Origin: Pseudomonas sp. Ga0074129
GTDB lineage: Bacteria > Pseudomonadota > Gammaproteobacteria > Pseudomonadales > Pseudomonadaceae
Length of the DNA stretch: 64,000 bases
NCBI GenBank assembly: GCA_001465025.1
Contig: LNDO01000079.1
Coordinates: 62,001 to 126,000 of the forward strand
Reading direction: 5' to 3'
Shown: positions 1 through 64,000 of the stretch, piece by piece
How the letters are laid out: each line of letters begins with the position of its first letter
Position numbering within the stretch: position 1 is the first letter of the stretch
The notes under the pieces: generated by a model
What the model saw: only the letters and a program-made list of their open reading frames with translations
Told to the model about the DNA's origin: nothing
The model's database searches: none
Translations under genes and position numbers: made by a program

Positions 1-1
1 G

Positions 2-850
2 GGGATCACGCGCGACGATGCCGACGACTTGTACCGCGCCATGCAGGCCGTGCGCGCGCAGCATCCACGCCTTAACGTCAGTGAATTCCACCTAACCGGT
101 TACAGCCTGGGCGCATTGCAGGCGGCCTTTGTCAGCGAGTTGGACGAAACCCGGCGCAGCTTCAACTTCAAACGTGTGCTGCTGCTCAATCCGCCAGTCA
201 ACCTTTACACCTCGGTCACCAACTTGGACCGGCTGGTGCAAACCCAAGTGACCGGCATTGATGACAGCACCACCTACTTTGAGTTGGTACTTGGCAAGCT
301 GACGCGCTATTTCGAGGAGAAGGGCTATGTCGACATCAATGACGCCCTGCTCTATGACTTCCAGAACTCCAAAGAAAAACTCACCGATGAACAGATGGCC
401 ATGCTGATTGGCACCGCCTTCCGTTTTTCGTCTGCCGACATTGCGTTTACCTCCGACCTGATCAACCGACGCGGCCTGATAACGCCCGTCAGCTACCCGA
501 TCAGCCAAGGCACCAGCCTCACCCCATTTTTCAAACGCGCATTGCAATGCGACTTTGACTGCTACCTGACTGAACAACTCATTCCCATGTGGCGCGCACG
601 CTATGACGGCGGCAGCATCACGCAGTTGATTGATCAGGTCAGCCTTTATGCTTTGACTGACTACCTGAAAACCAGCAGCAAGATCGCCGTCATGCACAAC
701 GCCGACGACATGATTCTTGGCCCAGGCGATCTGGGCTTTCTGCGGCGCACCTTCGGCGACCGGTTGACGGTGTATCCGCTGGGCGGTCACTGCGGCAACC
801 TCAACTACCGCGTCAATAGCAACGACATGCTGGAGTTCTTCCGTGGCTAA
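2..850 (+). CDS. alpha/beta hydrolase, 5' end missing
   Basis: The reading frame is open from the left edge of the window, so the true start lies outside; an internal TTG at 29 is not a convincing start. The visible part reads as a serine hydrolase. It has a nucleophile elbow GYSLGA near the N-terminal side, a plausible acid in HNADDMIL, and a C-terminal GGHCGN that supplies the histidine, so the order Ser-Asp-His fits an alpha/beta hydrolase. The substrate cannot be told. The stop overlaps the GTG start of the MlaA-like gene by 8 bases, so the two are very likely co-transcribed and translationally coupled. A role with MlaA in envelope lipid handling is inference only. Confidence 0.75.
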   Translation, partial: GITRDDADDLYRAMQAVRAQHPRLNVSEFHLTGYSLGALQAAFVSELDETRRSFNFKRVLLLNPPVNLYTSVTNLDRLVQTQVTGIDDSTTYFELVLGKLTRYFEEKGYVDINDALLYDFQNSKEKLTDEQMAMLIGTAFRFSSADIAFTSDLINRRGLITPVSYPISQGTSLTPFFKRALQCDFDCYLTEQLIPMWRARYDGGSITQLIDQVSLYALTDYLKTSSKIAVMHNADDMILGPGDLGFLRRTFGDRLTVYPLGGHCGNLNYRVNSNDMLEFFRG

Positions 851-1610
851 GCCGACCCTGCTGGTATTGACTCTTACCTTGCTGCTGCACACTCACTGGG
901 CACTGGCGGCCGACGAAGACGGCTTCAAACGCCCACTGCAGAACCTGAAATTCAATCCCGGCTTGGACGAGCGCGAATTTGAACGCGCCACGCTCAACGC
1001 GTTGAGCGTCTACGACCCGTTGGAGTCATGGAACCGCCGCGTTTATCACTTCAACTACCGCTTTGATGAGTGGGTTTTTCTGCCGATTGTCGATGGTTAT
1101 CGCACCATCACCCCCAACTTGGTGGAGAGCGGGGTCAGCAACTTTTTCAGCAACCTGGGCGATGTGCCCAATGCGCTGAACAGCGCCTTGCAACTCAAAG
1201 GCAAGCGCACGGCACAAACCACCGCGCGGCTGCTGCTTAACACCACCATTGGGGTAGCCGGTTTATGGGACCCGGCGACGCGCATGGGCCTGCCCAAACA
1301 GAAGGAAGACTTCGGCCAAACCCTGGGGTTTTATGGCGCGCCGTCAGGGCCCTACCTGATGCTGCCGCTGTTAGGGCCGTCCAACCTGCGTGATACCGGC
1401 GGATTGCTGGTGGATTTCAGCGTGAAGAACCAAGTCAACTGGCTCAACGTGGCCGAAGCCAGTAGCAATCACCCAGAAATCACCCTGCTGGAAGTGGTTG
1501 ATCAACGCTCCACGGTGAACTTCCGTTACGGTCAGCTCAACTCACCGTTCGAATACGAGAAGATTCGCTTCTTCTACCATGAGGCCCGCAAGCTGCAGAT
1601 TGCCGAATAG
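843..1610 (+). CDS. mlaA: MlaA/VacJ family protein
   Basis: A protein of 255 residues with an N-terminal signal peptide (hydrophobic stretch about residues 4-22, ending ALA-AD). It is followed by MlaA/VacJ family sequence: YDPLESWNRRVYHFN, DVPNALNSALQ, LLNTTIGVAGLWDPA, DFGQTLGFYG and GPYLMLPLLGPSN. In the family, MlaA sits in the outer membrane and removes mislocalised phospholipid from the outer leaflet, passing it to the Mla shuttle. The E. coli protein is a lipoprotein, but this one has no cysteine at all, so it cannot be lipidated and should be cut by signal peptidase I. The GTG start overlaps the upstream hydrolase gene. Pseudomonads can carry more than one MlaA-like gene, so this may be an accessory paralogue. 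Confidence 0.85.
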   Translation: MAKPTLLVLTLTLLLHTHWALAADEDGFKRPLQNLKFNPGLDEREFERATLNALSVYDPLESWNRRVYHFNYRFDEWVFLPIVDGYRTITPNLVESGVSNFFSNLGDVPNALNSALQLKGKRTAQTTARLLLNTTIGVAGLWDPATRMGLPKQKEDFGQTLGFYGAPSGPYLMLPLLGPSNLRDTGGLLVDFSVKNQVNWLNVAEASSNHPEITLLEVVDQRSTVNFRYGQLNSPFEYEKIRFFYHEARKLQIAE

Positions 1611-1620
1611 CCATGCACGC

Positions 1621-1653
1621 TTGACCCAAGGGCCGCCCACAGGTTTTAACCTG
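1621..1653 (+). promoter_or_regulatory. candidate merR promoter and operator
   Basis: TTGACC at 1621-1626 and TAACCT at 1647-1652 are separated by a long 20-base spacer, as in promoters untwisted by MerR-family activators. A perfect 6+2+6 palindrome CAGGTTTTAACCTG at 1640-1653 overlaps the -10 element. The site lies just upstream of the merR gene and may serve autoregulation. In classical MerR promoters the dyad sits in the spacer rather than over the -10, so the assignment is tentative. Confidence 0.35.
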
Positions 1654-1682
1654 ATGCGGCCATAAGGTTCTGGAGAGTGATT

Positions 1683-2126
1683 ATGCACGTTGCCCAACTG
1701 GCCAAAGCAGCCGCTGTCAGCGCTGATACCGTGCGCCACTACACCGCGCTGGGCCTACTCAAGCCCACGCGCGACCCGCAAAACGGTTACCAGCAATACG
1801 CGGCCACGGACCTGCAGCGCCTGCGCTTTGTTGCCCGCGCGCGGCGCATGGGGTTTAGCCTCAAGGATATCCAGCGCATTCTCAGCAGCGCCGAGCATGA
1901 CCGCGCGCCCTGCAGCGACGTGCGCGAACTGCTCAATGAGCGATTAAGCGCGCTGCAGGCGCACATTGACGAGTGCCAACGCCTGGCGGCGGTCATGCAC
2001 CAAGCCGTGGAACAGTGGAACCATGCGGATCAATGCTCGGCAGAAGGCCAACCCCTGTGCCGACTCATCGAAGCATTCGAAACCGACATTGAACGCCGGC
2101 CTGCGACGCCCTGCCCGGCACATTAA
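1683..2126 (+). CDS. MerR family metal-responsive regulator
   Basis: A 147-residue MerR-type activator. An N-terminal winged helix-turn-helix (AQLAKAAAVSADTVRHY, then GLLKPTRDPQNGYQQY) is followed by a dimerisation helix and a cysteine-bearing tail. Counting from the ATG, cysteines fall near 77, 98, 118, 126 and 144. One before the long helix and a pair seven residues apart after it match the metal-binding layout of MerR, ZntR and CadR proteins. The metal cannot be read from sequence; a soft divalent ion (Cd, Pb, Hg or Zn) is most likely. I chose ATG 1683 because GGAG at 1672-1675 is seven bases upstream; GTG 1677 is too close. No metal efflux gene is adjacent, so the target lies elsewhere or is upstream. 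Confidence 0.85.
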   Translation: MHVAQLAKAAAVSADTVRHYTALGLLKPTRDPQNGYQQYAATDLQRLRFVARARRMGFSLKDIQRILSSAEHDRAPCSDVRELLNERLSALQAHIDECQRLAAVMHQAVEQWNHADQCSAEGQPLCRLIEAFETDIERRPATPCPAH

Positions 2127-2159
2127 AACCGAATAACGTTCTTCGGTCGCACTGCCCAT

Positions 2160-2216
2160 AAAAAACGGCAGCGCATTCGGCGCGTTTGTTTAAACGCTGC
2201 GCCGAACAGGCTGCCG
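2160..2216 (-). terminator. rho-independent terminator of ccm operon
   Basis: Nested inverted repeats lie just after the ccmI stop: CGGCAGC (2166-2172) with GCTGCCG (2210-2216), and TTCGGCGC (2176-2183) with GCGCCGAA (2199-2206). The A-run at 2160-2165 reads as six U at the 3' end of the minus-strand transcript. It also separates the operon from the convergent merR gene. Confidence 0.85.
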
Positions 2217-2229
2217 CTGGGTGCCGGTA

Positions 2230-3432
2230 TCAGGGTGTTGGCGTATCCGCCGTGTCGATGCGCAATTGCTGTAGGTTTGTGGTTTTGCTGGCAATCGGCT
2301 GGCTGCTGCCGATCCACTCGCCTGCGGTGGCGTTGCCACTGCGCGAAATACGCGCCACCAGTTGCACCTGCTCAAAGCCAGAGATTTTCAGCTGCGGCAT
2401 CATCGCATCGTTATCCGACAGGCTGACCTCGGCGGGCAAATCGGCCACGGTCAAACGCTTGACCGCCAGCGGCATCGGCGGGCCGGAAACCGCGCGGGCA
2501 AAGATGAACACCGCATCACCCGGTTGAACTTTATCGCTCAACTCAGGCGCCAGTTCGACCTTGACCGTAATACCCGGCACGTTGGTCACCGCGGCGTCTG
2601 GCGTGGCAATACCCAGTTGTTGGCGGGCACGTTCAATGCCGCCCTCAATGGCCTGACGCGACGGGTCTTCAACCGGCAATACCGCCACCAGTTGCTGCCA
2701 GTACTCGATGGCGCGCTGGTACTGACCGCCCTCGTACGCGGCAATGCCCAACAAACCCAGCGTGGTGGCTTCAGCCGGATCGCCTTTGAGGGCGTCATCC
2801 GTCATGGTTTGTAGTTGATCAGTCCACTGTTTATTGCCGGCAAAATACAAAGCTTGAGCCCATTGCCCCAAGAGCTCCGGCTCGCGGCCAGCTACTGCGA
2901 CGGCACGTTCAAACGCGGCAGCAGCTTCAGCCGGACGCTCTTGCGCCATATAGGTACGACCGAGGAAATACCAACTCTCCGCCGAGTCGGGATTCTTCTC
3001 TGTGGCCTCTTCCAGGCGTGCAGTCATCTCTTCGATGGTCTTAGGCTGTTCAACAAAGGTGCGGGCCCGCTCCACCTCATCAATCACGCCCCAATGCATG
3101 TACAGCCCAACACCCAGTGCGGGCACCAGCAACGCACAAATCAGCGGCACGGCACGCCCCAGGGAGCGTTTAACCGGCAACGCCTGAGCACCCTCGGTAT
3201 CGGACAGCAATTCACGAGCAGCCTCGTCACGCGCGCCCGCCAATTGCTTATCATCCAATGCACCTGCGGCATGCTGTGCTTGCAACTCCTGCAGATGCTC
3301 CTGATACAGGGTGACGTTCAATGCCGTGCGGTCTTCCTCGGCTTGGACGCCGCGACCGCGCAACACAGGTAGCAACAAGATGGCCAAAGCCGTCAGCAAC
3401 AGCAGACCGGCGCACAACCAGAATTCGATCAT
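2230..3432 (-). CDS. ccmI: cytochrome c maturation protein CcmI (CycH)
   Basis: A 400-residue apocytochrome c chaperone. CcmI holds unfolded apocytochrome c in the periplasm and hands it to the CcmF/CcmH haem ligation complex. The protein has an N-terminal membrane segment (about 4-22), a cytoplasmic loop, a second membrane segment (about 93-112) and a periplasmic TPR region (about 120-260, with WYFLGRTYMAQERPAEAAAAFERA and similar repeats). A C-terminal domain of about 120 residues follows. Its start forms an ATGA overlap with the ccmH stop. It is the last gene of the ccm operon and a strong terminator follows. Confidence 0.95.
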   Translation of the reverse strand: MIEFWLCAGLLLLTALAILLLPVLRGRGVQAEEDRTALNVTLYQEHLQELQAQHAAGALDDKQLAGARDEAARELLSDTEGAQALPVKRSLGRAVPLICALLVPALGVGLYMHWGVIDEVERARTFVEQPKTIEEMTARLEEATEKNPDSAESWYFLGRTYMAQERPAEAAAAFERAVAVAGREPELLGQWAQALYFAGNKQWTDQLQTMTDDALKGDPAEATTLGLLGIAAYEGGQYQRAIEYWQQLVAVLPVEDPSRQAIEGGIERARQQLGIATPDAAVTNVPGITVKVELAPELSDKVQPGDAVFIFARAVSGPPMPLAVKRLTVADLPAEVSLSDNDAMMPQLKISGFEQVQLVARISRSGNATAGEWIGSSQPIASKTTNLQQLRIDTADTPTP

Positions 3433-3914
3433 CAGTCTTTGTTATCCATGGACGATTGATTAAGCAGCGCTTTAAGGCGTTGCACTTCATCAGCAGACAG
3501 GCCATTGGCCGCTGTCGCCGATGAGCCGCGCCGACGCAGCACGATAAAACCGAGCAGCACAAAACCCGCCCCCAGGAAGATCGCCGGGCCATACCACAGC
3601 AGCAGCGTACGACCGGTTACTGGCGGTTTATAGAGAACGAAGTCGCCATAACGACTGACCAGAAAGTCGACAATTTGCTGATCGCTCTCGCCCTTTTCCA
3701 ACATGCGGAAAATCTGCTCACGCAGGTCCATGGCGATGGGGGCGTCAGAGTCGGCAATGTTCTGGTTCTGACACTTGGGGCAACGCAACTCCTCGACCAA
3801 GGTGCGGTAGCGCTGACGATCGGCCTCAGAGTCGAACTCATAGGTGTCGATGGCCGCCTGTACGCTGCCGGCGAGAACGGCGGTTAACAATGCAATGCTG
3901 ATCCACGCTTTCAT
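3432..3914 (-). CDS. ccmH: cytochrome c maturation protein CcmH
   Basis: A 160-residue membrane-anchored thiol-disulfide oxidoreductase that reduces the CXXCH cysteines of apocytochrome c before haem attachment. It has a signal peptide, the redox motif LRCPKCQN (Cys45, Cys48), the conserved region DLREQIFRMLEKGESDQQIVDFLVSRYG, and one membrane segment about residues 103-123. It has the short Pseudomonas form, where the TPR half is the separate ccmI gene. It overlaps ccmG by 4 bases and ccmI by 1. Confidence 0.96.
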   Translation of the reverse strand: MKAWISIALLTAVLAGSVQAAIDTYEFDSEADRQRYRTLVEELRCPKCQNQNIADSDAPIAMDLREQIFRMLEKGESDQQIVDFLVSRYGDFVLYKPPVTGRTLLLWYGPAIFLGAGFVLLGFIVLRRRGSSATAANGLSADEVQRLKALLNQSSMDNKD

Positions 3915-4450
3915 GGCGTTGCCTCATCAACCAGTGACTGATAAATGGGCGCTAACTGCTCACGCCAGATGCGCTCATCAATGGTGCCGACAAACTTATG
4001 GCGGATGATCCCCTGCGCATCAATGAAGAAGGTTTCCGGTGCGCCATACACGCCCAGATCAAGGCCCAGGCTGCCTTTGGCATCTTCAATGTTCAACTGA
4101 TAGGGATTGTGCAGTTCACGCAGCCACTTTTGCGCCGCCGAACGATCATCCTTGTAGTTGACGCCATGAATCAGCACGCCGCGCTTGGCCAACTCATTAA
4201 GCACCGGGTGCTCATGCCGACACGACGGGCACCAAGTGGCCCAGACATTTACCAGTGCCGGACGGCCCTTAAGATCAGCCTCCGTCACCGTGCGTTGTGG
4301 GTCATCCAGCGCGGGCAGTGCGAATGCCGGGAAAGGCTTTCCAATCAGGGCTGACGGCAGCTCTGAGGGGTCCATAAACAGCCCCTTATAGAGAAACACC
4401 GCCATGCCCAGAAACACCAGAAAAGGCACCAGCAGGATTAACCGTTTCAT
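3911..4450 (-). CDS. ccmG: thiol:disulfide interchange protein CcmG (DsbE)
   Basis: A 179-residue periplasmic thioredoxin-fold protein tethered by an N-terminal membrane helix (about 4-22). The active site is WATWCPSCRHEHP (Cys74, Cys77), followed by the DsbE signature GVYGAPETFFID with its cis-proline. It reduces CcmH or apocytochrome c using electrons from DsbD/CcdA. Four-base overlaps with ccmF and ccmH indicate translational coupling. Confidence 0.96.
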   Translation of the reverse strand: MKRLILLVPFLVFLGMAVFLYKGLFMDPSELPSALIGKPFPAFALPALDDPQRTVTEADLKGRPALVNVWATWCPSCRHEHPVLNELAKRGVLIHGVNYKDDRSAAQKWLRELHNPYQLNIEDAKGSLGLDLGVYGAPETFFIDAQGIIRHKFVGTIDERIWREQLAPIYQSLVDEATP

Positions 4451-6420
4451 ACCCGCGCTCCGGCCATGCCCAGTGCATCACGCACCTTGGTACGCACTTT
4501 CATGCGGTAACGTTTGTCAGCTGCAGCCAGCAAACCACCCAAGCCCATTAACAAAGCGCCCAGCCAGATCCAGCGTACAAATGGTTTGATGTGTACGCGC
4601 ACAGCCCAGTCGCCGCCTTCAAGTGACTCACCGAGGGCCACAAACAGATCACGGGTGATGCCCGCATCGATACCCGCTTCGGTCATCACGGTTTGTTGCA
4701 CGGTGTAGAGGCGTTTTTCCGGGTGCAACACGGCAATTTCGCGCTCGTCTTGCAGCACGCGAACGGTGCCTTTATCGGAGCTGAAGTTCGGCCCGTCAAA
4801 GTGCTCAGCCCCTTCGAAAATAAAGCGATAACCGCCGATCTCGACCGAATCACCCGGCGACATACGCATATCGCGCTCGAAGCTGCCCACAGTGGTAAGG
4901 ATCACCCCCACCGCACACACCGCCATACCCAGGTGCGCGACCTGCATGCCCCAGTAGCTTCGAGTCAGGCTCGGCAGCCCTTTGAGCAAGCCTTTGTGGC
5001 GAGTTTTCTCGCGGATGTCACGCAACCCGGCCAACACCACCCAGAGCGACAACAAGCACACACCCAGCACAGACCAGCGGAACTCGCCATGCAGGAAGGT
5101 CAAAGCAAAGGCCAACACGGCGGTGGTGATCAGTACCGGCACCAGCATGCTGGTCAGCCACTTAAGCGGTGTGTCCTTCCAGCGCACCATTACACCCACC
5201 GCCATCATCGCCATCAACAGGCCCATTAGCGGTACAAACAGCGCGTCGAAGTAAGGCGGACCTACCGACAGCTTGGTACCGGTCAGCGCATCCAGCACCA
5301 GTGGGTACAGAGTCCCCAGCAGAATCATCGCCGAAGACACCACCAGGATGATGTTGTTGATCAGCAGGAAGGTTTCCCGCGACCACATGGCAAAGCCCAC
5401 CTGGCTTTTAACCACCGGGGCACGCACGGCAAACAGGGCCAGCGAACTGCCCACGACCAGAAGCAGAAACGCCAGAATAAACACGCCGCGTTCCGGGTCG
5501 CTGGCAAACGCGTGCACCGAGGTCAACACGCCGGAACGGACGAGGAAGGTGCCCAGCAAACTCAGGGAGAACGCGGCAATGGCCAGCAACACGGTCCAGC
5601 TTTTAAACACGCCGCGTTTTTCCGTCGCTGCCAGTGAGTGAATCAAGGCTGTGCCGACCAACCAGGGCATAAATGAGGCGTTTTCAACCGGGTCCCAGAA
5701 CCACCAGCCGCCCCAGCCAAGTTCGTAATACGCCCACCACGAACCCAAGGCGATACCAATACCAAGAAAAGCCCAGGCGACTAGCGTCCATGGCCGCGAC
5801 CAGCGCGCCCAAGCGGCGTCCAGTTTACCGCCTAGCAACGCGGCGATGGCAAAGGCAAAGGCCACCGAGAAACCGACATAGCCCATGTAGAGCATCGGTG
5901 GGTGAACGATCAGGCCGAAGTCCTGCAGCAGCGGGTTGAGGTCACGGCCGTCGGCCGGTGCGTTGAAGATCAGGCGTTCAAACGGGTTGGAGGTGACGAT
6001 CAAAAACAGCAGGAAACCAATGCTGATAATGCCCATCACAGCCAACACACGGGCCAGCATTTCTTCCGGCAACTGGCGCGAGAAAATCGCCACGGCAAAG
6101 GTCCAGCCGGCCAGAATCAACGCCCACAGCAGCAGTGAGCCTTCATGCGCACCCCAGACGGCACTGAATTTGTAGTACCACGGCAACGCGGTATTGGAGT
6201 TGTTGGCCACATAGGCCACGGTGAAATCGTCGACCATAAAGGCATAGGTCAAGCAGGCGAAGGAAATCAGCAGAAAGACAAACTGCCCCCACGCTGCCGG
6301 TCGCGCGAGACTCATCCACAGACGGTCACCACGCCAGGCACCGATCAATGGCAAGGTGGCCTGCACCAAGCACATACACAGCGCCAGAATCATGGCCAAA
6401 TGGCCGAGCTCAGGAATCAT
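4447..6420 (-). CDS. ccmF: haem lyase subunit CcmF
   Basis: A 657-residue polytopic inner-membrane protein, the core of the haem lyase that attaches haem b to reduced apocytochrome c. The tryptophan-rich WWD signature is present (GWGGWWFWDPVENASFMPW, about residues 230-250). Conserved histidines lie around it, and a large C-terminal periplasmic loop (about 500-610) precedes the last membrane helix. The length is normal for the family. It is separated from ccmE by two bases and overlaps ccmG. Confidence 0.97.
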   Translation of the reverse strand: MIPELGHLAMILALCMCLVQATLPLIGAWRGDRLWMSLARPAAWGQFVFLLISFACLTYAFMVDDFTVAYVANNSNTALPWYYKFSAVWGAHEGSLLLWALILAGWTFAVAIFSRQLPEEMLARVLAVMGIISIGFLLFLIVTSNPFERLIFNAPADGRDLNPLLQDFGLIVHPPMLYMGYVGFSVAFAFAIAALLGGKLDAAWARWSRPWTLVAWAFLGIGIALGSWWAYYELGWGGWWFWDPVENASFMPWLVGTALIHSLAATEKRGVFKSWTVLLAIAAFSLSLLGTFLVRSGVLTSVHAFASDPERGVFILAFLLLVVGSSLALFAVRAPVVKSQVGFAMWSRETFLLINNIILVVSSAMILLGTLYPLVLDALTGTKLSVGPPYFDALFVPLMGLLMAMMAVGVMVRWKDTPLKWLTSMLVPVLITTAVLAFALTFLHGEFRWSVLGVCLLSLWVVLAGLRDIREKTRHKGLLKGLPSLTRSYWGMQVAHLGMAVCAVGVILTTVGSFERDMRMSPGDSVEIGGYRFIFEGAEHFDGPNFSSDKGTVRVLQDEREIAVLHPEKRLYTVQQTVMTEAGIDAGITRDLFVALGESLEGGDWAVRVHIKPFVRWIWLGALLMGLGGLLAAADKRYRMKVRTKVRDALGMAGARV

Positions 6421-6422
6421 TA

Positions 6423-6893
6423 TCAGTACCCCTGCTTAGCGGCGTTTGCCGCATCGTGCTGCTGTTTCATGCCGCTTTGCTCAAGCGCCTGCATGACTTC
6501 GGGTGGCATATAGTTTTCATCATGCTTGGCGAGCACTTCATCGGCGATTAACACGCCCTGATCATTCAGCTTGCCCATGGCAACGATGCCCTGCCCCTCA
6601 CGAAACAGATCGGGAAGAATGCCGTTGTAACGGATGGTCACGTTGGCCACGCCATCGGTTACCACAAAGTCAGTATCCAGCGATTTATCAGAGCGCTTTA
6701 CCGAACCCACGGCAACCAATCCACCGGCCCGAATACGGACTTCTTCAGGGGCATCACCGGCCGCAATCTGGGTCGGTGAATAAAACAGATTGATATTCTG
6801 CTGCAGGGCGCTGAGGGCCAAGGCCACCGCTATACCCGCACCGGACACCAAAGCCATGACGGCATACAGGCGTTTCTTGCGCACAGGATTCAC
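6423..6893 (-). CDS. ccmE: haem chaperone CcmE
   Basis: A 156-residue periplasmic haem chaperone anchored by an N-terminal helix (about 9-29), with an OB-fold body. The haem-binding motif [10 protein letters not shown] carries His124, which forms the covalent bond to haem, and Tyr128. It receives haem from CcmABCD and delivers it to CcmF. It overlaps ccmD by 4 bases. Confidence 0.97.
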
Positions 6894-7066
6894 TTCAACT
6901 CCTCCCGGCGCATACGGCGCGCCTCATCTTGCAGGAAACGTCGGCGCGCCAGAATCGGCAGCACCACATTAAGGGCCAACACAGCCAGGCTGATGGCATA
7001 ACAGGTCCAGACAAACGGTCCATGGGTGCCCATGGCCAGAAATTCGCTAAAGCTGGCAAAACTCAT
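6890..7066 (-). CDS. ccmD: haem exporter protein CcmD
   Basis: A small (58 residues) inner-membrane protein needed for release of holo-CcmE from CcmC. It has one membrane segment (about 16-36, [19 protein letters not shown]) and a basic C-terminal tail ([18 protein letters not shown]), which is the standard CcmD shape. I chose the ATG at 7066, inside the ccmC stop (ATGA overlap), rather than the upstream GTG-type extension, because the family starts at MSFASFSEF. Confidence 0.93.
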
Positions 7067-7830
7067 AGGCCTTTCTCCACTTGCGCCTTGATCTCGGCCT
7101 TTGCCCAACTGCTGCGGACTTCACGGCGAAGTACTTCCAGGCGCATGCGCATAAGCAGCACGGCACCAAAAAAGCAGTAGAACCCCAGCACCGAGATCAA
7201 CAACGGCATCCACATTTCAAACGGCATGGCGGGTTTGGCCACAATGCTGAACGTGGCCGGCTGGTGCAGGGTGTTCCACCACTCCACCGAGTACTGAATG
7301 ATCGGAATATTCACCACGCCAACGATGGCCAGCACCGCACAGGCTTTGGCTGCACTGTCGCGGTTGGTAATGGCATTGCCCAAGGCAATCACGCCGAAGT
7401 AGAGAAACAACAGGATCAGCATGGAGGTCAGGCGCGCGTCCCACACCCAGTAGGTGCCCCAAGTGGGCTTGCCCCATATCGCGCCGGTGACCAGCGCGAT
7501 AACCGTCATCCAGGCGCCAATGGGCGCGGCTTGCTGCAGGGCCACATCCGCCAGTTTCATCTTCCACACCAGCCCAACCGTGCCGGCGATGGCCAACATG
7601 ATGTAGATGGATTGCGCCAGGAATGCGGCTGGCACGTGGATGTAGATGATGCGAAAGCTGTTGCCCTGCTGATAATCCGGGGGCGCGAAGGCCAGCCCCC
7701 AGACCAGACCGGTCACTAACAGCAAAATCGCGCTGACAGCGAGCCAAGGCAGCCAAAGGCGGCTGATTTCATAGAACCATTTAGGCGAGCCAAGCTTGTG
7801 AAACCACATCCAGTTCATCAGATTACTCAT
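7063..7830 (-). CDS. ccmC: haem exporter / haem handling protein CcmC
   Basis: A 255-residue inner-membrane protein with six membrane segments and the WWD motif in the form [14 protein letters not shown]. It attaches haem to CcmE His124. Conserved histidines flank the motif (IYIHVPAAF and the later NTLHQPATF). The start is not fixed: ATG 7830 gives [19 protein letters not shown] 7818 gives MNWMWFHK; a TTG at 7860 would lengthen it. The N-terminal [12 protein letters not shown] is the usual family beginning, so 7830 or 7818 is preferred. Confidence 0.95.
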
Positions 7831-7894
7831 CAGTGCTAGGGCTGAATCCGACGCACGCAAGCGTCAGATCCGAGCGGCCATTCAGGCTTATTAT

Positions 7895-8566
7895 CTACTC
7901 AGCGACGCTGATCCGAAGACCGGCGGCGATGGCGAAAGGTGTCAAGGTCACTGCTAATGCAGTGAGGCTGGCCAGCCACAACAGGTGGCCGGCCACCGGC
8001 AATCCTTGCAGGCTGGCTTGTAACGCACCGCTGCCAAGGATCAGCACCGGGATGTACAGCGGCAAAATCAACAGGGCGAGTAACACACCGCCACGCTTGA
8101 GCCCGACGGTCAGAGCGGCACCCACCGCGCCCAACAAACTGAGCACCGGAGTGCCCAACAACAGAGAAATCAGCAGCACCGGCAGACAGCGCCCTGGTAA
8201 GCCCAACATCAGCGCCATCAGCGGAGCCAACAACACCAGCGCCAAGCCCGACAGAAGCCAGTGTGCCAGCACCTTGGCCAGAACCAGAAGAGCCAGGGGG
8301 TGCGGCGAAAGGACCCACTGTTCGAGTGAGCCGTCTTCGAAATCACTGCGAAAGAGCCCGTCTAGCGAGAGCAATACAGCCAAAAGCGCGGCCACCCAGA
8401 CCAAGCCAGGCGAAAGGGTTTGTAACAACTGCGACTCAGGGCCAACCGCCAACGGAAAGAGCGCAATCACAATGGCAAAGAAAACCAGTGGGTTGGCCAA
8501 CTCTGCGGGACGCCGGAACAGCACACGTGCTTCACGAGCCAGCAGCAGGGTAAAAACATTGCTCAT
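7895..8566 (-). CDS. ccmB: haem exporter ABC permease CcmB
   Basis: A 223-residue permease with six predicted membrane segments. The N-terminal cytoplasmic part carries [19 protein letters not shown] and the conserved [16 protein letters not shown]. Together with CcmA it forms the ATP-driven part of CcmABCD that frees haem-loaded CcmE. Its start overlaps the ccmA stop by 4 bases; a 64-base gap separates it from ccmC. Confidence 0.96.
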
Positions 8567-9198
8567 ACGCTGCGCTGCCCCAGATCAAGCTCGCGGTAAC
8601 CGGCGGGTTTGACCGTTAATTCATGATGAGTGGTTAGCACTACCAGACCGCCCCGCTCGCAATGCGCCGCCAAATGCTGTTCAAGCTGAGCGACTGCCGC
8701 CTTATCCAACGCGGTGAACGGCTCATCCAGCACCCAGAGCGATGGCCCAGGCAGGTAAAGACGCGCCAGTGCCACGCGACGCTGTTGACCGGCGGACAAG
8801 GTGTGGCAAGGCACATCTTCAAAACCGCGCAGGCCTACGGCGGCCAACGCCTGCCAGATCGCCTCGCGTGAGGCAGGCTCATGCAGCGCACACAGCCAAG
8901 TGAGATTCTCTTCAGCGGTGAGCAAGCCTTTGATACCGGCTGCATGACCGATCCACAACAAGTTAAGGGCTGAATCTGTGCGCGACTCTGTGAGGGCGCG
9001 GCCCTGCAAGCGAACCTCACCGGCCGTCGGTTGCATCAATCCGGCCAACAAACGCAGCAGACTGGTCTTGCCACTGCCATTGGGCCCCACCACCTGAAGC
9101 ATCTCACCGGGCTCCAGTTGCAACTCCAGGCGCTCGAACAGCATGCGCCAGTCACGCTCACAGGTGAGTGCCACGGCTTCAAGAAGAGGGCTGGTCAA
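8563..9198 (-). CDS. ccmA: haem exporter ATP-binding protein CcmA
   Basis: An ABC ATPase of 211 residues (or 220 with an upstream TTG at 9225). It shows Walker [10 protein letters not shown], signature [14 protein letters not shown], Walker B LWVLDEPF and the H-loop TTHHE. ATP hydrolysis drives release of holo-CcmE. I prefer the TTG at 9198 ([16 protein letters not shown]) because AGGTG lies nine bases upstream and related proteins begin near that point. It is the first gene of the ccm operon; the promoter must lie in the 160 bases shared with the divergent fliK-like gene. Confidence 0.93.
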
Positions 9199-9360
9199 AG
9201 CATCGGCACCTAAGAGGAATGGCAAAAGCTGTTTAAGTCGACAGAGTCTTGGCCGCTATACTGAGGCACATTGAACGCGCGCCAGCTCAGTCGGGGCGCG
9301 ATTATACATGCCCTGACCTGCCTGCCGCAGCGGGCATTTTCGACAGGGTGTAACCCGTTA

Positions 9361-10905
9361 ATGAGCGAAATCAGTAGTCCACGCCCACTACCGCCAGCAT
9401 CTGCCAGCAGCCGTGTTTCACCTGCAGCGGCAGACATGGCAGTTAAGCTGCTACAACCGATGCAAGGTATTCTGAGCAGTGGCGAGAGCGCCAAAGCTGA
9501 AGTCATAGCCCTCAAGGAAGTCGCCCAGAGCTTTCAGTTGCTGCTAAAGCTGACGTTGGCAAATGGACGTCAAACCACACTGGAAGCGCAAAGCAATCGC
9601 CCACTGATGCAAGGCACCAGCATGACGGTGACGGCTTTATCGGCAACCAGCCTGGCACTGTCGGCGTTAACGGGCGGTGAGAAACCCCTGACCAGCCTGG
9701 ACCTTAATCAACTACCGGTCGGCACCTTGCTGCAAGGCAAGGTGATCAGTCGCGAGCAGATGCCACAGGATCGTGCGCAACAGGTGATTTATAAAGTATT
9801 GCTCAACCTGCTCAACACCCCGTTGGCAGGAAGCAAACTGTCGCTGGAAACCCCCCTTCCACTGCCAGTCGGCAGCCTGCTAAGCGCCCAGGTGCAAGGC
9901 AACCAGGCGTTAAGTTTTTTGCCCCTGAGCGGTCGTCTCGATCAGCTCGTACTCAGCCAACAACTGGGCTTACAGAGCAACAAACAAGGCTCGCTGGAGA
10001 ACCTCTTCAGCGCCCTGCAAAGCTTGCGGGGTAATGCTGAGGCCAGCGAAGGACTGCGCACCAGTATCGACAAACTCTTTGCCAACCTGCCTGACGCCGA
10101 CCAATTGAGCACAGCCAAAGGCCTCGCTTCAGCCATGGAAAACAGCGGCATTTTGCTTGAAAGCAAACTACTGACTGGGCAGGGACACCCCTTGAGCACC
10201 GACCTTAAAGCCAACCTGCTACGGTTGATTAGCCAGTTGCTGCCCAACCTACAACCTGGCACACCGCTGGCCAGCCTGACGGCAGGCGGCTCACTAGCAC
10301 AGGCAATTCCAGCCCTGGCGCGAGACCTGTTAAACAGCCTGGGCAAAGCCAGCAACCGTCAGCAGGCGCTTAACTTCCCCCTGCCCTCCCGTCTGCTGCA
10401 AACCATGGATGGCGAAGCTGATCTCGAAGCGCTGTTGAAACTTGCCGCCGCCGCCATTTCACGCCTGCAGACCCATCAATTATCGAGCCTCGCACAAAGC
10501 CAAATCGGCCCAGATGGCAACCTACTGACCACCTGGCAACTGGAGTTGCCCATGCGTAATCAGCAGGAGTTGGTGCCCCTGCAGGTGAAGATCCAGCGCG
10601 AGGACAAAAACGCACAGGACAAGCCCGACAAGAAGGAAACGCTGTGGAAAGTCGAACTGGCATTTGATCTCGACCCGCTTGGGCCCCTGCAAGTGCAGGC
10701 TCAGTTAATTCATAGCCGCCTCACAAGCCAGCTGTGGGCCGAACGCATGAGCACCGTACAACTGATTGACGGGCAGTTGGATCATCTGCGCCAACGACTT
10801 AATGAGGCAGGCCTGCAAGTGGGCGATCTGGCCTGTCGGCAAGGCACCCCACCGCGCGGCCCCCGCACCAGCCTGGAACAACGCTGGGTGGATGAAACTG
10901 CATGA
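9361..10905 (+). CDS. FliK-like protein (flagellar hook-length domain)
   Basis: A 514-residue protein, a second FliK-like gene besides the canonical fliK in the flagellar operon. It has a low-complexity Ala/Leu/Gln/Ser-rich N-terminal and middle part. The C-terminal domain resembles the hook-length-control fold (LWKVELAFDLDPLGPLQVQ, then LWAERMSTVQLI and LRQRLNEAGLQVG). The start is ATG 9361, where AGGGTG stands about ten bases upstream; the frame continues upstream but without a better start. A TATACT box at 9257-9262 could be its -10 element. It overlaps the FlhB-like gene by 4 bases, so a domain able to contact FlhB is encoded next to an FlhB-type domain. The role in export is inferred. 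Confidence 0.82.
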   Translation: MSEISSPRPLPPASASSRVSPAAADMAVKLLQPMQGILSSGESAKAEVIALKEVAQSFQLLLKLTLANGRQTTLEAQSNRPLMQGTSMTVTALSATSLALSALTGGEKPLTSLDLNQLPVGTLLQGKVISREQMPQDRAQQVIYKVLLNLLNTPLAGSKLSLETPLPLPVGSLLSAQVQGNQALSFLPLSGRLDQLVLSQQLGLQSNKQGSLENLFSALQSLRGNAEASEGLRTSIDKLFANLPDADQLSTAKGLASAMENSGILLESKLLTGQGHPLSTDLKANLLRLISQLLPNLQPGTPLASLTAGGSLAQAIPALARDLLNSLGKASNRQQALNFPLPSRLLQTMDGEADLEALLKLAAAAISRLQTHQLSSLAQSQIGPDGNLLTTWQLELPMRNQQELVPLQVKIQREDKNAQDKPDKKETLWKVELAFDLDPLGPLQVQAQLIHSRLTSQLWAERMSTVQLIDGQLDHLRQRLNEAGLQVGDLACRQGTPPRGPRTSLEQRWVDETA

Positions 10906-11228
10906 AGAAAAACACACCTCGCCAGGCAATCGCCCTCACCTATGACGGCAAAAATACCCCCACACTCAGCGCAAAAGGTGATGACGAACTGGCAGAAGCC
11001 ATTCTGGCCATTGCCCGCGAATGCGAAGTGCCGATCTATGAAAATGCTGAATTAGTTCGACTGTTGGCACGCCTCGAACTGGGTGAAGCCATACCCGAAC
11101 AGCTGTATCGCTGCATCGCAGAAATAATCGCCTTCGCTTGGTATCTAAAAGGGAAATGCCCGGCAGGCAATACACGCGACAACGACGTGACACCACCGTT
11201 GCGCTTATTGGAAGGCCCCGACCATTAA
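10902..11228 (+). CDS. stand-alone FlhB cytoplasmic-domain protein (FlhX type)
   Basis: A 108-residue protein matching only the C-terminal cytoplasmic part of FlhB. QAIALTYDGKNTPTLSAKGDDELAEAI aligns with the part just after the NPTH cleavage site of FlhB. LLARLELGEAIPEQLYRCIAEIIAFAWYLKGK matches its last helices. There is no membrane domain and no NPTH, so it resembles the FlhB-CC fragment after cleavage. Such proteins (FlhX) can partly replace that fragment in epsilonproteobacteria. It is coupled to the FliK-like gene. Whether it acts in the flagellar export gate is untested here. Confidence 0.85.
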   Translation: MKKNTPRQAIALTYDGKNTPTLSAKGDDELAEAILAIARECEVPIYENAELVRLLARLELGEAIPEQLYRCIAEIIAFAWYLKGKCPAGNTRDNDVTPPLRLLEGPDH

Positions 11229-11242
11229 AGGCGGTCGAGTAA

Positions 11243-11647
11243 TCAGGAACGCTGCAACTTGGCCTGATGCATTTTGCTGACTAGCTCGGCTTCAGCCTGG
11301 CTCAACCCGCAGGACTGAGTCAGGTCTTCAACGCTAGCGCCCATACCGGCCAAGCGCGCCGCCTGAGTGAACGACAAACTGCTAGGGTCGCGCTGCTCAA
11401 TCTGATTTAGCTTGTCAGGCAAGGGTGCCACCACTCGCCTTAGCTCATACAACTCTTCACCAATCTGCACACTGCCCGTCAGGTAAGCATCCAATCGCCG
11501 ACTCAACTCCTTGAGGCGACGATCGCGCACAGCGTCACGCTCGCCTTGCACACTCACGGCATGCCGCAGTTGCTTGGTCAACCAGATGCACGCAGCCACA
11601 AGCCCCAGACAGACTAGGGCTAGCGCGACCAGCAGTGCCTCGAGCAT
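11243..11647 (-). CDS. DUF2802 domain protein
   Basis: A 134-residue protein with one N-terminal membrane helix (about 4-24). A basic, charged coiled-coil region (about 30-90) follows, and then the DUF2802 C-terminal part AARLAGMGASVEDLTQSCGLSQAEAELVSKMH, which looks like a helix-turn-helix-type fold. It lies three bases after cheW and is the last minus-strand gene of the chemotaxis run, as in other pseudomonads. Its function is not established. Confidence 0.85.
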   Translation of the reverse strand: MLEALLVALALVCLGLVAACIWLTKQLRHAVSVQGERDAVRDRRLKELSRRLDAYLTGSVQIGEELYELRRVVAPLPDKLNQIEQRDPSSLSFTQAARLAGMGASVEDLTQSCGLSQAEAELVSKMHQAKLQRS

Positions 11648-11650
11648 GGC

Positions 11651-12130
11651 TTAGAAGCCCTCCAGCTCGGACCACTCTTCCTCGCTCATCATCTTGTCGA
11701 GCTCAACCAAAATCAGCAATTCGCCATTCTTGTTGCACACGCCTTGAATGAACTTGGCAGACTCGTCGTTGCCAACGTTTGGCGCGGTTTCCACTTCCGA
11801 CTGGCGCAGATAAACCACTTCGGCCACGCTGTCGACCAGAATACCGATAACCTGCTTGTCGGCTTCGATGATCACAATACGCGTGTTATCGGTCACTTCG
11901 CTCGAATCAAGGCCAAAGCGCTGACGCGTGTCGATCACCGTAACCACGTTGCCGCGCAGGTTGATAATCCCCAGCACATAACTTGGCGCACCAGGCACAG
12001 GGGCAATCTCGGTATAACGCAATACTTCTTGGACCTGCATCACGTTGATGCCATAGGTTTCGTTATCCAGACGGAAAGTCACCCATTGCAGAATCGGATC
12101 TTCAGAACCTTGTGCCGAACTTTTCTTCAT
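11651..12130 (-). CDS. cheW: chemotaxis coupling protein CheW
   Basis: A 159-residue CheW domain protein that links chemoreceptors to CheA in polar arrays. It contains the typical strands LQWVTFRLDNETYGINVMQVQEV, GAPSYVLGIINLRGNVVTVIDTR and LVDSVAEVVYLRQSEVE. It sits downstream of parC and parP, in the same order as other Pseudomonas clusters. A 106-base gap separates it from parP, with no clear promoter. Confidence 0.96.
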   Translation of the reverse strand: MKKSSAQGSEDPILQWVTFRLDNETYGINVMQVQEVLRYTEIAPVPGAPSYVLGIINLRGNVVTVIDTRQRFGLDSSEVTDNTRIVIIEADKQVIGILVDSVAEVVYLRQSEVETAPNVGNDESAKFIQGVCNKNGELLILVELDKMMSEEEWSELEGF

Positions 12131-12236
12131 GTTCCTAGCCTCGTCATGAACCGCTCGCGGCGGCGATCGCGGGTGTATACCCCGCTGTCATTACTATAGT
12201 TGCAAAGCTGCCAACCTCGCACAGCCAGCGTATTAC

Positions 12237-13079
12237 TCAATGCACCCGACCGGCTGCCATACGCTTGGTCGCACCACTGGCAATCAACTCCGCCAGGGCT
12301 GTGATATCCAACAAAGCGCACATATGTTCAATCACCGTTCCAGCCAACCAAGGCCGCTGGGTACGCTGACTGCGCCACTTAACCTCTTTGGGATCAAGCC
12401 GAATCGACCGGCTGACTTGGTGAACCGCCAGCCCCCACTCATACCCTTCGATAGAAATGACGTACTGCAGGCCATCGCGAAAGTCATCGCGGTAGCGATC
12501 AGGCATCACCCAACGCGCAGTGTCCAGCACCTTCAGATTACCCGCCTGACACGGCAATATGCCGAGGAACCAGTCCGGCTGACCAAATAAGGGAGTCAAC
12601 TCCTGCCCTTGCAAAGGATAGATGCTGCCTAAACACACCAGAGGGACAGCCAGAGTAAGGCCTGCGACATCAAACAGCAGACATTCAAATGACTCACTGG
12701 CCCAATCAGGACGACCGCTCAGAGCGGACTCGGTCAGTGCCGAGTGCTGCAGTACTGATTCGGCCACCTCAACCACGACCTGCACGTCGCTTACTTGTTC
12801 AAGCGCCGGCACACTGGGCGCCACAACCACTTGCAGCGCAGGCATCTCGATGGTCGGCAAAATAAGCGGCCTTCGGGCTAACTCCATGACCGGTTTGCTC
12901 ATGGGCGCGACCTGCTTGATCATGCGCGCATCGCGTACTTGCTCTTCAAGTACAGCAGCCTCGAACTCGTCCAGGGTCGCGCTGTCAGCCAATTCAATGG
13001 CAGCATCCTGCAACAAGCCGTCCAAATAAGACTGCAAGGCCAGTTGCGAGCGTGTAGCGGTAACCAATGGACGACTCAT
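12237..13079 (-). CDS. parP: ParP-like protein with C-terminal CheW domain
   Basis: A protein of 280 residues. A long acidic and proline-containing N-terminal part (about 1-140) is followed by a CheW-like domain (FECLLFDVAGLTLAVPLVCLG, WFLGILPCQAGNLKVLDTARW). In Vibrio and Pseudomonas, ParP binds CheA and ParC, tying chemotaxis arrays to the old cell pole; the CheW-like part integrates in the array. ATG 13079 was chosen (MSRPLVTATRSQL), with AGG nine bases upstream; the frame extends 22 codons further without a good ribosome site. Its neighbour upstream is the ParA-like ParC gene. Confidence 0.85.
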   Translation of the reverse strand: MSRPLVTATRSQLALQSYLDGLLQDAAIELADSATLDEFEAAVLEEQVRDARMIKQVAPMSKPVMELARRPLILPTIEMPALQVVVAPSVPALEQVSDVQVVVEVAESVLQHSALTESALSGRPDWASESFECLLFDVAGLTLAVPLVCLGSIYPLQGQELTPLFGQPDWFLGILPCQAGNLKVLDTARWVMPDRYRDDFRDGLQYVISIEGYEWGLAVHQVSRSIRLDPKEVKWRSQRTQRPWLAGTVIEHMCALLDITALAELIASGATKRMAAGRVH

Positions 13080-13166
13080 GAAGACAACCTGCAATAACAA
13101 TCTCTTAAGACTATCGGCCGCGCGTGCGACAGACTTGAGCCCCAATCTTCAGCATAGCTGTTCAAC

Positions 13167-13955
13167 TCAAGCGACCTGTGCCGCAATTTGCTGCGACAGC
13201 AGGTGTTTAAGCAGCGCGCGGTAAGCAATCACACCCCGGCTGTTGCTATCAAAGTTTGAGGGCACGAGCCCTGCCCGACTGGCATCACGTAAACGGGTAT
13301 CAACCGGAATATAAGCCGGCCAGAGGTGTTCCGGATAGGTGTTACGCAAGACCCTAAGCGTACCCATGGACGCCTGAGTACGGCGATCAAACAACGTCGG
13401 CACGATGGTGTAAGGCAATGCTTGTTGTCGCGAGCGATTAATCATCGCCAGGGTATTGATCATCCGTTCCAGCCCCTTAACCGCCAGAAACTCCGTCTGA
13501 ACGGGTATCACCAACTGCTGACTGGCTGCCAGCGCATTAACCATTAACACACCAAGCAACGGCGGACTGTCGATCACCGCGTGGTCATAGTCCTGCCAGA
13601 GCTGTGCAAGGCTCTTGGCAATAACCAGCCCAAGCCCACTCTTACCTGGCGATTGACGCTCAAGCGTGGCCAGTGCGGTGCTTGATGGCAGCAGTGAGAT
13701 GCGTTCATGACTGGTTTGCAGCAGCAACTGCTTGGGCAAATCGCTGGGCACACCGCCTGAGTGCTGAAACAAATCAAAACAGCTGTGTTCAAGGGTATCT
13801 GGATCGTGACCAAAATAACTGGTCATGGACCCATGCGGGTCGAGGTCCACAACCACAACACGTTTTCCAGCATCAGCCAGCAAACCGGCCAGTGCGATTG
13901 ATGTGGTGGTTTTTCCGACACCACCTTTCTGATTGGCTACTGCCCAGACTCTCAT
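13167..13955 (-). CDS. parC: ParA-family ATPase ParC (chemotaxis array positioning)
   Basis: A 262-residue ParA/MinD-type ATPase with a deviant Walker A ANQKGGVGKTT at the N-terminus, DLDPHGSMTSYFG for the A' motif and VIDSPPLLGVL for Walker B. In polar flagellates this homologue (ParC) recruits ParP and CheA arrays to the pole and helps them segregate. ATG 13955 stands nine bases from a GGGAGG site; the ATG at 13964 directly abuts that site and is unlikely. It is encoded between motD and parP. Confidence 0.88.
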   Translation of the reverse strand: MRVWAVANQKGGVGKTTTSIALAGLLADAGKRVVVVDLDPHGSMTSYFGHDPDTLEHSCFDLFQHSGGVPSDLPKQLLLQTSHERISLLPSSTALATLERQSPGKSGLGLVIAKSLAQLWQDYDHAVIDSPPLLGVLMVNALAASQQLVIPVQTEFLAVKGLERMINTLAMINRSRQQALPYTIVPTLFDRRTQASMGTLRVLRNTYPEHLWPAYIPVDTRLRDASRAGLVPSNFDSNSRGVIAYRALLKHLLSQQIAAQVA

Positions 13956-14007
13956 CGTATTCATCCTCCCGGTGCAGCTAAAACCAGACCGAGAACGGTG
14001 CCAGCAC

Positions 14008-14877
14008 TCATTGAGCTGGCGACGGGGGATTGACGGAACCCGCTTGCGGGGCCGGCGCTGCAGGGGCCGAAGCAGGTTGCGTGCCAGCACGCTGTAAGGC
14101 GGCGTCTGGCTTGGCATTGGCACTGCCGACGCCACTCACGCTGCGGCGCACATCCAGATTTCGAGAAATAACCAGGACTACCCGCCGATTTCGCCCTCGC
14201 CCCTCCGCGGTATCGTTATCCGCAACAGGTTGAAACTCGCCATAGCCTACCGCGGCCAAACGACTAGGGTTAACCCCATCCATGGCCAACATTCGCACGA
14301 TACTGGCCGCGCGCGCTGTAGAAAGCTCCCAGTTGGTCGGGAACTGCGCCGTTTGAATGGGCTGATTATCGGTGAAGCCTTCTACGTGTATTGGGTTCTC
14401 AAAAGGCGCCAAAATTTTGGCCACTTTCTCAATAATATCGAACGCAGCATTATTAGGTACCGCATCACCGCTGGTGAAAAGAAGACTGGAGCTGAGTTCG
14501 ATCTCAATCCACAGCTCATTACCGCTGACCTTGAGTTGCTCTGACTGAATCAGATCACCAAACGCCTCACGCACGCTATTGGCGATGCTTTCCAAGGAGT
14601 CCGCGGCCGATAGCGTTCTGTCTTCATCCACCAAGGATCGATCCGGCTCCGTAGTTCGCGGCCGCTCATCACCGACAGGAATGGGCTGAATTGCACGGTC
14701 AGGTTGGTTGAACACGCCTGTGAGGCTGTCCGAAAGAATTTTGTATTTGCCTTCGTTGATCGAAGAGATCGAGTACATCACCACGAAAAAGGCAAACAGC
14801 AAGGTTATGAAGTCGGCGTAGGAAACTAGCCAACGCTCGTGGTTCTCATGTTCTTCTTGGTGACGCCTGCGGGCCAT
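14008..14877 (-). CDS. motD: flagellar motor stator protein MotD (MotB paralogue)
   Basis: A 289-residue stator protein. It has one N-terminal membrane helix with the proton-carrying aspartate in WLVSYADFITLLFAFFVVMY, a plug/linker, and an OmpA-like peptidoglycan-binding domain (IHVEGFTDNQPI, LSTARAASIVRMLAMDGVNPSRLAAVGYGEFQPV, NRRVVLVI). The tail is rich in Ala and Pro. It pairs with MotC just upstream (12 bases). In Pseudomonas, MotCD is the stator set needed for swarming, alongside MotAB elsewhere. Confidence 0.95.
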   Translation of the reverse strand: MARRRHQEEHENHERWLVSYADFITLLFAFFVVMYSISSINEGKYKILSDSLTGVFNQPDRAIQPIPVGDERPRTTEPDRSLVDEDRTLSAADSLESIANSVREAFGDLIQSEQLKVSGNELWIEIELSSSLLFTSGDAVPNNAAFDIIEKVAKILAPFENPIHVEGFTDNQPIQTAQFPTNWELSTARAASIVRMLAMDGVNPSRLAAVGYGEFQPVADNDTAEGRGRNRRVVLVISRNLDVRRSVSGVGSANAKPDAALQRAGTQPASAPAAPAPQAGSVNPPSPAQ

Positions 14878-14889
14878 ATCCTGTCCCCA

Positions 14890-15630
14890 TCAATCCATAA
14901 AGCCTTGCAGCTTTAATTCGATGGAACGCGGATTTTCCCCTTCAGCAATCGACAAGATGCCTTCAAGTAGCATCTCGCGATAACGCGAATGGCGCTGTGC
15001 GATGGCTTTGAGCTTGCTACCGATAGGCAGCAGCAAGAGGTTGGCAAGACCAACACCGTAAATGGTGGCCACAAAAGCCACAGCAATACCGCTGCCAAGC
15101 ATGCTGGGGTCAGCCAGATTGCCCATCACATGGATCAAGCCCATAACAGCACCGATGATGCCAATGGTTGGCGCATAACCGCCCATGCTTTCGTAAACTT
15201 TGGCAGCCTGAATATCTCGGCCTTCCTGAGTGTACAAATCCACTTCAAGAATACTGCGTATGGCTTCGGGCTCCGCGCCATCTACCAGAAGTTGCAGGCC
15301 TTTGCGGGCATAGGGATCAGGCTCGGCATCGGCAACGGCTTCAAGCCCAAGCAAACCTTCTTTACGCGCAGTCATGCTCCAGCCAACTACACGATTAATG
15401 CCACCAATAAGATCGATCTTGGGGGGGAAGAAAATCCAACTGAGTATGGCGAGAGCTCGTTTAAAAACATGTACCGGTGCCTGCAGAAATGCAGCGCCTA
15501 ACGTACCGCCGATAACAATCAGCGCCGCAGGGCCGTTAAGCAACGCAGCCGCATGACCACCTTCCAAGTAGTTGCCGCCAAGAATGGCCACAAATGCCAG
15601 GATGACGCCAATAAGGCTTAGTACATCCAT
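14890..15630 (-). CDS. motC: flagellar motor stator protein MotC (MotA paralogue)
   Basis: A 246-residue polytopic MotA-type stator subunit with four membrane segments, a cytoplasmic loop containing the torque-generating charged residues (about 80-150) and the conserved PTIGIIGAVMGLIHVMGNL. It assembles with MotD. Its start codon overlaps the cheB stop by one base, showing co-transcription with the chemotaxis genes. Confidence 0.95.
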   Translation of the reverse strand: MDVLSLIGVILAFVAILGGNYLEGGHAAALLNGPAALIVIGGTLGAAFLQAPVHVFKRALAILSWIFFPPKIDLIGGINRVVGWSMTARKEGLLGLEAVADAEPDPYARKGLQLLVDGAEPEAIRSILEVDLYTQEGRDIQAAKVYESMGGYAPTIGIIGAVMGLIHVMGNLADPSMLGSGIAVAFVATIYGVGLANLLLLPIGSKLKAIAQRHSRYREMLLEGILSIAEGENPRSIELKLQGFMD

Positions 15631-16742
15631 TAACCGCAGGCCTCAACAATATGCCTGCCAATATCATCCAGAGGGTAAATAGCATCTGCCAAGTTGGCCT
15701 TCACGATAGCCATAGGCATGCCATAAATCACGCAACTCGCTTCATCTTGCGCCCACACTTGGCTCCCGCCCTGCTTGAGCAAGCGCGCACCTTCACGCCC
15801 ATCAGCGCCCATGCCCGTCAAAACCACAGCTAGCACTTTGTCGCCATATGACTTGGCCACAGAGCCAAAAGTGATGTCCACACACGGCTTGTAGTTCAGA
15901 CGCTCGTCACCCGGAAGAATCTTCACCATACCGCGGGCATCCACCATCATTTGCTTCCCGCCTGGCGCGAGCAGTGCCAAACCTGGACGAAGGATGTCAC
16001 CGTCCTCGGCTTCTTTGACATTGATGCGACAAAGCTTATCAAGGCGCTCTGCAAAGGCTTTGGTAAATGCAGCCGGCATATGTTGAATCAGCACAATCGG
16101 CGCAGGAAAATTGGCCGGCAACTGTGTCAGCACCCGTTGCAGTGCAACCGGGCCACCTGTTGAAGTACCTATTGCAACCAGTTTGTAAGGCTTTCGCTTA
16201 GGTGCCGGGCTGTTTGCAACAGCCGCCTGGGCTGCAGCAGGACGCCCTGCAACAGCTGGCGCTGGGACAGGTCGCGCCACTGGCTTGTTAGCAGCGCTAG
16301 CCGGCATAAGCGGTGCTGGGGCCGGGGCACTAAAACTGCGACGGTTGCTGCGCGCAATGGTGTGAATCTTTTCGCAGAGCAACTGTTTAACTCGCTCTGG
16401 ATTGCGCGAGATGTCTTCAAAGTTCTTCGGCAGGAAGTCAACCGCCCCCGCCTCAAGCGCATCAAGCGTTACGCGCGCGCCTTCATGGGTAAGCGACGAG
16501 AACATCAAAACGGGCGTCGGACAAGACTGCATGATGTTACGCACAGCCGTGATGCCATCCATCATTGGCATCTCGTAATCCATGGTAATCACGTCTGGCT
16601 TGAGCGCTTGCGCTTGCTCAATGGCTTCCCGGCCATTGGTAGCCGTGCCGACTACCTGGATGTTCGGATCGGCTGAAAGAATTTCCGAAACGCGCCGGCG
16701 GAAAAAACCGGAATCATCAACCACCAACACCTTAACAGCCAT
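15630..16742 (-). CDS. cheB: chemotaxis protein-glutamate methylesterase CheB
   Basis: A 370-residue receptor methylesterase. The N-terminal receiver has phosphorylation site Asp55 ([14 protein letters not shown]). An alanine/proline-rich linker (about 135-180) precedes the esterase with catalytic Ser in [12 protein letters not shown], His in [10 protein letters not shown] and Asp in [12 protein letters not shown]. Phosphorylated CheB resets receptors during adaptation. ATG 16742 is used because GAGGAG stands five to six bases upstream; a GTG two codons earlier has no suitable spacing. It follows cheA by about 40 bases. Confidence 0.96.
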
Positions 16743-16784
16743 AAACACTCCTCAACGATGCGACTAATACCTGCATCGCGAATA

Positions 16785-19040
16785 TCACATACGCCGCGCG
16801 TAACGTTTAAGCATGCTTGGCACATCTAGAATCAAAGCGATTCGACCATCCCCGGTAATGGTAGCGCCAGACATGCCGGGAGTGCCTTGCAGCATTTTGC
16901 CCAAAGGTTTAATGACTACCTCTTCTTGACCTACAAGCTGATCAACCACAAAGCCGATACGCTGGCTGCCCACGGTCAGAATCACCACATGCCCTTCGCC
17001 TTGCTCAACATGTGCGGCGCTGCCAATCAGCCAGCGCTTGAGGTAGAACAATGGCAGGGCCTTGTCGCGCACGATGACCACTTCTTGACCATCAACAACG
17101 TTGGTACGCGAAAGATCGAGGTGGAAGATCTCGTTCACGTTAACCAGCGGGAAGGCAAATGCTTGGTTGGCCAACATGACCATCAAAGTTGGCATGATCG
17201 CCAAGGTAAGCGGCACTTTGATAACAATCTTCGAGCCCTGCCCCTGAACCGAGAACACGTTAACTGTGCCGTTGAGCTGAGAAATCTTGGTTTTCACCAC
17301 GTCCATGCCAACGCCACGGCCTGACACATCAGATATCTCGGTTTTGGTCGAGAAGCCCGGAGCAAAAATTAAGTTGTAGCACTCAAATTCATTGAGACGG
17401 TCAGCAGCGTCTTTATCGAGCAGGCCTTTTTCGACAGCCTTGGCGCGCAGTACATCCGCATCCATGCCTTTACCATCATCAGAAATCGACAGCAGGATGT
17501 GATCACCCTCCTGCTCAGCTGAAAGCACGACTTTACCGCCGCGTGGTTTGCCTGAAGCTTCACGCTCCTCAGGTGTTTCAATACCGTGATCAACTGCGTT
17601 GCGCACCAAGTGCACCAGCGGGTCGGCCAATGCCTCAACCAAGTTTTTGTCGAGGTCGGTTTCTTCGCCGACCAACTCCAGATTGATCTCTTTCTTTAAG
17701 CTGCGCGCAAGGTCACGAACCAGACGAGGGAATCGACCGAAAACCTTTTTGATCGGCTGCATCCGGGTTTTCATCACCGCGGTTTGCAGGTCAGCCGTCA
17801 CCACGTCCAAGTTAGACACTGCTTTGGACATCGCTTCATCTGGACTGCTGGAGCCAAGTCGAACCAAACGGTTACGCACCAGCACCAACTCACCGACCAT
17901 GTTCATGATCTCATCCAAGCGAGCGGTATCAACCCGAACAGTAGTTTCTGCCTCGCTGGGTGGCGCAGCCTTCTCGGCCACTGGTGCAGGTGCAGGTGCA
18001 GAGGCACGGACGGGTTCGGGCTTGGCCGCAGGTTTTTCAACCGGCTTGGCTACAGGCTTAGGTGCTTCTACTGGTTTAGATGCTTCTACTGGTTTAGAAA
18101 CAGGCGTAGGCGCTACCGGAGCAATAACCTCGGGTTCAACAAACTTGCCCTTGCCGTGCAGCTGATCAAGCAGAGCTTCAAATTCATCATCTGTAATGTC
18201 ATCACTGCCGCCAGCCGTTACGGGCCCAGCCTTAGCTGCAGCGGGAGGCGGTTCAGGTGCAACAGGCGGAGGGACAAACTGTCCTTTACCGTGAAGCTGA
18301 TCAAGCAGCGACTCAAACTCATCATCTGTAATTTCATCGCTACTGCCGGCAGCAGGCTGAGCAGGACTGGACACGACGGCAGCAGGTGCTGCAGGCGCGC
18401 TGGTCTCTGCTACGAATTGACCTTTGCCGTGAAGCTGATCAAGGAGCGACTCAAACTCGTCATCAGTAATCTCATCGCTGCTTGGTGCCGCCGCCACCGC
18501 AGCAACTGGCTCAGCTTCAAGAGCGCCGAGCAACTGCTCAAACTCGCTGTCAGTGATGTCGCCAGACGCCATATCAACAGTCGGCTCAACGTCTTCTACG
18601 CAAGGCTCGGGTTCGTCAGGGACTTGAGCCTCAACAACTTCCTCGGCACCTGCTGGCTCAGCCAAGCGCGCCAGAGCTGCAAGCAGTGCTGGCGTAGCCG
18701 GAGTAAGGTCAGAACGCTCACGCACTTGGGTAAACATGCCATTAACGGCATCCAGCGCTTCCAAGACCACGTCCATCAGGGCGGAATCTACGCGCCGCTC
18801 ACCCTTGCGCAGGATGTCGAAAACGTTTTCAGCGATGTGGCAGCATTCAACCAACTCGTTGAGTTGGAGAAACCCAGCACCACCTTTGACGGTATGAAAC
18901 CCGCGAAAAATGGCGTTGAGCAGATTCATGTCGTCCGGGCGGCTTTCAAGCTCTACCAACTGCTCGGACAAAAGTTCAAGAATCTCGCCGGCCTCTACCA
19001 GGAAGTCCTGGAGGATTTCTTCATCGGCGCCGAAGCTCAT
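16785..19040 (-). CDS. cheA: chemotaxis histidine kinase CheA
   Basis: A 751-residue kinase. The N-terminal Hpt domain has phospho-accepting His49 (RGFHTVKGGAGF). A long linker (about 130-360) holds four copies of a short acidic motif ending in a Lys/Pro/Ala-rich stretch. The dimerisation helices (from about 370), ATPase domain (HLVRNAVDHGIE, DDGKGM, GRGVGMDVV) and CheW-like regulatory domain follow. I see no clear P2 (CheY-binding) domain; the linker takes its place. It phosphorylates CheY and CheB encoded beside it. Confidence 0.96.
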   Translation of the reverse strand: MSFGADEEILQDFLVEAGEILELLSEQLVELESRPDDMNLLNAIFRGFHTVKGGAGFLQLNELVECCHIAENVFDILRKGERRVDSALMDVVLEALDAVNGMFTQVRERSDLTPATPALLAALARLAEPAGAEEVVEAQVPDEPEPCVEDVEPTVDMASGDITDSEFEQLLGALEAEPVAAVAAAPSSDEITDDEFESLLDQLHGKGQFVAETSAPAAPAAVVSSPAQPAAGSSDEITDDEFESLLDQLHGKGQFVPPPVAPEPPPAAAKAGPVTAGGSDDITDDEFEALLDQLHGKGKFVEPEVIAPVAPTPVSKPVEASKPVEAPKPVAKPVEKPAAKPEPVRASAPAPAPVAEKAAPPSEAETTVRVDTARLDEIMNMVGELVLVRNRLVRLGSSSPDEAMSKAVSNLDVVTADLQTAVMKTRMQPIKKVFGRFPRLVRDLARSLKKEINLELVGEETDLDKNLVEALADPLVHLVRNAVDHGIETPEEREASGKPRGGKVVLSAEQEGDHILLSISDDGKGMDADVLRAKAVEKGLLDKDAADRLNEFECYNLIFAPGFSTKTEISDVSGRGVGMDVVKTKISQLNGTVNVFSVQGQGSKIVIKVPLTLAIMPTLMVMLANQAFAFPLVNVNEIFHLDLSRTNVVDGQEVVIVRDKALPLFYLKRWLIGSAAHVEQGEGHVVILTVGSQRIGFVVDQLVGQEEVVIKPLGKMLQGTPGMSGATITGDGRIALILDVPSMLKRYARRM
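18138..18563. repeat. four tandem DDEFExLLDQLHGKG-type motif repeats in CheA linker
   Basis: Inside cheA, residues 160-173, 188-210, 234-256 and 279-301 repeat the pattern (S/D)-x-I-T-D-x-E-F-E-x-L-L. The last three copies also share DQLHGKG and a following aromatic FV. Spacers are Ala/Pro/Val-rich. The DNA of the last three copies is also very similar, which suggests recent duplication. They may be docking motifs for partner proteins (compare the CheA LID region that binds ParP in Vibrio), but this is inference. Confidence 0.9.
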
Positions 19041-19052
19041 ATAGACGTGCTC

Positions 19053-19841
19053 CTAAAATCCTAGGCTGGAAAGCAGGTCGTCAACATCATCTTGATTAGA
19101 TGCGACGTCTTCACGCTTATCGGCATGAATCTGCGGACCTTCACCACGTGAAGGCTCTTTTTGTTTTTCTTGTTCAGCACGAAGCAACTCATGGTTGTGC
19201 TCAACGCCAGCAAACTGATCAACCTGACTGGCCATAAGCACCAGTTTCAGCAGATTGCTTTCAACTTCTGTAACAAGCTGGGTAACACGTTTGATCACCT
19301 GCCCGGTCAGATCTTGGAAATCTTGGGCCAGGAGAATATCGTTCAGGTTAGAGGAGAGTTTGGCGCCATCTCGCTCGCTGCGAGAGAGAAACAACTCAAC
19401 ACGCTTGGCAAGCTCACGAAATCCGTCCGCGCTCATTTCGCGGCGCATAAACCGGCCCCACTCGGCATTCAGGTTATGCGCCTCATCACTGAGTTCATGC
19501 ACCATTGGCGCACTCTGCTCGACCAAATCCATGGTGCGATTAGCTGCCTTCTCAGTCAGCGTCACTACATAGTTCAGCCGCTCGGTAGCATCAGTAATTT
19601 GTGAAACTTCGGTGGCGTGAGGCACCCGAGGGTCAAGTTGAAAATTGACAATGGCGTTATGCAACTCACGGGTCAGCTTACCGACCTCGTGGTACAAGCC
19701 GCGGTCGCGGGCTTTATTAAGCTCATGTATCAGCTGTACCGCTTCACCAAAATTGCCTTGCTCCAGGCTGTCTACCAGCTGGCGAGCGTTGTATTTCAGG
19801 GTCGACTCAAGGTCACCTTGAACGGAATCTTTATGTTCCAT
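19053..19841 (-). CDS. cheZ: chemotaxis phosphatase CheZ
   Basis: A 262-residue helical protein that dephosphorylates CheY-P. It has a long four-helix-bundle region with the catalytic segment LNDILLAQDFQDLTGQVIKRV (Asp and Gln of DFQDLTGQ). The C-terminal peptide DDVDDLLSSLGF is the CheY-binding tail. ATG 19841 was chosen, with GAGGGTG upstream; the open frame continues further without a ribosome site. It lies between cheY and cheA. Confidence 0.96.
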   Translation of the reverse strand: MEHKDSVQGDLESTLKYNARQLVDSLEQGNFGEAVQLIHELNKARDRGLYHEVGKLTRELHNAIVNFQLDPRVPHATEVSQITDATERLNYVVTLTEKAANRTMDLVEQSAPMVHELSDEAHNLNAEWGRFMRREMSADGFRELAKRVELFLSRSERDGAKLSSNLNDILLAQDFQDLTGQVIKRVTQLVTEVESNLLKLVLMASQVDQFAGVEHNHELLRAEQEKQKEPSRGEGPQIHADKREDVASNQDDVDDLLSSLGF

Positions 19842-19860
19842 AGCACCCTCGTGGCAAACA

Positions 19861-20247
19861 TCAGCCGTTGACCCGCTCAAAGATCTTCTCAATCTTCTCT
19901 TTCAGAACCTGGGCAGTAAACGGTTTAACTACATAACCGTTAACCCCAGCCTGAGCTGCTTCGATGATCTGATCACGCTTGGCTTCAGCCGTAACCATCA
20001 ACACGGGAAGCGTTTTCAGACGGTCGTCCGCTCGCACGGCGCGCAGCAGGTCAATACCGGTCATGCCAGGCATGTTCCAGTCGGTAACCAGGAAGTCGAA
20101 GCTGCCACTTTGCAACATAGGCAAGGCTGTGGTGCCGTCGTCGGCCTCTGCCGTGTTGGTGAACCCCAAATCACGCAGGAGGTTCTTGATGATCCGTCGC
20201 ATCGTTGAAAAATCATCAACGATGAGGATTTTCATATTCTTGTCCAA
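19861..20247 (-). CDS. cheY: chemotaxis response regulator CheY
   Basis: A single receiver domain that, when phosphorylated by CheA, binds FliM and switches rotation. The phosphorylation Asp is in [13 protein letters not shown], acidic residues in ILIVDDFS, and the conserved Lys in [11 protein letters not shown]. Length is 128 residues from a TTG at 20247 or 124 from the ATG at 20235. GGAGG at 20253-20257 sits five bases before the TTG but seventeen before the ATG, so the TTG start ([12 protein letters not shown]) is favoured here, although related genes are usually annotated from the ATG. Confidence 0.95.
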
Positions 20248-20252
20248 GTCGA

Positions 20253-20257
20253 CCTCC
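20253..20257 (-). promoter_or_regulatory. ribosome binding site deciding the cheY start
   Basis: GGAGG on the minus strand stands five bases from TTG 20247 and seventeen bases from ATG 20235. No other purine-rich site precedes the ATG. Confidence 0.6.
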
Positions 20258-20340
20258 GTACAGTCCCAAACGCACCCAGCAACCTGTGTACGCTTTTAAT
20301 CGTGAAACCGGCTCTAGATTGAGCGAGTAACAATTGTCAC

Positions 20341-21087
20341 TCAGCGAGCACGCCAGTCGCCCAAACGGGCCCTTAAACGAGCTGCACATTGACTGTGTAG
20401 CTGGCTTACGCGTGATTCGCTAACCCCCAGAACTGCGCCGATCTCCTTAAGATTTAATTCTTCATCGTAATATAGCGCTAACACCAGACGCTCGCGCTCT
20501 GGCAGTTGGGCGATTGCATCGGCCAAAGCTGCTTGAAAGCGTTGATCTTCCAGATCACGAGAGGGTTCATGGTGGTTGCTGCCAGCGTCTTCACCCAGCC
20601 CTCCTTGATCGCCGTCCTGTAACAGGTCGTCGAAACTGAATAGGCGGCTGCCTAAAGTGTCGCCAAGAATGCCGTAGTAATCCTCGATACTCAATTGGAG
20701 TTCGGCCGCAACCTCTTGATCTTTAGCATCTCGACCCGTTCTGGCCTCAATTAATCGAATAGCATCACTAACCATGCGGCTATTTCGGTGAACAGAACGC
20801 GGTGCCCAGTCGCCTTTACGCACTTCGTCAAGCATGGATCCGCGGATACGAATACCGGCGAATGTCTCAAAGCTTGCGCCCTTGCTGGAATCGTATTTTT
20901 TTGACGCTTCAAGCAGGCCGATCATGCCGGCCTGAATCAGATCATCAACCTGTACATTGGCCGGTAAACGGGCCAACAGGTGATAAGCAATGCGTTTGAC
21001 CAACGGCGCATAGCGCTCGATCAATTGGTGCTGAGAATCTTGCGCCTGTGCCTTGCTATACATACGAAGTCCAGAGGCTGCTGTCAT
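20341..21087 (-). CDS. fliA: flagellar sigma factor FliA (sigma-28)
   Basis: A 248-residue sigma-70 family factor for late flagellar and chemotaxis promoters. Region 2 is present (LIERYAPLVKRIAYHL, DDLIQAGMIGLLEASKKYD, FETFAGIRIRGSMLDEVRKGDWAPRS), as is a region 4 helix-turn-helix (LPERERLVLALYYDEELNLKEIGAVLGVSESRVSQL). The start overlaps the fleN stop by 4 bases. It is normally held inactive by FlgM, which is not in this window. Confidence 0.97.
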   Translation of the reverse strand: MTAASGLRMYSKAQAQDSQHQLIERYAPLVKRIAYHLLARLPANVQVDDLIQAGMIGLLEASKKYDSSKGASFETFAGIRIRGSMLDEVRKGDWAPRSVHRNSRMVSDAIRLIEARTGRDAKDQEVAAELQLSIEDYYGILGDTLGSRLFSFDDLLQDGDQGGLGEDAGSNHHEPSRDLEDQRFQAALADAIAQLPERERLVLALYYDEELNLKEIGAVLGVSESRVSQLHSQCAARLRARLGDWRAR

Positions 21088-21926
21088 ATGGCGGTGTCCG
21101 CAATCGGTTGCTGCACCAGACGCTCAACAAAAAACTCCAAATGCCCACGTGGATTGGCCGGTAATGGCCAGGCGTCAACTTTTTGAGCAATGGCTTTGAA
21201 CGCCAGCGAGCACTTCGAACGCGGAAAGGCTTCATAAACCGCGCGCTGTTTCTGCACGGCTTTGCGCACTGACTCGTCGTAGGGGATGGCACCCACATAT
21301 TGCAGGGATACATCGAGAAAACGGTCAGTCACTTTGGTCAGCTTAGCAAACAGATTGCGACCTTCCTGCGGACTGTGGGCCATGTTGGCCAACACCCGGA
21401 AACGTGTCATACCGTGATCACGGTTGAGCAGCTTAATCAGGGCGTAGGCATCAGTGATCGAGGTGGGCTCATCACACACAACAACCAGCACTTCCTGAGC
21501 GGCCCGCACGAAACTCACCACGCCGTCGCCAATACCGGCGGCAGTGTCAACGATCAGCACGTCAAGGTTGTCACTGATTTCACTGAAGGCTTGAATAAGG
21601 CCGGCGTGCTGCATGGGCGATAACTGCACCATGCTCTGAATACCGGAAGCGGCAGGTACGATACGCACACCACCCGGCCCCTGCAGAAGCACATCACGCA
21701 GATCACACTCGCCGCTGATAACGTCTTCCAGTGTCTTTTTGGCCGTCAACCCCAGCAGTACATCGACGTTGGCCAGGCCCAGGTCAGCGTCCATGAGCAT
21801 CACCCGACGCCCCAGGTCAGCCAACGCCAACGCCAGATTCACTGAGACGTTGGTTTTACCGACGCCACCTTTGCCGCCGGTTACTGCAATCACCTGTACG
21901 GGATGCATACCCATATCTTCTAACAC
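21084..21926 (-). CDS. fleN: flagellar number regulator FleN (FlhG)
   Basis: A 280-residue MinD/ParA-type ATPase. It has the deviant Walker A VTGGKGGVGKTNVS, the A' motif DADLGLANVDVLLGL and Walker B VLIVDTAAGIGD. A C-terminal amphipathic tail provides membrane binding. It counts flagella by antagonising FleQ and acts with FlhF to keep a single polar flagellum. It lies 63 bases after flhF and overlaps fliA. Confidence 0.97.
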   Translation of the reverse strand: MLEDMGMHPVQVIAVTGGKGGVGKTNVSVNLALALADLGRRVMLMDADLGLANVDVLLGLTAKKTLEDVISGECDLRDVLLQGPGGVRIVPAASGIQSMVQLSPMQHAGLIQAFSEISDNLDVLIVDTAAGIGDGVVSFVRAAQEVLVVVCDEPTSITDAYALIKLLNRDHGMTRFRVLANMAHSPQEGRNLFAKLTKVTDRFLDVSLQYVGAIPYDESVRKAVQKQRAVYEAFPRSKCSLAFKAIAQKVDAWPLPANPRGHLEFFVERLVQQPIADTAI

Positions 21927-21989
21927 CTTGTCTAACTTCGACTGGAGCCACTTGGCCGGCTAAGCACGGTTTAACCAACAAACCACGCG

Positions 21990-23288
21990 CTAACTGACAC
22001 ACTGCGTGGGTTGTTGGTAGAGGCCGGCAAACATCTGCGCCATCGTATCTTCACTTGGGTCTTCTGCAGCCTGCAGCCCTACTGCACGACTGACTAATTG
22101 ATGACTGCGCGGTACGTGCAAATCATCAGGAATTGCAGGCCCATCAGTGAGATAGGCTACCGGTAGACGCTGAGTAATAGCCAGCCCTAAAACCTCACCC
22201 AGACTGGCTGCCTCGTCTGCCTTGGTCACAATACAGCCCACCAGACCGCAGCGCTTATAACTATGGTAGGCGGCTTTCAGCACTTGGCCCTGACTGGTTG
22301 ATGCCATAACCAAATAATTTTTTGCGTTGACCCCACGACCAGCCAGGCTTTCCAGTTGCATACGCAAGGCTGGATCGTTTGCCGGCAAGCCGGCCGTATC
22401 GATTAACACCACACGCTTGCGTGCCAGCGGAGCCAATGCCTGAGTCAAGGATTGGCCAGGATCAACCAGTGTCACGGAGACATTCAGAATGCGCCCCAGG
22501 GTCTTGATCTGCTCCTGAGCGCCAATGCGGTAGCTATCTAGGCTAACCAGCGCGATATGCTGCGCACCAAACTTGAGGACGTAACGCGCGGCCAGTTTAG
22601 CCAGGGTTGTGGTCTTGCCCATGCCAGCCGGACCGACCAGCGCAATCACCCCGCCCTCGTCCATGGGTTCTTGAGCCGGTGTTTTGATGGCGTGCGACAA
22701 ATGCGCCAACAGCATCCCCCAGGCTTGGCGAGGCTCTGCAATATTGGCCACACGCTCCAGCAAAGGCTTTGAAATCTCCGCTGGCAGGCCCATACGCTGC
22801 AGACGACGCCAGAGGTTGGCTTGCTGCGGGCGGCGGTTTTGCATTTGCCCCCAGGCAATCGAACCCAACTGGACTTCGATCAACTCACGCAATCCGTGCA
22901 ACTCAAAACGCATCGCATCCAGGGCTTGTTGATCCGTACCCGCTGGCGCCGTCGCCTGGGTACGCGGTGAGGAAGGCGGAGTATCCAGCGAAAAACTGGC
23001 GGCAGGCGCAAAGAGTTGACGATCTTTACCGGCATCAAGCTGATTGCGCGTGCTCAATTCAGCTTGCGCGTTCGCAATCTTGGCTTGGGTCTTACGCAAT
23101 TCAGCTTCTAAAGCAGGGTTCGGCTGGCGGGCAGGCGCGGCGGGCACTTGATAATCCAGGGCGGCGGTCAGCTCAACACCACCCGCCACACGGCGATTAC
23201 CAATGATCGAGGCATCGGCACCCAATTCGTCACGCACCAACTTCATGGCGGTGCGCATATCGGCGGCGAAAAAGCGTTTGACCTGCAT
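21990..23288 (-). CDS. flhF: flagellar placement GTPase FlhF
   Basis: A 432-residue SRP-type GTPase that marks the pole for flagellar assembly. The N-terminal basic part begins MQVKRFFAADMRTAMKLVRDELG. A variable middle domain follows, and then the NG domain with G1 GPAGMGKTTTLAKLAARY, LVSLDSYRIGAQEQIKTLG, G3 VLIDTAGL and TKADEAASLGEVLG. It follows flhA by 15 bases and is transcribed with it and fleN. Confidence 0.97.
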   Translation of the reverse strand: MQVKRFFAADMRTAMKLVRDELGADASIIGNRRVAGGVELTAALDYQVPAAPARQPNPALEAELRKTQAKIANAQAELSTRNQLDAGKDRQLFAPAASFSLDTPPSSPRTQATAPAGTDQQALDAMRFELHGLRELIEVQLGSIAWGQMQNRRPQQANLWRRLQRMGLPAEISKPLLERVANIAEPRQAWGMLLAHLSHAIKTPAQEPMDEGGVIALVGPAGMGKTTTLAKLAARYVLKFGAQHIALVSLDSYRIGAQEQIKTLGRILNVSVTLVDPGQSLTQALAPLARKRVVLIDTAGLPANDPALRMQLESLAGRGVNAKNYLVMASTSQGQVLKAAYHSYKRCGLVGCIVTKADEAASLGEVLGLAITQRLPVAYLTDGPAIPDDLHVPRSHQLVSRAVGLQAAEDPSEDTMAQMFAGLYQQPTQCVS

Positions 23289-23303
23289 GGCCTGTAACCT
23301 CGG

Positions 23304-25451
23304 TTAGTTCTGCCCCACCGTCGCAACGATGGTGACCTGCTTGTTATCCGGAATTTCCTGGTATGCCAGTACATGGATACTCGGAACCGCCAGCCTCGCG
23401 AAGCGTGAAAGCATTGCTCGTACTGGGCCGGCTACCAACAGGATCACTGGTTTGCCGAGCATTTCCTGACGTTGCGCTGCTTCCATCAATGACCGCTGAA
23501 GCTTCTCAGCCATTCCAGGCTCCAGAAGAATGCCATCTTCAGCGCCTTGACCGGCCTTCTGAATACTGTTGAGCAATATCTGTTCCAACCTGGGTTCCAG
23601 CGTGATCACAGGCAGCTCCAGCTCTAGTCCCACAATGCCTTGCACGATTGCGCGGGACAGCGCGACGCGGACCGCGCTGACCATCGCGGCGGGATCTTGA
23701 CTCTTCACTGCCACATTGGCGATGGCCTCGGCGATGGTGCGAATGTCGCGCACGGGCACCTGTTCCTGTAGCAAGGCTTGCAGCACTTTGAGCAGGGTCG
23801 ACAGGGAGATCATGCCCGGTACCAGCTCCTCGGCCAGCTTGGGCGAGGTTTTGGCCAGTAATTGCATGAGTTGCTGCACTTCTTCATGCCCCAACAACTC
23901 ATGGGCATGCTTATGCAGGACCTGATTGAGGTGCGTGGCAACCACCGTACTGGCATCGACCACGGTATAACCGAGCGATTGCGCCTGATCGCGCTGATTG
24001 GGATCAATCCATACAGCTTCCAAACCAAACGCCGGATCTTTGGCGGCGATGCCGTTGAGCGGACCGAATACCTGGCCAGGGTTAATTGCCAGCTCGCGAT
24101 CGGGATACACCTCAGCCTCGGCCACACTCACGCCCATCAGCGTCAGCCTGTAGGCGTTGGGCTGCAAGTCCAAGTTGTCGCGGATGTGCACCGATGGCAT
24201 GAGGAAACCCATTTCCTGCGACAGCTTTTTGCGCACGCCCTTGATGCGCGCCAACAACTGCCCACCCTGATTACGATCCACCAGGGGTATCAGCCGGTAA
24301 CCCACTTCCAGCCCCACCATGTCCACGGGGGTGACATCGTCCCAGCCCAACTCTTTAACTTCCTGAGCCTTTTGCGCAGGCAGCAAGTCCTGCTGACGCT
24401 GCACTTCCTTAATTTCGTCTTCTTTGACCACGCGTTGCTTATTGGCAATCCAATAGGCCGCGCCAGCCGCAATCAAACCAAGGCCAATGAAGAAGAAATG
24501 CGGCATGCCGGGCACCATGCCCATGGTGATCATGATCGCCGCCGTAACCGCCAACGCCCGTGGCGAGGCAAACATTTGCCGGTTGACCTGCGCGCCCATG
24601 TCCTCGGAGCTGGACACGCGCGTCACCATGATGGCCGCTGCAGTGGACAGCAGGAGCGAGGGAATCTGTGCGACCAGACCGTCGCCGATGGTCAGCAAGG
24701 TGTAAACCTTACCGGCCTCGGCGAAAGGCAGGTCATGCTGGAAGATGCCGATGGCGATACCGCCGATCAAGTTGATAAACAGAATCAACAAACCCGCTAT
24801 CGCATCACCGCGTACAAACTTGCTGGCACCGTCCATGGAGCCGTAGAAGTCCGCTTCTTGCGACACTTCGGAACGACGCGTCTTCGCCTCATTCTGGTCA
24901 ATCAAACCAGAGTTGAGGTCAGCGTCGATCGCCATCTGCTTACCGGGCATTGCATCAAGGGTAAAACGTGCGCTGACTTCAGAGATACGCCCGGCGCCCT
25001 TGGTCACTACCACAAAGTTGATGATCATCAGGATCGCAAACACCACGATGCCGACCACATAGTTGCCGCCGATCACCACTTCGCCGAAGGCCTGGATAAC
25101 CTGACCTGCAGATGCATGCCCCTCATGCCCGTGCATCAACACTACACGCGTGGACGCCACGTTAAGCCCCAGGCGCAGCAAGGTAGCCGCCAGCAATACC
25201 GTGGGGAAAACAGCGAAGTCCAAGGGACGCAGCGCATAGATGCTGACCAGCAGCACCACGATTGACAGCGCAATACTGAAGGTAAACAACACATCGAGGA
25301 GAAAGGGTGGAATCGGCAACATGACCATGCTGAGCATGACCAACAGCAATAGAGGAATCCCTAAATTGCCTTGCTTCAACCCCGACAGGTTGCTGCGCAC
25401 ATCACCGATCATTTGCGAGCGATCTATTGCCACACCACTACCCCAGACCAT
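23304..25451 (-). CDS. flhA: flagellar type III export gate protein FlhA
   Basis: A 715-residue export gate component. Eight membrane helices fill the N-terminal half, which includes the FHIPEP-like conserved loop (KGAGRISEVSARFTLDAMPGKQMAIDADLNSG). The cytoplasmic nonameric domain (about 370-715) binds chaperone-substrate complexes. The ATG at 25451 is the first in frame but has only a weak ribosome site; a GTG six codons on (VAIDRSQMIGD) has GGGG upstream and is a credible alternative. A -24/-12 promoter lies 40 bases upstream. Confidence 0.96.
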   Translation of the reverse strand: MVWGSGVAIDRSQMIGDVRSNLSGLKQGNLGIPLLLLVMLSMVMLPIPPFLLDVLFTFSIALSIVVLLVSIYALRPLDFAVFPTVLLAATLLRLGLNVASTRVVLMHGHEGHASAGQVIQAFGEVVIGGNYVVGIVVFAILMIINFVVVTKGAGRISEVSARFTLDAMPGKQMAIDADLNSGLIDQNEAKTRRSEVSQEADFYGSMDGASKFVRGDAIAGLLILFINLIGGIAIGIFQHDLPFAEAGKVYTLLTIGDGLVAQIPSLLLSTAAAIMVTRVSSSEDMGAQVNRQMFASPRALAVTAAIMITMGMVPGMPHFFFIGLGLIAAGAAYWIANKQRVVKEDEIKEVQRQQDLLPAQKAQEVKELGWDDVTPVDMVGLEVGYRLIPLVDRNQGGQLLARIKGVRKKLSQEMGFLMPSVHIRDNLDLQPNAYRLTLMGVSVAEAEVYPDRELAINPGQVFGPLNGIAAKDPAFGLEAVWIDPNQRDQAQSLGYTVVDASTVVATHLNQVLHKHAHELLGHEEVQQLMQLLAKTSPKLAEELVPGMISLSTLLKVLQALLQEQVPVRDIRTIAEAIANVAVKSQDPAAMVSAVRVALSRAIVQGIVGLELELPVITLEPRLEQILLNSIQKAGQGAEDGILLEPGMAEKLQRSLMEAAQRQEMLGKPVILLVAGPVRAMLSRFARLAVPSIHVLAYQEIPDNKQVTIVATVGQN

Positions 25452-25490
25452 TCAATCTTTTGACGCTATTCGCGCCTCTGGGAAGGGTTT

Positions 25491-25507
25491 TGCAAGAAGC
25501 TGTCCAA
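25491..25507 (-). promoter_or_regulatory. sigma-54 promoter of flhA
   Basis: On the minus strand it reads TTGGACA-N5-TTGCA. The -12 TTGCA is perfect and the GG of the -24 is present with the correct ten-base spacing between GG and GC. It lies 40-56 bases before the flhA start. flhA is an RpoN/FleQ class II gene in P. aeruginosa. Confidence 0.7.
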
Positions 25508-25560
25508 CTTTGCCAAGCACGTTCGGTCAATGGCTCATCACGCCGCCAAAGCGCTGAGCA

Positions 25561-26697
25561 TCAATCGTCGCGACGTAAATCCGGCGGGATGGGCACGTCC
25601 GGCAGCGGACCGGGGCGCTTGCCCTTGCCAGCCTGGTATTGGCGCAATTGATAGACGTAAGCCAGCACCTGAGCGATGGCCAAATACAGGCCGGCCGGTA
25701 TTTCCTGATCAAGCTCAGTGGAGTAGAAAACGGCCCGAGCCAAAGCCGGAGACTCCAGCACCATGACCTTGTGCTCGTTGGCGATTTCGCGAATCTTCAG
25801 CGCCGTAAAATCGCCGCCCTTGGCCAGCAATACCGGCGCACTGCCCTTGGCCGGGTCATATTTAAGCGCCACGGCAAAGTGGGTCGGGTTGGTAATCACC
25901 ACATCTGCATCGGGCACGGCCTGCATCATCCGTCGCTCGGCCATTTCACGCTGCAACTGACGAATACGCTGCTTGACCTCGGGCTTGCCCTCACTGTCTT
26001 TGTACTCGTCAATGACTTCCTGCTTGGTCATCATCAGCTTCTGCTTGTTACTCCAGAGCTGAAACGGCACATCCACGGCAGCGATCAAGATCAACCCGCA
26101 CGACATCCACAGCGCACTCCACCCCACAACTAACGCGGCATGCAGAATGGCGGCTTCAATGGGTTCATGAACAATGGCCAGCAAATCCTCTTGCCACGCA
26201 GCCAGTACCGCCACACCAACCAGGAGAATCAGCACAAACTTGGCCAACGCTTTGAGCAACTCAACCAAGGCATCGGTTGAGAACATTCGCTTCAACCCTG
26301 CCAAGGGGTCCATACGACTGAATTTAGGTGCCAAGGCTTCAGTCGAAAACAGCCATCCCCCGAGGGTGATTGGTCCGGCAATCGATACGATCAACAACAG
26401 CAAAAAAAGCGGAAACAGCGCTTCAAGGGCAAGCTGCCCTGAAGCCCCCAGCCAAAGCGCCATGCTGCGCTCATCCATCACCACTTCACGGCTAAGGGAA
26501 AAATTGCCGCGCATGATGTCCAGCATGGCCTGCCCCATCCCGGCACCAAATGCCAAAATGCCACCAAAGCCAGCCAGGGTAACTGCAAGCGTATTGAGTT
26601 CTTTGGAGCGCGCGATCTGACCCTTCTCACGGGATTCGCGCAGGCGTTTCTCCGTGGGCTCCTCGCTTTTATCGGCACCGCTCTCGGATTCGGCCAC
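25561..26697 (-). CDS. flhB: flagellar export switch protein FlhB
   Basis: A 378-residue protein with four membrane helices and a cytoplasmic domain carrying the self-cleavage motif NPTH (VVITNPTHFAVALKYD). Cleavage and interaction with FliK switch export from hook to filament substrates. It starts at GTG 26697, overlapping the fliR stop by one base. It is the last gene of the fliL-flhB operon; about 110 bases follow before the flhA start, holding the flhA promoter. Confidence 0.97.
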   Translation of the reverse strand: MAESESGADKSEEPTEKRLRESREKGQIARSKELNTLAVTLAGFGGILAFGAGMGQAMLDIMRGNFSLSREVVMDERSMALWLGASGQLALEALFPLFLLLLIVSIAGPITLGGWLFSTEALAPKFSRMDPLAGLKRMFSTDALVELLKALAKFVLILLVGVAVLAAWQEDLLAIVHEPIEAAILHAALVVGWSALWMSCGLILIAAVDVPFQLWSNKQKLMMTKQEVIDEYKDSEGKPEVKQRIRQLQREMAERRMMQAVPDADVVITNPTHFAVALKYDPAKGSAPVLLAKGGDFTALKIREIANEHKVMVLESPALARAVFYSTELDQEIPAGLYLAIAQVLAYVYQLRQYQAGKGKRPGPLPDVPIPPDLRRDD

Positions 26698-27473
26698 TAA
26701 CTAGCCCCCGCCATTTCACGCAGAAACTGCAAGGCCTCTGTAGCAAACCGTTGATACTGCGAGAGGATGTCTGCCATGCCAATCCAGACAATCACCATAC
26801 CCAGCACCAGGGTTAGCGGGAAACCAATCGAGAAGATGTTCAGCTGTGGCGCGGCGCGCGTCATAACGCCAAATGCCAGATTGACCACCAGCAACGCCGT
26901 CACGGCTGGTAACACCATCAGCAATGCAGCGCCCATGACCCAACCTAGCTTGAGGGCAATTTCCAAATAGTTCTCCACCAAAAACCCGCTACCCACGGGC
27001 AAGGTAAAGAAGCTTTCAGCCAAGACCTCAAACACGACCAGATGCGCATTCATGGCCAAAAACAACAACGTCACCAGAATCATGAACAACTGGCCAATCA
27101 CCGGCACCGACACACCATTGGCCGGGTCAACCATGGACGCGAAACCCAAGCCCATCTGGATCGCCACAATTTGCCCGGCGATCACAAATACCTGAAAGAG
27201 TAACTGCAGGACAAAGCCCAGCATGGCCCCGATGAGGATTTCCTGGGCGACCCAGATAAACGCCTGCAAATTGATGGCATCGATAGCCGGAACAGGGGGC
27301 AACGTGGGCATGATGAGGACACAGATAGCCAAGGCCAGGTATAAGCGCACCCGCGCCGACACCAACTGCGTACCGATGATCGGCATAAACATCAACAGCG
27401 CGGTGATGCGAAATAGCGGCAGCATGAAACTGCCCACCCAGGCACCAATCTGCTCGTTGGTTAGCTCAAGCAT
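26697..27473 (-). CDS. fliR: flagellar export protein FliR
   Basis: A 258-residue polytopic membrane component of the export channel. The helices are recognisable (AWVGSFMLPLFRITALLMFMPIIG, GEILIGAMLGFVLQLLFQVF-like, then NLAFGVMTRAAPQLNIFSIGFPL). It assembles with FliP and FliQ into the core entry complex. It starts one base after fliQ ends and overlaps flhB. Confidence 0.97.
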   Translation of the reverse strand: MLELTNEQIGAWVGSFMLPLFRITALLMFMPIIGTQLVSARVRLYLALAICVLIMPTLPPVPAIDAINLQAFIWVAQEILIGAMLGFVLQLLFQVFVIAGQIVAIQMGLGFASMVDPANGVSVPVIGQLFMILVTLLFLAMNAHLVVFEVLAESFFTLPVGSGFLVENYLEIALKLGWVMGAALLMVLPAVTALLVVNLAFGVMTRAAPQLNIFSIGFPLTLVLGMVIVWIGMADILSQYQRFATEALQFLREMAGAS

Positions 27474-27474
27474 G

Positions 27475-27744
27475 TCAGCCGATCAGCTGTGGAATGTTCA
27501 TGATCAATGTCTCGGTGTACTCCATGAGCTCGCGCACCAGCCAAGGACCGAACACGATCAGACAAATCAGAATCACCAGCAACCTGGGCAAAAAACTCAA
27601 GGTTTGCTCGTTGATCTGGGTAGCAGCCTGAAACATCGCCACCAGCAGCCCCACCAGCAAGCTGGGTACCACCAGAATTGCCACAATCATGGCGGTTAGC
27701 CACAGGGCATCGCGCACCAAATCCACTGCAACTTCAGGCGTCAT
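27475..27744 (-). CDS. fliQ: flagellar export protein FliQ
   Basis: An 89-residue protein with two membrane helices (about 14-38 and 50-72), beginning MTPEVAVDLVRDALWLT and containing QAATQINEQTLSFLPRL. Four copies surround FliP in the export gate. It is two bases from fliP and one base from fliR. Confidence 0.97.
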   Translation of the reverse strand: MTPEVAVDLVRDALWLTAMIVAILVVPSLLVGLLVAMFQAATQINEQTLSFLPRLLVILICLIVFGPWLVRELMEYTETLIMNIPQLIG

Positions 27745-27746
27745 GT

Positions 27747-28502
27747 CTAAGTGCCTCCGAAGCTGGCCGCCAGCGTGCCCATAATCAGCGCCCAGCCATC
27801 AATCAGAACAAACAGCATGATTTTGAATGGCAGAGAAATGATCAACGGCGACAGCATCATCATCCCCATCGCCATCAACACACTGGCCACGACCATGTCG
27901 ATAATCAGGAACGGGATAAAAATCATAAAGCCGATCTGAAACGCCGTTTTCAGCTCCGATGTAACAAACGCCGGGATCAGGATGACCAGAGGAGTCGCTT
28001 CAGGGCTGGCGATATCTGTGCGCTTGGACAAGCGCACAAACAACTCCAGATCACTTTCACGCGTCTGCGCCAGCATGAAATTTTTGATCGGCACCTCTGC
28101 CCGTGCAACCGCTTCCATCGCCGGCAATTCCTGCTTCAAGTAGGGCTGCAGGGCGTCACGGTTAATTTGCTCAAACACTGGTGCCATGATGAACATGGTA
28201 AGAAACAGCGCCAGGCCAACCAAAATCTGATTCGAGGGTGTTTGCTGCAGGCCCAGCGCTTGGCGCAGGATCGAGAAGACGATGATGATGCGGGTAAAAC
28301 TGGTCATCAGCATGACGAAGGCGGGAATAAAACTCATCGCCGTCATGATCAGCAAAATCTGCAGCGTGACCGAATACTCCTGCTGCCCCTCGGTGTCGGT
28401 GCTCAGGGTAATGGCAGGGATCTGCCAGGGGTTGTCCGCTGCCAGCACCATGGGCGCTATGGAGGTTAATGCCAGCAGCACCAGCAGGCGCAGGATACTC
28501 AT
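27747..28502 (-). CDS. fliP: flagellar export protein FliP
   Basis: A 251-residue export-gate protein with a cleavable signal sequence ([21 protein letters not shown]) and four membrane helices. Signatures include [37 protein letters not shown] (split by periplasmic loops) and [27 protein letters not shown] 28502 overlaps the fliO stop by one base; the GTG one codon upstream is less likely. Confidence 0.97.
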
Positions 28503-28933
28503 CACGGCTTGTCCTTCTGGTCCTTACCCAACAACTCCATCAGACGCTGAGCAAATTCGGTAGAGGCCGGTTCTGCATCAGGCATGTGCACGGGCTCTTT
28601 AAGCACATGCAGAGAAGTGATGTTGCCCGGCGTCAATCCAAGCAGCACTTGCTCGCCCCCCACCTGCACCAGCACCAGGCGATCACGCGGCCCCAAGGCC
28701 TGGGTCGCCAGTATCTTAATCACCTGCCCACCGCGCGGCACAATCTGCTGCACCCGACGCATCAGCCAGGCCAGTAAAAAAATTACCCCGACAACCAGCA
28801 GCAGCCCCAACAGCAGTTGCAGCACCTGCCCACCCATGCCACTGCTGGCGATAGGGGCGGCGGCGGGTGCGGTGGACTCGGCGGCCCACGCCGTGAATGG
28901 CAAGGCAAGACTCAACAGCAGAGGTTTATGCAT
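28502..28933 (-). CDS. fliO: flagellar biosynthesis protein FliO
   Basis: A 143-residue protein with an N-terminal signal-like segment, one strong membrane helix (about 31-53, [21 protein letters not shown]) and a small cytoplasmic domain ([39 protein letters not shown]). It assists assembly of the FliP ring. It is two bases from fliN and overlaps fliP. Confidence 0.95.
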
Positions 28934-28935
28934 GG

Positions 28936-29415
28936 TTAGCGCAGCTTCTTGATGCGTTCACTGGGGCTGATCACGTCAGTCAGACGAATACCAAACTTCT
29001 CATTGACCACCACCACTTCGCCGTGGGCGATCAAAGTGCCGTTGACCAACACATCCAGCGGCTCACCTGCCAGGCGATCGAGTTCAATCACCGAGCCTTG
29101 ATTGAGTTGCAGCAGGTTGCGAATGGTGATGTCGGTATTGCCCACTTCCATGGAAATCGACACGGGAATATCCAGAATCACATCCAGATTCGGACCTTCC
29201 ATATTCACCGGCAAGTTGACCTTAGGGGCACTGTTAAACTCTTCCATTGGTGCACGCGGCGCCGCAGGAGCGGAAGGCGCAGGGTTGCTGGCTGCCAGCA
29301 TGGCATCGATATCGTCCTGGCCAGCATCACCTGCCTCGGACAATGCAGCCGCCCATTCATCAGCCAGTGCCTGCTCCTCAGGAGAAGAAGCTTCGTTCTC
29401 GTTTTCGTCTGCCAT
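28936..29415 (-). CDS. fliN: flagellar motor switch protein FliN
   Basis: A 159-residue C-ring component. An acidic and Ala/Pro-rich N-terminal half precedes the SpoA domain (LDVILDIPVSISMEVGNTDITIRNLLQLNQGSVIELDRLAGEPLDVLVNG). It forms the base of the switch with FliM and receives FliH/FliI export complexes. It follows fliM after 37 bases. Confidence 0.97.
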   Translation of the reverse strand: MADENENEASSPEEQALADEWAAALSEAGDAGQDDIDAMLAASNPAPSAPAAPRAPMEEFNSAPKVNLPVNMEGPNLDVILDIPVSISMEVGNTDITIRNLLQLNQGSVIELDRLAGEPLDVLVNGTLIAHGEVVVVNEKFGIRLTDVISPSERIKKLR

Positions 29416-29452
29416 CGTATGTCCTCGGCTGGCGTTAAATCAGAAATAGGGA

Positions 29453-30424
29453 TTAGCGTTGGCGCTCAATGGGCTCCAGCACTTGCAGTGATAGATTGCC
29501 TTTGTGTGCACCCAGCTTGACCTTGAACGCCGGCACACCATTGGCGCAAAGCGTCATGTAATCAGGTAGTTCAACCGGAATCACGTCGCCCGGCTGCATG
29601 TGCAAAATGTCACGCAGTTTGAGCTGGCGACGCGCAACGGTGGCGGACAGCGGCACACTGACGCCCAGAATGTCTTCGCGCAGGGCTTTGACCCAACGCT
29701 CATCCTGATCATCGACATCCGACTGAAAGCCCGCGTCGAGCATTTCGCGGATGGGCTCAATCATCGAATATGGCATGGTGATGTGCAGATCACCGCCGCC
29801 GCCATCGAGTTCGATATGAAAGGTGGAGACCACAATCACTTCACTGGGGCTGACAATGTTGGCCAGTGCGGGGTTAACCTCGGAGTTGACGTACTCGAAG
29901 TTGATGTCCATCACCGCCTGCCAGGCTTCCTTCAGGTCGATAAACGCCTGATCCAACACCATGCGCACAACGCGCAGTTCAGTCGGGGTAAATTCGCGGC
30001 CTTCGATCTTGGCATGCCGACCGTCACCGCCAAAAAAGTTGTCCACCAGTTTGAACACCAGCTTGGCATCAAGGATGAACAGGCCGGTGCCGCGCAGTGG
30101 CTTCATCTTGACCAAGTTAAGACTGGTCGGCACATACAGTGAGTGGACGTACTCGCCGAACTTCATCACCTGAACACCGCCCACGGCCACATCAGCCGAA
30201 CGACGCAGTAGGTTGAACATGCTGATACGGGTGTAACGGGCAAAACGCTCGTTGATCATTTCAAGCGTCGGCATGCGCCCGCGAACGATGCGGTCCTGAC
30301 TGGTCAGGTCGTACTGTTTGACGCTTCCCGGTTCGGCTTCATCCTCGGGTTCCACCAAGCCGTCATCGACACCGTGCAGCAAGGCATCGATTTCGTCCTG
30401 GGAAAGTAGGTCTTGCACAGCCAT
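29453..30424 (-). CDS. fliM: flagellar motor switch protein FliM
   Basis: A 323-residue switch protein. The N-terminal CheY-binding peptide LLSQDEIDALLHGV precedes a CheC-like middle domain with the GGxG-type loop near NFFGGDGRH and a C-terminal SpoA domain that binds FliN. CheY-P from cheY in this cluster acts on it. It is 13 bases after fliL. Confidence 0.97.
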   Translation of the reverse strand: MAVQDLLSQDEIDALLHGVDDGLVEPEDEAEPGSVKQYDLTSQDRIVRGRMPTLEMINERFARYTRISMFNLLRRSADVAVGGVQVMKFGEYVHSLYVPTSLNLVKMKPLRGTGLFILDAKLVFKLVDNFFGGDGRHAKIEGREFTPTELRVVRMVLDQAFIDLKEAWQAVMDINFEYVNSEVNPALANIVSPSEVIVVSTFHIELDGGGGDLHITMPYSMIEPIREMLDAGFQSDVDDQDERWVKALREDILGVSVPLSATVARRQLKLRDILHMQPGDVIPVELPDYMTLCANGVPAFKVKLGAHKGNLSLQVLEPIERQR

Positions 30425-30437
30425 GGATGGCTCCTGA

Positions 30438-30971
30438 TTACTGCAACACGAGGTTGGTGAACAGCACTTGTTCGACCGAGACCTTACCGGTCTCTTTCTG
30501 TTCCAGTTCTTGCACGCTAGCAGTGGCCTGCTGGCGCAGCATTTCCTTGCCTACCGGGGTAATCAGCGCTGCAAAATCCTGGCCGGAAAACAGCATGACC
30601 AAACGATTGCGCAATACCGGCATGTGTACCTTGAGCGCATCAAGAGCCGCCTGATCACGGGTCATCAACGCCACGCTGACCTGCATGTAGCGCGCGCGGC
30701 CTTGATGGTTAAAATTCACTACAAACGCTGGGGCAAGCTCTTCATATATTGCAGGCAATTTGACCGGTACGGCCGGTGCAGCGGCGGCCTCTGCCTCTGC
30801 TTTAGCCTTGTCAGCGCCATCATCGCCCTTGCCGAGGAAAAACAGCGTCGCCCCCACGGAAAGCCCCACCGCCAACAGCACAGCAATCACAATGATGATG
30901 ATCAGTTTCATTTTACCGGCTGGTTTCGCTTCGCCATCTGCCGGGGCAGGTGCTGCTTCTTTCTTAGCCAT
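30438..30971 (-). CDS. fliL: flagellar basal body-associated protein FliL
   Basis: A 177-residue inner-membrane protein. A charged cytoplasmic start is followed by one membrane helix (about 22-44), a Ala/Glu/Lys linker, and a periplasmic domain that surrounds and stabilises the stators. The C-terminal end VSVEQVLFTNLVLQ is typical of the family. It is the first gene of the fliLMNOPQR-flhB operon and has a -24/-12 promoter about 50 bases upstream. Confidence 0.96.
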   Translation of the reverse strand: MAKKEAAPAPADGEAKPAGKMKLIIIIVIAVLLAVGLSVGATLFFLGKGDDGADKAKAEAEAAAAPAVPVKLPAIYEELAPAFVVNFNHQGRARYMQVSVALMTRDQAALDALKVHMPVLRNRLVMLFSGQDFAALITPVGKEMLRQQATASVQELEQKETGKVSVEQVLFTNLVLQ

Positions 30972-31512
30972 GCCAATAATCCGTCGTTATTCGGAGTTTT
31001 ATCCGTTTTCAATGGGTTAAGAGCAAGTGTTATGCCAGACCATCAACATACCTGCTCGCGCTAGACAGCCACACACCACAAGGGTGACGTGGCCTCGGCG
31101 TAGGCTGAACAACGCCCACAGAAAAGCGTCGGCTGACACAGATGAAAGCCGACGAAATGCAGTTTAGAACAGTGGGCGCAGCAACTACAGCGGCATACAC
31201 CAATAGGCTCGCGTAAACCCTATTTAGGTCGCGCCCTCAGAGGCCTCATTGCAAGGCCTAATCCGCCAACAAATAGGCGCGGCGACCACGTGTGCGCAAC
31301 GCCGGGTGACCGATCACGTACTACTGGCAAAGCTTAGAGGCCGCACAACATCAGCACTCAATGCTAAGAAACCACCAGATAAGACCGTTAGGTTGCTCAG
31401 AGGCGAACCGCTCACATCTACCCTCATATGAGCGGATCACCTGCCTGTTTATTGCTTCAGCCAGCTCATACGGCAGTCAAAAGCGCGCTTAGCGACTGCC
31501 GAAAAAGCGGCA
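30972..31512. other. 541-base intergenic region between fliK and fliL
   Basis: No convincing gene is seen. The right-of-fliL end holds the fliL promoter. The rest carries several inverted repeats: CGTCGGCT 31127-31134 with AGCCGACG 31147-31154; AGGCCT 31241-31246 with AGGCCT 31254-31259; CGGCAGTC 31471-31478 with GACTGCCG 31494-31501. Two interlocked pairings also occur (CCTATTT with AAATAGG, GGTCGC with GCGACC). None has a proper U-run for the minus-strand transcript, so transcription termination after fliK is not assured. Confidence 0.6.
31022..31038 (-). promoter_or_regulatory. sigma-54 promoter of fliL operon
   Basis: On the minus strand: CTGGCAT-N5-TTGCT, with GG and GC ten bases apart and TTGC perfect. 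It lies about 50 bases before the fliL start, giving a leader of roughly 40 bases. It fits the RpoN/FleQ control known for this operon in P. aeruginosa. Confidence 0.7.
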
Positions 31513-32766
31513 TCACGCGTAATAATCAACCAAGCCCCTTGAGCTGATGGCGTTAGCGCGACTGGATTCAACGCCGACAACTGACGCCATGTCGTCAGCG
31601 CCTAGCGTCTCACTGTCACGGCCATTACCTCCACGACCACTGCCTGAATCCTGCCCCTGACCTTGCCAGCCACGATTAAGTGACTGATCCGAGACGTTGA
31701 CGTCCAGCAGGTTCATGCCCTGCTGCGCAAACAATTCACGCAGGCGGTGCATCTGCGAATCTAGGGCTTCGCGAACGCCAGCATGGGGGCTGGCAAACGT
31801 TACCTGGCTCTGCTCCTGGTTCATGCTGATGCGCACCTCAAGGCGGCCCAACTCAGCAGGGTCGAGTTGAATCTCTGCACTTTTCAGATTTTGGCTGGAC
31901 ATCACCATCACCCGATCAACCATTGCCTCACTCCAGCCACCTTGTTGCATCGGCACGGGCTGGCCAACCAAAACAGGAGCACGAGTCGACAATTGATTCT
32001 GCTGGGAAATGGCCTGGCTTAGCGCATCAAGCTTGCTGACAAAGTTGTCTGCGTTGGTATTGGCCATTCCCTCTTTCAGGGCTTCAAGGCCCTTGCCCGT
32101 CAGCGCCTCCAGCTTCAGTTCCGCCAATTGCGGCGTGTCGCCTTCTATCGGCATCTCATCCTGAACCACCTGACTGGCAAGCAAGGATTGGCTAACGCTT
32201 TGTGCGGCCGGTGCAGCCTGAGCCAGCGGCGTCGCGGCCTGCTCTGCCAACGCTTGTTCTTTGGCACCCATTTCCAATGCCATACGTACCGCTGGCAACT
32301 GGTTAAGAGCGTCCAGTTCAGGATCAAAACTGGCCTCGGTCATGCTTGCCGGACCGGCGCTCATGAGGCTGCTTGTCGCGACCGGCATAAACTCACTGCC
32401 AAGCGTCGCATCAACCTGCTCTACCGGTAATTCGCCGGTAATACCCAGCAACAGCAACGGATCGAGCACAGCCCCCTCCACCGGTAACTCTTCCGGCAAA
32501 GCCTTGCCGCTATCGGCAACATCCACCGTGTCTGCTGCGGCAACAGCGTGCGGGTTGTCGTCTGATGGTTGATCAGAGGCGCTGTCGCGTGCGGGCTTGG
32601 CAGCAGCTTCAGTGCGTTCACTGGCTTTAGCCTGACGTTCCTTGGCATACACCTCTGAGAAGCTGGAACCCTCATTCCTACTGGGCTCAGCAGGCGGTTT
32701 GGCAGCGGCGGCTCGGGGCTTTATTTCAGGTGCCGACATCAGCAGCAGATCGGGGGCAACGGACAT
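31513..32766 (-). CDS. fliK: flagellar hook-length control protein FliK
   Basis: A 417-residue secreted ruler. A long, poorly conserved acidic/Ala/Gln-rich part is followed by the C-terminal switch domain (WSEAMVDRVMVMSSQNLKS, IQLDPAELGRLEVRISMNQEQ, VTFASPHAGVREALDSQMHRLRELFAQQGMNLLDVNVSD) that contacts FlhB. Near the C-terminus a Gly/Gln/Ser/Arg-rich stretch follows. ATG 32766 has GGAG seven bases upstream; GTG 32781 is less likely. A sigma-54 site directly precedes it, so it has its own promoter. Confidence 0.95.
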   Translation of the reverse strand: MSVAPDLLLMSAPEIKPRAAAAKPPAEPSRNEGSSFSEVYAKERQAKASERTEAAAKPARDSASDQPSDDNPHAVAAADTVDVADSGKALPEELPVEGAVLDPLLLLGITGELPVEQVDATLGSEFMPVATSSLMSAGPASMTEASFDPELDALNQLPAVRMALEMGAKEQALAEQAATPLAQAAPAAQSVSQSLLASQVVQDEMPIEGDTPQLAELKLEALTGKGLEALKEGMANTNADNFVSKLDALSQAISQQNQLSTRAPVLVGQPVPMQQGGWSEAMVDRVMVMSSQNLKSAEIQLDPAELGRLEVRISMNQEQSQVTFASPHAGVREALDSQMHRLRELFAQQGMNLLDVNVSDQSLNRGWQGQGQDSGSGRGGNGRDSETLGADDMASVVGVESSRANAISSRGLVDYYA

Positions 32767-32803
32767 GGACACTCTCCGCACGGGTTAATCGTACAGGGTG
32801 TTT

Positions 32804-32820
32804 TGCAAGGGATGGGCCAA
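32804..32820 (-). promoter_or_regulatory. sigma-54 promoter of fliK
   Basis: On the minus strand: TTGGCCC-N5-TTGCA, one base from the TTGGCAC-N5-TTGCA consensus. It sits between the hptB stop and the fliK start and implies a leader of about 25 bases. Confidence 0.8.
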
Positions 32821-32867
32821 CTTACTGAAACAGAACCGAGGGCGTTGGATACGCTTTGGTAAGACAA

Positions 32868-33221
32868 TCAGCGCCGATAGCGCTGTCGTTCGGACTTGAA
32901 CAGAATGCGCACAATGGCAAATTCGCGCTCAACCTGCTCGATCAACTCAGGTGCCAAATCAAGCTGCTCGCGCCGGCCGACTTCTTCGAGTTGCTTGCAC
33001 AATCCAGCCAACATGTTTGCCCCCATGTTGCTGCAACTGCCTTTAAAGCTGTGTGCCGCCAAGCGCAGATTATGCGCATCCGCTTCTTGCTGAGCCTGAC
33101 GCAGCAACAGCAGACGCTCCTCGGAATCAACCAGAAAAGTATCCAGAAGCACCGGATACTCATCTTCCATGACGTCCTGTAATGCGGCCAATACGGCACT
33201 ATCGAGGTGGATATCGGACAA
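32868..33221 (-). CDS. hptB: histidine phosphotransfer protein HptB
   Basis: A 117-residue Hpt domain with the phospho-accepting His57 in RLAAHSFKGSCSNMGA. In P. aeruginosa, HptB receives phosphate from several hybrid kinases and passes it to HsbR, controlling the flagellar anti-sigma balance, swarming and biofilm onset. The order hsbA, hsbR, hptB and the location inside the flagellar cluster support the assignment. The gene follows hsbR after 30 bases. Confidence 0.92.
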   Translation of the reverse strand: MSDIHLDSAVLAALQDVMEDEYPVLLDTFLVDSEERLLLLRQAQQEADAHNLRLAAHSFKGSCSNMGANMLAGLCKQLEEVGRREQLDLAPELIEQVEREFAIVRILFKSERQRYRR

Positions 33222-33251
33222 CGGCTCGCCCTCCTAGCTAAGTGCTTGGGA

Positions 33252-34946
33252 TTATGCCCCAGCCTTCCAGGAAAACTCTACGCACACACCCGGTTCGCCA
33301 TCGCCCCATTGGCAACGCTCGCTTAACTGCCTGACCAGCGCCAGCCCGCGACCACTCAGGCGAGAAGCATCGTCGGGCTGCGGCAGGAGCAATTGCGGAT
33401 CGAAACCCGCCCCGCTGTCTTCAACCCGCAAGCGCAAGCGACCGCCACCGCCCTCTGGCAGCAGGTGCAGATGAAAACGCACAAACCCATCGGTTAGATG
33501 CGCAAGTCGATCACTGCGCTGGCGGTAATAGTCCGCAAAGCCTTCGGCATTGGCTTTAAGCGATGACTCAAGCCCCAGCACGCCGTGCTCCAGCGCATTA
33601 GAGTAAAGCTCGGCCAGCACCGTGAACAAGGCGGCGCCCTGCGGCCTCAAGCCCTGAACCTCGAGCAGCAGATGCAAGAGAAAAGGTAAGGGGTTGAAAT
33701 AACGCAGCGTCTCACCACGAAACTCAAAGGTCGCCGACCAATCAAGCAAATGGTTTTGCCCGTTATCGGCAAACGCCAATGGCGGGCGATTGAGGTTGGC
33801 ATCCTCAACCAGGCTGACTTCCAAAAGGCTGACGTCATCTTGCTGCTCGCCGCTGAACTCCAGCAGTGCGTGCTGGATCTCGTCAAACAACGCCTGGGGC
33901 TTTTGGTTGTCAGCAAAAACGCTAAGCAAACGTTGCTCGCCGAACAGTTGCGCCTGCTTGTTACACGCCTCGAGCACGCCGTCCGAAAACAGAAAAACGC
34001 GATCCCCCAGGCATGCCGGATAAACCTCGCAGGCATCATTAAACGCTGCAGGCTCCAGCACACCCAGCGGCAGATGCCGAGACACCAACGGCACGCGCTC
34101 GCCATTTACGCGTAGCAGGTAGCCATTGGGCAATCCGCCGTTCCACACCTCTACGACCTGACGCTGAAAGCTCACGTTGAGCAACGTGGCGCAGCAAAAG
34201 ACACCTCGCGGCAGGATATGCCTGAGCTTCGCGTTGATCTCACGCAGCACATCGGTCAGGGAGTAACCCTTGGCGGTCATGCCGTAAAACACTTCAGCCA
34301 ACGGCATGGCACCAATCGCCGCCGGCAAACCATGGCCGGTAAAGTCGCCGAGCAACACATGCATGCCACCCGATGGCTTATACGCTGCCAGCAACAAATC
34401 ACCGTTGAACAGGGCAAAGGGTGACTGCACATAGCGGATATTGGGCGCATCTAGGCAACCTGAATGCGCCACTTTATCGAATACGGCTTTGGCCACCCGC
34501 TGCTCGTTGAGCAAGTGCTCGTTATGCCGGGCAATCAAGTCTCGCTGCTGCAGCACCGTCTCCTGCAAACGGCGCAGACGATCCATGGCGTTGATCTTGG
34601 CTTCAAGAATGACCCGGTTATAGGGTTTGGCGAGAAAGTCGTCGCCACCGGCCTCCAGGCAGCGAACCAAGGCCTCGCCTTCGGTAAGCGAGGTGAGAAA
34701 GATGATGGGGACGAGCGCTTCACCTGCAGCCTGTTTGATTCGGCGCGCAGCCTCAAAGCCGTCCATCACCGGCATCAGGGCGTCCATCAACACCAGATGC
34801 GGACGCTCTTGATCAAACAGTGCAACCGCTTCCAGGCCATTGCTGGCGGTCAGAACACGATGCCCCTGATGACTAACAATGGTCGACAACAACATGCGAT
34901 CAGCCGCGTTGTCCTCAGCAATCAGGATGGACAAGCGCTCGATCAT
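33252..34946 (-). CDS. hsbR: HsbR: response regulator with PP2C phosphatase and anti-sigma kinase domains
   Basis: A 564-residue three-domain protein. A receiver (Asp55 in LVLMDALMPVMDG) is followed by a SpoIIE/PP2C phosphatase (LLGDFTGHGLPAAIGAMPLAEVF about 190-215; FLFSDGVLEACN; QQDDVSLLEV) and a C-terminal HATPase of the anti-sigma type (LAELYSNALEHGV with the N-box Asn, then DSGAGFDP). Phosphorylation by HptB turns on phosphatase activity toward HsbA, while the kinase domain phosphorylates HsbA. ATG 34946 was preferred over the GTG at 34949. Confidence 0.93.
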   Translation of the reverse strand: MIERLSILIAEDNAADRMLLSTIVSHQGHRVLTASNGLEAVALFDQERPHLVLMDALMPVMDGFEAARRIKQAAGEALVPIIFLTSLTEGEALVRCLEAGGDDFLAKPYNRVILEAKINAMDRLRRLQETVLQQRDLIARHNEHLLNEQRVAKAVFDKVAHSGCLDAPNIRYVQSPFALFNGDLLLAAYKPSGGMHVLLGDFTGHGLPAAIGAMPLAEVFYGMTAKGYSLTDVLREINAKLRHILPRGVFCCATLLNVSFQRQVVEVWNGGLPNGYLLRVNGERVPLVSRHLPLGVLEPAAFNDACEVYPACLGDRVFLFSDGVLEACNKQAQLFGEQRLLSVFADNQKPQALFDEIQHALLEFSGEQQDDVSLLEVSLVEDANLNRPPLAFADNGQNHLLDWSATFEFRGETLRYFNPLPFLLHLLLEVQGLRPQGAALFTVLAELYSNALEHGVLGLESSLKANAEGFADYYRQRSDRLAHLTDGFVRFHLHLLPEGGGGRLRLRVEDSGAGFDPQLLLPQPDDASRLSGRGLALVRQLSERCQWGDGEPGVCVEFSWKAGA

Positions 34947-34961
34947 CACGCTCGCCCCGGG

Positions 34962-35267
34962 TCAGGCTATGTTGAACAGCTGTTCAAAATTTGAGATGGC
35001 GAGGATTTTGCGCACATCTGGGTTGCAATTAACCAAACGAATCAGCGAGTTATCGCCACCCGCGTGATCACGAAGCAAAAGCAGCATGCCCAGGGCGGAG
35101 CTGTCCAGATAGGTGGTGTCTTTAAGATCTACGGTGTAGCGCTGGGGGGTGCTGCTGACGCGCTCATAAGCATTGCGAAAATCCTGATGCGCGCCAAAGT
35201 CAAAGCGTCCCTGAATCAAAATGGTCAGCTCTTGCCCGTCGGATGAGGGCAGCGAGGTGATTGCCAT
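34962..35267 (-). CDS. hsbA: anti-sigma factor antagonist HsbA (STAS domain)
   Basis: A 101-residue STAS-domain protein with the phosphorylatable serine in TTYLDSSALGMLLLL (Ser56 by count, as in P. aeruginosa HsbA). The unphosphorylated form binds the anti-sigma factor FlgM and frees FliA; the phosphorylated form binds the diguanylate cyclase HsbD. A strong AAGGAG ribosome site precedes ATG 35267. Its upstream region carries the fliJ terminator, so the hsbA-hsbR-hptB trio depends on read-through or its own promoter. Confidence 0.92.
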   Translation of the reverse strand: MAITSLPSSDGQELTILIQGRFDFGAHQDFRNAYERVSSTPQRYTVDLKDTTYLDSSALGMLLLLRDHAGGDNSLIRLVNCNPDVRKILAISNFEQLFNIA

Positions 35268-35282
35268 GAACTACTCCTTTCA

Positions 35283-35313
35283 AAGAAAACTCAGCCATGC
35301 GCATTAGCATGGC
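35283..35313 (-). terminator. rho-independent terminator after fliJ
   Basis: GCCATGC (35294-35300) pairs with GCATGGC (35307-35313) around a six-base loop; on the minus strand the stem is followed by TGAGTTTTCTTTG. It separates fliEFGHIJ from hsbA and lies just before the hsbA ribosome site. Confidence 0.7.
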
Positions 35314-35405
35314 GCATGTAACAGGTTGTGCACGATCAAGATGTAGCACCGCAATGCACGGCGGGCAACTGTTGGACGCCCGCATCGTGATGCAGTGTTT
35401 TACTG

Positions 35406-35858
35406 TTAGCGCTGCAACTCACGGCTGGCGAGGCGTTGCGATAAATCGTCGAGTAATTTTTGTTCCCGCTTGTCTTCGGCGATACGGGCTTCGTCCTGGT
35501 AGCGTTTGACCAGTTTCTTGAGCCCCTCAAGGCGCGCATAGCGCTGCTGCCAAACCTCTCGCACCTTGAGCATATTGTTGCGGTGCCAATCGACGCTGCC
35601 GCGTTGTTGGCCGATGGCGGTTTCCAACTGTGAAAGAAAGCGCTGATAGTTCATCAGCCACTGACCGGATACTCCACGCTGCCCTTCCGTGATCCATTGC
35701 TGCTGATAATCGCCGCGATAACGCTCCAGATCACCCAGTTGCGCCTCTGCCTGGCGCATAAGCCCCTGAGCATGGCCCAACTGCAACGCTGCCTCACGTT
35801 CCGCGCGCTCGGCCATCTCAACCACTGGGGCCAAGCGTGCGGCGCGACTTTGCGCCAT
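35406..35858 (-). CDS. fliJ: flagellar export chaperone FliJ
   Basis: A 150-residue, highly charged, nearly all-helical coiled-coil protein (ARLAPVVEMAERAEREAALQLGHAQG; LVKRYQDEARIAEDKREQKLLDDLSQRL). It forms the stalk of the FliI ATPase ring and helps deliver substrates to FlhA. It is three bases after fliI and is the last gene before a terminator. Confidence 0.95.
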   Translation of the reverse strand: MAQSRAARLAPVVEMAERAEREAALQLGHAQGLMRQAEAQLGDLERYRGDYQQQWITEGQRGVSGQWLMNYQRFLSQLETAIGQQRGSVDWHRNNMLKVREVWQQRYARLEGLKKLVKRYQDEARIAEDKREQKLLDDLSQRLASRELQR

Positions 35859-35861
35859 GAA

Positions 35862-37220
35862 TTAACCTCCAGCAGCAGGGTTGAAGACGGCAGCCAGTTG
35901 CACCTGACTGTTGACCAGGCTCTCGTTGTCTTGCAGACCCTGACGCAGGTACTTGACCATGGCAGGCTGGCGAGCAATCGCCAGATCAGTGTCGGCATCA
36001 CCACCGGCGACGTAGGCCCCCACGCTGATCAAATCGCGGCTCTGCTGATAGCGCGACCACAGTTGCTTGAAGCGTTGAGACTGACGCAAATGATCCGGGC
36101 TGATCACTTGTGGCATCACTCGACTGATTGAGGCTTCAATATCGATAGCCGGGTAATGCCCCTCCTCGGCCAGCCGCCGTGACAACACGATATGGCCGTC
36201 TAGCACGCCGCGCGCCGCATCGGCGATGGGATCTTGCTGATCATCGCCCTCGCTCAGCACCGTGTAGAACGCGGTAATCGAGCCACCACCGGCTTCAGCA
36301 TTACCGGCGCGCTCAACCAGTTTCGGCAACCGAGCGAACACCGACGGCGGATAGCCTTTGGTCGCGGGCGGTTCGCCAATGGCCAGGGCGATTTCCCGCT
36401 GCGCTTGGGCAAAACGAGTCAACGAGTCCATCAATAACAGGACATTTTTACCTTTGTCGCGGAAATACTCGGCGATACGCGTGCAGTACATGGCCGCGCG
36501 CAAACGCATCAACGGTGCATCATCGGCGGGTGAAGCCACTACCACCGCCCGTTTGATGCCCTCTTGACCAAGAATCTCGTCGATAAATTCTTTAACTTCT
36601 CGGCCCCGCTCGCCAATCAGGCCGACCACGATGATGTCGGCCTCGGTAAAGCGCGTCATCATGCCCAGCAGCACCGACTTACCTACACCGGTGCCTGCGA
36701 ACAAGCCCAGACGCTGACCACGCCCTACAGTCAGCAGGCCATTAATTGAGCGAATGCCCACATCAAGGGGTTCACTGATGGGATGACGATTGAGCGGATT
36801 GATGGTCGGGCCTTCCATCGGCACCCAGTCTTCGGCCTTCATGCCGCCTTTGCCATCCAGCGCCCGACCAGTGCCATCCAATACCCGCCCGAGCATGGAC
36901 ATGCCCATGGGCAGGCGGCCGGTATCAGGCAGCGGCACCACGCGGGCACCGGGGGCGATACCGGCCAGGCTGCCGACGGGCATCAAAAAGATTTTGCCGT
37001 TGGAGAAGCCCATCACCTCGGCTTCGACCTGCACCGGGTGATAGCTGTCATCGTTGATCACTAGGCAGCGACTGCCCAAGGCCGCACGCAGCCCTTCGGC
37101 CTCCAGCGTCAGGCCCACCATCCGCAACAGACGGCCTTCAACCAGCGGCTGAGTAGGTAATTGCACAGCCTCGTGATAACCGGCCAGGCGCTTGGCAAAA
37201 CTCACTCGCTCAAGGCGCAT
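35862..37220 (-). CDS. fliI: flagellar export ATPase FliI
   Basis: A 452-residue F1-beta-like ATPase with Walker [16 protein letters not shown], Walker [22 protein letters not shown] and the catalytic [10 protein letters not shown] segment. It energises unloading of substrates at the export gate with FliH and FliJ. ATG 37220 ([15 protein letters not shown]) fits the family start and overlaps the fliH 3' end by 11 bases; the longer open frame is not expected to be translated. Confidence 0.97.
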
Positions 37221-38010
37221 CCGGACTGGCCTCTGCGGCGTCGAGGTCGAGGTGCAGATCAGGCTCCTGCGGGTGGCTGACCTGCTCGCGCTGCTGCTCA
37301 AACAATTGCTTGAGGGCCTGATTGAGGCGGGTTTCTACTGTGGCATCAATACGGCTGAGTTCAGTTTCAACCCTGCAACCGCCCGGGAGCAGCGAGGCAT
37401 CTTCAAGGATTCGCCAACTTTCTTCATGGCGCTCACGCATGCTTTTGATCAGTTCAAAATCCTGCGGATTAACGTGAATACGTATATTGCCGGCCCCCAT
37501 GGGCAACAGCTTGAGCGCTTCGCCAAGAACCTGACGAATCTGACTGGAATCGCTGGCCAGCTCTCGCTGAATCACCTGGCGCACCATCTGCCCGAGCAGC
37601 GTCACCATGGCCTCTTCAAGCTGCTGATCCTGCTCGGCGATAGGGGCAAATAACTGCGTCATCAGCTGTTCAAGGCCGACCATTTTAGCGGCTAAGGCGG
37701 TATCGCTTTCCTGCTTGGCTTTTAACTGACCGGCATGGAAGCCGTCTTTCTCGCCGGTGGCAAAGCCTTCGTTGTAAGCATCCTGGCGAATAGCTTCCAG
37801 CTCGTCCAACGTCAAAGGCTTGACGTCTTCTAAGGCGACTTCTTCGCTCTCTGCCTGCAGAAGTGTCTCTTCTGTCGACTCAGGCACCGGCTCCGGTTCA
37901 GTTGGCTCGGGAGCCTCAACGTGGGGATCAAAGCTAGGCAATGCCCAGAGATCTACGCCCTTGAGATCCTTGGCGCGAATCAGCTCACTGGGCGGCTCTT
38001 TGCTGGACAT
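37210..38010 (-). CDS. fliH: flagellar assembly protein FliH
   Basis: A 266-residue negative regulator and peripheral stalk of FliI. An N-terminal acidic, Pro/Glu-rich segment follows the conserved start ([19 protein letters not shown]). A helical GxxxG-type region and the C-terminal FliH/V-ATPase E-like domain ([55 protein letters not shown]) come next. It is three bases after fliG. Confidence 0.96.
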
Positions 38011-38013
38011 AAG

Positions 38014-39030
38014 TTAAACCATTTCCTCGCCACCCTTACCGCCCAAGACGATTTCGCCGGCATCGGCCATGCGCCGGGCAATGGTGAGAATTTCCTTCTG
38101 CGCGGTTTCCACATCGCTGACGCGAACTGGGCCTTTGGCCTCCAAGTCGTCGCGCAACAGCTCGGCCGCGCGCTTGGACATATTTTTGAAGACCTTTTCC
38201 TTGATCGCTTCGTCGGCACCTTTAAGTGCCAGCACCAGCACATCCGACGACACTTCGCGCATGAGCGCCTGAATGCCTCGATCGTCCACATCGGCCAAGT
38301 TGTCGAAGACAAACATAAGGTCTTCGATCTGGCTGGACAGGTCTTCGTCGACTTCGCGGATGGAGTCCATCAACTGGCCTTCAACCGAGCTGTCGAGGAA
38401 GTTCATGATGTCCGCTGCACGTTTGACACCACCCAGCGCGGCGCGTGAGGTATTGGCGCTGCCAGAGAACTGCCGTTCAAGAATATCGTTGAGTTCTTTC
38501 AGCGCTGCCGGCTGCACGGTTTCCAGCGACGATACCCGCAACACGATGTCCAGCCGCACTTTGTGGTCGAAATGCCCGAGCACTTCACCAGCCTGATCAG
38601 GGTCCAGATAGGCCACCACAATGGCTTGGATTTGCGGGTGCTCGTAGCGGATCACATCCGCCACGGCGCGCGGTTCCATCCACTTCAGGCTGTCCAGGCC
38701 GCTGGTGCTGCCACCGAGCAGAATACGGTCGATCAGGCTGCCGGCTTTGTCTTCGCCCAGGGCCTGAGTCAGCATCTTGCGGATATAGCCATCGGCCCCC
38801 ACGCCCAGGCTGGTCTGATCGCCGACGATATCGACGAACTCCCCCATCACCTGTTCAACCTGCTCGCGCTGGATATTGCGCATGCCGGCCATGGCCACAC
38901 CCACGCGCTGCACTTCTTTGGGCCCGAGGTGACGCAGCACCTGCGCCGCGTCGGTTTCACCGAGCGAAAGCAGCAAAATCGCGGCTTTATCAACCTTGGT
39001 CAACTTAGCGGGGGTTCGATTATCACTCAT
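38014..39030 (-). CDS. fliG: flagellar motor switch protein FliG
   Basis: A 338-residue rotor protein. The N-terminal domain (LTKVDKAAILLLSLGETDAAQVLRHL) binds FliF; the middle carries EHPQ (YEHPQIQAIVVAYLDPDQAG). The C-terminal domain has the torque helix charges (FKNMSKRAAELLRDDLEAKGPVRVSDV in pieces). It overlaps fliF by 8 bases. Confidence 0.97.
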   Translation of the reverse strand: MSDNRTPAKLTKVDKAAILLLSLGETDAAQVLRHLGPKEVQRVGVAMAGMRNIQREQVEQVMGEFVDIVGDQTSLGVGADGYIRKMLTQALGEDKAGSLIDRILLGGSTSGLDSLKWMEPRAVADVIRYEHPQIQAIVVAYLDPDQAGEVLGHFDHKVRLDIVLRVSSLETVQPAALKELNDILERQFSGSANTSRAALGGVKRAADIMNFLDSSVEGQLMDSIREVDEDLSSQIEDLMFVFDNLADVDDRGIQALMREVSSDVLVLALKGADEAIKEKVFKNMSKRAAELLRDDLEAKGPVRVSDVETAQKEILTIARRMADAGEIVLGGKGGEEMV

Positions 39031-40804
39031 CGGCGTTAATCCACTCTTTCACAACCTGGGCCACCCGACCCGGGTCTTCGGCAACCAGGCTCTTAATGGC
39101 GTTTAGTTGCGCATCATACCCCTCACTCGGACTCGGTAGGAGGATGCTTTGCGGGCCGCCCAGGCTGACACGGTCGTCTGCCAGATCGCCGCCCAACGCG
39201 CCCATTTCACCCAATTCAACATCGCCGCCACGACCACCGTCTTGGGACTTGCCCGCGTTGGTGATGTTGTTAAGCACAGGGCGCAGCACGCCAAACACCA
39301 AAATCAGGATAAACAGCACACCCATCGCTTGCTTGACGATGTCCCAGAACCAGGGCTGGGTGTAGAACGGGATATCGATGATTTCTTCACCCAACGCATC
39401 CGTGAACGGCGTATTGATCACACTTACGCTGTCACCACGCGAGGCATCAAAGCCAACCGAGTCCTGCACCAAACGGGTAAAGCGCGCCAAGTCCTCAGTG
39501 CTCCACGCGACGCGGGTGGTTTCACCCGTGGCGGCGTCAATTTTGACCTGATCATCGACCACCACCGCCACCGACAAACGACGCAGACGCCCTTGTTGTT
39601 GCTTGGTGTAGCTGACCGAGCGATCAAGCTCAAAGTTACGGGTGGACTGTTCACGCTTATCAGCCGGATAAGGTGCCAGCATGGCGACACCCGTTGCAGG
39701 GTCGATGATCTGCTCACCGTTAGCATCCAATAATGGCTGGCCAGCCGCTACCGCGCCCGGCGGGGCCGCCGTACCCGCTTGCTCAGGCGCACCCGCAGCA
39801 CCTGGCGGCTGATTAGCCACTGCGCCTGGCACGCCTTGCGGCGGCTGGCTGCTGGTGCGCTGCTCGTTGACTTGCTGCTCGCTGCGCAGCGCCGGCTGAT
39901 CTGGGTTGAACATCTCCGCAGTGGACTCCACAGAGCTAAAGTCCACGTCTGCCGACACCTCGGCTTTATAGCGGCCCGACCCCAGCACAGGCTGCAGAAT
40001 GTTGTGCACGCGCTGGGTAAACAGGCTCTCCATACGGCGGCTGTAGTCAAACTGTTTGCCGGCCATGGTCAGCTCGGACATTTCCTGAATATCCGAGAGC
40101 AGGTTGCCCTTCTGATCCACGACAGTCACCTGTGACTTGTCCATCTCAGGCACGCTGCTGGCAACCAAATTAACAATGGCCATAACCTGGCTGGGCTCCA
40201 GCCCCCGCCCGGAATACAGTTCAACCAACACCGAGGCGCTAGGTTTGCGCTCATCACGCACAAACACCGAGCTTTTCGGAATAGCCAAATGAACCCGCGC
40301 CGCTTTGACGTTGTTCAGGCTCGATACCGTGCGCGCCAGTTCACCCTCAAGGCCACGGCGGTAACGTGTGGCTTCCATGAACTGACTGGTACCCAAGCCT
40401 TGCTCTTGATCGAGAATTTCAAAGCCCACGCTATTGTCGCGCGGTGATACGCCAGCGGCAGCCAGGCGCATGCGCGCACGCGCCAGATCATCGGCTTTGA
40501 CCAGCAAAGCGCCGGAATTGGGTTCGACGGTGTATTTGATGTCCGCAGCCGCCAGCGTCTCCATCACCTGCGATGCATCCATACCATCAAGGCTGCCATA
40601 CAGCGGTCGGTAATCCGGCTGCTGCGACCACAGCACCACAGCAAAACCGATGGCCACGCTAGCGGCCAAGCCCACCAGCAAGCCGATCTGACGCAACATC
40701 GACATGTCGGCCAGGTTTTCCAGAAAAGTCAGGCCGAACAGCGGTTTTTTCGGCTCATCGCCACCGGTAGTGGCAGGTACGTTTGCAGCGGCGGCTTCAG
40801 CCAT
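39023..40804 (-). CDS. fliF: flagellar MS-ring protein FliF
   Basis: A 593-residue MS-ring protein. Two membrane helices (about 36-56 and 460-482) flank a large periplasmic ring-forming region with the YscJ-like segment (VEPNSGALLVKADDLARARMRLAAAGV). A disordered Pro/Gly/Gln-rich loop lies about 310-360, and the cytoplasmic C-terminus (GRVAQVVKEWINADE) binds FliG. It is the scaffold on which the motor is built. Confidence 0.97.
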   Translation of the reverse strand: MAEAAAANVPATTGGDEPKKPLFGLTFLENLADMSMLRQIGLLVGLAASVAIGFAVVLWSQQPDYRPLYGSLDGMDASQVMETLAAADIKYTVEPNSGALLVKADDLARARMRLAAAGVSPRDNSVGFEILDQEQGLGTSQFMEATRYRRGLEGELARTVSSLNNVKAARVHLAIPKSSVFVRDERKPSASVLVELYSGRGLEPSQVMAIVNLVASSVPEMDKSQVTVVDQKGNLLSDIQEMSELTMAGKQFDYSRRMESLFTQRVHNILQPVLGSGRYKAEVSADVDFSSVESTAEMFNPDQPALRSEQQVNEQRTSSQPPQGVPGAVANQPPGAAGAPEQAGTAAPPGAVAAGQPLLDANGEQIIDPATGVAMLAPYPADKREQSTRNFELDRSVSYTKQQQGRLRRLSVAVVVDDQVKIDAATGETTRVAWSTEDLARFTRLVQDSVGFDASRGDSVSVINTPFTDALGEEIIDIPFYTQPWFWDIVKQAMGVLFILILVFGVLRPVLNNITNAGKSQDGGRGGDVELGEMGALGGDLADDRVSLGGPQSILLPSPSEGYDAQLNAIKSLVAEDPGRVAQVVKEWINADE

Positions 40805-40819
40805 GATTCAGCTCCACCC

Positions 40820-41149
40820 TTAAACCGGCATCTGCATGATGTCTTGATACGCCTGGACCAGCCTGTTACGAACCTGGGTCATGGCCTGGAAGGAAACGCT
40901 GGCTTTCTGCGAAGCGATCATCACATCCGTCAAATCAACGCCACCTGTGCCCATTTCAAAGGCGGTGGCCAGCTTATTGGAGGCTTGCTGGTTTTCGTTC
41001 ACCTTGTTGACTGCCTGACCGAGCATTTCAGAAAAGCTCGGTGCGCCGACTTCTGGCGTGCTGATCACAGGCTTTTGACGCGCCATGGCTTCAGCCTGCA
41101 TGGACCGCATCTCAAGCATCAGACGATTGAATTCAACACCTTGGCTCAT
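40820..41149 (-). CDS. fliE: flagellar hook-basal body protein FliE
   Basis: A 109-residue rod adaptor between the MS-ring and rod. The C-terminal region [39 protein letters not shown] is diagnostic. ATG 41149 is the second of two adjacent ATGs; the TGGAGG site is better placed for it, and the resulting length is the family norm. It is the first gene of fliEFGHIJ. Confidence 0.96.
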
Positions 41150-41163
41150 CATTACCTCCACTG

Positions 41164-41189
41164 GCCGCGGTTTTTTGACGCTTCGCGGC
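41164..41189 (-). promoter_or_regulatory. leader hairpin of the fliE operon
   Basis: GCCGCG (41164-41169) pairs with CGCGGC (41184-41189) around a 14-base A-rich loop. It lies wholly between the predicted sigma-54 transcription start (about 41193) and the TGGAGG ribosome site, ending three to four bases before that site. It may affect translation or RNA stability; function unknown. Confidence 0.45.
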
Positions 41190-41203
41190 GTTTGTGGAGT
41201 CTT

Positions 41204-41220
41204 TGCAACAAGGGTGCCAA
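41204..41220 (-). promoter_or_regulatory. sigma-54 promoter of fliEFGHIJ
   Basis: On the minus strand: TTGGCAC-N5-TTGCA, a perfect match to the -24/-12 consensus. It lies about 55 bases before the fliE start and inside the short gap after the VF530-family gene. RpoN/FleQ control of this operon is known in P. aeruginosa. Confidence 0.9.
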
Positions 41221-41247
41221 ATTTCTGAACGGATGGTTTTGGGTCTA

Positions 41248-41466
41248 TCAGCGACCGAGGGTGCGCACGTACAGCGCTTCGACCTTCTCCCGCGCCCAAG
41301 GCGTTTTACGCAAAAACGTCAGGCTGGACTTAATACTCGGGTCGCTTTTAAAGCAGCGAATATCAATGCGCTGTGCCAGCTCATCCCAACCGTACTGGGC
41401 AACCAAGGCGGTGAGAATGGCTTCGAGGGTAACGCCATGCAGGGGATTTTTGGGTGACTGAGTCAT
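41248..41466 (-). CDS. VF530 family (DUF2132) small protein
   Basis: A 72-residue protein that matches the VF530 family over its whole length: [28 protein letters not shown], then [30 protein letters not shown]. Members are small basic proteins suggested from structure to bind DNA; no cellular role is established. It is read toward fliE but ends only about 30 bases before the fliE promoter, so it is probably a separate unit. Confidence 0.92.
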
Positions 41467-41626
41467 GCAGAACCTGTGCGAACAACGTGGTTAATGTAAA
41501 CCCCGCCACCTTAGCCAAGCTGGCGAACAATCGAAAGCTCCACAGGCACTTGAATGCAGGCACACCGGGACCAAGCTGACATCAACCTGAGGCGGCTCCG
41601 GACAGCAACTACCCCGCCAAGCGGCC

Positions 41627-41664
41627 AAAAAAAAGCCGGCCCAACACGCTATGTGGGGGCCGGC
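41627..41664 (-). terminator. rho-independent terminator after putP
   Basis: GCCGGCC (41635-41641) pairs with GGCCGGC (41658-41664). The A-run at 41627-41634 becomes an eight-U tail on the minus-strand transcript. It lies about 90 bases after the putP stop and ends that transcript before the VF530-family gene. Confidence 0.9.
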
Positions 41665-41751
41665 GAAGCACTATCGGGTCACACGCACATCAACGCGAAA
41701 CACACTCGCGCAGCAACTGAGCGACCAGCCAGTTGCTGTAAATCTCAGCCA

Positions 41752-43239
41752 TTACGCCGATTGGTATTCTTTCTCAGCGTCGTCAAAGCGCTTAATCATG
41801 CTGGCCGAAGGGCCATTGCCGATCTTGCTAAATACAACGATGGCGAGGGTGGCGAGGATGAATCCAGGAATGATTTCGTAAAGGCCCAGGTGGCCGAGGA
41901 AGTTTTTCCACAGGATCACTGTCAGTGCGCCCACCAACATGCCTGCCAACGCGCCATTACGCGTCATCTGCTTCCATACCAGCGAAAGAATCACCACCGG
42001 ACCAAAGGCAGCACCGAAACCCGCCCATGCATAGGACACCAAACCTAACACGCGGTTTTCTGGATTAGCGGCCAGGAGGATTGCGACCACTGCAATCAGC
42101 AACACCATGCCACGACCAACCCACACCAGCTCAACCTGCGAAGCGTCTTTGCGCAGGAACGCTTTGTAAAAATCCTCGGTCAGCGCACTCGAGCACACCA
42201 ACAACTGGCAGCTCAGGGTGCTCATGACAGCGGCAAGAATGGCCGAGAGCAGAATGCCGGCAATCCAAGGATTAAACAGCAGCTTGGCGAGTTCAATGAA
42301 TACACGCTCTGGGTTCTCGGCAACTGGGCCAGCAAGCTCGGGGTTGGCAGAGAAATAAGCGATGCCAAAGAAGCCAACAGCGACTGCGCCACCCAGGCAA
42401 AGCACCATCCACGTCATGGAGATGCGACGAGCAGCGGCAATGGATTTCACCGAATCAACAGCCATAAAGCGCGCCAAGATGTGCGGCTGACCAAAATAGC
42501 CAAGCCCCCAAGCGAGCAATGAAACCACACCGACAAAGCTGGCACCTTTGAGCATGTCGAAGCTGGTGGCATCTTTCAGCTCAATCGCCGCAAACGTTGC
42601 ATCCGCTCCACCGGTGGCAATGATCACCACGATAGGCGTCAGAATCAGGGCAAAAATCATCAGCGTGGCTTGCACGGTGTCAGTCCAGCTAACCGCCAGG
42701 AAACCACCGATAAAGGTGTAAGCGATGGTTGCTGCTGCACCGGCCCACAGCGCTGTCTCGTACGACATGCCGAAGGTGCTTTCAAACAGCCGCGCACCTG
42801 CTACCACGCCCGATGCGCAGTAGATGGTGAAGAACACCAAAATAACCAACGCCGAGAAGATGCGCAGCAAGCGGCTGCTGTCTTCAAAGCGGTGAGTGAA
42901 GTAATCGGGCAAGGTCAGGGCATTGCCATTGTGCTCGGTCTGCACGCGCAGGCGGCCAGCAACAAACAACCAGTTCAGGTAAGCACCCACAATTAGCCCG
43001 ATGGCAATCCAGCCTTCAGACAAGCCCGACAGATACACGGCACCGGGCAAGCCCATCAGCAGCCAGCCACTCATGTCCGATGCGCCAGCCGACAACGCGG
43101 TGACAAAACTACCCAGGCTGCGACCGCCCAAGATGTAGTCGGATAGATTTTTGGTACGCATGTAAGCGAACAGGCCGATCATCACCATCAGCGCGATGTA
43201 CACCACAAACGTGATGAGCATCGGGGTATTTGCAGTCAT
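41752..43239 (-). CDS. putP: sodium/proline symporter PutP
   Basis: A 495-residue member of the sodium:solute symporter family with about 13 membrane helices. Signatures include YILGGRSLGSFVTALSAGASDMSGWLLMGLPG (N-terminal sodium/proline site, split by loops), GGFLAVSWTDTVQATLM and ILAAVMSTLSCQLLVCSSALTEDFYKAF. It imports proline with Na+. The usual partner putA (proline dehydrogenase) is not next to it. A GGGGAG-like ribosome site precedes ATG 43239. Confidence 0.96.
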   Translation of the reverse strand: MTANTPMLITFVVYIALMVMIGLFAYMRTKNLSDYILGGRSLGSFVTALSAGASDMSGWLLMGLPGAVYLSGLSEGWIAIGLIVGAYLNWLFVAGRLRVQTEHNGNALTLPDYFTHRFEDSSRLLRIFSALVILVFFTIYCASGVVAGARLFESTFGMSYETALWAGAAATIAYTFIGGFLAVSWTDTVQATLMIFALILTPIVVIIATGGADATFAAIELKDATSFDMLKGASFVGVVSLLAWGLGYFGQPHILARFMAVDSVKSIAAARRISMTWMVLCLGGAVAVGFFGIAYFSANPELAGPVAENPERVFIELAKLLFNPWIAGILLSAILAAVMSTLSCQLLVCSSALTEDFYKAFLRKDASQVELVWVGRGMVLLIAVVAILLAANPENRVLGLVSYAWAGFGAAFGPVVILSLVWKQMTRNGALAGMLVGALTVILWKNFLGHLGLYEIIPGFILATLAIVVFSKIGNGPSASMIKRFDDAEKEYQSA

Positions 43240-43714
43240 TGGGGGCTCCCCTCTTGATTGTTGTTATAACGGCAACTGGAACAACCCAGTTACCCGCATG
43301 AAATTTCATACATAAATGGCAAACGGCCTCTGCATCTTGTTCAACACGGTGAGTGTTGAAACCAACGCGAAGCCACTGCCACTCAGTTGACCGGCAAACG
43401 TCCCTTTAATTACCTGACGCATTAACGATGCGGGCATTTAAGTGAAGTGCTCAGGGCTCTTCACCGCCGCGCCAATCACGTATTTACCAAGCAACGTCCT
43501 TTCGGCTCGCGCTGGCAGCGTTCGGGTGTTGGCAAAAACTGCACTCCGGACAAAGCGAGAACGGAATTTAGTGGCAGACGCATCACAGCTTCTTACAAAA
43601 AACTCTGGAGTTTTTGCAAAAACCTCCAAGCACGGAACTTACTGCCCGCCAGGGAAGGTTCATAAGACGCTTATCGGCTCGGTTTAAGCGGGTATCAGGC
43701 GAGGGTCAGGACGC
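43240..43714. other. 475-base intergenic region upstream of putP
   Basis: No gene is supported; short open frames here lack ribosome sites and family resemblance. The putP-proximal part holds a perfect palindrome ATGAAATTTCAT at 43298-43309 and an inverted repeat AACTGG/CCAGTT just before it. Further right, a GTGAAG/CTTCAC repeat and an AAAAACTC-TG-GAGTTTTT repeat (43598-43615) are seen. No convincing terminator for the haemoglobin gene could be identified. Confidence 0.5.
43298..43309. promoter_or_regulatory. palindrome upstream of putP, possible operator
   Basis: ATGAAATTTCAT is a perfect 12-base palindrome about 60 bases before the putP start, in AT-rich sequence that could hold the promoter. 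It could bind a dimeric regulator; no regulator is identified. Confidence 0.3.
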
Positions 43715-44134
43715 CTAACGGTCGATGACTTGCGCGCGCATAGGTGCAAGGCGCGCCAGCAAACGATTTTGCGCGGGGATGGCAACACCTTGGGCCGTCA
43801 TGGCGGCCTGAAGATTTTCTACCAGCGCATTGAAGTCGCTTGGGGTCAGGTTTTGCCCTTTATGGCTTTCTTCCATGCTGTCGCCGGTGTAAACGCACGG
43901 CCCGCCGGCTTCAACACAGAACTGCTCGACCAGTTTGTCGCGCAGGCGCACGATGTCGATCTTCTCAAAGTGGCGCACGATGCGTGTGTCGGCGGCGATG
44001 TTAAGCAGCATCCCTTCAACAATGCGCGTAATGCCGGCCTGCCCACCCAAAGCGCGGTAAAGGCTGTCATCCTTCGGTGGTTGCTGAGCGCACGCCGCGA
44101 GGCTGAGGACAACCGCCAGTAGTAACGCGCGCAT
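43715..44134 (-). CDS. group 1 truncated haemoglobin, lipoprotein
   Basis: A 139-residue protein with a lipobox LAAC (Cys15, +2 Ala, so outer-membrane sorting is expected). A group 1 truncated globin follows: LYRALGGQAGITRIVEGML, GGPCVYTGDSME and proximal His91 in ESHKGQNLT. Aligned by eye with mycobacterial HbN, the distal Tyr (B10) is Leu43 and the distal Gln (E11) is Leu68, so the usual hydrogen-bonding pocket is absent. Haem binding is likely; ligand and partner are unknown. It is the last gene of a four-gene unit, two bases after the DUF3034 gene. Confidence 0.88.
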   Translation of the reverse strand: MRALLLAVVLSLAACAQQPPKDDSLYRALGGQAGITRIVEGMLLNIAADTRIVRHFEKIDIVRLRDKLVEQFCVEAGGPCVYTGDSMEESHKGQNLTPSDFNALVENLQAAMTAQGVAIPAQNRLLARLAPMRAQVIDR

Positions 44135-44136
44135 AC

Positions 44137-44994
44137 TCAGAAGCTCCCCTGAACAGACAGATACACCCCGTCCTGATTATCCAGCGTGGCAATTTCGCCC
44201 AGTCGGGCGTAAGCCAGCACCAGCGCCAGATTTTTAGTGGGGAAATAACCGACAAACACGTCCGCCCAGTCACTCTCCCCGGCAAAACTCAGGTTATCGG
44301 GCTTCTCGCGGTACTCAATGCCCAGCGCCCAGTGCGGATTGAACAGCACGGCCAGCGAACCTTCTTTCAGGAGCGAATGACGATCACGGCGGTCGCCGCC
44401 AAAACCCAACAGCCCCAACTCGTTGGCCCGGCTGTAACGCACCCCGCCATTGATCAGCAGGTTATATCCAAAGGCCCCGCCCAGTAGCAGGCGGCTGGCC
44501 GTCAGGTAGGCCTCGCTGTCTTCGCTGCGCTGTGCGCCAATCAGGCTGGGAATCAGAAAATCTTTCTGCCGCTTGTGCTGGATGCCCAGCGAAACCTGCG
44601 GTAACTGATCGTAAATAAGGTCGCCGAAGAGGCGCACTTTAAGGCCAAAAACATCCTGACTCAGGCTGTTTTCCGGCAGATTCAGGTCGCGCGCCAGGGT
44701 GCCCAGATCGAACCGTTGCCGTGCATAGGACAGCTCGATGCGGTTGTCGAATGCCACGCCAACACCGGCCACGTCCAAGCGGTAATCGCCCGTTTCCACG
44801 CGGGTGGCAAACACATCCGCGCCCCATTCGCCACGCTCGCCATAACCGGACAACACCGCCCACGGGGTGATACCGCCACCGGCAGCACCTTCGATACTGC
44901 TGGCACCACCTGTAGCCAGTAAGCGGCCATCTGCCCAACTTGAACTGGCTAAAAGGGCCGAAAGCACGGCGGCTGTGCGCAGGATTTTTCTCAT
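44137..44994 (-). CDS. DUF3034 family outer-membrane beta-barrel protein
   Basis: A 285-residue protein with a signal peptide (cleavage after about residue 21, SSWA-DG). Alternating amphipathic strands run through the rest and the chain ends in a C-terminal phenylalanine (VYLSVQGSF), the usual Bam-dependent barrel ending. Conserved family segments include GGGITPWAVLSGYG, LSQDVFGLKVRLFGDLIYDQLPQVSLG and FNPHWALGIEYREKPDN. The function of DUF3034 proteins is not known. The 4-base overlap with the EAL gene and 2-base gap to the globin gene place it in a tight unit. Confidence 0.85.
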   Translation of the reverse strand: MRKILRTAAVLSALLASSSWADGRLLATGGASSIEGAAGGGITPWAVLSGYGERGEWGADVFATRVETGDYRLDVAGVGVAFDNRIELSYARQRFDLGTLARDLNLPENSLSQDVFGLKVRLFGDLIYDQLPQVSLGIQHKRQKDFLIPSLIGAQRSEDSEAYLTASRLLLGGAFGYNLLINGGVRYSRANELGLLGFGGDRRDRHSLLKEGSLAVLFNPHWALGIEYREKPDNLSFAGESDWADVFVGYFPTKNLALVLAYARLGEIATLDNQDGVYLSVQGSF

Positions 44995-47330
44995 TCGCTC
45001 ACCTCGCCAATGTTGGTTTCAGCCCGCTGTTTCATCCAAGTTGCAAATGCCTGAGCCGGCAACGGCCGGCTGATCAGATAGCCCTGAACACTGTCGCACT
45101 GCCAGCGTTTAAGCAGGTGCAAGCTGCGCTCATACTCCACCCCTTCAGCCACCACTTTAAGCCCCAAGCTGTGACTCATTTCGATGGTCGAGCGCACGAT
45201 GACCGAGTCTTCACTGCCATCATCCAAATCGCGGATAAATGACTGATCAATTTTCAACTCCTGTACCGGCATGCGCTTGAGCTGGGCCAGAGAGGAATAA
45301 CCTGTGCCGAAGTCGTCAACCGACAGGCTGACGCCGCACTCACGCAGACCATGCAGCACCTGCAGAGCGCTCTCGGGGTTTAGCATGACGCCGCTCTCCG
45401 TGATTTCGAAGATCAGCTGCTCAGAGGGCACCTGATAATCACGCAGCAATTGATTGACCCGCTCCGGCAACTGCGGGTCGATTAGATCGTCAGTGGAAAT
45501 GTTCAGCGAGACCTGAACCCACAAGCCGTTGCGCGCCCATTGCGCCAATTGACGTACCGCCTCCTCAATGACCCAGGCAGTCAGCAACTGAATGCTGCCA
45601 GTGCGCTCGGCCAGGGGAATGAATTCCCCCGGCGAAACCATGCCCAGCTCAGGGTGCTGCCAACGCAACAGGGCTTCCGCCTGGCGTACCACGCCGCTGG
45701 CTAAATCCAGTTTGGGTTGATAGTGCAACTGCAACTCGGCCCGCTCCGGCGCGTGTCGTAAATCGCGAATCAGCTGTATTTGCCGCTGCTGATCGGCATC
45801 ACGCCCGCGCTGGTAGATCTGCAGATAACTGCCCGAGCCTGCGACATCCTGCATGGCAATGGTCGCACGGCGCAGCAGTTCTTCAGGCGCATTGCCGTCT
45901 TCGGGGTAGCTGGCAATGCCCATGCGGCATTCCAGGGTGAAATCATGCACACCCACGCGCAAGGGCGTGAGGAGCATTTGCTGCACCCGGTCAGCGACGC
46001 CCACGGCGCTGTCGCTGTCGCTGTTTTCCAGCAGCAGCAGAAACTCATCACCAATAATCCGCGCCACGCTGTCGCCGGGACGCAACATGCCTTGCAGGCG
46101 CTGGCTCAGTTGCTGCAAAGCCAGATCGCCGCCCTGCGGCCCGAGGCTTTCATTGATTGCGCGAAAATTGGCCACGCCGAGATAAAGCAGAGCAGTCGGT
46201 CGCTGCGCCGTCATCGCGCTGCCCAGTCGCTCAAGGGCCAAAGGCCTGTTGGGCAAACCTGTCAGCGGGTCATGCAAGGCGTTATGCGCCAGTTGCCGCT
46301 CACGCTCGGCAATCGCCTGCTGCATGGTCTTGAATGCCGCCGCCAAACGACCCAGCTCATCTGAGCGCCGCATGTTCAGGTCGACCTGATAATCCCCCCG
46401 CCCCACACGCTCAACCACGGCCGCCAGTTGCTGGACGGGTTTTGACACCGAACGGGCGAGCAACAGCGCGCCGCCCAGAGAAGCCATCAACGCGGCGAGG
46501 GCAATTAACAGAATGTCGCGATCCAGAGGGGCAAAGGCCTCTTGCGCCTGGTTCAGCGATTTGTGTAGCAGCGCCTGCACTTTGAAATCCGCACCACTGG
46601 CCAACACCAACGCCTGATTGAGGTAGGCCTCATCACCCATAACCTGCAGGGCTTCATCGTTACCCTGAGCGATGTGCGCCTGCAAGAGCGCCAACTGTGC
46701 CGCAGGCAACGTGCTGATCCAGATATCCGGCAAATCTGTCTGGGTCGCTCGCAGGGTCAGGTTGAGGTGGGTTAGCTCGCGCAATTCGGCGGCAAATTGA
46801 TCATCAACTGCAAAGCCCATCATCACCCGGGCAATCGGCAAGGGGGCGCTGACGGCGGTTTTCACCAAGAGGTAAATACTGTCGCCAATCGGTATCAGGA
46901 AAATCTGGATACCTGCCCTCTGCCGCTTCGCAACTTGAGAGCTAAGACGCCGCGCTGTTTCAGCGGTGATTTTGCGATCGCTGCTGATCTGCAGATTACC
47001 GTTCAGATCAAGCAACATCATGACATCGGCATTGATTCGTGCGCCGTGATTGGCCAGCGCCGAGCGAATCGTCTCAGTGTCGCCGCTGGCCACCGCATCC
47101 TTGAAGCCAAAATCGGCGGCCATCACCTGCACCGCGTCATGCAACTGGCGGCCGCGCACTTCGAGTAGCTGTTGGAACACCAGACTGCCGACATCCAACT
47201 GCTCACGCGCCTGGCTGCGCACGGCGGCATTGGTGGCGGTTTGCACGGCCACATACAGCGCCCCCACCACCACCAAGAGCAGCAGCACGAGTACGCCGGC
47301 GATTCGCGCCTGAAAACTATTGCGCAGCAT
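44991..47330 (-). CDS. membrane sensor with HAMP, degenerate GGDEF and EAL domains
   Basis: A 779-residue inner-membrane c-di-GMP protein. TM1 is about 9-30, a periplasmic sensor region of some 250 residues looks like a double Cache fold, TM2 is about 283-303, and HAMP follows. The GGDEF site reads RIIGDEF, so the first Gly is lost, but the RPGD inhibitory site stands five residues upstream. The EAL domain keeps EALLRW, EITE, DDFGTG, KIDQSF, EGVE and QGY...RPLP, so it should be an active phosphodiesterase. ATG 47330 (MLRNSFQARIAG) has AAGG upstream and overlaps the cupredoxin gene by 14 bases. Confidence 0.92.
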   Translation of the reverse strand: MLRNSFQARIAGVLVLLLLVVVGALYVAVQTATNAAVRSQAREQLDVGSLVFQQLLEVRGRQLHDAVQVMAADFGFKDAVASGDTETIRSALANHGARINADVMMLLDLNGNLQISSDRKITAETARRLSSQVAKRQRAGIQIFLIPIGDSIYLLVKTAVSAPLPIARVMMGFAVDDQFAAELRELTHLNLTLRATQTDLPDIWISTLPAAQLALLQAHIAQGNDEALQVMGDEAYLNQALVLASGADFKVQALLHKSLNQAQEAFAPLDRDILLIALAALMASLGGALLLARSVSKPVQQLAAVVERVGRGDYQVDLNMRRSDELGRLAAAFKTMQQAIAERERQLAHNALHDPLTGLPNRPLALERLGSAMTAQRPTALLYLGVANFRAINESLGPQGGDLALQQLSQRLQGMLRPGDSVARIIGDEFLLLLENSDSDSAVGVADRVQQMLLTPLRVGVHDFTLECRMGIASYPEDGNAPEELLRRATIAMQDVAGSGSYLQIYQRGRDADQQRQIQLIRDLRHAPERAELQLHYQPKLDLASGVVRQAEALLRWQHPELGMVSPGEFIPLAERTGSIQLLTAWVIEEAVRQLAQWARNGLWVQVSLNISTDDLIDPQLPERVNQLLRDYQVPSEQLIFEITESGVMLNPESALQVLHGLRECGVSLSVDDFGTGYSSLAQLKRMPVQELKIDQSFIRDLDDGSEDSVIVRSTIEMSHSLGLKVVAEGVEYERSLHLLKRWQCDSVQGYLISRPLPAQAFATWMKQRAETNIGEVSE

Positions 47331-47988
47331 CAAGGGCCTTCTTGAATGCATCCCCGAAGGAATTGGTGGGTGGCGACGGGGCAATCGCATCCGCTGCTAC
47401 CTGCACGGCTATGGTGAAGCGCTGCGCTGTGGCCTGCTCCCCAATGTTCACGTCGGCAGCCGACTGCGGCAGCATCTCGGCGATATGCGGATGCCATAAG
47501 CTGACGCTGTAACGCCCTGCTGGTAAGTCATCAATGCGCAAACGGCCCTGGTCATCGGTGACGGCAAACCAAGGGTCATCGGTGACGTAGACATAACCCA
47601 CCATCCAGTCATGGATATTGCAACCGAGCACCACCACGCCTGGGGTATCAAACACAACCGGTTCGCTGGGTGTGCCCTGATACAGGCGAAGCTCAAAACG
47701 CTTGGCTGCCGAGAAGGAATAAACGTGGTGACGAATGTTGTCGCTGTTGGGAAACGACACAGCCGTCCCGACCCGCACAGCCAAGACGCTTGGCGCAAAT
47801 TGCTGCGCGCGCTGATCAATGACTGCCGAAGCAGGCGCCGAGGCTGCCAAGGCGTCATTGCGCAGGCTCACAACCGCATTGGCCAATGGCCGGCCTTGGC
47901 TATCCACCACTTCAGCCTGCAGATTGGCGGCCTGTAAAGGCGCTGCTAGAAACAGGGCCAGCAGCGGGTATGCCCACGACTTCTTCAT
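47317..47988 (-). CDS. periplasmic cupredoxin-like protein
   Basis: A 223-residue secreted protein (signal peptide, cleavage after AAPLQA). The central cupredoxin-like domain has a type 1 copper pattern: His88 (NIRHHVYSF), Cys123, His126 and Met129 (GCNIHDWMVGYV). A segment typical of carboxypeptidase-regulatory/Ig-like folds follows (GRLRIDDLPAGRYSVSLWHP). Such genes are often annotated as methylamine utilisation proteins, but no methylamine dehydrogenase genes are here. ATG 47988 was chosen (MKKSWAYPLL). It is the first gene of the four-gene unit and could carry electrons or sense copper in the periplasm. Confidence 0.85.
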   Translation of the reverse strand: MKKSWAYPLLALFLAAPLQAANLQAEVVDSQGRPLANAVVSLRNDALAASAPASAVIDQRAQQFAPSVLAVRVGTAVSFPNSDNIRHHVYSFSAAKRFELRLYQGTPSEPVVFDTPGVVVLGCNIHDWMVGYVYVTDDPWFAVTDDQGRLRIDDLPAGRYSVSLWHPHIAEMLPQSAADVNIGEQATAQRFTIAVQVAADAIAPSPPTNSFGDAFKKALDAAQ

Positions 47989-48172
47989 AAACACCACTCA
48001 CATCAAAAAAAAACGTGCATGCGCACGCCAGCAGCTTAACCGGGCAACAGCCGGGTAAACATTAGCTGGCCAGTGACCGAAGAGTACGTAGGGACGCCTG
48101 TGCTGTGCAATCGGCACACCGGCTTAAAGAGAGAAAAACCAACCACTTGGACAGCACCACGGTGCCGACTCA

Positions 48173-48184
48173 ATGCCATGGCAT
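48173..48184. repeat. palindrome between araC-type gene and cupredoxin gene
   Basis: ATGCCATGGCAT, a perfect 12-base palindrome 26 bases after the AraC regulator stop. Its role is unknown; it lies upstream of the cupredoxin unit and may be an operator or part of a weak terminator. Confidence 0.3.
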
Positions 48185-48209
48185 GTGCTCGGATAAGCGC
48201 ACGCGCAGG

Positions 48210-48962
48210 TTAATCAGCGCCCCGCACGCGCTTGGGCGTTAAACCCAGGTAACGGCGCATGGCTGTAGTCAAAGCACTCTGGCTGGAAAAACCGCATTCC
48301 TCGGCAATCCGTATCAATGGCAGGCCGCTTTCACGCAGCAAACGGGCGGCACGGTCTAGGCGTGTTTTGAGCAAATATTGATGAGGCGTCAGGCCCACAC
48401 TGTCCTTGAACTGAGCATGGAAATGACTCGGGCTCAAACACGCCACTTGGGCCAACTCGGCAACGCTGATACGTCGCGCGAGGTTATTGATGATGAACTG
48501 GTCAAGGCGCTCCACATTGAGCATGCCGGCAACACGCTCCTGCGGTTCGCCGAACAGGCGCAAGTGCAAAGCACGCAGCAATACGCCGCCCAAAGCACGA
48601 CCGAGAAAAGGATCGGTGCCGTAGCGCTGCAACTCGGCACCGGCGTAGCTCAACAAGTTTTGAAAATCAGCATCCAGTTGCGGATAACGCGGCATTTCAA
48701 ACAGGCGGGTCAACACTTGCAGGTCTGAACTGGAGGCACCCTCCTCATCCAGATCAATGATTAGCATGCGGTTGTCGCCCATCCCGGCAAACTGGTGATC
48801 GGCATCCCCAGGAACCAAGCACGCACGCATGCGGCAGACTTCACCGCCACGGCCGTTGACCTCGAACTCGGCGCGCCCAGCCAAGGACAACACCACCTGA
48901 TGATGGTCGTGGGTATGTTCATGGGCCTGGTCATCGAGACGCATCAGGCGGGCGTTAAACAT
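48210..48962 (-). CDS. AraC family transcriptional regulator
   Basis: A 250-residue regulator. The N-terminal cupin-like domain (HEHTHDHHQVVLSLAGRAEFEVNGRGGEV) binds the effector. The C-terminal domain has two helix-turn-helix units (ISVAELAQVACLSPSHFHAQFKDSVGLTPHQYL and LIRIAEECGFSSQSALTTAMRRYLGLTPKRVR, given in family form). Three GGTGCAAC repeats precede it in helical phase. In PAO1 the proline-use regulator PruR lies between pdxJ and putP, so this may be its counterpart, but that is synteny-based inference. It could equally control the adjacent cupredoxin unit. Confidence 0.9.
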   Translation of the reverse strand: MFNARLMRLDDQAHEHTHDHHQVVLSLAGRAEFEVNGRGGEVCRMRACLVPGDADHQFAGMGDNRMLIIDLDEEGASSSDLQVLTRLFEMPRYPQLDADFQNLLSYAGAELQRYGTDPFLGRALGGVLLRALHLRLFGEPQERVAGMLNVERLDQFIINNLARRISVAELAQVACLSPSHFHAQFKDSVGLTPHQYLLKTRLDRAARLLRESGLPLIRIAEECGFSSQSALTTAMRRYLGLTPKRVRGAD

Positions 48963-49299
48963 TGCGGTGCAACCCCTGCAAATAAAGGTGCAACTTTACT
49001 CGCTTAACCACTAAAACTGCAGCCCGCACGACAAAAGGACATCTCACTACGGCGCACCATGCTGCTTAATCAGAGGCGACAAACCAAGTGAGGTGCAACC
49101 CATAAAGCAGCAACCACACACTCAACCACTACCGCCCTGCATGAGCGATACGGTCAATACAGAGTCTGCAGCAAACACCCTGCAGATAGCCTGCGTGCGT
49201 TAAATGGCCCGCTTAAATCACTCAATTAGCACGGCACGAACGCCCATACGCGCGATCTTGTCGCTATGCTGGCAACCTAAACCTCTGCTGGAGCCAATC
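48963..49299. other. 337-base divergent intergenic region araC-type / I42 lipoprotein
   Basis: It holds the promoters for both divergent genes. The only clear structure is the set of three GGTGCAAC direct repeats (48966-48973, 48987-48994, 49092-49099). No gene is supported within it. Confidence 0.6.
48966..49099. promoter_or_regulatory. three phased GGTGCAAC repeats, likely AraC operator
   Basis: Identical octamers start at 48966, 48987 and 49092. The distances of 21 and 105 bases are whole multiples of 10.5, so all face the same side of the helix. The first covers the ribosome site region of the AraC regulator gene, which suggests self-repression. The first and third share the longer GGTGCAACCC. 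Confidence 0.5.
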
Positions 49300-49698
49300 A
49301 TGCTCGTTCTGCGCCTCACAGCCTTGTTAAGCCTCGCCGCACTTCTCAGCGCCTGCGCGCAAAAACCCAACAGCGTAACCCTCGACCAGAAACACCAGAG
49401 CAAATGCCCACTAGAGCTGCATGTTGGCCAGCAATTCATCCTGCGCCTGCCCAGCAACCCAACGACCGGGTTCCGCTGGTTGATGCGAGATGCCGCGCCG
49501 CAGGTGTTAAAAAGCCTTGGCCCCGAGGTCTACAGCAACCCCGAAGACACAGGCCTGGTCGGCAGCAGCGGCATCTCCACCTGGCGCTTCAACGTCGTGG
49601 CAGCCGGGGAAGGCCAACTCAGCCTGACCTATGAGCGCCCCTGGGAAGTCGGCGTGGTTCCCGCGCAGCGCTTTACCTGCACGCTTAAAGCCAAGTAA
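49300..49698 (+). CDS. chagasin-like (I42) cysteine protease inhibitor lipoprotein
   Basis: A 132-residue protein with a lipobox LLSAC near residue 17 and a chagasin/I42 fold carrying the three inhibitory loops: SNPTTGFRW, the GSSGISTWRF segment and YERPWE. Family members block papain-type cysteine proteases; bacterial targets are seldom known. ATG 49300 has GGAG seven bases upstream; the longer open frame has no such site. It lies divergent to the AraC regulator gene and about 120 bases before cmoA. Confidence 0.88.
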   Translation: MLVLRLTALLSLAALLSACAQKPNSVTLDQKHQSKCPLELHVGQQFILRLPSNPTTGFRWLMRDAAPQVLKSLGPEVYSNPEDTGLVGSSGISTWRFNVVAAGEGQLSLTYERPWEVGVVPAQRFTCTLKAK

Positions 49699-49816
49699 GT
49701 GCTGCGTAATTAACTGGGGCTGCGGGTAAATTTGCGACCAATAGCTGCAATCAACGTTTGGCTATGCCGCGCACTTGGCTAAAATGCCCGGCTTTCTCGA
49801 CCAGTGCGCAGCCATC

Positions 49817-50560
49817 GTGAGCAAACAGCCCGACCGTCTTTTCGCCCAACCCCTGGCCCAGGTGCCGGACTTCGTGTTCAACGAAGATGTGGTGCGGGTC
49901 TTCCCCGACATGATCAAGCGCTCAGTGCCGGGTTATCCGACCATTGTCGAGAACATTGGCGTGCTCGCGGGGCAGTTTGCCCAACCGCACAGTGTTCTCT
50001 ATGACCTTGGCAGTTCGCTGGGCGCCGTGACGCAAGCACTGCGCCGGCATGTACAGATTGCCGATTGCCGGGTGATCGCCGTGGACAACTCCAGTGCCAT
50101 GGTCGAGCGCTGCCGCGAATACCTGCATGCTCAGGACTCGATGTTTCAGGAGTTATTGCCGGTCGAGGTGATCGAAGCCGACATCCTCAGCCTCGACTTC
50201 CAGCCCACCTCGCTGGTGGCCTTGAACTTCACCCTGCAATTTATTCAGCCCGAACAACGCCTCGAACTGCTCAGCCGCATTCGCCAGGCCCTGCTGCCCG
50301 GCGGCGCACTGATTCTCTCGGAAAAACTGCAGTTCGAAGATGCTCAGCAGCACGCGCTGCTGGGCGATTTGCACATCGCGTTTAAGCGCGCCAACGGTTA
50401 CAGCGAGTTGGAAATTGCGCAAAAGCGCAGCGCCATCGAAAAAGTCATGCTCCCCGATAGCCTCGAACAACACCGCGAACGTCTGCTGGCAGCCGGCTTC
50501 AGCCAGGTAGTGCCGTGGTTCCAATGCCTTAACTTCGCCTCGATGATTGCCCTGCCATGA
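49817..50560 (+). CDS. cmoA: carboxy-SAM synthase CmoA
   Basis: A 247-residue methyltransferase-fold enzyme that makes carboxy-S-adenosyl-methionine from SAM and prephenate. It has [16 protein letters not shown] as the SAM loop, [16 protein letters not shown], and the conserved [10 protein letters not shown] and [18 protein letters not shown]. The product is used by CmoB to modify wobble uridine 34 of tRNA. GTG 49817 ([12 protein letters not shown]) was chosen from family length and start; ATG 49784 and TTG 49775 are in frame but would add an odd tail. The stop overlaps cmoB (ATGA). Confidence 0.95.
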
Positions 50561-51525
50561 TCAACCGCCTCGACCTCGATGCCCTGCAAGCCACTCTGGC
50601 CGGCACCCCACTGCAAGAATGGTCAGCCGACTTGCCCGGACAAATTGACGCAAAGTTGGCCATCGGTCATGGCGACCTGCCGCGCTGGTACGGTGCGGTG
50701 CAGGCCCTACCGAAACTGAGCGTCGAACAGCTGGAACTGCTGCACAGCTTCAGCTTCAACGGGCCATGCGACGACAGCACCCGCGCCGCCCTGAACACCG
50801 CTCTGCAGGGCTTGATCCCGTGGCGCAAGGGACCGTTTCATCTGTTCGGCGTGCACGTCGACACCGAATGGCGCTCGGACTGGAAATGGCAGCGGGTCGC
50901 GCCCTACCTCGATCTCAAAAACAAGCGCGTGCTGGATGTCGGCTGCGGCAACGGCTATTACATGTGGCGCATGCTCGGCGCAGGTGCAAGCAGCGTGGTC
51001 GGCATCGACCCTAACTGGCTGTTCCTCTGCCAATTTCTGGCGATGAAGAACTACCTGCCCGACCTGCCAGCTTGGCATCTACCACTGGCCTTCGAGGAAT
51101 TGCCCGGCAAGCTGCAAGGCTTCGACACGGTGTTCTCCATGGGCGTGCTGTACCACCGCCGCTCGCCCATTGATCACTTGATCGACCTCAAGGACTGCCT
51201 GGTAAAAGACGGCGAACTGGTGCTGGAGACCTTGGTGGTCGAAGGCGATGCGCAGCAAGTACTGGTGCCCGAAGACCGTTACGCGCAGATGCGCAACGTC
51301 TGGTTTTTGCCTTCGGTGCCCGCGCTGGAGTTGTGGTTACGCCGCGCCGGCTTCGTCGACATCCGCTGCGTAGATGTCAGCACCACCAGCGTCGACGAAC
51401 AGCGTTCGACCGAGTGGATGCGCTTCCAGTCACTGCCGGAATTCCTCGACCCGGCTGACCATAGCCGCACAATCGAAGGGCTACCGGCACCAAGCCGTGC
51501 GGTGTTGATCGCGCGCAAACCGTAG
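50557..51525 (+). CDS. cmoB: tRNA U34 carboxymethyltransferase CmoB
   Basis: A 322-residue enzyme that transfers the carboxymethyl group from carboxy-SAM to 5-hydroxyuridine 34, giving cmo5U. An N-terminal helical region is followed by [22 protein letters not shown] and the SAM loop [28 protein letters not shown] and [10 protein letters not shown] come after. It is coupled to cmoA. The TAG stop codon is part of a REP-like repeat. Confidence 0.96.
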
Positions 51526-51597
51526 GATGGGTTAGACGCGTAGCGACGTAACCCATCGCTCCAAGAGATGGGTATCGCTGCGCTCAACCCATCCTAC
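51522..51597. repeat. REP-like inverted doublet
   Basis: GTAGGATGGGTT (51522-51533) and AACCCATCCTAC (51586-51597) are outer inverted arms. Inside, two hairpins form in opposite orientation: GATGGGTTA with TAACCCATC (left), and GATGGGT with ACCCATC (right). The layout resembles a REPIN, two REP units head to head. GTAGGATGGGTT-type repeats are common between genes in several Pseudomonas lineages. It lies between convergent cmoB and pdxJ and may also act as a bidirectional transcription end. Confidence 0.8.
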
Positions 51598-51611
51598 AAC
51601 TAAGCTCTCGA

Positions 51612-52350
<739 letters not shown>

Positions 52351-52358
<8 letters not shown>

Positions 52359-53049
52359 GGCTTGGCTCCTTGAGCGTCATAAACAATTCGCGGCTGACCA
52401 GTGGCCGACCGCCTAAATGAGGGGCAAGTGCTTGGCGCATAAGGCGTTTGGCGGCAGCTAAAGCACCAGGTACGGCCCAATCGGCAGCGGCCATGGCCAG
52501 CAACTCGCCCCCCTGAAAAATCCCCGGCTGCAACTGGCCAACCGGCACCAGCCCGGTTTCAGCGTGTAGGCGGTACAACCCCTGCTCGGCAATGGGTTGG
52601 CCTTGGCTGTCCAGATCCAGAGCGAAACCATAGCCCAGCTCATCGAGCAAACGCCATTCAAAAGAACGCAGTAAAGGCTCAATCGCACGGCCTTCGGCCA
52701 GCGCCAAGACTGTCAGGGCGTAGTGCTGGAAAATCGCCGGATGCGGATCTTCGGCGGGCAATACGCGAATCAGCAACTCGTTGAGGTACAGGCCACTGAA
52801 CAGCGCTTCACCCATCAACAGATTGGGAATACCACCCGCCTCGAGGCGGCTGACATTCTTCAGTTCGCCACGGCCACGAAACTCAGCTTCCAACGGAATA
52901 AAGGGCCGCGCCAGGCTGCCAGCTTTTCCTCGCGCCCCACGCATGACTGCACGAAGGCGACCCTGCGGGGTGAGGAAGTCGACCAGCGCACTGCTTTCGC
53001 GATAGGCACGGCTGTGCAGAACATAGGCAGGCTGACTGGGGGCAAGCAT
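52351..53049 (-). CDS. recO: DNA repair protein RecO
   Basis: A 232-residue recombination mediator. It has an N-terminal OB fold ([34 protein letters not shown]) and a helical C-terminal part. The zinc-finger cysteines found in some RecO proteins are absent, as is usual in gammaproteobacteria. It loads RecA on SSB-coated DNA with RecR. An attenuator-like hairpin lies between era and recO. Confidence 0.95.
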
Positions 53050-53062
53050 TGGCTTACTCGCA

Positions 53063-53085
53063 AAACGGGCGCAAGAACGCGCCCG
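53063..53085 (-). terminator. terminator or attenuator between era and recO
   Basis: GGGCGC (53067-53072) pairs with GCGCCC (53079-53084) around a six-base loop; the minus-strand stem is followed by GTTTTGCG. The short U-run suggests partial termination, so recO-pdxJ would be expressed below era. Confidence 0.55.
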
Positions 53086-53093
53086 AAGGTAAC

Positions 53094-53996
53094 TCAGATG
53101 TTGTCGTAACCCAGGGAACGCAGGGCGCGCTCATCATCCGACCAGCCGCTTTTGACCTTAACCCAGAGGTTGAGCATGATTTTGGAGTCGAACATCACTT
53201 CCATATCCTTGCGCGCCTCTTGGCCAATGCGCTTGATGCGCTCACCCTTGTCGCCAATGATGATTTTCTTCTGCCCGTCGCGCTCTACCAGAATCAGCGC
53301 GTGGATATGCAGGATGCGCCCGTCGCGCTTGAATTCCTCGATTTCCACGGTGATCTGGTACGGCAGTTCGGCACCCAGCTGACGCATGATTTTCTCGCGC
53401 ACCAGTTCGGCGGCGAAGAAGCGGCTGGAGCGGTCGGTGACCTGATCTTCCGGGAAAAAGTGCACACCTTCAGGCAAACGCTCACCGACCAGTTTTTCCA
53501 GGGTGTCGAGGTTATGCCCGTGCTGAGCGGATACCGGTACGATCTCGGCATTCGGCAACTGGGTGGCCAGCCACTCCAGGTGCGGCATCAGTTCGGCTTT
53601 GTCTTCGATGCGATCGGTCTTGTTGATGGCCAGAATGACTGGGCCTTCAACATACTGGATACGCTCCAGAACCATTTGGTCTTCATCAGTCCAGCGCGTG
53701 CGATCCACCACAAAAATCACCACATCGACGTCTTTGAGGGCCGACGAGGCGTTCTTGTTCATGTAGCGGTTCAGCGCTTTCTCGTTGTTTTTATGCAGGC
53801 CGGGGGTGTCGACGTAGATGGCCTGCACCTCACCCTCGGTCTTGATGCCGAGCATGTTGTGGCGGGTGGTCTGCGGCTTGCGCGAGGTGATCGCCAGCTT
53901 CTGACCGAGAATATGGTTAAGCAGTGTCGACTTGCCCACGTTGGGCCGGCCGACGATGGCGACATAGCCACAGCGTGTAACGGGTAAATCAGTCAT
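53094..53996 (-). CDS. era: GTPase Era
   Basis: A 300-residue GTPase needed for 30S maturation. It has G1 [13 protein letters not shown]3 DTPGLH, G4 NKTD and a C-terminal KH domain with the motif [18 protein letters not shown] segment ([18 protein letters not shown]). It binds the 3' end of 16S rRNA. ATG 53996 ([16 protein letters not shown]) overlaps the rnc end by 8 bases; the frame extends slightly upstream without support. Confidence 0.97.
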
Positions 53997-54678
53997 TGCC
54001 ATTCTCCACACCCAGCGCAATCAGCGCGGCAGCCGCAGCCACTTGCTCAGCAATACGCCGGCTCGCACCTTGGCCCAGGGTTTTGTCGTTCAATAAGGCG
54101 ATCTGACACTCCACAACAAAGGTGCGGCAGTGCGGTTCACCCTGAATATCCACCACTTCATAGCGTGGCAGTTCACACCCGCGTGACTGCAAGAATTCCT
54201 GCAGGCGGGTTTTCGGATCTTTGTTGGTGTCGACCAACGTCAGGCTTTCCAGCTCCGTGGTCAGCCAAGCCAACACGCGCTCGCGCGCCGCCTCCATGCC
54301 GGTGTCCAGATATATCGCGCCAATCAGCGCTTCCAAGGCATCGGCAAGGATCGACTCACGGCGAAAACCGCCGCTTTTCAGCTCACCAGAGCCGAGGCGC
54401 AGGTACTCGCCCAGATCAAAACCGCGCGCCAGGATTGCCAACGTTTCGCCTTTGACCAAGCGGGCACGTAGGCGTGACAACTGACCTTCTCGCGCTAGGG
54501 GGAAGCGCTCAAACAGCGCCTCACCGGCAACGAAGTTGAGAATCGCATCACCGAGAAACTCCAACCGCTCGTTGTTACGACCGGCGAAGCTGCGATGGGT
54601 CAGGGCCAGGATCATCAATTCCTGGTCTTTGAAGGTATAACCGAGCTGTCGCTCAAGACGGGCTAACGAAGTACTCAC
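53989..54678 (-). CDS. rnc: ribonuclease III
   Basis: A 229-residue double-strand RNA endonuclease. The catalytic domain has [14 protein letters not shown] (signature) and the later [16 protein letters not shown]-terminal dsRNA-binding domain is present ([30 protein letters not shown]). It processes rRNA precursors and structured RNAs. It lies between DUF4845 (4-base overlap) and era (8-base overlap). Confidence 0.97.
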
Positions 54679-55052
54679 GGCATGCGCACACGAAATTCTT
54701 TATCGAAACGCACAACCAGATCGATATTTTCAATCAAGGGCTCGCGCTTTTCATACTTCAAGTGTGCACGAAACTCGTTGTTTTCCATCTTCACTTTCAG
54801 CGCGTCTTGCAGGTTCAGGTCACGAATGCTGTTGACCTGCATGCCTTTGCTGACATGGCCATAAAACTCGTTGATCGAACGAACATTGGCAGCCTTATCG
54901 GTTTCAACTGAGGTGATCAGTTTCTCCAGCGCCATGTTGTCGAAGTAATGCGGCAGCACTTTAAATGCCGCACTGGCAAAGAACGCCACCAGACCCAGCA
55001 CAAGCAACCAACTCAGCAGCGACATGCCTTTTTGCGAATGCATAGACTTCAT
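54675..55052 (-). CDS. DUF4845 membrane protein
   Basis: A 125-residue protein with one N-terminal membrane helix (about 11-32, [22 protein letters not shown] in part) that resembles a type IV pilin-like start. A small periplasmic alpha/beta domain ([15 protein letters not shown] at the end) follows. ATG 55052 has GGGGA six bases upstream. It is always found between lepB and rnc in pseudomonads; its function is not known. Confidence 0.88.
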
Positions 55053-55117
55053 CGATGTCCCCAAATTCGAATGTTATTAACGCCATCAAGGCGTGCGACA
55101 GACTCTATGAAAGTAGC

Positions 55118-55147
55118 CCGCGGCCTTTGATTTGACAGAGGCCGCGG
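55118..55147 (-). terminator. hairpin between lepB and DUF4845
   Basis: CCGCGGCCT (55118-55126) pairs perfectly with AGGCCGCGG (55139-55147), loop 12. There is no U-run after it on the minus strand, so it may be a processing or mRNA-stability element rather than a true terminator. Confidence 0.4.
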
Positions 55148-55161
55148 ACTGATCAGTCCAA

Positions 55162-56016
55162 TCAGTGGATCAAGCCCACGCGAGAGAAGTTGGGCACGTT
55201 GCTCAACTTAGGGCTTGGCCAACTCATCCAGACTGCGAAAGCCTTACCGACAATATTTTGGTCTGGAACCATGCCCAACAACTCTTTAGGAATAGCTGGA
55301 TCGTTCCAATAGCGGCTGTCGTTGGAGTTATCACGGTTATCGCCCATCATGAAGTAGTGCCCTTGCGGCACCACCCACTCGCGGCCTGGCTCAATACGGT
55401 AACGCTGCATTTCTTTGCGAATCTGATGCTCAGCCTCACCGAGCTTTTCGGTGTAAAGCTTAGCGCTGCCGAGCGTGCCAGGCTCATCGCCAATCAATTG
55501 CTCTGCAACAGGCTGACCATTGATGGTCAGGCGTTTATCACTGCTGTAGGCGATGCGATCGCCCGCCAGGCCAACCACACGCTTGATGTAGTTGATGTTC
55601 GGGTCGCTCGGGTAGCGGAACACCATGACATCGCCACGCTGTGGGTCACCCACTTCGATCACTTTGGTATCCAGCACCGGCAGGCGAATACCATAGGCAA
55701 ACTTGTTCACCAGAATGAAGTCGCCCACTTCCAAAGTTGGCTTCATCGAGCCCGACGGGATCTGGAACGGCTCGATCAGAAACGAGCGCAGCACCAGCAC
55801 AATGGCCAGCACCGGAAAGAACGACTTGCCGTATTCCACCAGCAACGGTTCTTTATTGAGCTTCTCGACCACACTCGCATCAGGCGCGCTGACCTGCTGG
55901 TGGTAGGTGTCAATAGCTGCCCGCCGGCGCGGTGCCAGGAAGATCAGGTCAAATAAAGCCAGTGCGCCACAGACGGCGACAGCGATAACCAGCAACAGCG
56001 GGAAATTGATCGACAT
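55162..56016 (-). CDS. lepB: signal peptidase I (LepB)
   Basis: A 284-residue inner-membrane peptidase that removes signal peptides from exported proteins. Two N-terminal membrane segments are followed by catalytic Ser90 (QIPSGSMKPTL) and the general base Lys145 (NINYIKRVVGLAGD), both at the E. coli positions. The GDNRDNSNDSR box is also present. It follows lepA by 5 bases, as in most gammaproteobacteria. Confidence 0.97.
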   Translation of the reverse strand: MSINFPLLLVIAVAVCGALALFDLIFLAPRRRAAIDTYHQQVSAPDASVVEKLNKEPLLVEYGKSFFPVLAIVLVLRSFLIEPFQIPSGSMKPTLEVGDFILVNKFAYGIRLPVLDTKVIEVGDPQRGDVMVFRYPSDPNINYIKRVVGLAGDRIAYSSDKRLTINGQPVAEQLIGDEPGTLGSAKLYTEKLGEAEHQIRKEMQRYRIEPGREWVVPQGHYFMMGDNRDNSNDSRYWNDPAIPKELLGMVPDQNIVGKAFAVWMSWPSPKLSNVPNFSRVGLIH

Positions 56017-56021
56017 AAGCC

Positions 56022-57821
56022 TTAGCTATCCAACCTCAGTACAGCAAGGAAGGCTTCTTGTGGAATTTCCACGTTACCCACTTGCTTCATCCGTTTCTTA
56101 CCGGCCTTCTGCTTTTCAAGCAGCTTGCGCTTACGGCTAACGTCGCCGCCATAGCACTTGGCCAATACGTTTTTACGCAACGCTTTGACGGTTGTCCGCG
56201 CCACGATTTGCCCACCAATTGCAGCTTGAATAGCCACATCAAACATTTGCCGCGGGATCAGCTCTTTCATTTTTTCGGTCAACTGGCGCCCTTTGTAGTG
56301 CGCATTGTCGCGGTGCACGATCAGCGCCAGGGCATCGACCTTGTCACCATTGATCAGCACATCGAGCTTGACCAGATTGGCCGACTGGTAGCGATCAAAA
56401 TGGTAGTCCAGCGAAGCATAACCGCGGCTGGTGGACTTCAGACGGTCAAAGAAGTCGAGCACCACTTCGTTCATCGGCAGGTCATACGTTACCTGTACCT
56501 GCGAACCGAGGAAAAGCATGTCATGTTGCACGCCGCGCTTCTCAATACACAGGGTAATCACGTTACCCAGATGCTCCTGCGGCACCAAAATATTGGCGCG
56601 CACGATTGGCTCGCGCATGTCCTCAATCGACGACAAATCTGGCAGTTTCGACGGGTTATCGACGTAGATAGTCTCGCCGGTTTTGAGCAGCAACTCGAAA
56701 ATCACCGTTGGCGCGGTGGTGATCAGGTCAAGATCGTACTCACGCTCCAGGCGTTCCTGGATGATCTCCATGTGCAACATGCCAAGGAAGCCGCAGCGAA
56801 AGCCAAAGCCCAACGCATCAGAACTTTCCGGGGTGTATTGCAGGGACGAATCGTTCAGCGTGAGCTTTTGCAGCGCATCGCGAAAATCTTCGAAATCATC
56901 GCTACTGACCGGGAACAAGCCGGCATACACCTGCGGCTGAATGCGCTTGAAGCCCGGCAGCACTTCCACATCCGGGGTGGCTGCCAAGGTCAGCGTGTCG
57001 CCCACAGGAGCGCCATGAATGTCCTTGATACTGGCGATGATAAAACCCACTTCGCCGGCTTTCAGGTCAGCCGTGGCGGTGTGCTTGGGGTTAAACACGC
57101 CCACGCTATCGACCAGGTGGATCTTGCCGGTGGATTTCACCAGCACCTTGTCGCCCTTCTTGATCCGACCATGGCGAACACGCACCAAGGAAACCACACC
57201 CAAGTAGTTGTCGAACCAAGAGTCGATGATCAGCGCCTGCAGCGGCGCTTCGATATCACCGGTCGGGGCCGGAATCGTGTGCACCAGACGCTCAAGCACT
57301 TCATCCACGCCCAAGCCAGTCTTGGCGCTGCAGGTCACGGCATCCGTGGCGTCGATACCAATGATCTTTTCGATTTCTTCCTTGACCCGATCCGGATCAG
57401 CCTGGGGCAGGTCGATTTTGTTCAGCACCGGCATGACCTCAAGGCCCTGCTCGATGGCGGTGTAACAGTTAGCCACCGACTGCGCTTCCACGCCCTGACC
57501 GGCATCCACCACCAACAGCGCACCTTCACAGGCCGCCAGGGAACGGCTGACTTCATAGGTGAAGTCCACATGCCCGGGGGTGTCGATGAAGTTCAGCTGA
57601 TAGGTGATGCCGTCTTTGGCCTTGTAATACAGAGTGACGCTGTGCGCCTTGATGGTGATCCCGCGCTCGCGCTCAAGATCCATGGAATCCAGCACCTGGG
57701 CTTCCATTTCACGATCAGCCAGGCCGCCACACATCTGAATGAAACGGTCAGCCAGGGTCGACTTGCCGTGGTCAATGTGGGCGATGATGGAGAAATTGCG
57801 GATATGACTCAAATCACTCAC
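56022..57821 (-). CDS. lepA: elongation factor 4 (LepA)
   Basis: A 599-residue translational GTPase with G1 [13 protein letters not shown], the switch region [10 protein letters not shown]3 DTPGHVDF and G4 NKIDLP. EF-G-like domains III and V and the LepA-specific C-terminal domain ([20 protein letters not shown]) follow. It acts on stalled or initiating ribosomes under stress. It is upstream of lepB in the same unit. Confidence 0.97.
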
Positions 57822-57926
57822 GGATCAACACTCAAAAAGGTCGCAGGCGATTGCCCGCCGAAAATAGCCGCGAAGTGTACCCGAAAGCCGACTGACACGT
57901 CACCCAGAGCACGGTGTGAGCCCATG

Positions 57927-57952
57927 TAAAAGGGCGACCGAAGTCGCCCTTA
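57927..57952 (-). terminator. rho-independent terminator after mucD
   Basis: AAGGGCGAC (57930-57938) pairs with GTCGCCCTT (57943-57951) with a UUCG tetraloop on the minus strand, followed by TTTAC. It lies 18 bases after the mucD stop and ends the algU operon before lepA. Confidence 0.85.
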
Positions 57953-57968
57953 TTCGTTACTGATCGCG

Positions 57969-59402
57969 TCAGTCAGCCAGTTTGAAGGTAATAAAGCTGG
58001 CACGCCCCTGGCGCAATACGCGCATGGAGACCGAACGATTCTTCGGCAATGCCTGAGCCACTTCAGTAAAGGTCTTGGCAGAATTGATGGCCTGATTGTT
58101 CAGGTGCGTAATCACGTCACCCGGACGCAGACCAATCATTGCCGCCGGTCCTTCCTGCACCTCGGAGATAACAACACCGCCTTTGAGGTCCAGGCTCTTC
58201 TTCTGCTCAGCGGTCAACTCGACCACTTTCACACCCAAACGGTTGCTGCTGCGCTCAATCCCTGGCGCCGCACCAGCCACCACTTCGCCGTCTTCGGGCA
58301 AGGCGCCAATGCTTAATTTGAGCGACTTGCGCGAACCATCGCGGACAACATCCAACTCAACCTTGCTACCCGGCTTGAGCGCGCCCACCAAGTGCGGAAG
58401 GTCCGCTGACATGATGATGGGCTTGCCATCGAGGGCAAGAATCACATCACCCACCTGCAAACCGCCTTTGGCAGCTGAGCCCTCCTCCATCACCTGAGCC
58501 ACCAGCGCGCCAGCGGGCTTATCCAGGCCAAAGGATTCGGCCAAATCTTTATTCACTTCCTGTATCACCACACCCAACCAACCGCGGCTGACCTTGCCAT
58601 CAGCTTTGAGTTGATCAGCCACATCCATGGCTACGCTCATAGGAATGGCAAATGACAGCCCCATAAAGCCGCCAGAGCGGGTAAAAATCTGCGAATTGAT
58701 GCCGACCACTTCACCTGCCAAGTTGAACAGGGGGCCACCGGAGTTACCGGGATTGATCGCCACATCAGTTTGAATAAACGGCACATAGCTTTCATTGGGC
58801 AGGCTGCGGCCCTTGGCACTGACAATGCCGGCGGTTACCGAGTGATCAAAACCAAAGGGCGAGCCAATGGCCAATACCCACTCACCCACCTTCAACTCTT
58901 CAGACTTGCCGAGCTTTACGGTTGGTAAGCCTTTGCCTTCTACTTTTAGCAAAGCCACATCGCTGCGGGGATCAGTGCCAACCAGCTTGGCTTCCAATTC
59001 ACTGCGATCCGATAGACGCACGATGATTTCATCGGCATCGGCAATCACATGGTTGTTGGTGAGCACATAACCATCTGCCGAGATGATAAAGCCTGACCCC
59101 AACGACTGCGCTTCACGCTGGCGACCGCCGCCGGGGGCACGCGGCATCTGCGGAATACTGCGCTCGAAAAACTCTCGGAACATTGGCGGCAGACCTTCAA
59201 GGTCTGGCATGTTCTGCTGGCCATTGCTGGCAACGCTGCCCTCCGGCATTTTTTGCCGGGTACTGATATTCACCACCGCAGGCGAAGCCTGCTCAACCAA
59301 CTCGGTGAAATCAGGCAGGCTTGCCTGAGCAACCAGCACCTGCCCTAACAGCAATACGGCAAGCACTGCAGACAACGACGATTTCAATCCTAGCTTCGAC
59401 AT
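57969..59402 (-). CDS. mucD: periplasmic serine protease MucD (DegP-like)
   Basis: A 477-residue HtrA protease and chaperone. A signal peptide (about 1-28) is followed by a trypsin-like domain with His118 (LTNNHVIADAD), Asp148 (DPRSDVALLK) and Ser221 (NPGNSGGPL), then two PDZ domains. It degrades misfolded envelope proteins and dampens AlgU activation. ATG 59402 has GGGGAG five bases upstream; the longer open frame into mucC is not credible as a start. It is the last gene of the algU operon. Confidence 0.97.
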   Translation of the reverse strand: MSKLGLKSSLSAVLAVLLLGQVLVAQASLPDFTELVEQASPAVVNISTRQKMPEGSVASNGQQNMPDLEGLPPMFREFFERSIPQMPRAPGGGRQREAQSLGSGFIISADGYVLTNNHVIADADEIIVRLSDRSELEAKLVGTDPRSDVALLKVEGKGLPTVKLGKSEELKVGEWVLAIGSPFGFDHSVTAGIVSAKGRSLPNESYVPFIQTDVAINPGNSGGPLFNLAGEVVGINSQIFTRSGGFMGLSFAIPMSVAMDVADQLKADGKVSRGWLGVVIQEVNKDLAESFGLDKPAGALVAQVMEEGSAAKGGLQVGDVILALDGKPIIMSADLPHLVGALKPGSKVELDVVRDGSRKSLKLSIGALPEDGEVVAGAAPGIERSSNRLGVKVVELTAEQKKSLDLKGGVVISEVQEGPAAMIGLRPGDVITHLNNQAINSAKTFTEVAQALPKNRSVSMRVLRQGRASFITFKLAD

Positions 59403-59430
59403 ATAACTCCCCATCAGGCCAGCAAAAATC

Positions 59431-59886
59431 TCAAAAGGCAGCAGCAGTACCGGTAAGCAAGGCCCGCAACACCACCGGTTGCAAAGAAGGGTCAGTTGCC
59501 ACATTACGACTGCGCCAGCGCACACCCATGCACGTCACTGCAAAACCAATAAAAGCACTCACAATCACCCAAGGCTCAGTGAGGCCGAACTGCTCTGCTA
59601 CTATCGCAGCTGCGAACAAGCCCAGCAAGGGTAATAGATAAACCAGCAGTGAGCCTCGTACCAGCAGATCTTCACGTACGCCAATCACCACGCTGTCGCC
59701 CACTTTCAGGTGCATATCGCAAAGTGCGCGAATCAGGCCGCGCCGACCACTCGCACCCAATTGTTCAAGCAAGCCCTGACCGCATCCTGCCTTAACGGAA
59801 CAACTTGAGCAGGTGCTTTTGCGCACCGTTTCAACCCACACGGCACCGTGTTCGACTGCTACCACTCGCCCCTGCTCTTCGATCAT
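59431..59886 (-). CDS. mucC: MucC (RseC/SoxR-reducing family)
   Basis: A 151-residue inner-membrane protein with a cysteine cluster (STCSSCSVKAGCGQG) and two membrane helices (about 77-97 and 105-125). RseC-type proteins work with SoxR reduction or sigma-E control; MucC's effect in pseudomonads is modest and unclear. It overlaps mucB by 4 bases. Confidence 0.93.
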   Translation of the reverse strand: MIEEQGRVVAVEHGAVWVETVRKSTCSSCSVKAGCGQGLLEQLGASGRRGLIRALCDMHLKVGDSVVIGVREDLLVRGSLLVYLLPLLGLFAAAIVAEQFGLTEPWVIVSAFIGFAVTCMGVRWRSRNVATDPSLQPVVLRALLTGTAAAF

Positions 59887-60830
59887 GGCATTGCTTCGTC
59901 AGGCGAGCGAATGGATAGCGCAATACGTTCAGCCGTGCCCAGCGGAATCTCACCGATTACCGTCACCATCACATCGCCATTGTTGGTTTTCAGGCGACGT
60001 GACACAGCCACGGTAGGGCCGAGTTGGCTGCGCACATCTTCAGCCGTCGCGTCATTCAGCGGCTCAATGAACACAGAGAAACGCGCCAAGCCATCGTCAT
60101 AAACCTGGCAGGCAACCGATTCATCAGAAGCAGGGCTTCGACGCGGCGAGGCAGAACTCAGGGTAAAGCCTGGTGGAAGCCACTGCGATGACCATACCTG
60201 AGCAGATTGAGTTGTAGCAGGAGCCGTGCGCACCGGCCGGCAACCCGCACCGGGTAGAAGCGCGTCGGTTGCCACATCACCGACTTGAATATGAGTGAAC
60301 TGAAAACGCTCCAGCAACTGTCCTTTGTCATTGACCAGCAGCGACTTCACTGCGAGCCCGGTTTGCTGATCCAGATGCAACTCAATGCCATGGCGATATT
60401 GATCGCGCGGCACCAGCGCCAGCACCGTTGTGGCGCGCCCAGCCACACGGGACTCGCCCAAAATGCGCAGGTCATACCACTGCGAGAGCTTGGCAGGCTC
60501 CAACTCTCGACCAGGCCGCAACTGGGTTTCTGTGAGCTGATCGGCCAACATGCCACTGGCACACTGCACCTGCCCATCGACTCGCACCACTTCCTTGGCT
60601 GCGCCATCTAGCTGCAGCAGGCGTTCGCGAACTACGCCATCATTGGCTACCTGATGCCAAACGCTATGGGATGAGAAACTACCGTTACGTTCATAAACAA
60701 AGGTGCCACTGAAACTTTGTGTACGCTCGGCCTGCGCCAAGCGCTGCAACAATGCCGCACCATCACTCGCTACGGCAGACAGACTGAACAGCCCGCCCAC
60801 CAGTAGACCGCCAAGGGATAAAAAGCGCAT
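59883..60830 (-). CDS. mucB: MucB (RseB), periplasmic regulator of AlgU
   Basis: A 315-residue periplasmic protein with a signal peptide (ending AVA-SDG). The LolA-like N-terminal domain (LLQRLAQAERTQSFSGTFVYERNG, then DLRILGESRVAGRATTVLALVP) and the smaller C-terminal domain bind MucA and lipids, shielding MucA from cleavage. ATG 60830 with GAGGAG five bases upstream is preferred over the upstream extension. Confidence 0.96.
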   Translation of the reverse strand: MRFLSLGGLLVGGLFSLSAVASDGAALLQRLAQAERTQSFSGTFVYERNGSFSSHSVWHQVANDGVVRERLLQLDGAAKEVVRVDGQVQCASGMLADQLTETQLRPGRELEPAKLSQWYDLRILGESRVAGRATTVLALVPRDQYRHGIELHLDQQTGLAVKSLLVNDKGQLLERFQFTHIQVGDVATDALLPGAGCRPVRTAPATTQSAQVWSSQWLPPGFTLSSASPRRSPASDESVACQVYDDGLARFSVFIEPLNDATAEDVRSQLGPTVAVSRRLKTNNGDVMVTVIGEIPLGTAERIALSIRSPDEAMP

Positions 60831-60851
60831 GCGACTCCTCAACAAGGACAG

Positions 60852-61445
60852 TTAACGGCTTTCCAGACTAGCAGCACGCGCATAAGGCAGCGCGCCCTCA
60901 TTGGCGCCCATGGCACCTTGCTGAGCATGTTGGCGTAAGTAAGCCGGCAGACGCTGCTCATGCCAGCCTGGCTGGCCCTGACCGACCGCACTAACCTGTG
61001 AGGCGTTTTGCTCAGCGGTCGAGTTGAACCCGGCCAACATGGCAGGACCGCTGACTTGCGGAATGGTCAATACCGGCTGGGCAGCCTGCTGCGCCAACTG
61101 CACACCGGTGATTTCATCCTGGTTATAGAACCTCACACCAGCCAGCACCGCCACCGTGACAGAGGCCGCAACGGCCAAGCGGCCCACGTTGCGCCAAATG
61201 CCACGTTGTGGCGCCACTGCGGTGGGTACAGGATCGTCCGCCAACGCTGCCGATACAGCCGAAGCAATATCCAGGCGCGGCTCCAAGAGGTCCTTGTGCA
61301 TGACCGCACGGGCGACTTGATAGCGCATCCAGGTGGCACGCAGCTCTGGGTCGCCATTGGCGGCCAGGACACGTCGCAACTCCAACTCATCTGCTTGGTT
61401 ATCCATCACCGCGGACAGCGATTCCTGCAGGGTTTCACGACTCAT
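60852..61445 (-). CDS. mucA: anti-sigma factor MucA
   Basis: A 197-residue membrane anti-sigma factor for AlgU. The cytoplasmic N-terminal domain (ETLQESLSAVMDNQADELELRRVLA) binds AlgU, one membrane helix follows (about 88-104), and the periplasmic domain binds MucB. Ala138-Gly139 (AMLAGFN) lies where AlgW cuts the P. aeruginosa protein (136-137). The gene is intact, so the mucoid mutations known for this gene are not seen. It follows algU by 36 bases. Confidence 0.97.
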   Translation of the reverse strand: MSRETLQESLSAVMDNQADELELRRVLAANGDPELRATWMRYQVARAVMHKDLLEPRLDIASAVSAALADDPVPTAVAPQRGIWRNVGRLAVAASVTVAVLAGVRFYNQDEITGVQLAQQAAQPVLTIPQVSGPAMLAGFNSTAEQNASQVSAVGQGQPGWHEQRLPAYLRQHAQQGAMGANEGALPYARAASLESR

Positions 61446-61481
61446 GGTGGTTCCTCTCTTGGCTAACGCCGCTGTCTTAGG

Positions 61482-62057
61482 CTACTGCAGCAAAGGCTGC
61501 AGGGACTTATCGATGGCTTCGCGCGCCCGGAAAATCCGCGAACGCACCGTACCAACCGGACACTGCATAACACTGGCAATGTCCTCGTAACTCAGACCAT
61601 CAAACTCACGCAAGGTTAGCGCCGTGCGCAAATCTTCCGGGAGCTGCTCAATACTGCGGTGCACCGTGGCTTCGATTTCATCGCGCAGCAGCGCACGTTC
61701 CGGGGACTCGATGTTCTTGAGAGCATGATCGCCGTCATAGAACTCGGCATCCTCGGCGCTTACATCGCTGTCAGGCGGTCGCCGGCCGCGCGATACCAAG
61801 TGGTTTTTCGCCGTATTGATCGCGATGCGATACAGCCAGGTGTAAAACGCACTGTCACCGCGAAAATTACCCAACGCCCGATAAGCCTTGACGAAGGCTT
61901 CCTGCGCCACGTCCTGCGCCTCATGGGTGTCATGCACAAACCGCACGATCAACCCGAGAATCTTGTGCTGATACTTGAGCACCAACAGATCAAACGCTCG
62001 CTTGTCGCCACGCTGAACGCGCTCGACCAGCTGCTGATCTTCTTCCTGGGCTAGCAT
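61482..62057 (-). CDS. algU: extracytoplasmic sigma factor AlgU (RpoE)
   Basis: A 191-residue ECF sigma factor for envelope stress and alginate genes. Region 2 (FDLLVLKYQHKILGLIVRFV, DVAQEAFVKAYRALGNF) and region 4 (LPEDLRTALTLREFDGLSYEDIASVMQCPVGTVRSRIFRAREAI) are complete. It is the first gene of algU-mucABCD and probably autoregulated through a sigma-E-type promoter in the leader. A GAGGAG site precedes ATG 62057. Confidence 0.98.
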   Translation of the reverse strand: MLAQEEDQQLVERVQRGDKRAFDLLVLKYQHKILGLIVRFVHDTHEAQDVAQEAFVKAYRALGNFRGDSAFYTWLYRIAINTAKNHLVSRGRRPPDSDVSAEDAEFYDGDHALKNIESPERALLRDEIEATVHRSIEQLPEDLRTALTLREFDGLSYEDIASVMQCPVGTVRSRIFRAREAIDKSLQPLLQ

Positions 62058-62297
62058 GAAATCTCCTCAATAGGTTCGAAGGAGTGCAACGCCAACCCGT
62101 TAAACGGTCTGTAAACATAGACTTGGGCATTGCGCAAAAGTTCTCTCCTCCCAACAAGCTTCCTGCAGAACGCGCTACGAACTGCATGGAACAGCGCAGC
62201 AATGGGACTCCACTGTTGCGAAAACCAATCCCAGGCCAGCCATTAAGGCTGCTTTTTAGAACCCTGGTGCAACATATTTCCAATCAAACAACCGCCT

Positions 62298-62324
62298 ATG
62301 GAACTTCAAATGCTTAAAAAGTTC
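62298..62324 (-). promoter_or_regulatory. sigma-E type promoter of algU
   Basis: On the minus strand: GAACTT (62324-62319), 16 bases, then TCCAT (62302-62298). The -35 is a full match to sigma-E/AlgU promoters and the spacing is right; the -10 is weaker. In P. aeruginosa, algU is transcribed from a similar AlgU-dependent promoter in this gap. Confidence 0.55.
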
Positions 62325-62376
62325 CCGAGTAGTGCACTTGGTCATAAGCCAGCTATTGTGCCGCCCACCCCCTCTA

Positions 62377-62382
62377 TATACT
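62377..62382 (+). promoter_or_regulatory. candidate -10 box for nadB
   Basis: TATACT lies 28 bases before the nadB ATG inside a CCCCT/AGGGG inverted repeat. No good -35 is seen at 17 bases, so this is a weak call. Confidence 0.3.
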
Positions 62383-62409
62383 AGGGGCCGCTTTTTGCGG
62401 AATTCGAAC

Positions 62410-64000
62410 ATGAGCCAACATTACCAACACGACGTTCTGGTTATCGGCAGCGGTGCTGCAGGCCTTACTCTGGCGCTAACACTGCCGGGGCATCTGCGCA
62501 TTGCCGTATTGAGCAAAGGCAACCTGTCCAACGGTTCCACCTACTGGGCCCAAGGCGGTGTAGCGGCTGTGCTGGATGATACCGACACGGTTGAATCACA
62601 CGTTGCGGACACCCTTAATGCGGGCGGCGGCCTGTGCCGCGAAGATGCCGTGCGCTTCACCGTAGAACACAGCCGCGAGGCTATCCAATGGCTGATCGAT
62701 CAGGGCGTTCCCTTTACCCGTGACGATCAAACAGCACGCGAAGATGGCGGCTTCGAATTTCATCTAACCCGCGAGGGTGGCCACAGCCACCGACGCATTA
62801 TTCACGCCGCGGATGCCACCGGCGCAGCCATCTTTAATACGCTGCTGGAGCAAACCCGAGCCCGTCGTAATATCGAACTGCTCGAACAACGCGTAGCCGT
62901 TGACCTGATCACCGAGCGCAAACTGGGTTTGGCCGGCCAACGCTGCCTGGGCGCGTATGTGCTCAACCGTGACAGCGGCGAAGTGGACACCTTTAGCGCC
63001 CGCTTCGTGATACTTGCCACCGGCGGTGCCGCCAAGGTCTACCTGTACACCAGCAACCCAGACGGTGCCTGCGGTGATGGCATCGCCATGGCCTGGCGTG
63101 CCGGCTGCCGGGTGGGCAACCTGGAGTTCAACCAGTTTCACCCCACCTGCCTGTACCACCCGCAAGCCAAGAGCTTTCTGGTCACCGAAGCCCTGCGCGG
63201 TGAAGGCGCCTTGCTCAAGCTGCCCAATGGCGAACGCTTTATGCCGCGGTTTGATGAGCGCGCCGAATTAGCACCACGGGACATAGTTGCCCGCGCCATC
63301 GACCATGAGATGAAGCGCCTGGGGATCGATTGCGTGTTCCTCGACATCAGCCACCAACCGGCGGATTTCATCAAAGCGCACTTCCCCACCGTTTATGAAC
63401 GCTGCCTGGAATTTGGCATCGACATCACCCAACAGCCGATTCCGGTTGTGCCGGCCGCGCACTACACCTGCGGCGGCGTGGTGGTTGACCAGAATGGCCA
63501 CACCGACGTGCCGGGGCTATACGCCATCGGCGAAACCAGTTTTACCGGGCTGCACGGGGCCAATCGCATGGCCAGCAACTCGCTGCTTGAGTGCTTTGTC
63601 TACGCGCGCTCGGCGGCCGCCGACATTGTCGCCCAACTGGACCAGATTGAACTGCCAACAGCGCTGCCCGATTGGGACGCCAGCCAAGTGACCGATTCGG
63701 ACGAAGACGTGATCATTGCGCACAACTGGGACGAGTTGCGCCGCTTTATGTGGGACTACGTCGGTATTGTGCGCACTAACAAACGCCTGCAACGCGCCGA
63801 ACATCGCGTGCGCCTACTGCTCGATGAGATTGATGAATTTTACAGCAACTATCGAGTCAGCCGAGACCTGATTGAGCTGCGCAACCTGGCGCAGGTGGCC
63901 GAGTTGATGATTCGTTCAGCCATGCAACGCCATGAAAGCCGTGGCCTGCACTTTACCCTCGACTACCCGCAGCAACTGGCCGAAGCCCGCGACACTATCT
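62410..64000 (+). CDS. nadB: L-aspartate oxidase NadB, 3' end missing
   Basis: A frame of 530 codons running off the window; the family length (about 538) means only a few residues are lost. The flavoenzyme converts L-aspartate to iminoaspartate, the first step of NAD synthesis. It has the FAD loop [16 protein letters not shown], the [12 protein letters not shown] segment, [23 protein letters not shown], the active-site region RDIVARAID and the FAD C-terminal motif [20 protein letters not shown]. It is divergent from algU, as in P. aeruginosa. Confidence 0.97.

Follow-up and report, generated by a model that had tools for sequence, protein, structure and literature searches.

The window, a stretch of 64,000 nucleotides from Pseudomonas sp. 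Ga0074129, carries four adjoining genes on its minus strand, running from 47988 to 43715, with a regulator gene upstream:

48210..48962, minus strand, AraC-family regulator gene upstream of the unit, recognized by Pfam
47317..47988, minus strand, first gene (ORF), predicted cupredoxin of 223 aa, predicted to be secreted
44991..47330, minus strand, second gene (ORF and Pfam), sensor phosphodiesterase, predicted to lie in the inner membrane, with a periplasmic dCache_3 domain, HAMP, a degenerate GGDEF (IGDEF) and an intact EAL
44137..44994, minus strand, third gene (ORF and PF11231), DUF3034 protein, predicted 12-stranded outer-membrane barrel
43715..44134, minus strand, fourth gene (ORF and PF01152), group 1 truncated globin with the lipobox LAAC

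The first two ORFs overlap by 14 bases (47317-47330) and the second and third by 4 bases (44991-44994), while 2 bases separate the third from the fourth, exactly as a first-pass annotation of this DNA had described. The phosphodiesterase ORF is taken from the ATG at 47330; a longer in-frame alternative starts at 47390. The same annotation had seen in these genes a four-family envelope unit, and this description holds, in that the products are predicted to span the envelope layers and their linkage is kept across many genera.

The DUF3034 and globin genes are same-strand neighbours in all 128 loci whose globin exceeds 100 bits, a threshold that removes only the 129th locus (L091), a pseudogene; counts over these 128-129 loci are not independent samples because the 49-locus and 80-locus sets overlap in at least three pairs (L062/L098, L054/L124 and L055/L129) and two of the 49 loci come from one genome, G132. 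All four families are present in 77 of the 80 best among 520 confirmed loci (Pseudomonas, Xanthomonas, Marinobacter and others), a selection that leans towards Pseudomonas and Xanthomonas and in which L125, with its phosphodiesterase split over three frames, is counted among the 77. The combination is therefore not peculiar to one strain but recurs in loci from many genera. In a sample of 398 genomes of the phylum, 39 carry DUF3034; every one of the 39 scores at least 150 bits for the globin subfamily (two genomes outside this set come next at 142, before scores fall to 95), 38 have the cupredoxin and 37 the sensor domain of the phosphodiesterase. Conversely, 49 of 50 genomes with this sensor domain also carry the cupredoxin. 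The unit is patchily present among 36 sampled genomes of the same genus, yet the presence of DUF3034 agrees with that of the cupredoxin in all 36 and with that of the sensor in 34.

Judged from gene order, the unit is composed of two separable pairs, one formed by the cupredoxin and the sensor phosphodiesterase and the other by the DUF3034 barrel and the globin. Six genomes that have no phosphodiesterase beside DUF3034 keep an adjacent cupredoxin-phosphodiesterase pair elsewhere, and three arrangements retain all four genes. Of 16 such pairs located apart from DUF3034, 7 have another predicted barrel after the phosphodiesterase, the label 'no barrel recognised' for L172-L175, L185 and L187 being a weak call (GC-rich loci, simple ORF rules); comparison of the two barrel families gave no profile similarity (hhalign probability 1.7). 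Both the unlinked pairs and the other barrel in this position speak for functional modules. The members also occur in part: the sensor is found without cupredoxin or DUF3034 in G030 and G032 and likewise without cupredoxin in G173, 11 of 60 cupredoxin genomes have no sensor, G075 and G132 carry DUF3034 and globin without the phosphodiesterase, and in L097 and L165 other genes lie upstream of the barrel and globin. The single four-gene unit originally proposed thus stands as a set of genes conserved together, but not as an indivisible one.

The assignment of the first gene as a predicted cupredoxin rests on conserved ligands, a predicted fold and a weak similarity of its profile to copper nitrite reductase (E = 0.00028) that contains no individually significant stretch. 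Pfam returns no cupredoxin match, only CarboxypepD_reg just over its cut-off. His87, Cys123, His126 and Met129 form a predicted type 1 copper site within the predicted cupredoxin fold, as is characteristic of type 1 cupredoxins, and these ligands are conserved in 119 of 119 homologues after matches below 100 bits were dropped. This conservation supports the earlier naming of a type 1 copper protein, for which copper binding is predicted. The predicted fold and the CxxHxxM ligand loop, which is amicyanin-type, are shared with amicyanin and pseudoazurin; here, however, the domain appears to be inserted in a second, carboxypeptidase-regulatory-like beta-sandwich, and the genomic partner is a phosphodiesterase rather than methylamine dehydrogenase. 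Among the homologues listed, the names 'methylamine utilization protein' and 'plastocyanin' are in use, and Pfam found no methylamine dehydrogenase genes among the six window genes scanned. We suggest that the former label, attached to several of these homologues, is misleading.

Pfam assigns dCache_3, HAMP, GGDEF and EAL domains to the second gene. Phosphodiesterase matches were retained from 250 bits for locus family counts and from 650 bits for residue and arrangement counts. The EAL catalytic residues E, N, E, D, D, K and E are each found in 116 of 116 homologues and Q in 115, with one gap, and their spacing here matches that of RocR. The GGDEF motif is degenerate in 100 of the 116, the remaining 16 matching [GSA]G[DE]EF. 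Given intact EAL residues and a degenerate GGDEF, the lowering of c-di-GMP is the likely output of the unit, in agreement with the initial reading. No solved structure similar in sequence to the periplasmic sensor domain was found.

The DUF3034 protein matches PF11231 with 373 bits (Pfam cut-off 25) and has a conserved glycine-rich N-terminal stretch. No solved structure similar to it in sequence was found. When its model was ranked by fold, FapF barrels came first, followed by OmpG and other porins, with TM-scores mostly of 0.3-0.5.

The globin matches Bac_globin (PF01152) with 52.7 bits. PheCD1 and the proximal haem His (His91 here) are kept in 128 of 128 globins, so that haem binding is predicted and the original identification as a truncated haemoglobin is upheld. 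Two cysteines, Cys73 and Cys80, are near-invariant. The distal pocket is apolar (Leu43/Leu64/Leu68); Leu, Val, Ile or Met occupies position B10 in 127 of 128 globins and Asn in one, and none has Tyr, the usual B10 residue of group 1 truncated haemoglobins such as HbN. Tight O2 binding is disfavoured by this apolar pocket, and O2 appears a less likely ligand, which weakens the O2 half of the O2/NO sensing suggested at first. The solved structures nearest to the globin profile include mycobacterial HbN (1idr; 89-92 bits, mutants included), from which the globin here differs in its predicted export signal, its two near-invariant cysteines and its lack of Tyr at B10. A lipobox-like motif, defined by a crude pattern, occurs in 111 of 128 globins; the proposed lipid anchor would therefore be common in the family, but not universal.

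The AraC-family protein is a possible regulator of the unit, though not a general one; close homologues, each with 71-90% identity, are found in 21 of the 128 loci fetched. We scanned 78 stretches upstream of the cupredoxin with five simple patterns, using five mononucleotide shuffles as the control. FNR/ANR boxes (0), CueR-like (0) and NorR-like sites (1) were absent or nearly so, and RpoN-like (11; shuffles 5-9) and NsrR-like sites (6; shuffles 2-5) were barely above chance. The scan gave nothing clear, hence no sign in these stretches that NO, O2 or copper controls the unit. A sigma-70 scan of 43200-49300 returned 0 sites and Rfam gave no match in 38000-54000. A candidate attenuator just before the cupredoxin start (hairpin and T run, 48029-48012) was dropped, a similar element being present in 7 of 119 upstream regions. 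A plasmid origin was also set aside, since the locus, searched in near mode, has no match in 72,556 plasmid records.

In the open-access PMC text searched, no description of the four-gene system was found, in keeping with the first-pass annotation, although mutant screens naming genes by locus tag would escape such a search. Among known systems, YfiBNR of P. aeruginosa is described, in the available portion of its source, as modular, with an outer-membrane part, a periplasmic protein and an inner-membrane c-di-GMP enzyme; the periplasmic protein and the enzyme form its core, and the outer-membrane part is missing or unlinked in some genomes (PMC3375315). The layout predicted for the unit here is the same. 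YfiN, however, is a GGDEF cyclase, whereas the enzyme here is a predicted phosphodiesterase; the Pfam assignments here (DUF3034, Bac_globin and CarboxypepD_reg) include nothing that corresponds to YfiR or the PAL-type YfiB, and the same portion of PMC3375315 names neither a copper nor a haem component, nor a barrel. A globin is likewise tied to c-di-GMP turnover in globin-coupled sensors such as DgcO, but according to the part of the source available the globin is a domain within the enzyme (PMC8846402). Here globin and output domain are encoded by separate genes, and the globin has a predicted export signal, so the defining feature of globin-coupled sensors is absent.

From these sequence features we propose, with a little less than even confidence, that this conserved envelope operon encodes a modular trans-envelope relay that resembles YfiBNR but ends in a phosphodiesterase. 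In this scheme a redox-active or gaseous signal, at a guess nitric oxide and not oxygen, would be met by the barrel predicted for the outer membrane and by the predicted haem globin. The signal state would be passed on through the periplasm by the predicted copper protein to the sensor in the inner membrane, upon which the EAL phosphodiesterase would reduce c-di-GMP in the cytoplasm. The ligand and the direction of signalling are inferred, as are the action of the cupredoxin on the dCache domain and the cooperation of globin and barrel. Counting against the relay are the partial occurrences of its members, the outcome of the upstream scan, and Xanthomonas, which carries the unit and is not known to denitrify. 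The globin may also bind no haem or serve another role.

The alternative that survives best, though we consider it unlikely, places the barrel and globin on the output side, as effectors for export, either a secretion channel like FapF or a scavenger of NO or O2 at the surface, that are simply co-expressed with a cupredoxin-controlled phosphodiesterase. FapF barrels do head the fold ranking, and the DUF3034-globin pair can sit apart from the other pair and persists without the phosphodiesterase in G075 and G132; against this, the co-occurrence of 38/39 and 37/39 and the varied arrangements of the same partners suggest a tie tighter than shared expression, and the second, dissimilar barrel family stands in the same place beside the phosphodiesterase. 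Somewhat less probable still is the sensing of copper, in which the barrel would admit copper or a chelate, the cupredoxin would act for the phosphodiesterase as its copper receptor, with the globin as an accessory redox protein or NO scavenger. The invariant copper ligands (119/119), the occurrence of the cupredoxin-phosphodiesterase pair without globin and the different barrels beside it, which would suit different uptake substrates, fit such a scheme, but it leaves the strict barrel-globin linkage unexplained, the two flanking genes scanned belong to no copper-resistance or transport family, and the crude pattern found no CueR-like box in the 78 upstream stretches. Independent envelope genes sharing an operon with no common pathway are very improbable, given the 36/36 agreement of cupredoxin and DUF3034 in a genus where both are patchy and the persistence of the complete gene set in three arrangements.

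Within the proposed trans-envelope relay, a more specific version, to which we attach low confidence, is that the barrel-docked haem globin swaps electrons with the cupredoxin and the phosphodiesterase reads the oxidation state of the copper. If so, a redox condition outside the cell would set c-di-GMP inside, and one copper-phosphodiesterase core would be tuned to various external signals through exchangeable barrels. For many c-di-GMP enzymes with a periplasmic sensor, no input is known. The terms 'copper' and 'outer membrane' do not occur in the available main text of a 2022 census of c-di-GMP stimuli. In the open-access text searched, the name DUF3034 occurs in two papers, in one of them in a retron figure legend, the other panels of which, in the portion of that source available, say DUF3037. 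Because the unit is widespread and its predicted sites for copper, haem and phosphodiesterase activity are intact, one can test directly whether a metalloprotein relay lets outside redox or gas conditions lower c-di-GMP; the unit also hints at what DUF3034, so far without an assigned function, may do.

The proposed unit occupies positions 47988 to 43715 on the minus strand of the window. The overlaps of 14 and 4 bases and the 2-base gap reported in the first-pass annotation are present between four consecutive open reading frames:

gene 1, minus strand, secreted protein of 223 residues, a predicted copper-binding cupredoxin
gene 2, minus strand, membrane protein of 779 residues (Pfam dCache_3, HAMP, GGDEF and EAL), a predicted phosphodiesterase (PDE)
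gene 3, minus strand, DUF3034 protein of 285 residues (Pfam DUF3034), a predicted barrel
gene 4, minus strand, globin of 139 residues with a lipobox (Pfam Bac_globin)

The sole Pfam match of gene 1 was CarboxypepD_reg, barely over the cut-off, and its cupredoxin identity was therefore tested separately. Among the 80 named loci, the best-scoring of 520, the nearest is that of Pseudomonas anguilliseptica, with a DUF3034 identity of 86%. Directly ahead of the cupredoxin start lie a hairpin and T run (48012-48029, minus strand); a like element recurs in no more than 7 of the 119 regions upstream of the cupredoxin.

DUF3034 is present in 14 of 57 relatives; in a set of 398 genomes from the phylum, 39 have it. 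We examined the flanks of 48 fetched loci and the window, and of 80 named loci (the best 80 of 520). DUF3034 and the globin are same-strand neighbours in all 128 loci whose globin scores more than 100 bits, a count that is not of independent loci because the two sets partly overlap; the median spacing from profile end to profile start is 13 bases, and the largest is 251. Linkage of the four families, on which the first-pass reading of a single unit depends, is conserved: all four occur in 77 of the 80 named loci (best 80 of 520), counting one locus (L125) with its PDE spread over three frames. Of the three that remain, L137 starts at a contig end; L097 and L165 are real exceptions, because other genes occupy the 2.2 and 5.8 kb, respectively, of upstream sequence examined.

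Gene order in 49 loci, window included
cupredoxin-PDE-barrel-globin: 28
the same order with an extra PDE upstream: 3
divergent pairs, in genomes outside the window's class: 6
barrel-globin-cupredoxin-PDE: 1
cupredoxin-barrel-globin: 2
barrel-globin-cupredoxin: 2
PDE-barrel-globin: 1
barrel-globin alone: 5
pseudogene locus (L091), with pieces of both DUF3034 and globin: 1

The full set is therefore known in three differing arrangements. One four-gene unit (L168) apparently lies beyond the Proteobacteria, on a contig of a metagenome-assembled genome labelled Acidobacteria, where transfer or misbinning could have placed it.

Each family was also searched for in the same 398 genomes. The globin subfamily scores at least 150 bits in all 39 genomes with DUF3034; below this come two other genomes at 142, followed by an additional G075 copy at 95. 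Among the 39, the cupredoxin occurs in 38 and the PDE sensor domain in 37. Across the 398, the cupredoxin is found in 60 genomes, the sensor in 50 and both in 49, with 11 having only the cupredoxin and one (G173) only the sensor; the cupredoxin-PDE combination is therefore more widespread than DUF3034. In nine genomes DUF3034 has no adjoining PDE: in six (G041, G266, G278, G299, G314 and G442) an adjoining cupredoxin-PDE pair lies at a separate site, in G195 the PDE stands on its own away from DUF3034, and in G075 and G132 it is absent. The G314 locus (L090, 7322-9149) is a decaying copy, with a truncated DUF3034 gene and an intact globin gene directly behind the AraC-type regulator gene, as if a deletion had taken out the cupredoxin-PDE pair. 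Among 36 same-genus genomes in the sample of relatives, presence or absence of DUF3034 agrees with that of the cupredoxin in 36 and of the PDE sensor in 34; G030 and G032, each with a lone PDE, account for the mismatches. The claim of a four-gene unit thus holds as linkage across loci, but its two pairs are separable and sited apart in six genomes.

We fetched 20 further stretches, 16 (L172-L187) with the cupredoxin-PDE pair away from DUF3034 and four with one gene only. In seven of the 16, the PDE gene is directly followed by a gene for a secreted protein of 411-447 residues; the seven proteins form one family and are likely outer-membrane barrels:

L176, 4080-5333
L179, 3871-5112
L180, 9458-10696
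L181, 4545-5780
L182, 10178-11425
L183, 9724-10974
L186, 9950-11293

Members are 30-31% identical to the first member (alignment A5). In the six scanned, porin and barrel matches were weak and sub-threshold and no Pfam family exceeded its cut-off; profile-profile comparison found no similarity to DUF3034. Another secreted protein with weak barrel matches immediately precedes the cupredoxin in two of the 16 (L177 and L178). In one (L184, 5720-10328), the cupredoxin gene is followed by that of a MauG/CCP-type di-haem cytochrome c peroxidase (193 bits), which occupies the barrel's expected place, and then by the gene of an EAL protein whose sensor domain is a related one. No adjoining barrel was recognised in the remaining six, whose genomes carry DUF3034-globin elsewhere (truncated in G314). 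The L184 peroxidase, together with the invariance of the predicted copper ligands, speaks for a redox theme.

In gene 2, eight EAL positions, assigned from RocR and usually required for phosphodiesterase activity, are kept in all 116 loci above 650 bits, save one gap at the eighth. The GGDEF motif matches [GSA]G[DE]EF in 16 of the 116 (IGDEF in the window). Because the EAL residues are conserved and GGDEF is mostly degenerate, the product is likely a phosphodiesterase rather than a cyclase. Its periplasmic domain carries a DFGF signature, each position kept in 112-115 of 116; a sequence search found no related solved structure. A second, paralogous PDE adjoins the unit, up- or downstream, in several Pseudomonas loci (L025, L054, L055, L113, L116, L117, L119, L122, L124, L125, L128, L129 and L134); in L125 the broken PDE of the unit adjoins an intact paralogue.

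The DUF3034 model (mean pLDDT 77, 12 strands) ranks FapF, OmpG and other porins as its top folds, with modest TM-scores, and predicts an outer-membrane barrel. Residues 17-52 are modelled with low confidence, yet are rich in invariant residues.

Among solved structures, the globin is nearest to HbN and other group 1 truncated globins. All 128 loci keep PheCD1 and the proximal His, and haem binding is predicted. Two cysteines, each in 126 of 128, could be joined as a periplasmic disulfide. Positions B10, E7 and E11 are apolar throughout, except for Asn at B10 in one locus; in HbN, B10 is Tyr. Judged from haem sensors whose distal side has no hydrogen-bond donor, a pocket of this type is not expected to favour O2. 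The proposed lipid anchor accords with a lipobox-like motif in 111 of 128 loci (by a crude pattern), though not with all. Six globins from divergent arrangements (L068, L073, L084, L086, L087 and L089) are without a recognised lipobox, and a VDPYxxSxxNAG-like stretch precedes their globin domain.

We propose that the unit may act as a modular trans-envelope relay whose output would be lower c-di-GMP, because its pattern of a core to which outer-membrane parts are added or exchanged resembles YfiBNR. In the published account of YfiBNR (PMC3375315), a periplasmic protein and a membrane c-di-GMP enzyme likewise form the core, and the outer-membrane part is absent or unlinked in some genomes; the protein families differ, however, and the two output enzymes act in opposite directions. 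The linkage, the modules and the conserved residues are seen in the sequences; the folds, the binding of copper and haem, the activity of the enzyme and where each protein lies in the cell are predictions. For such a relay we infer contacts between the proteins, an order of events and a ligand; the apolar globin pocket would point to NO as preferred, with no backing from the regulator boxes. The main text of a 2022 census of c-di-GMP sensing (PMC8846402) does not contain 'copper', 'cupredoxin' or 'outer membrane'. In keeping with the first-pass annotation, which knew of no such system, none of the open-access papers searched was found to describe the four families together. Each family is already known; what would be new is their combination, a putative c-di-GMP signalling operon that spans the envelope and has new parts.
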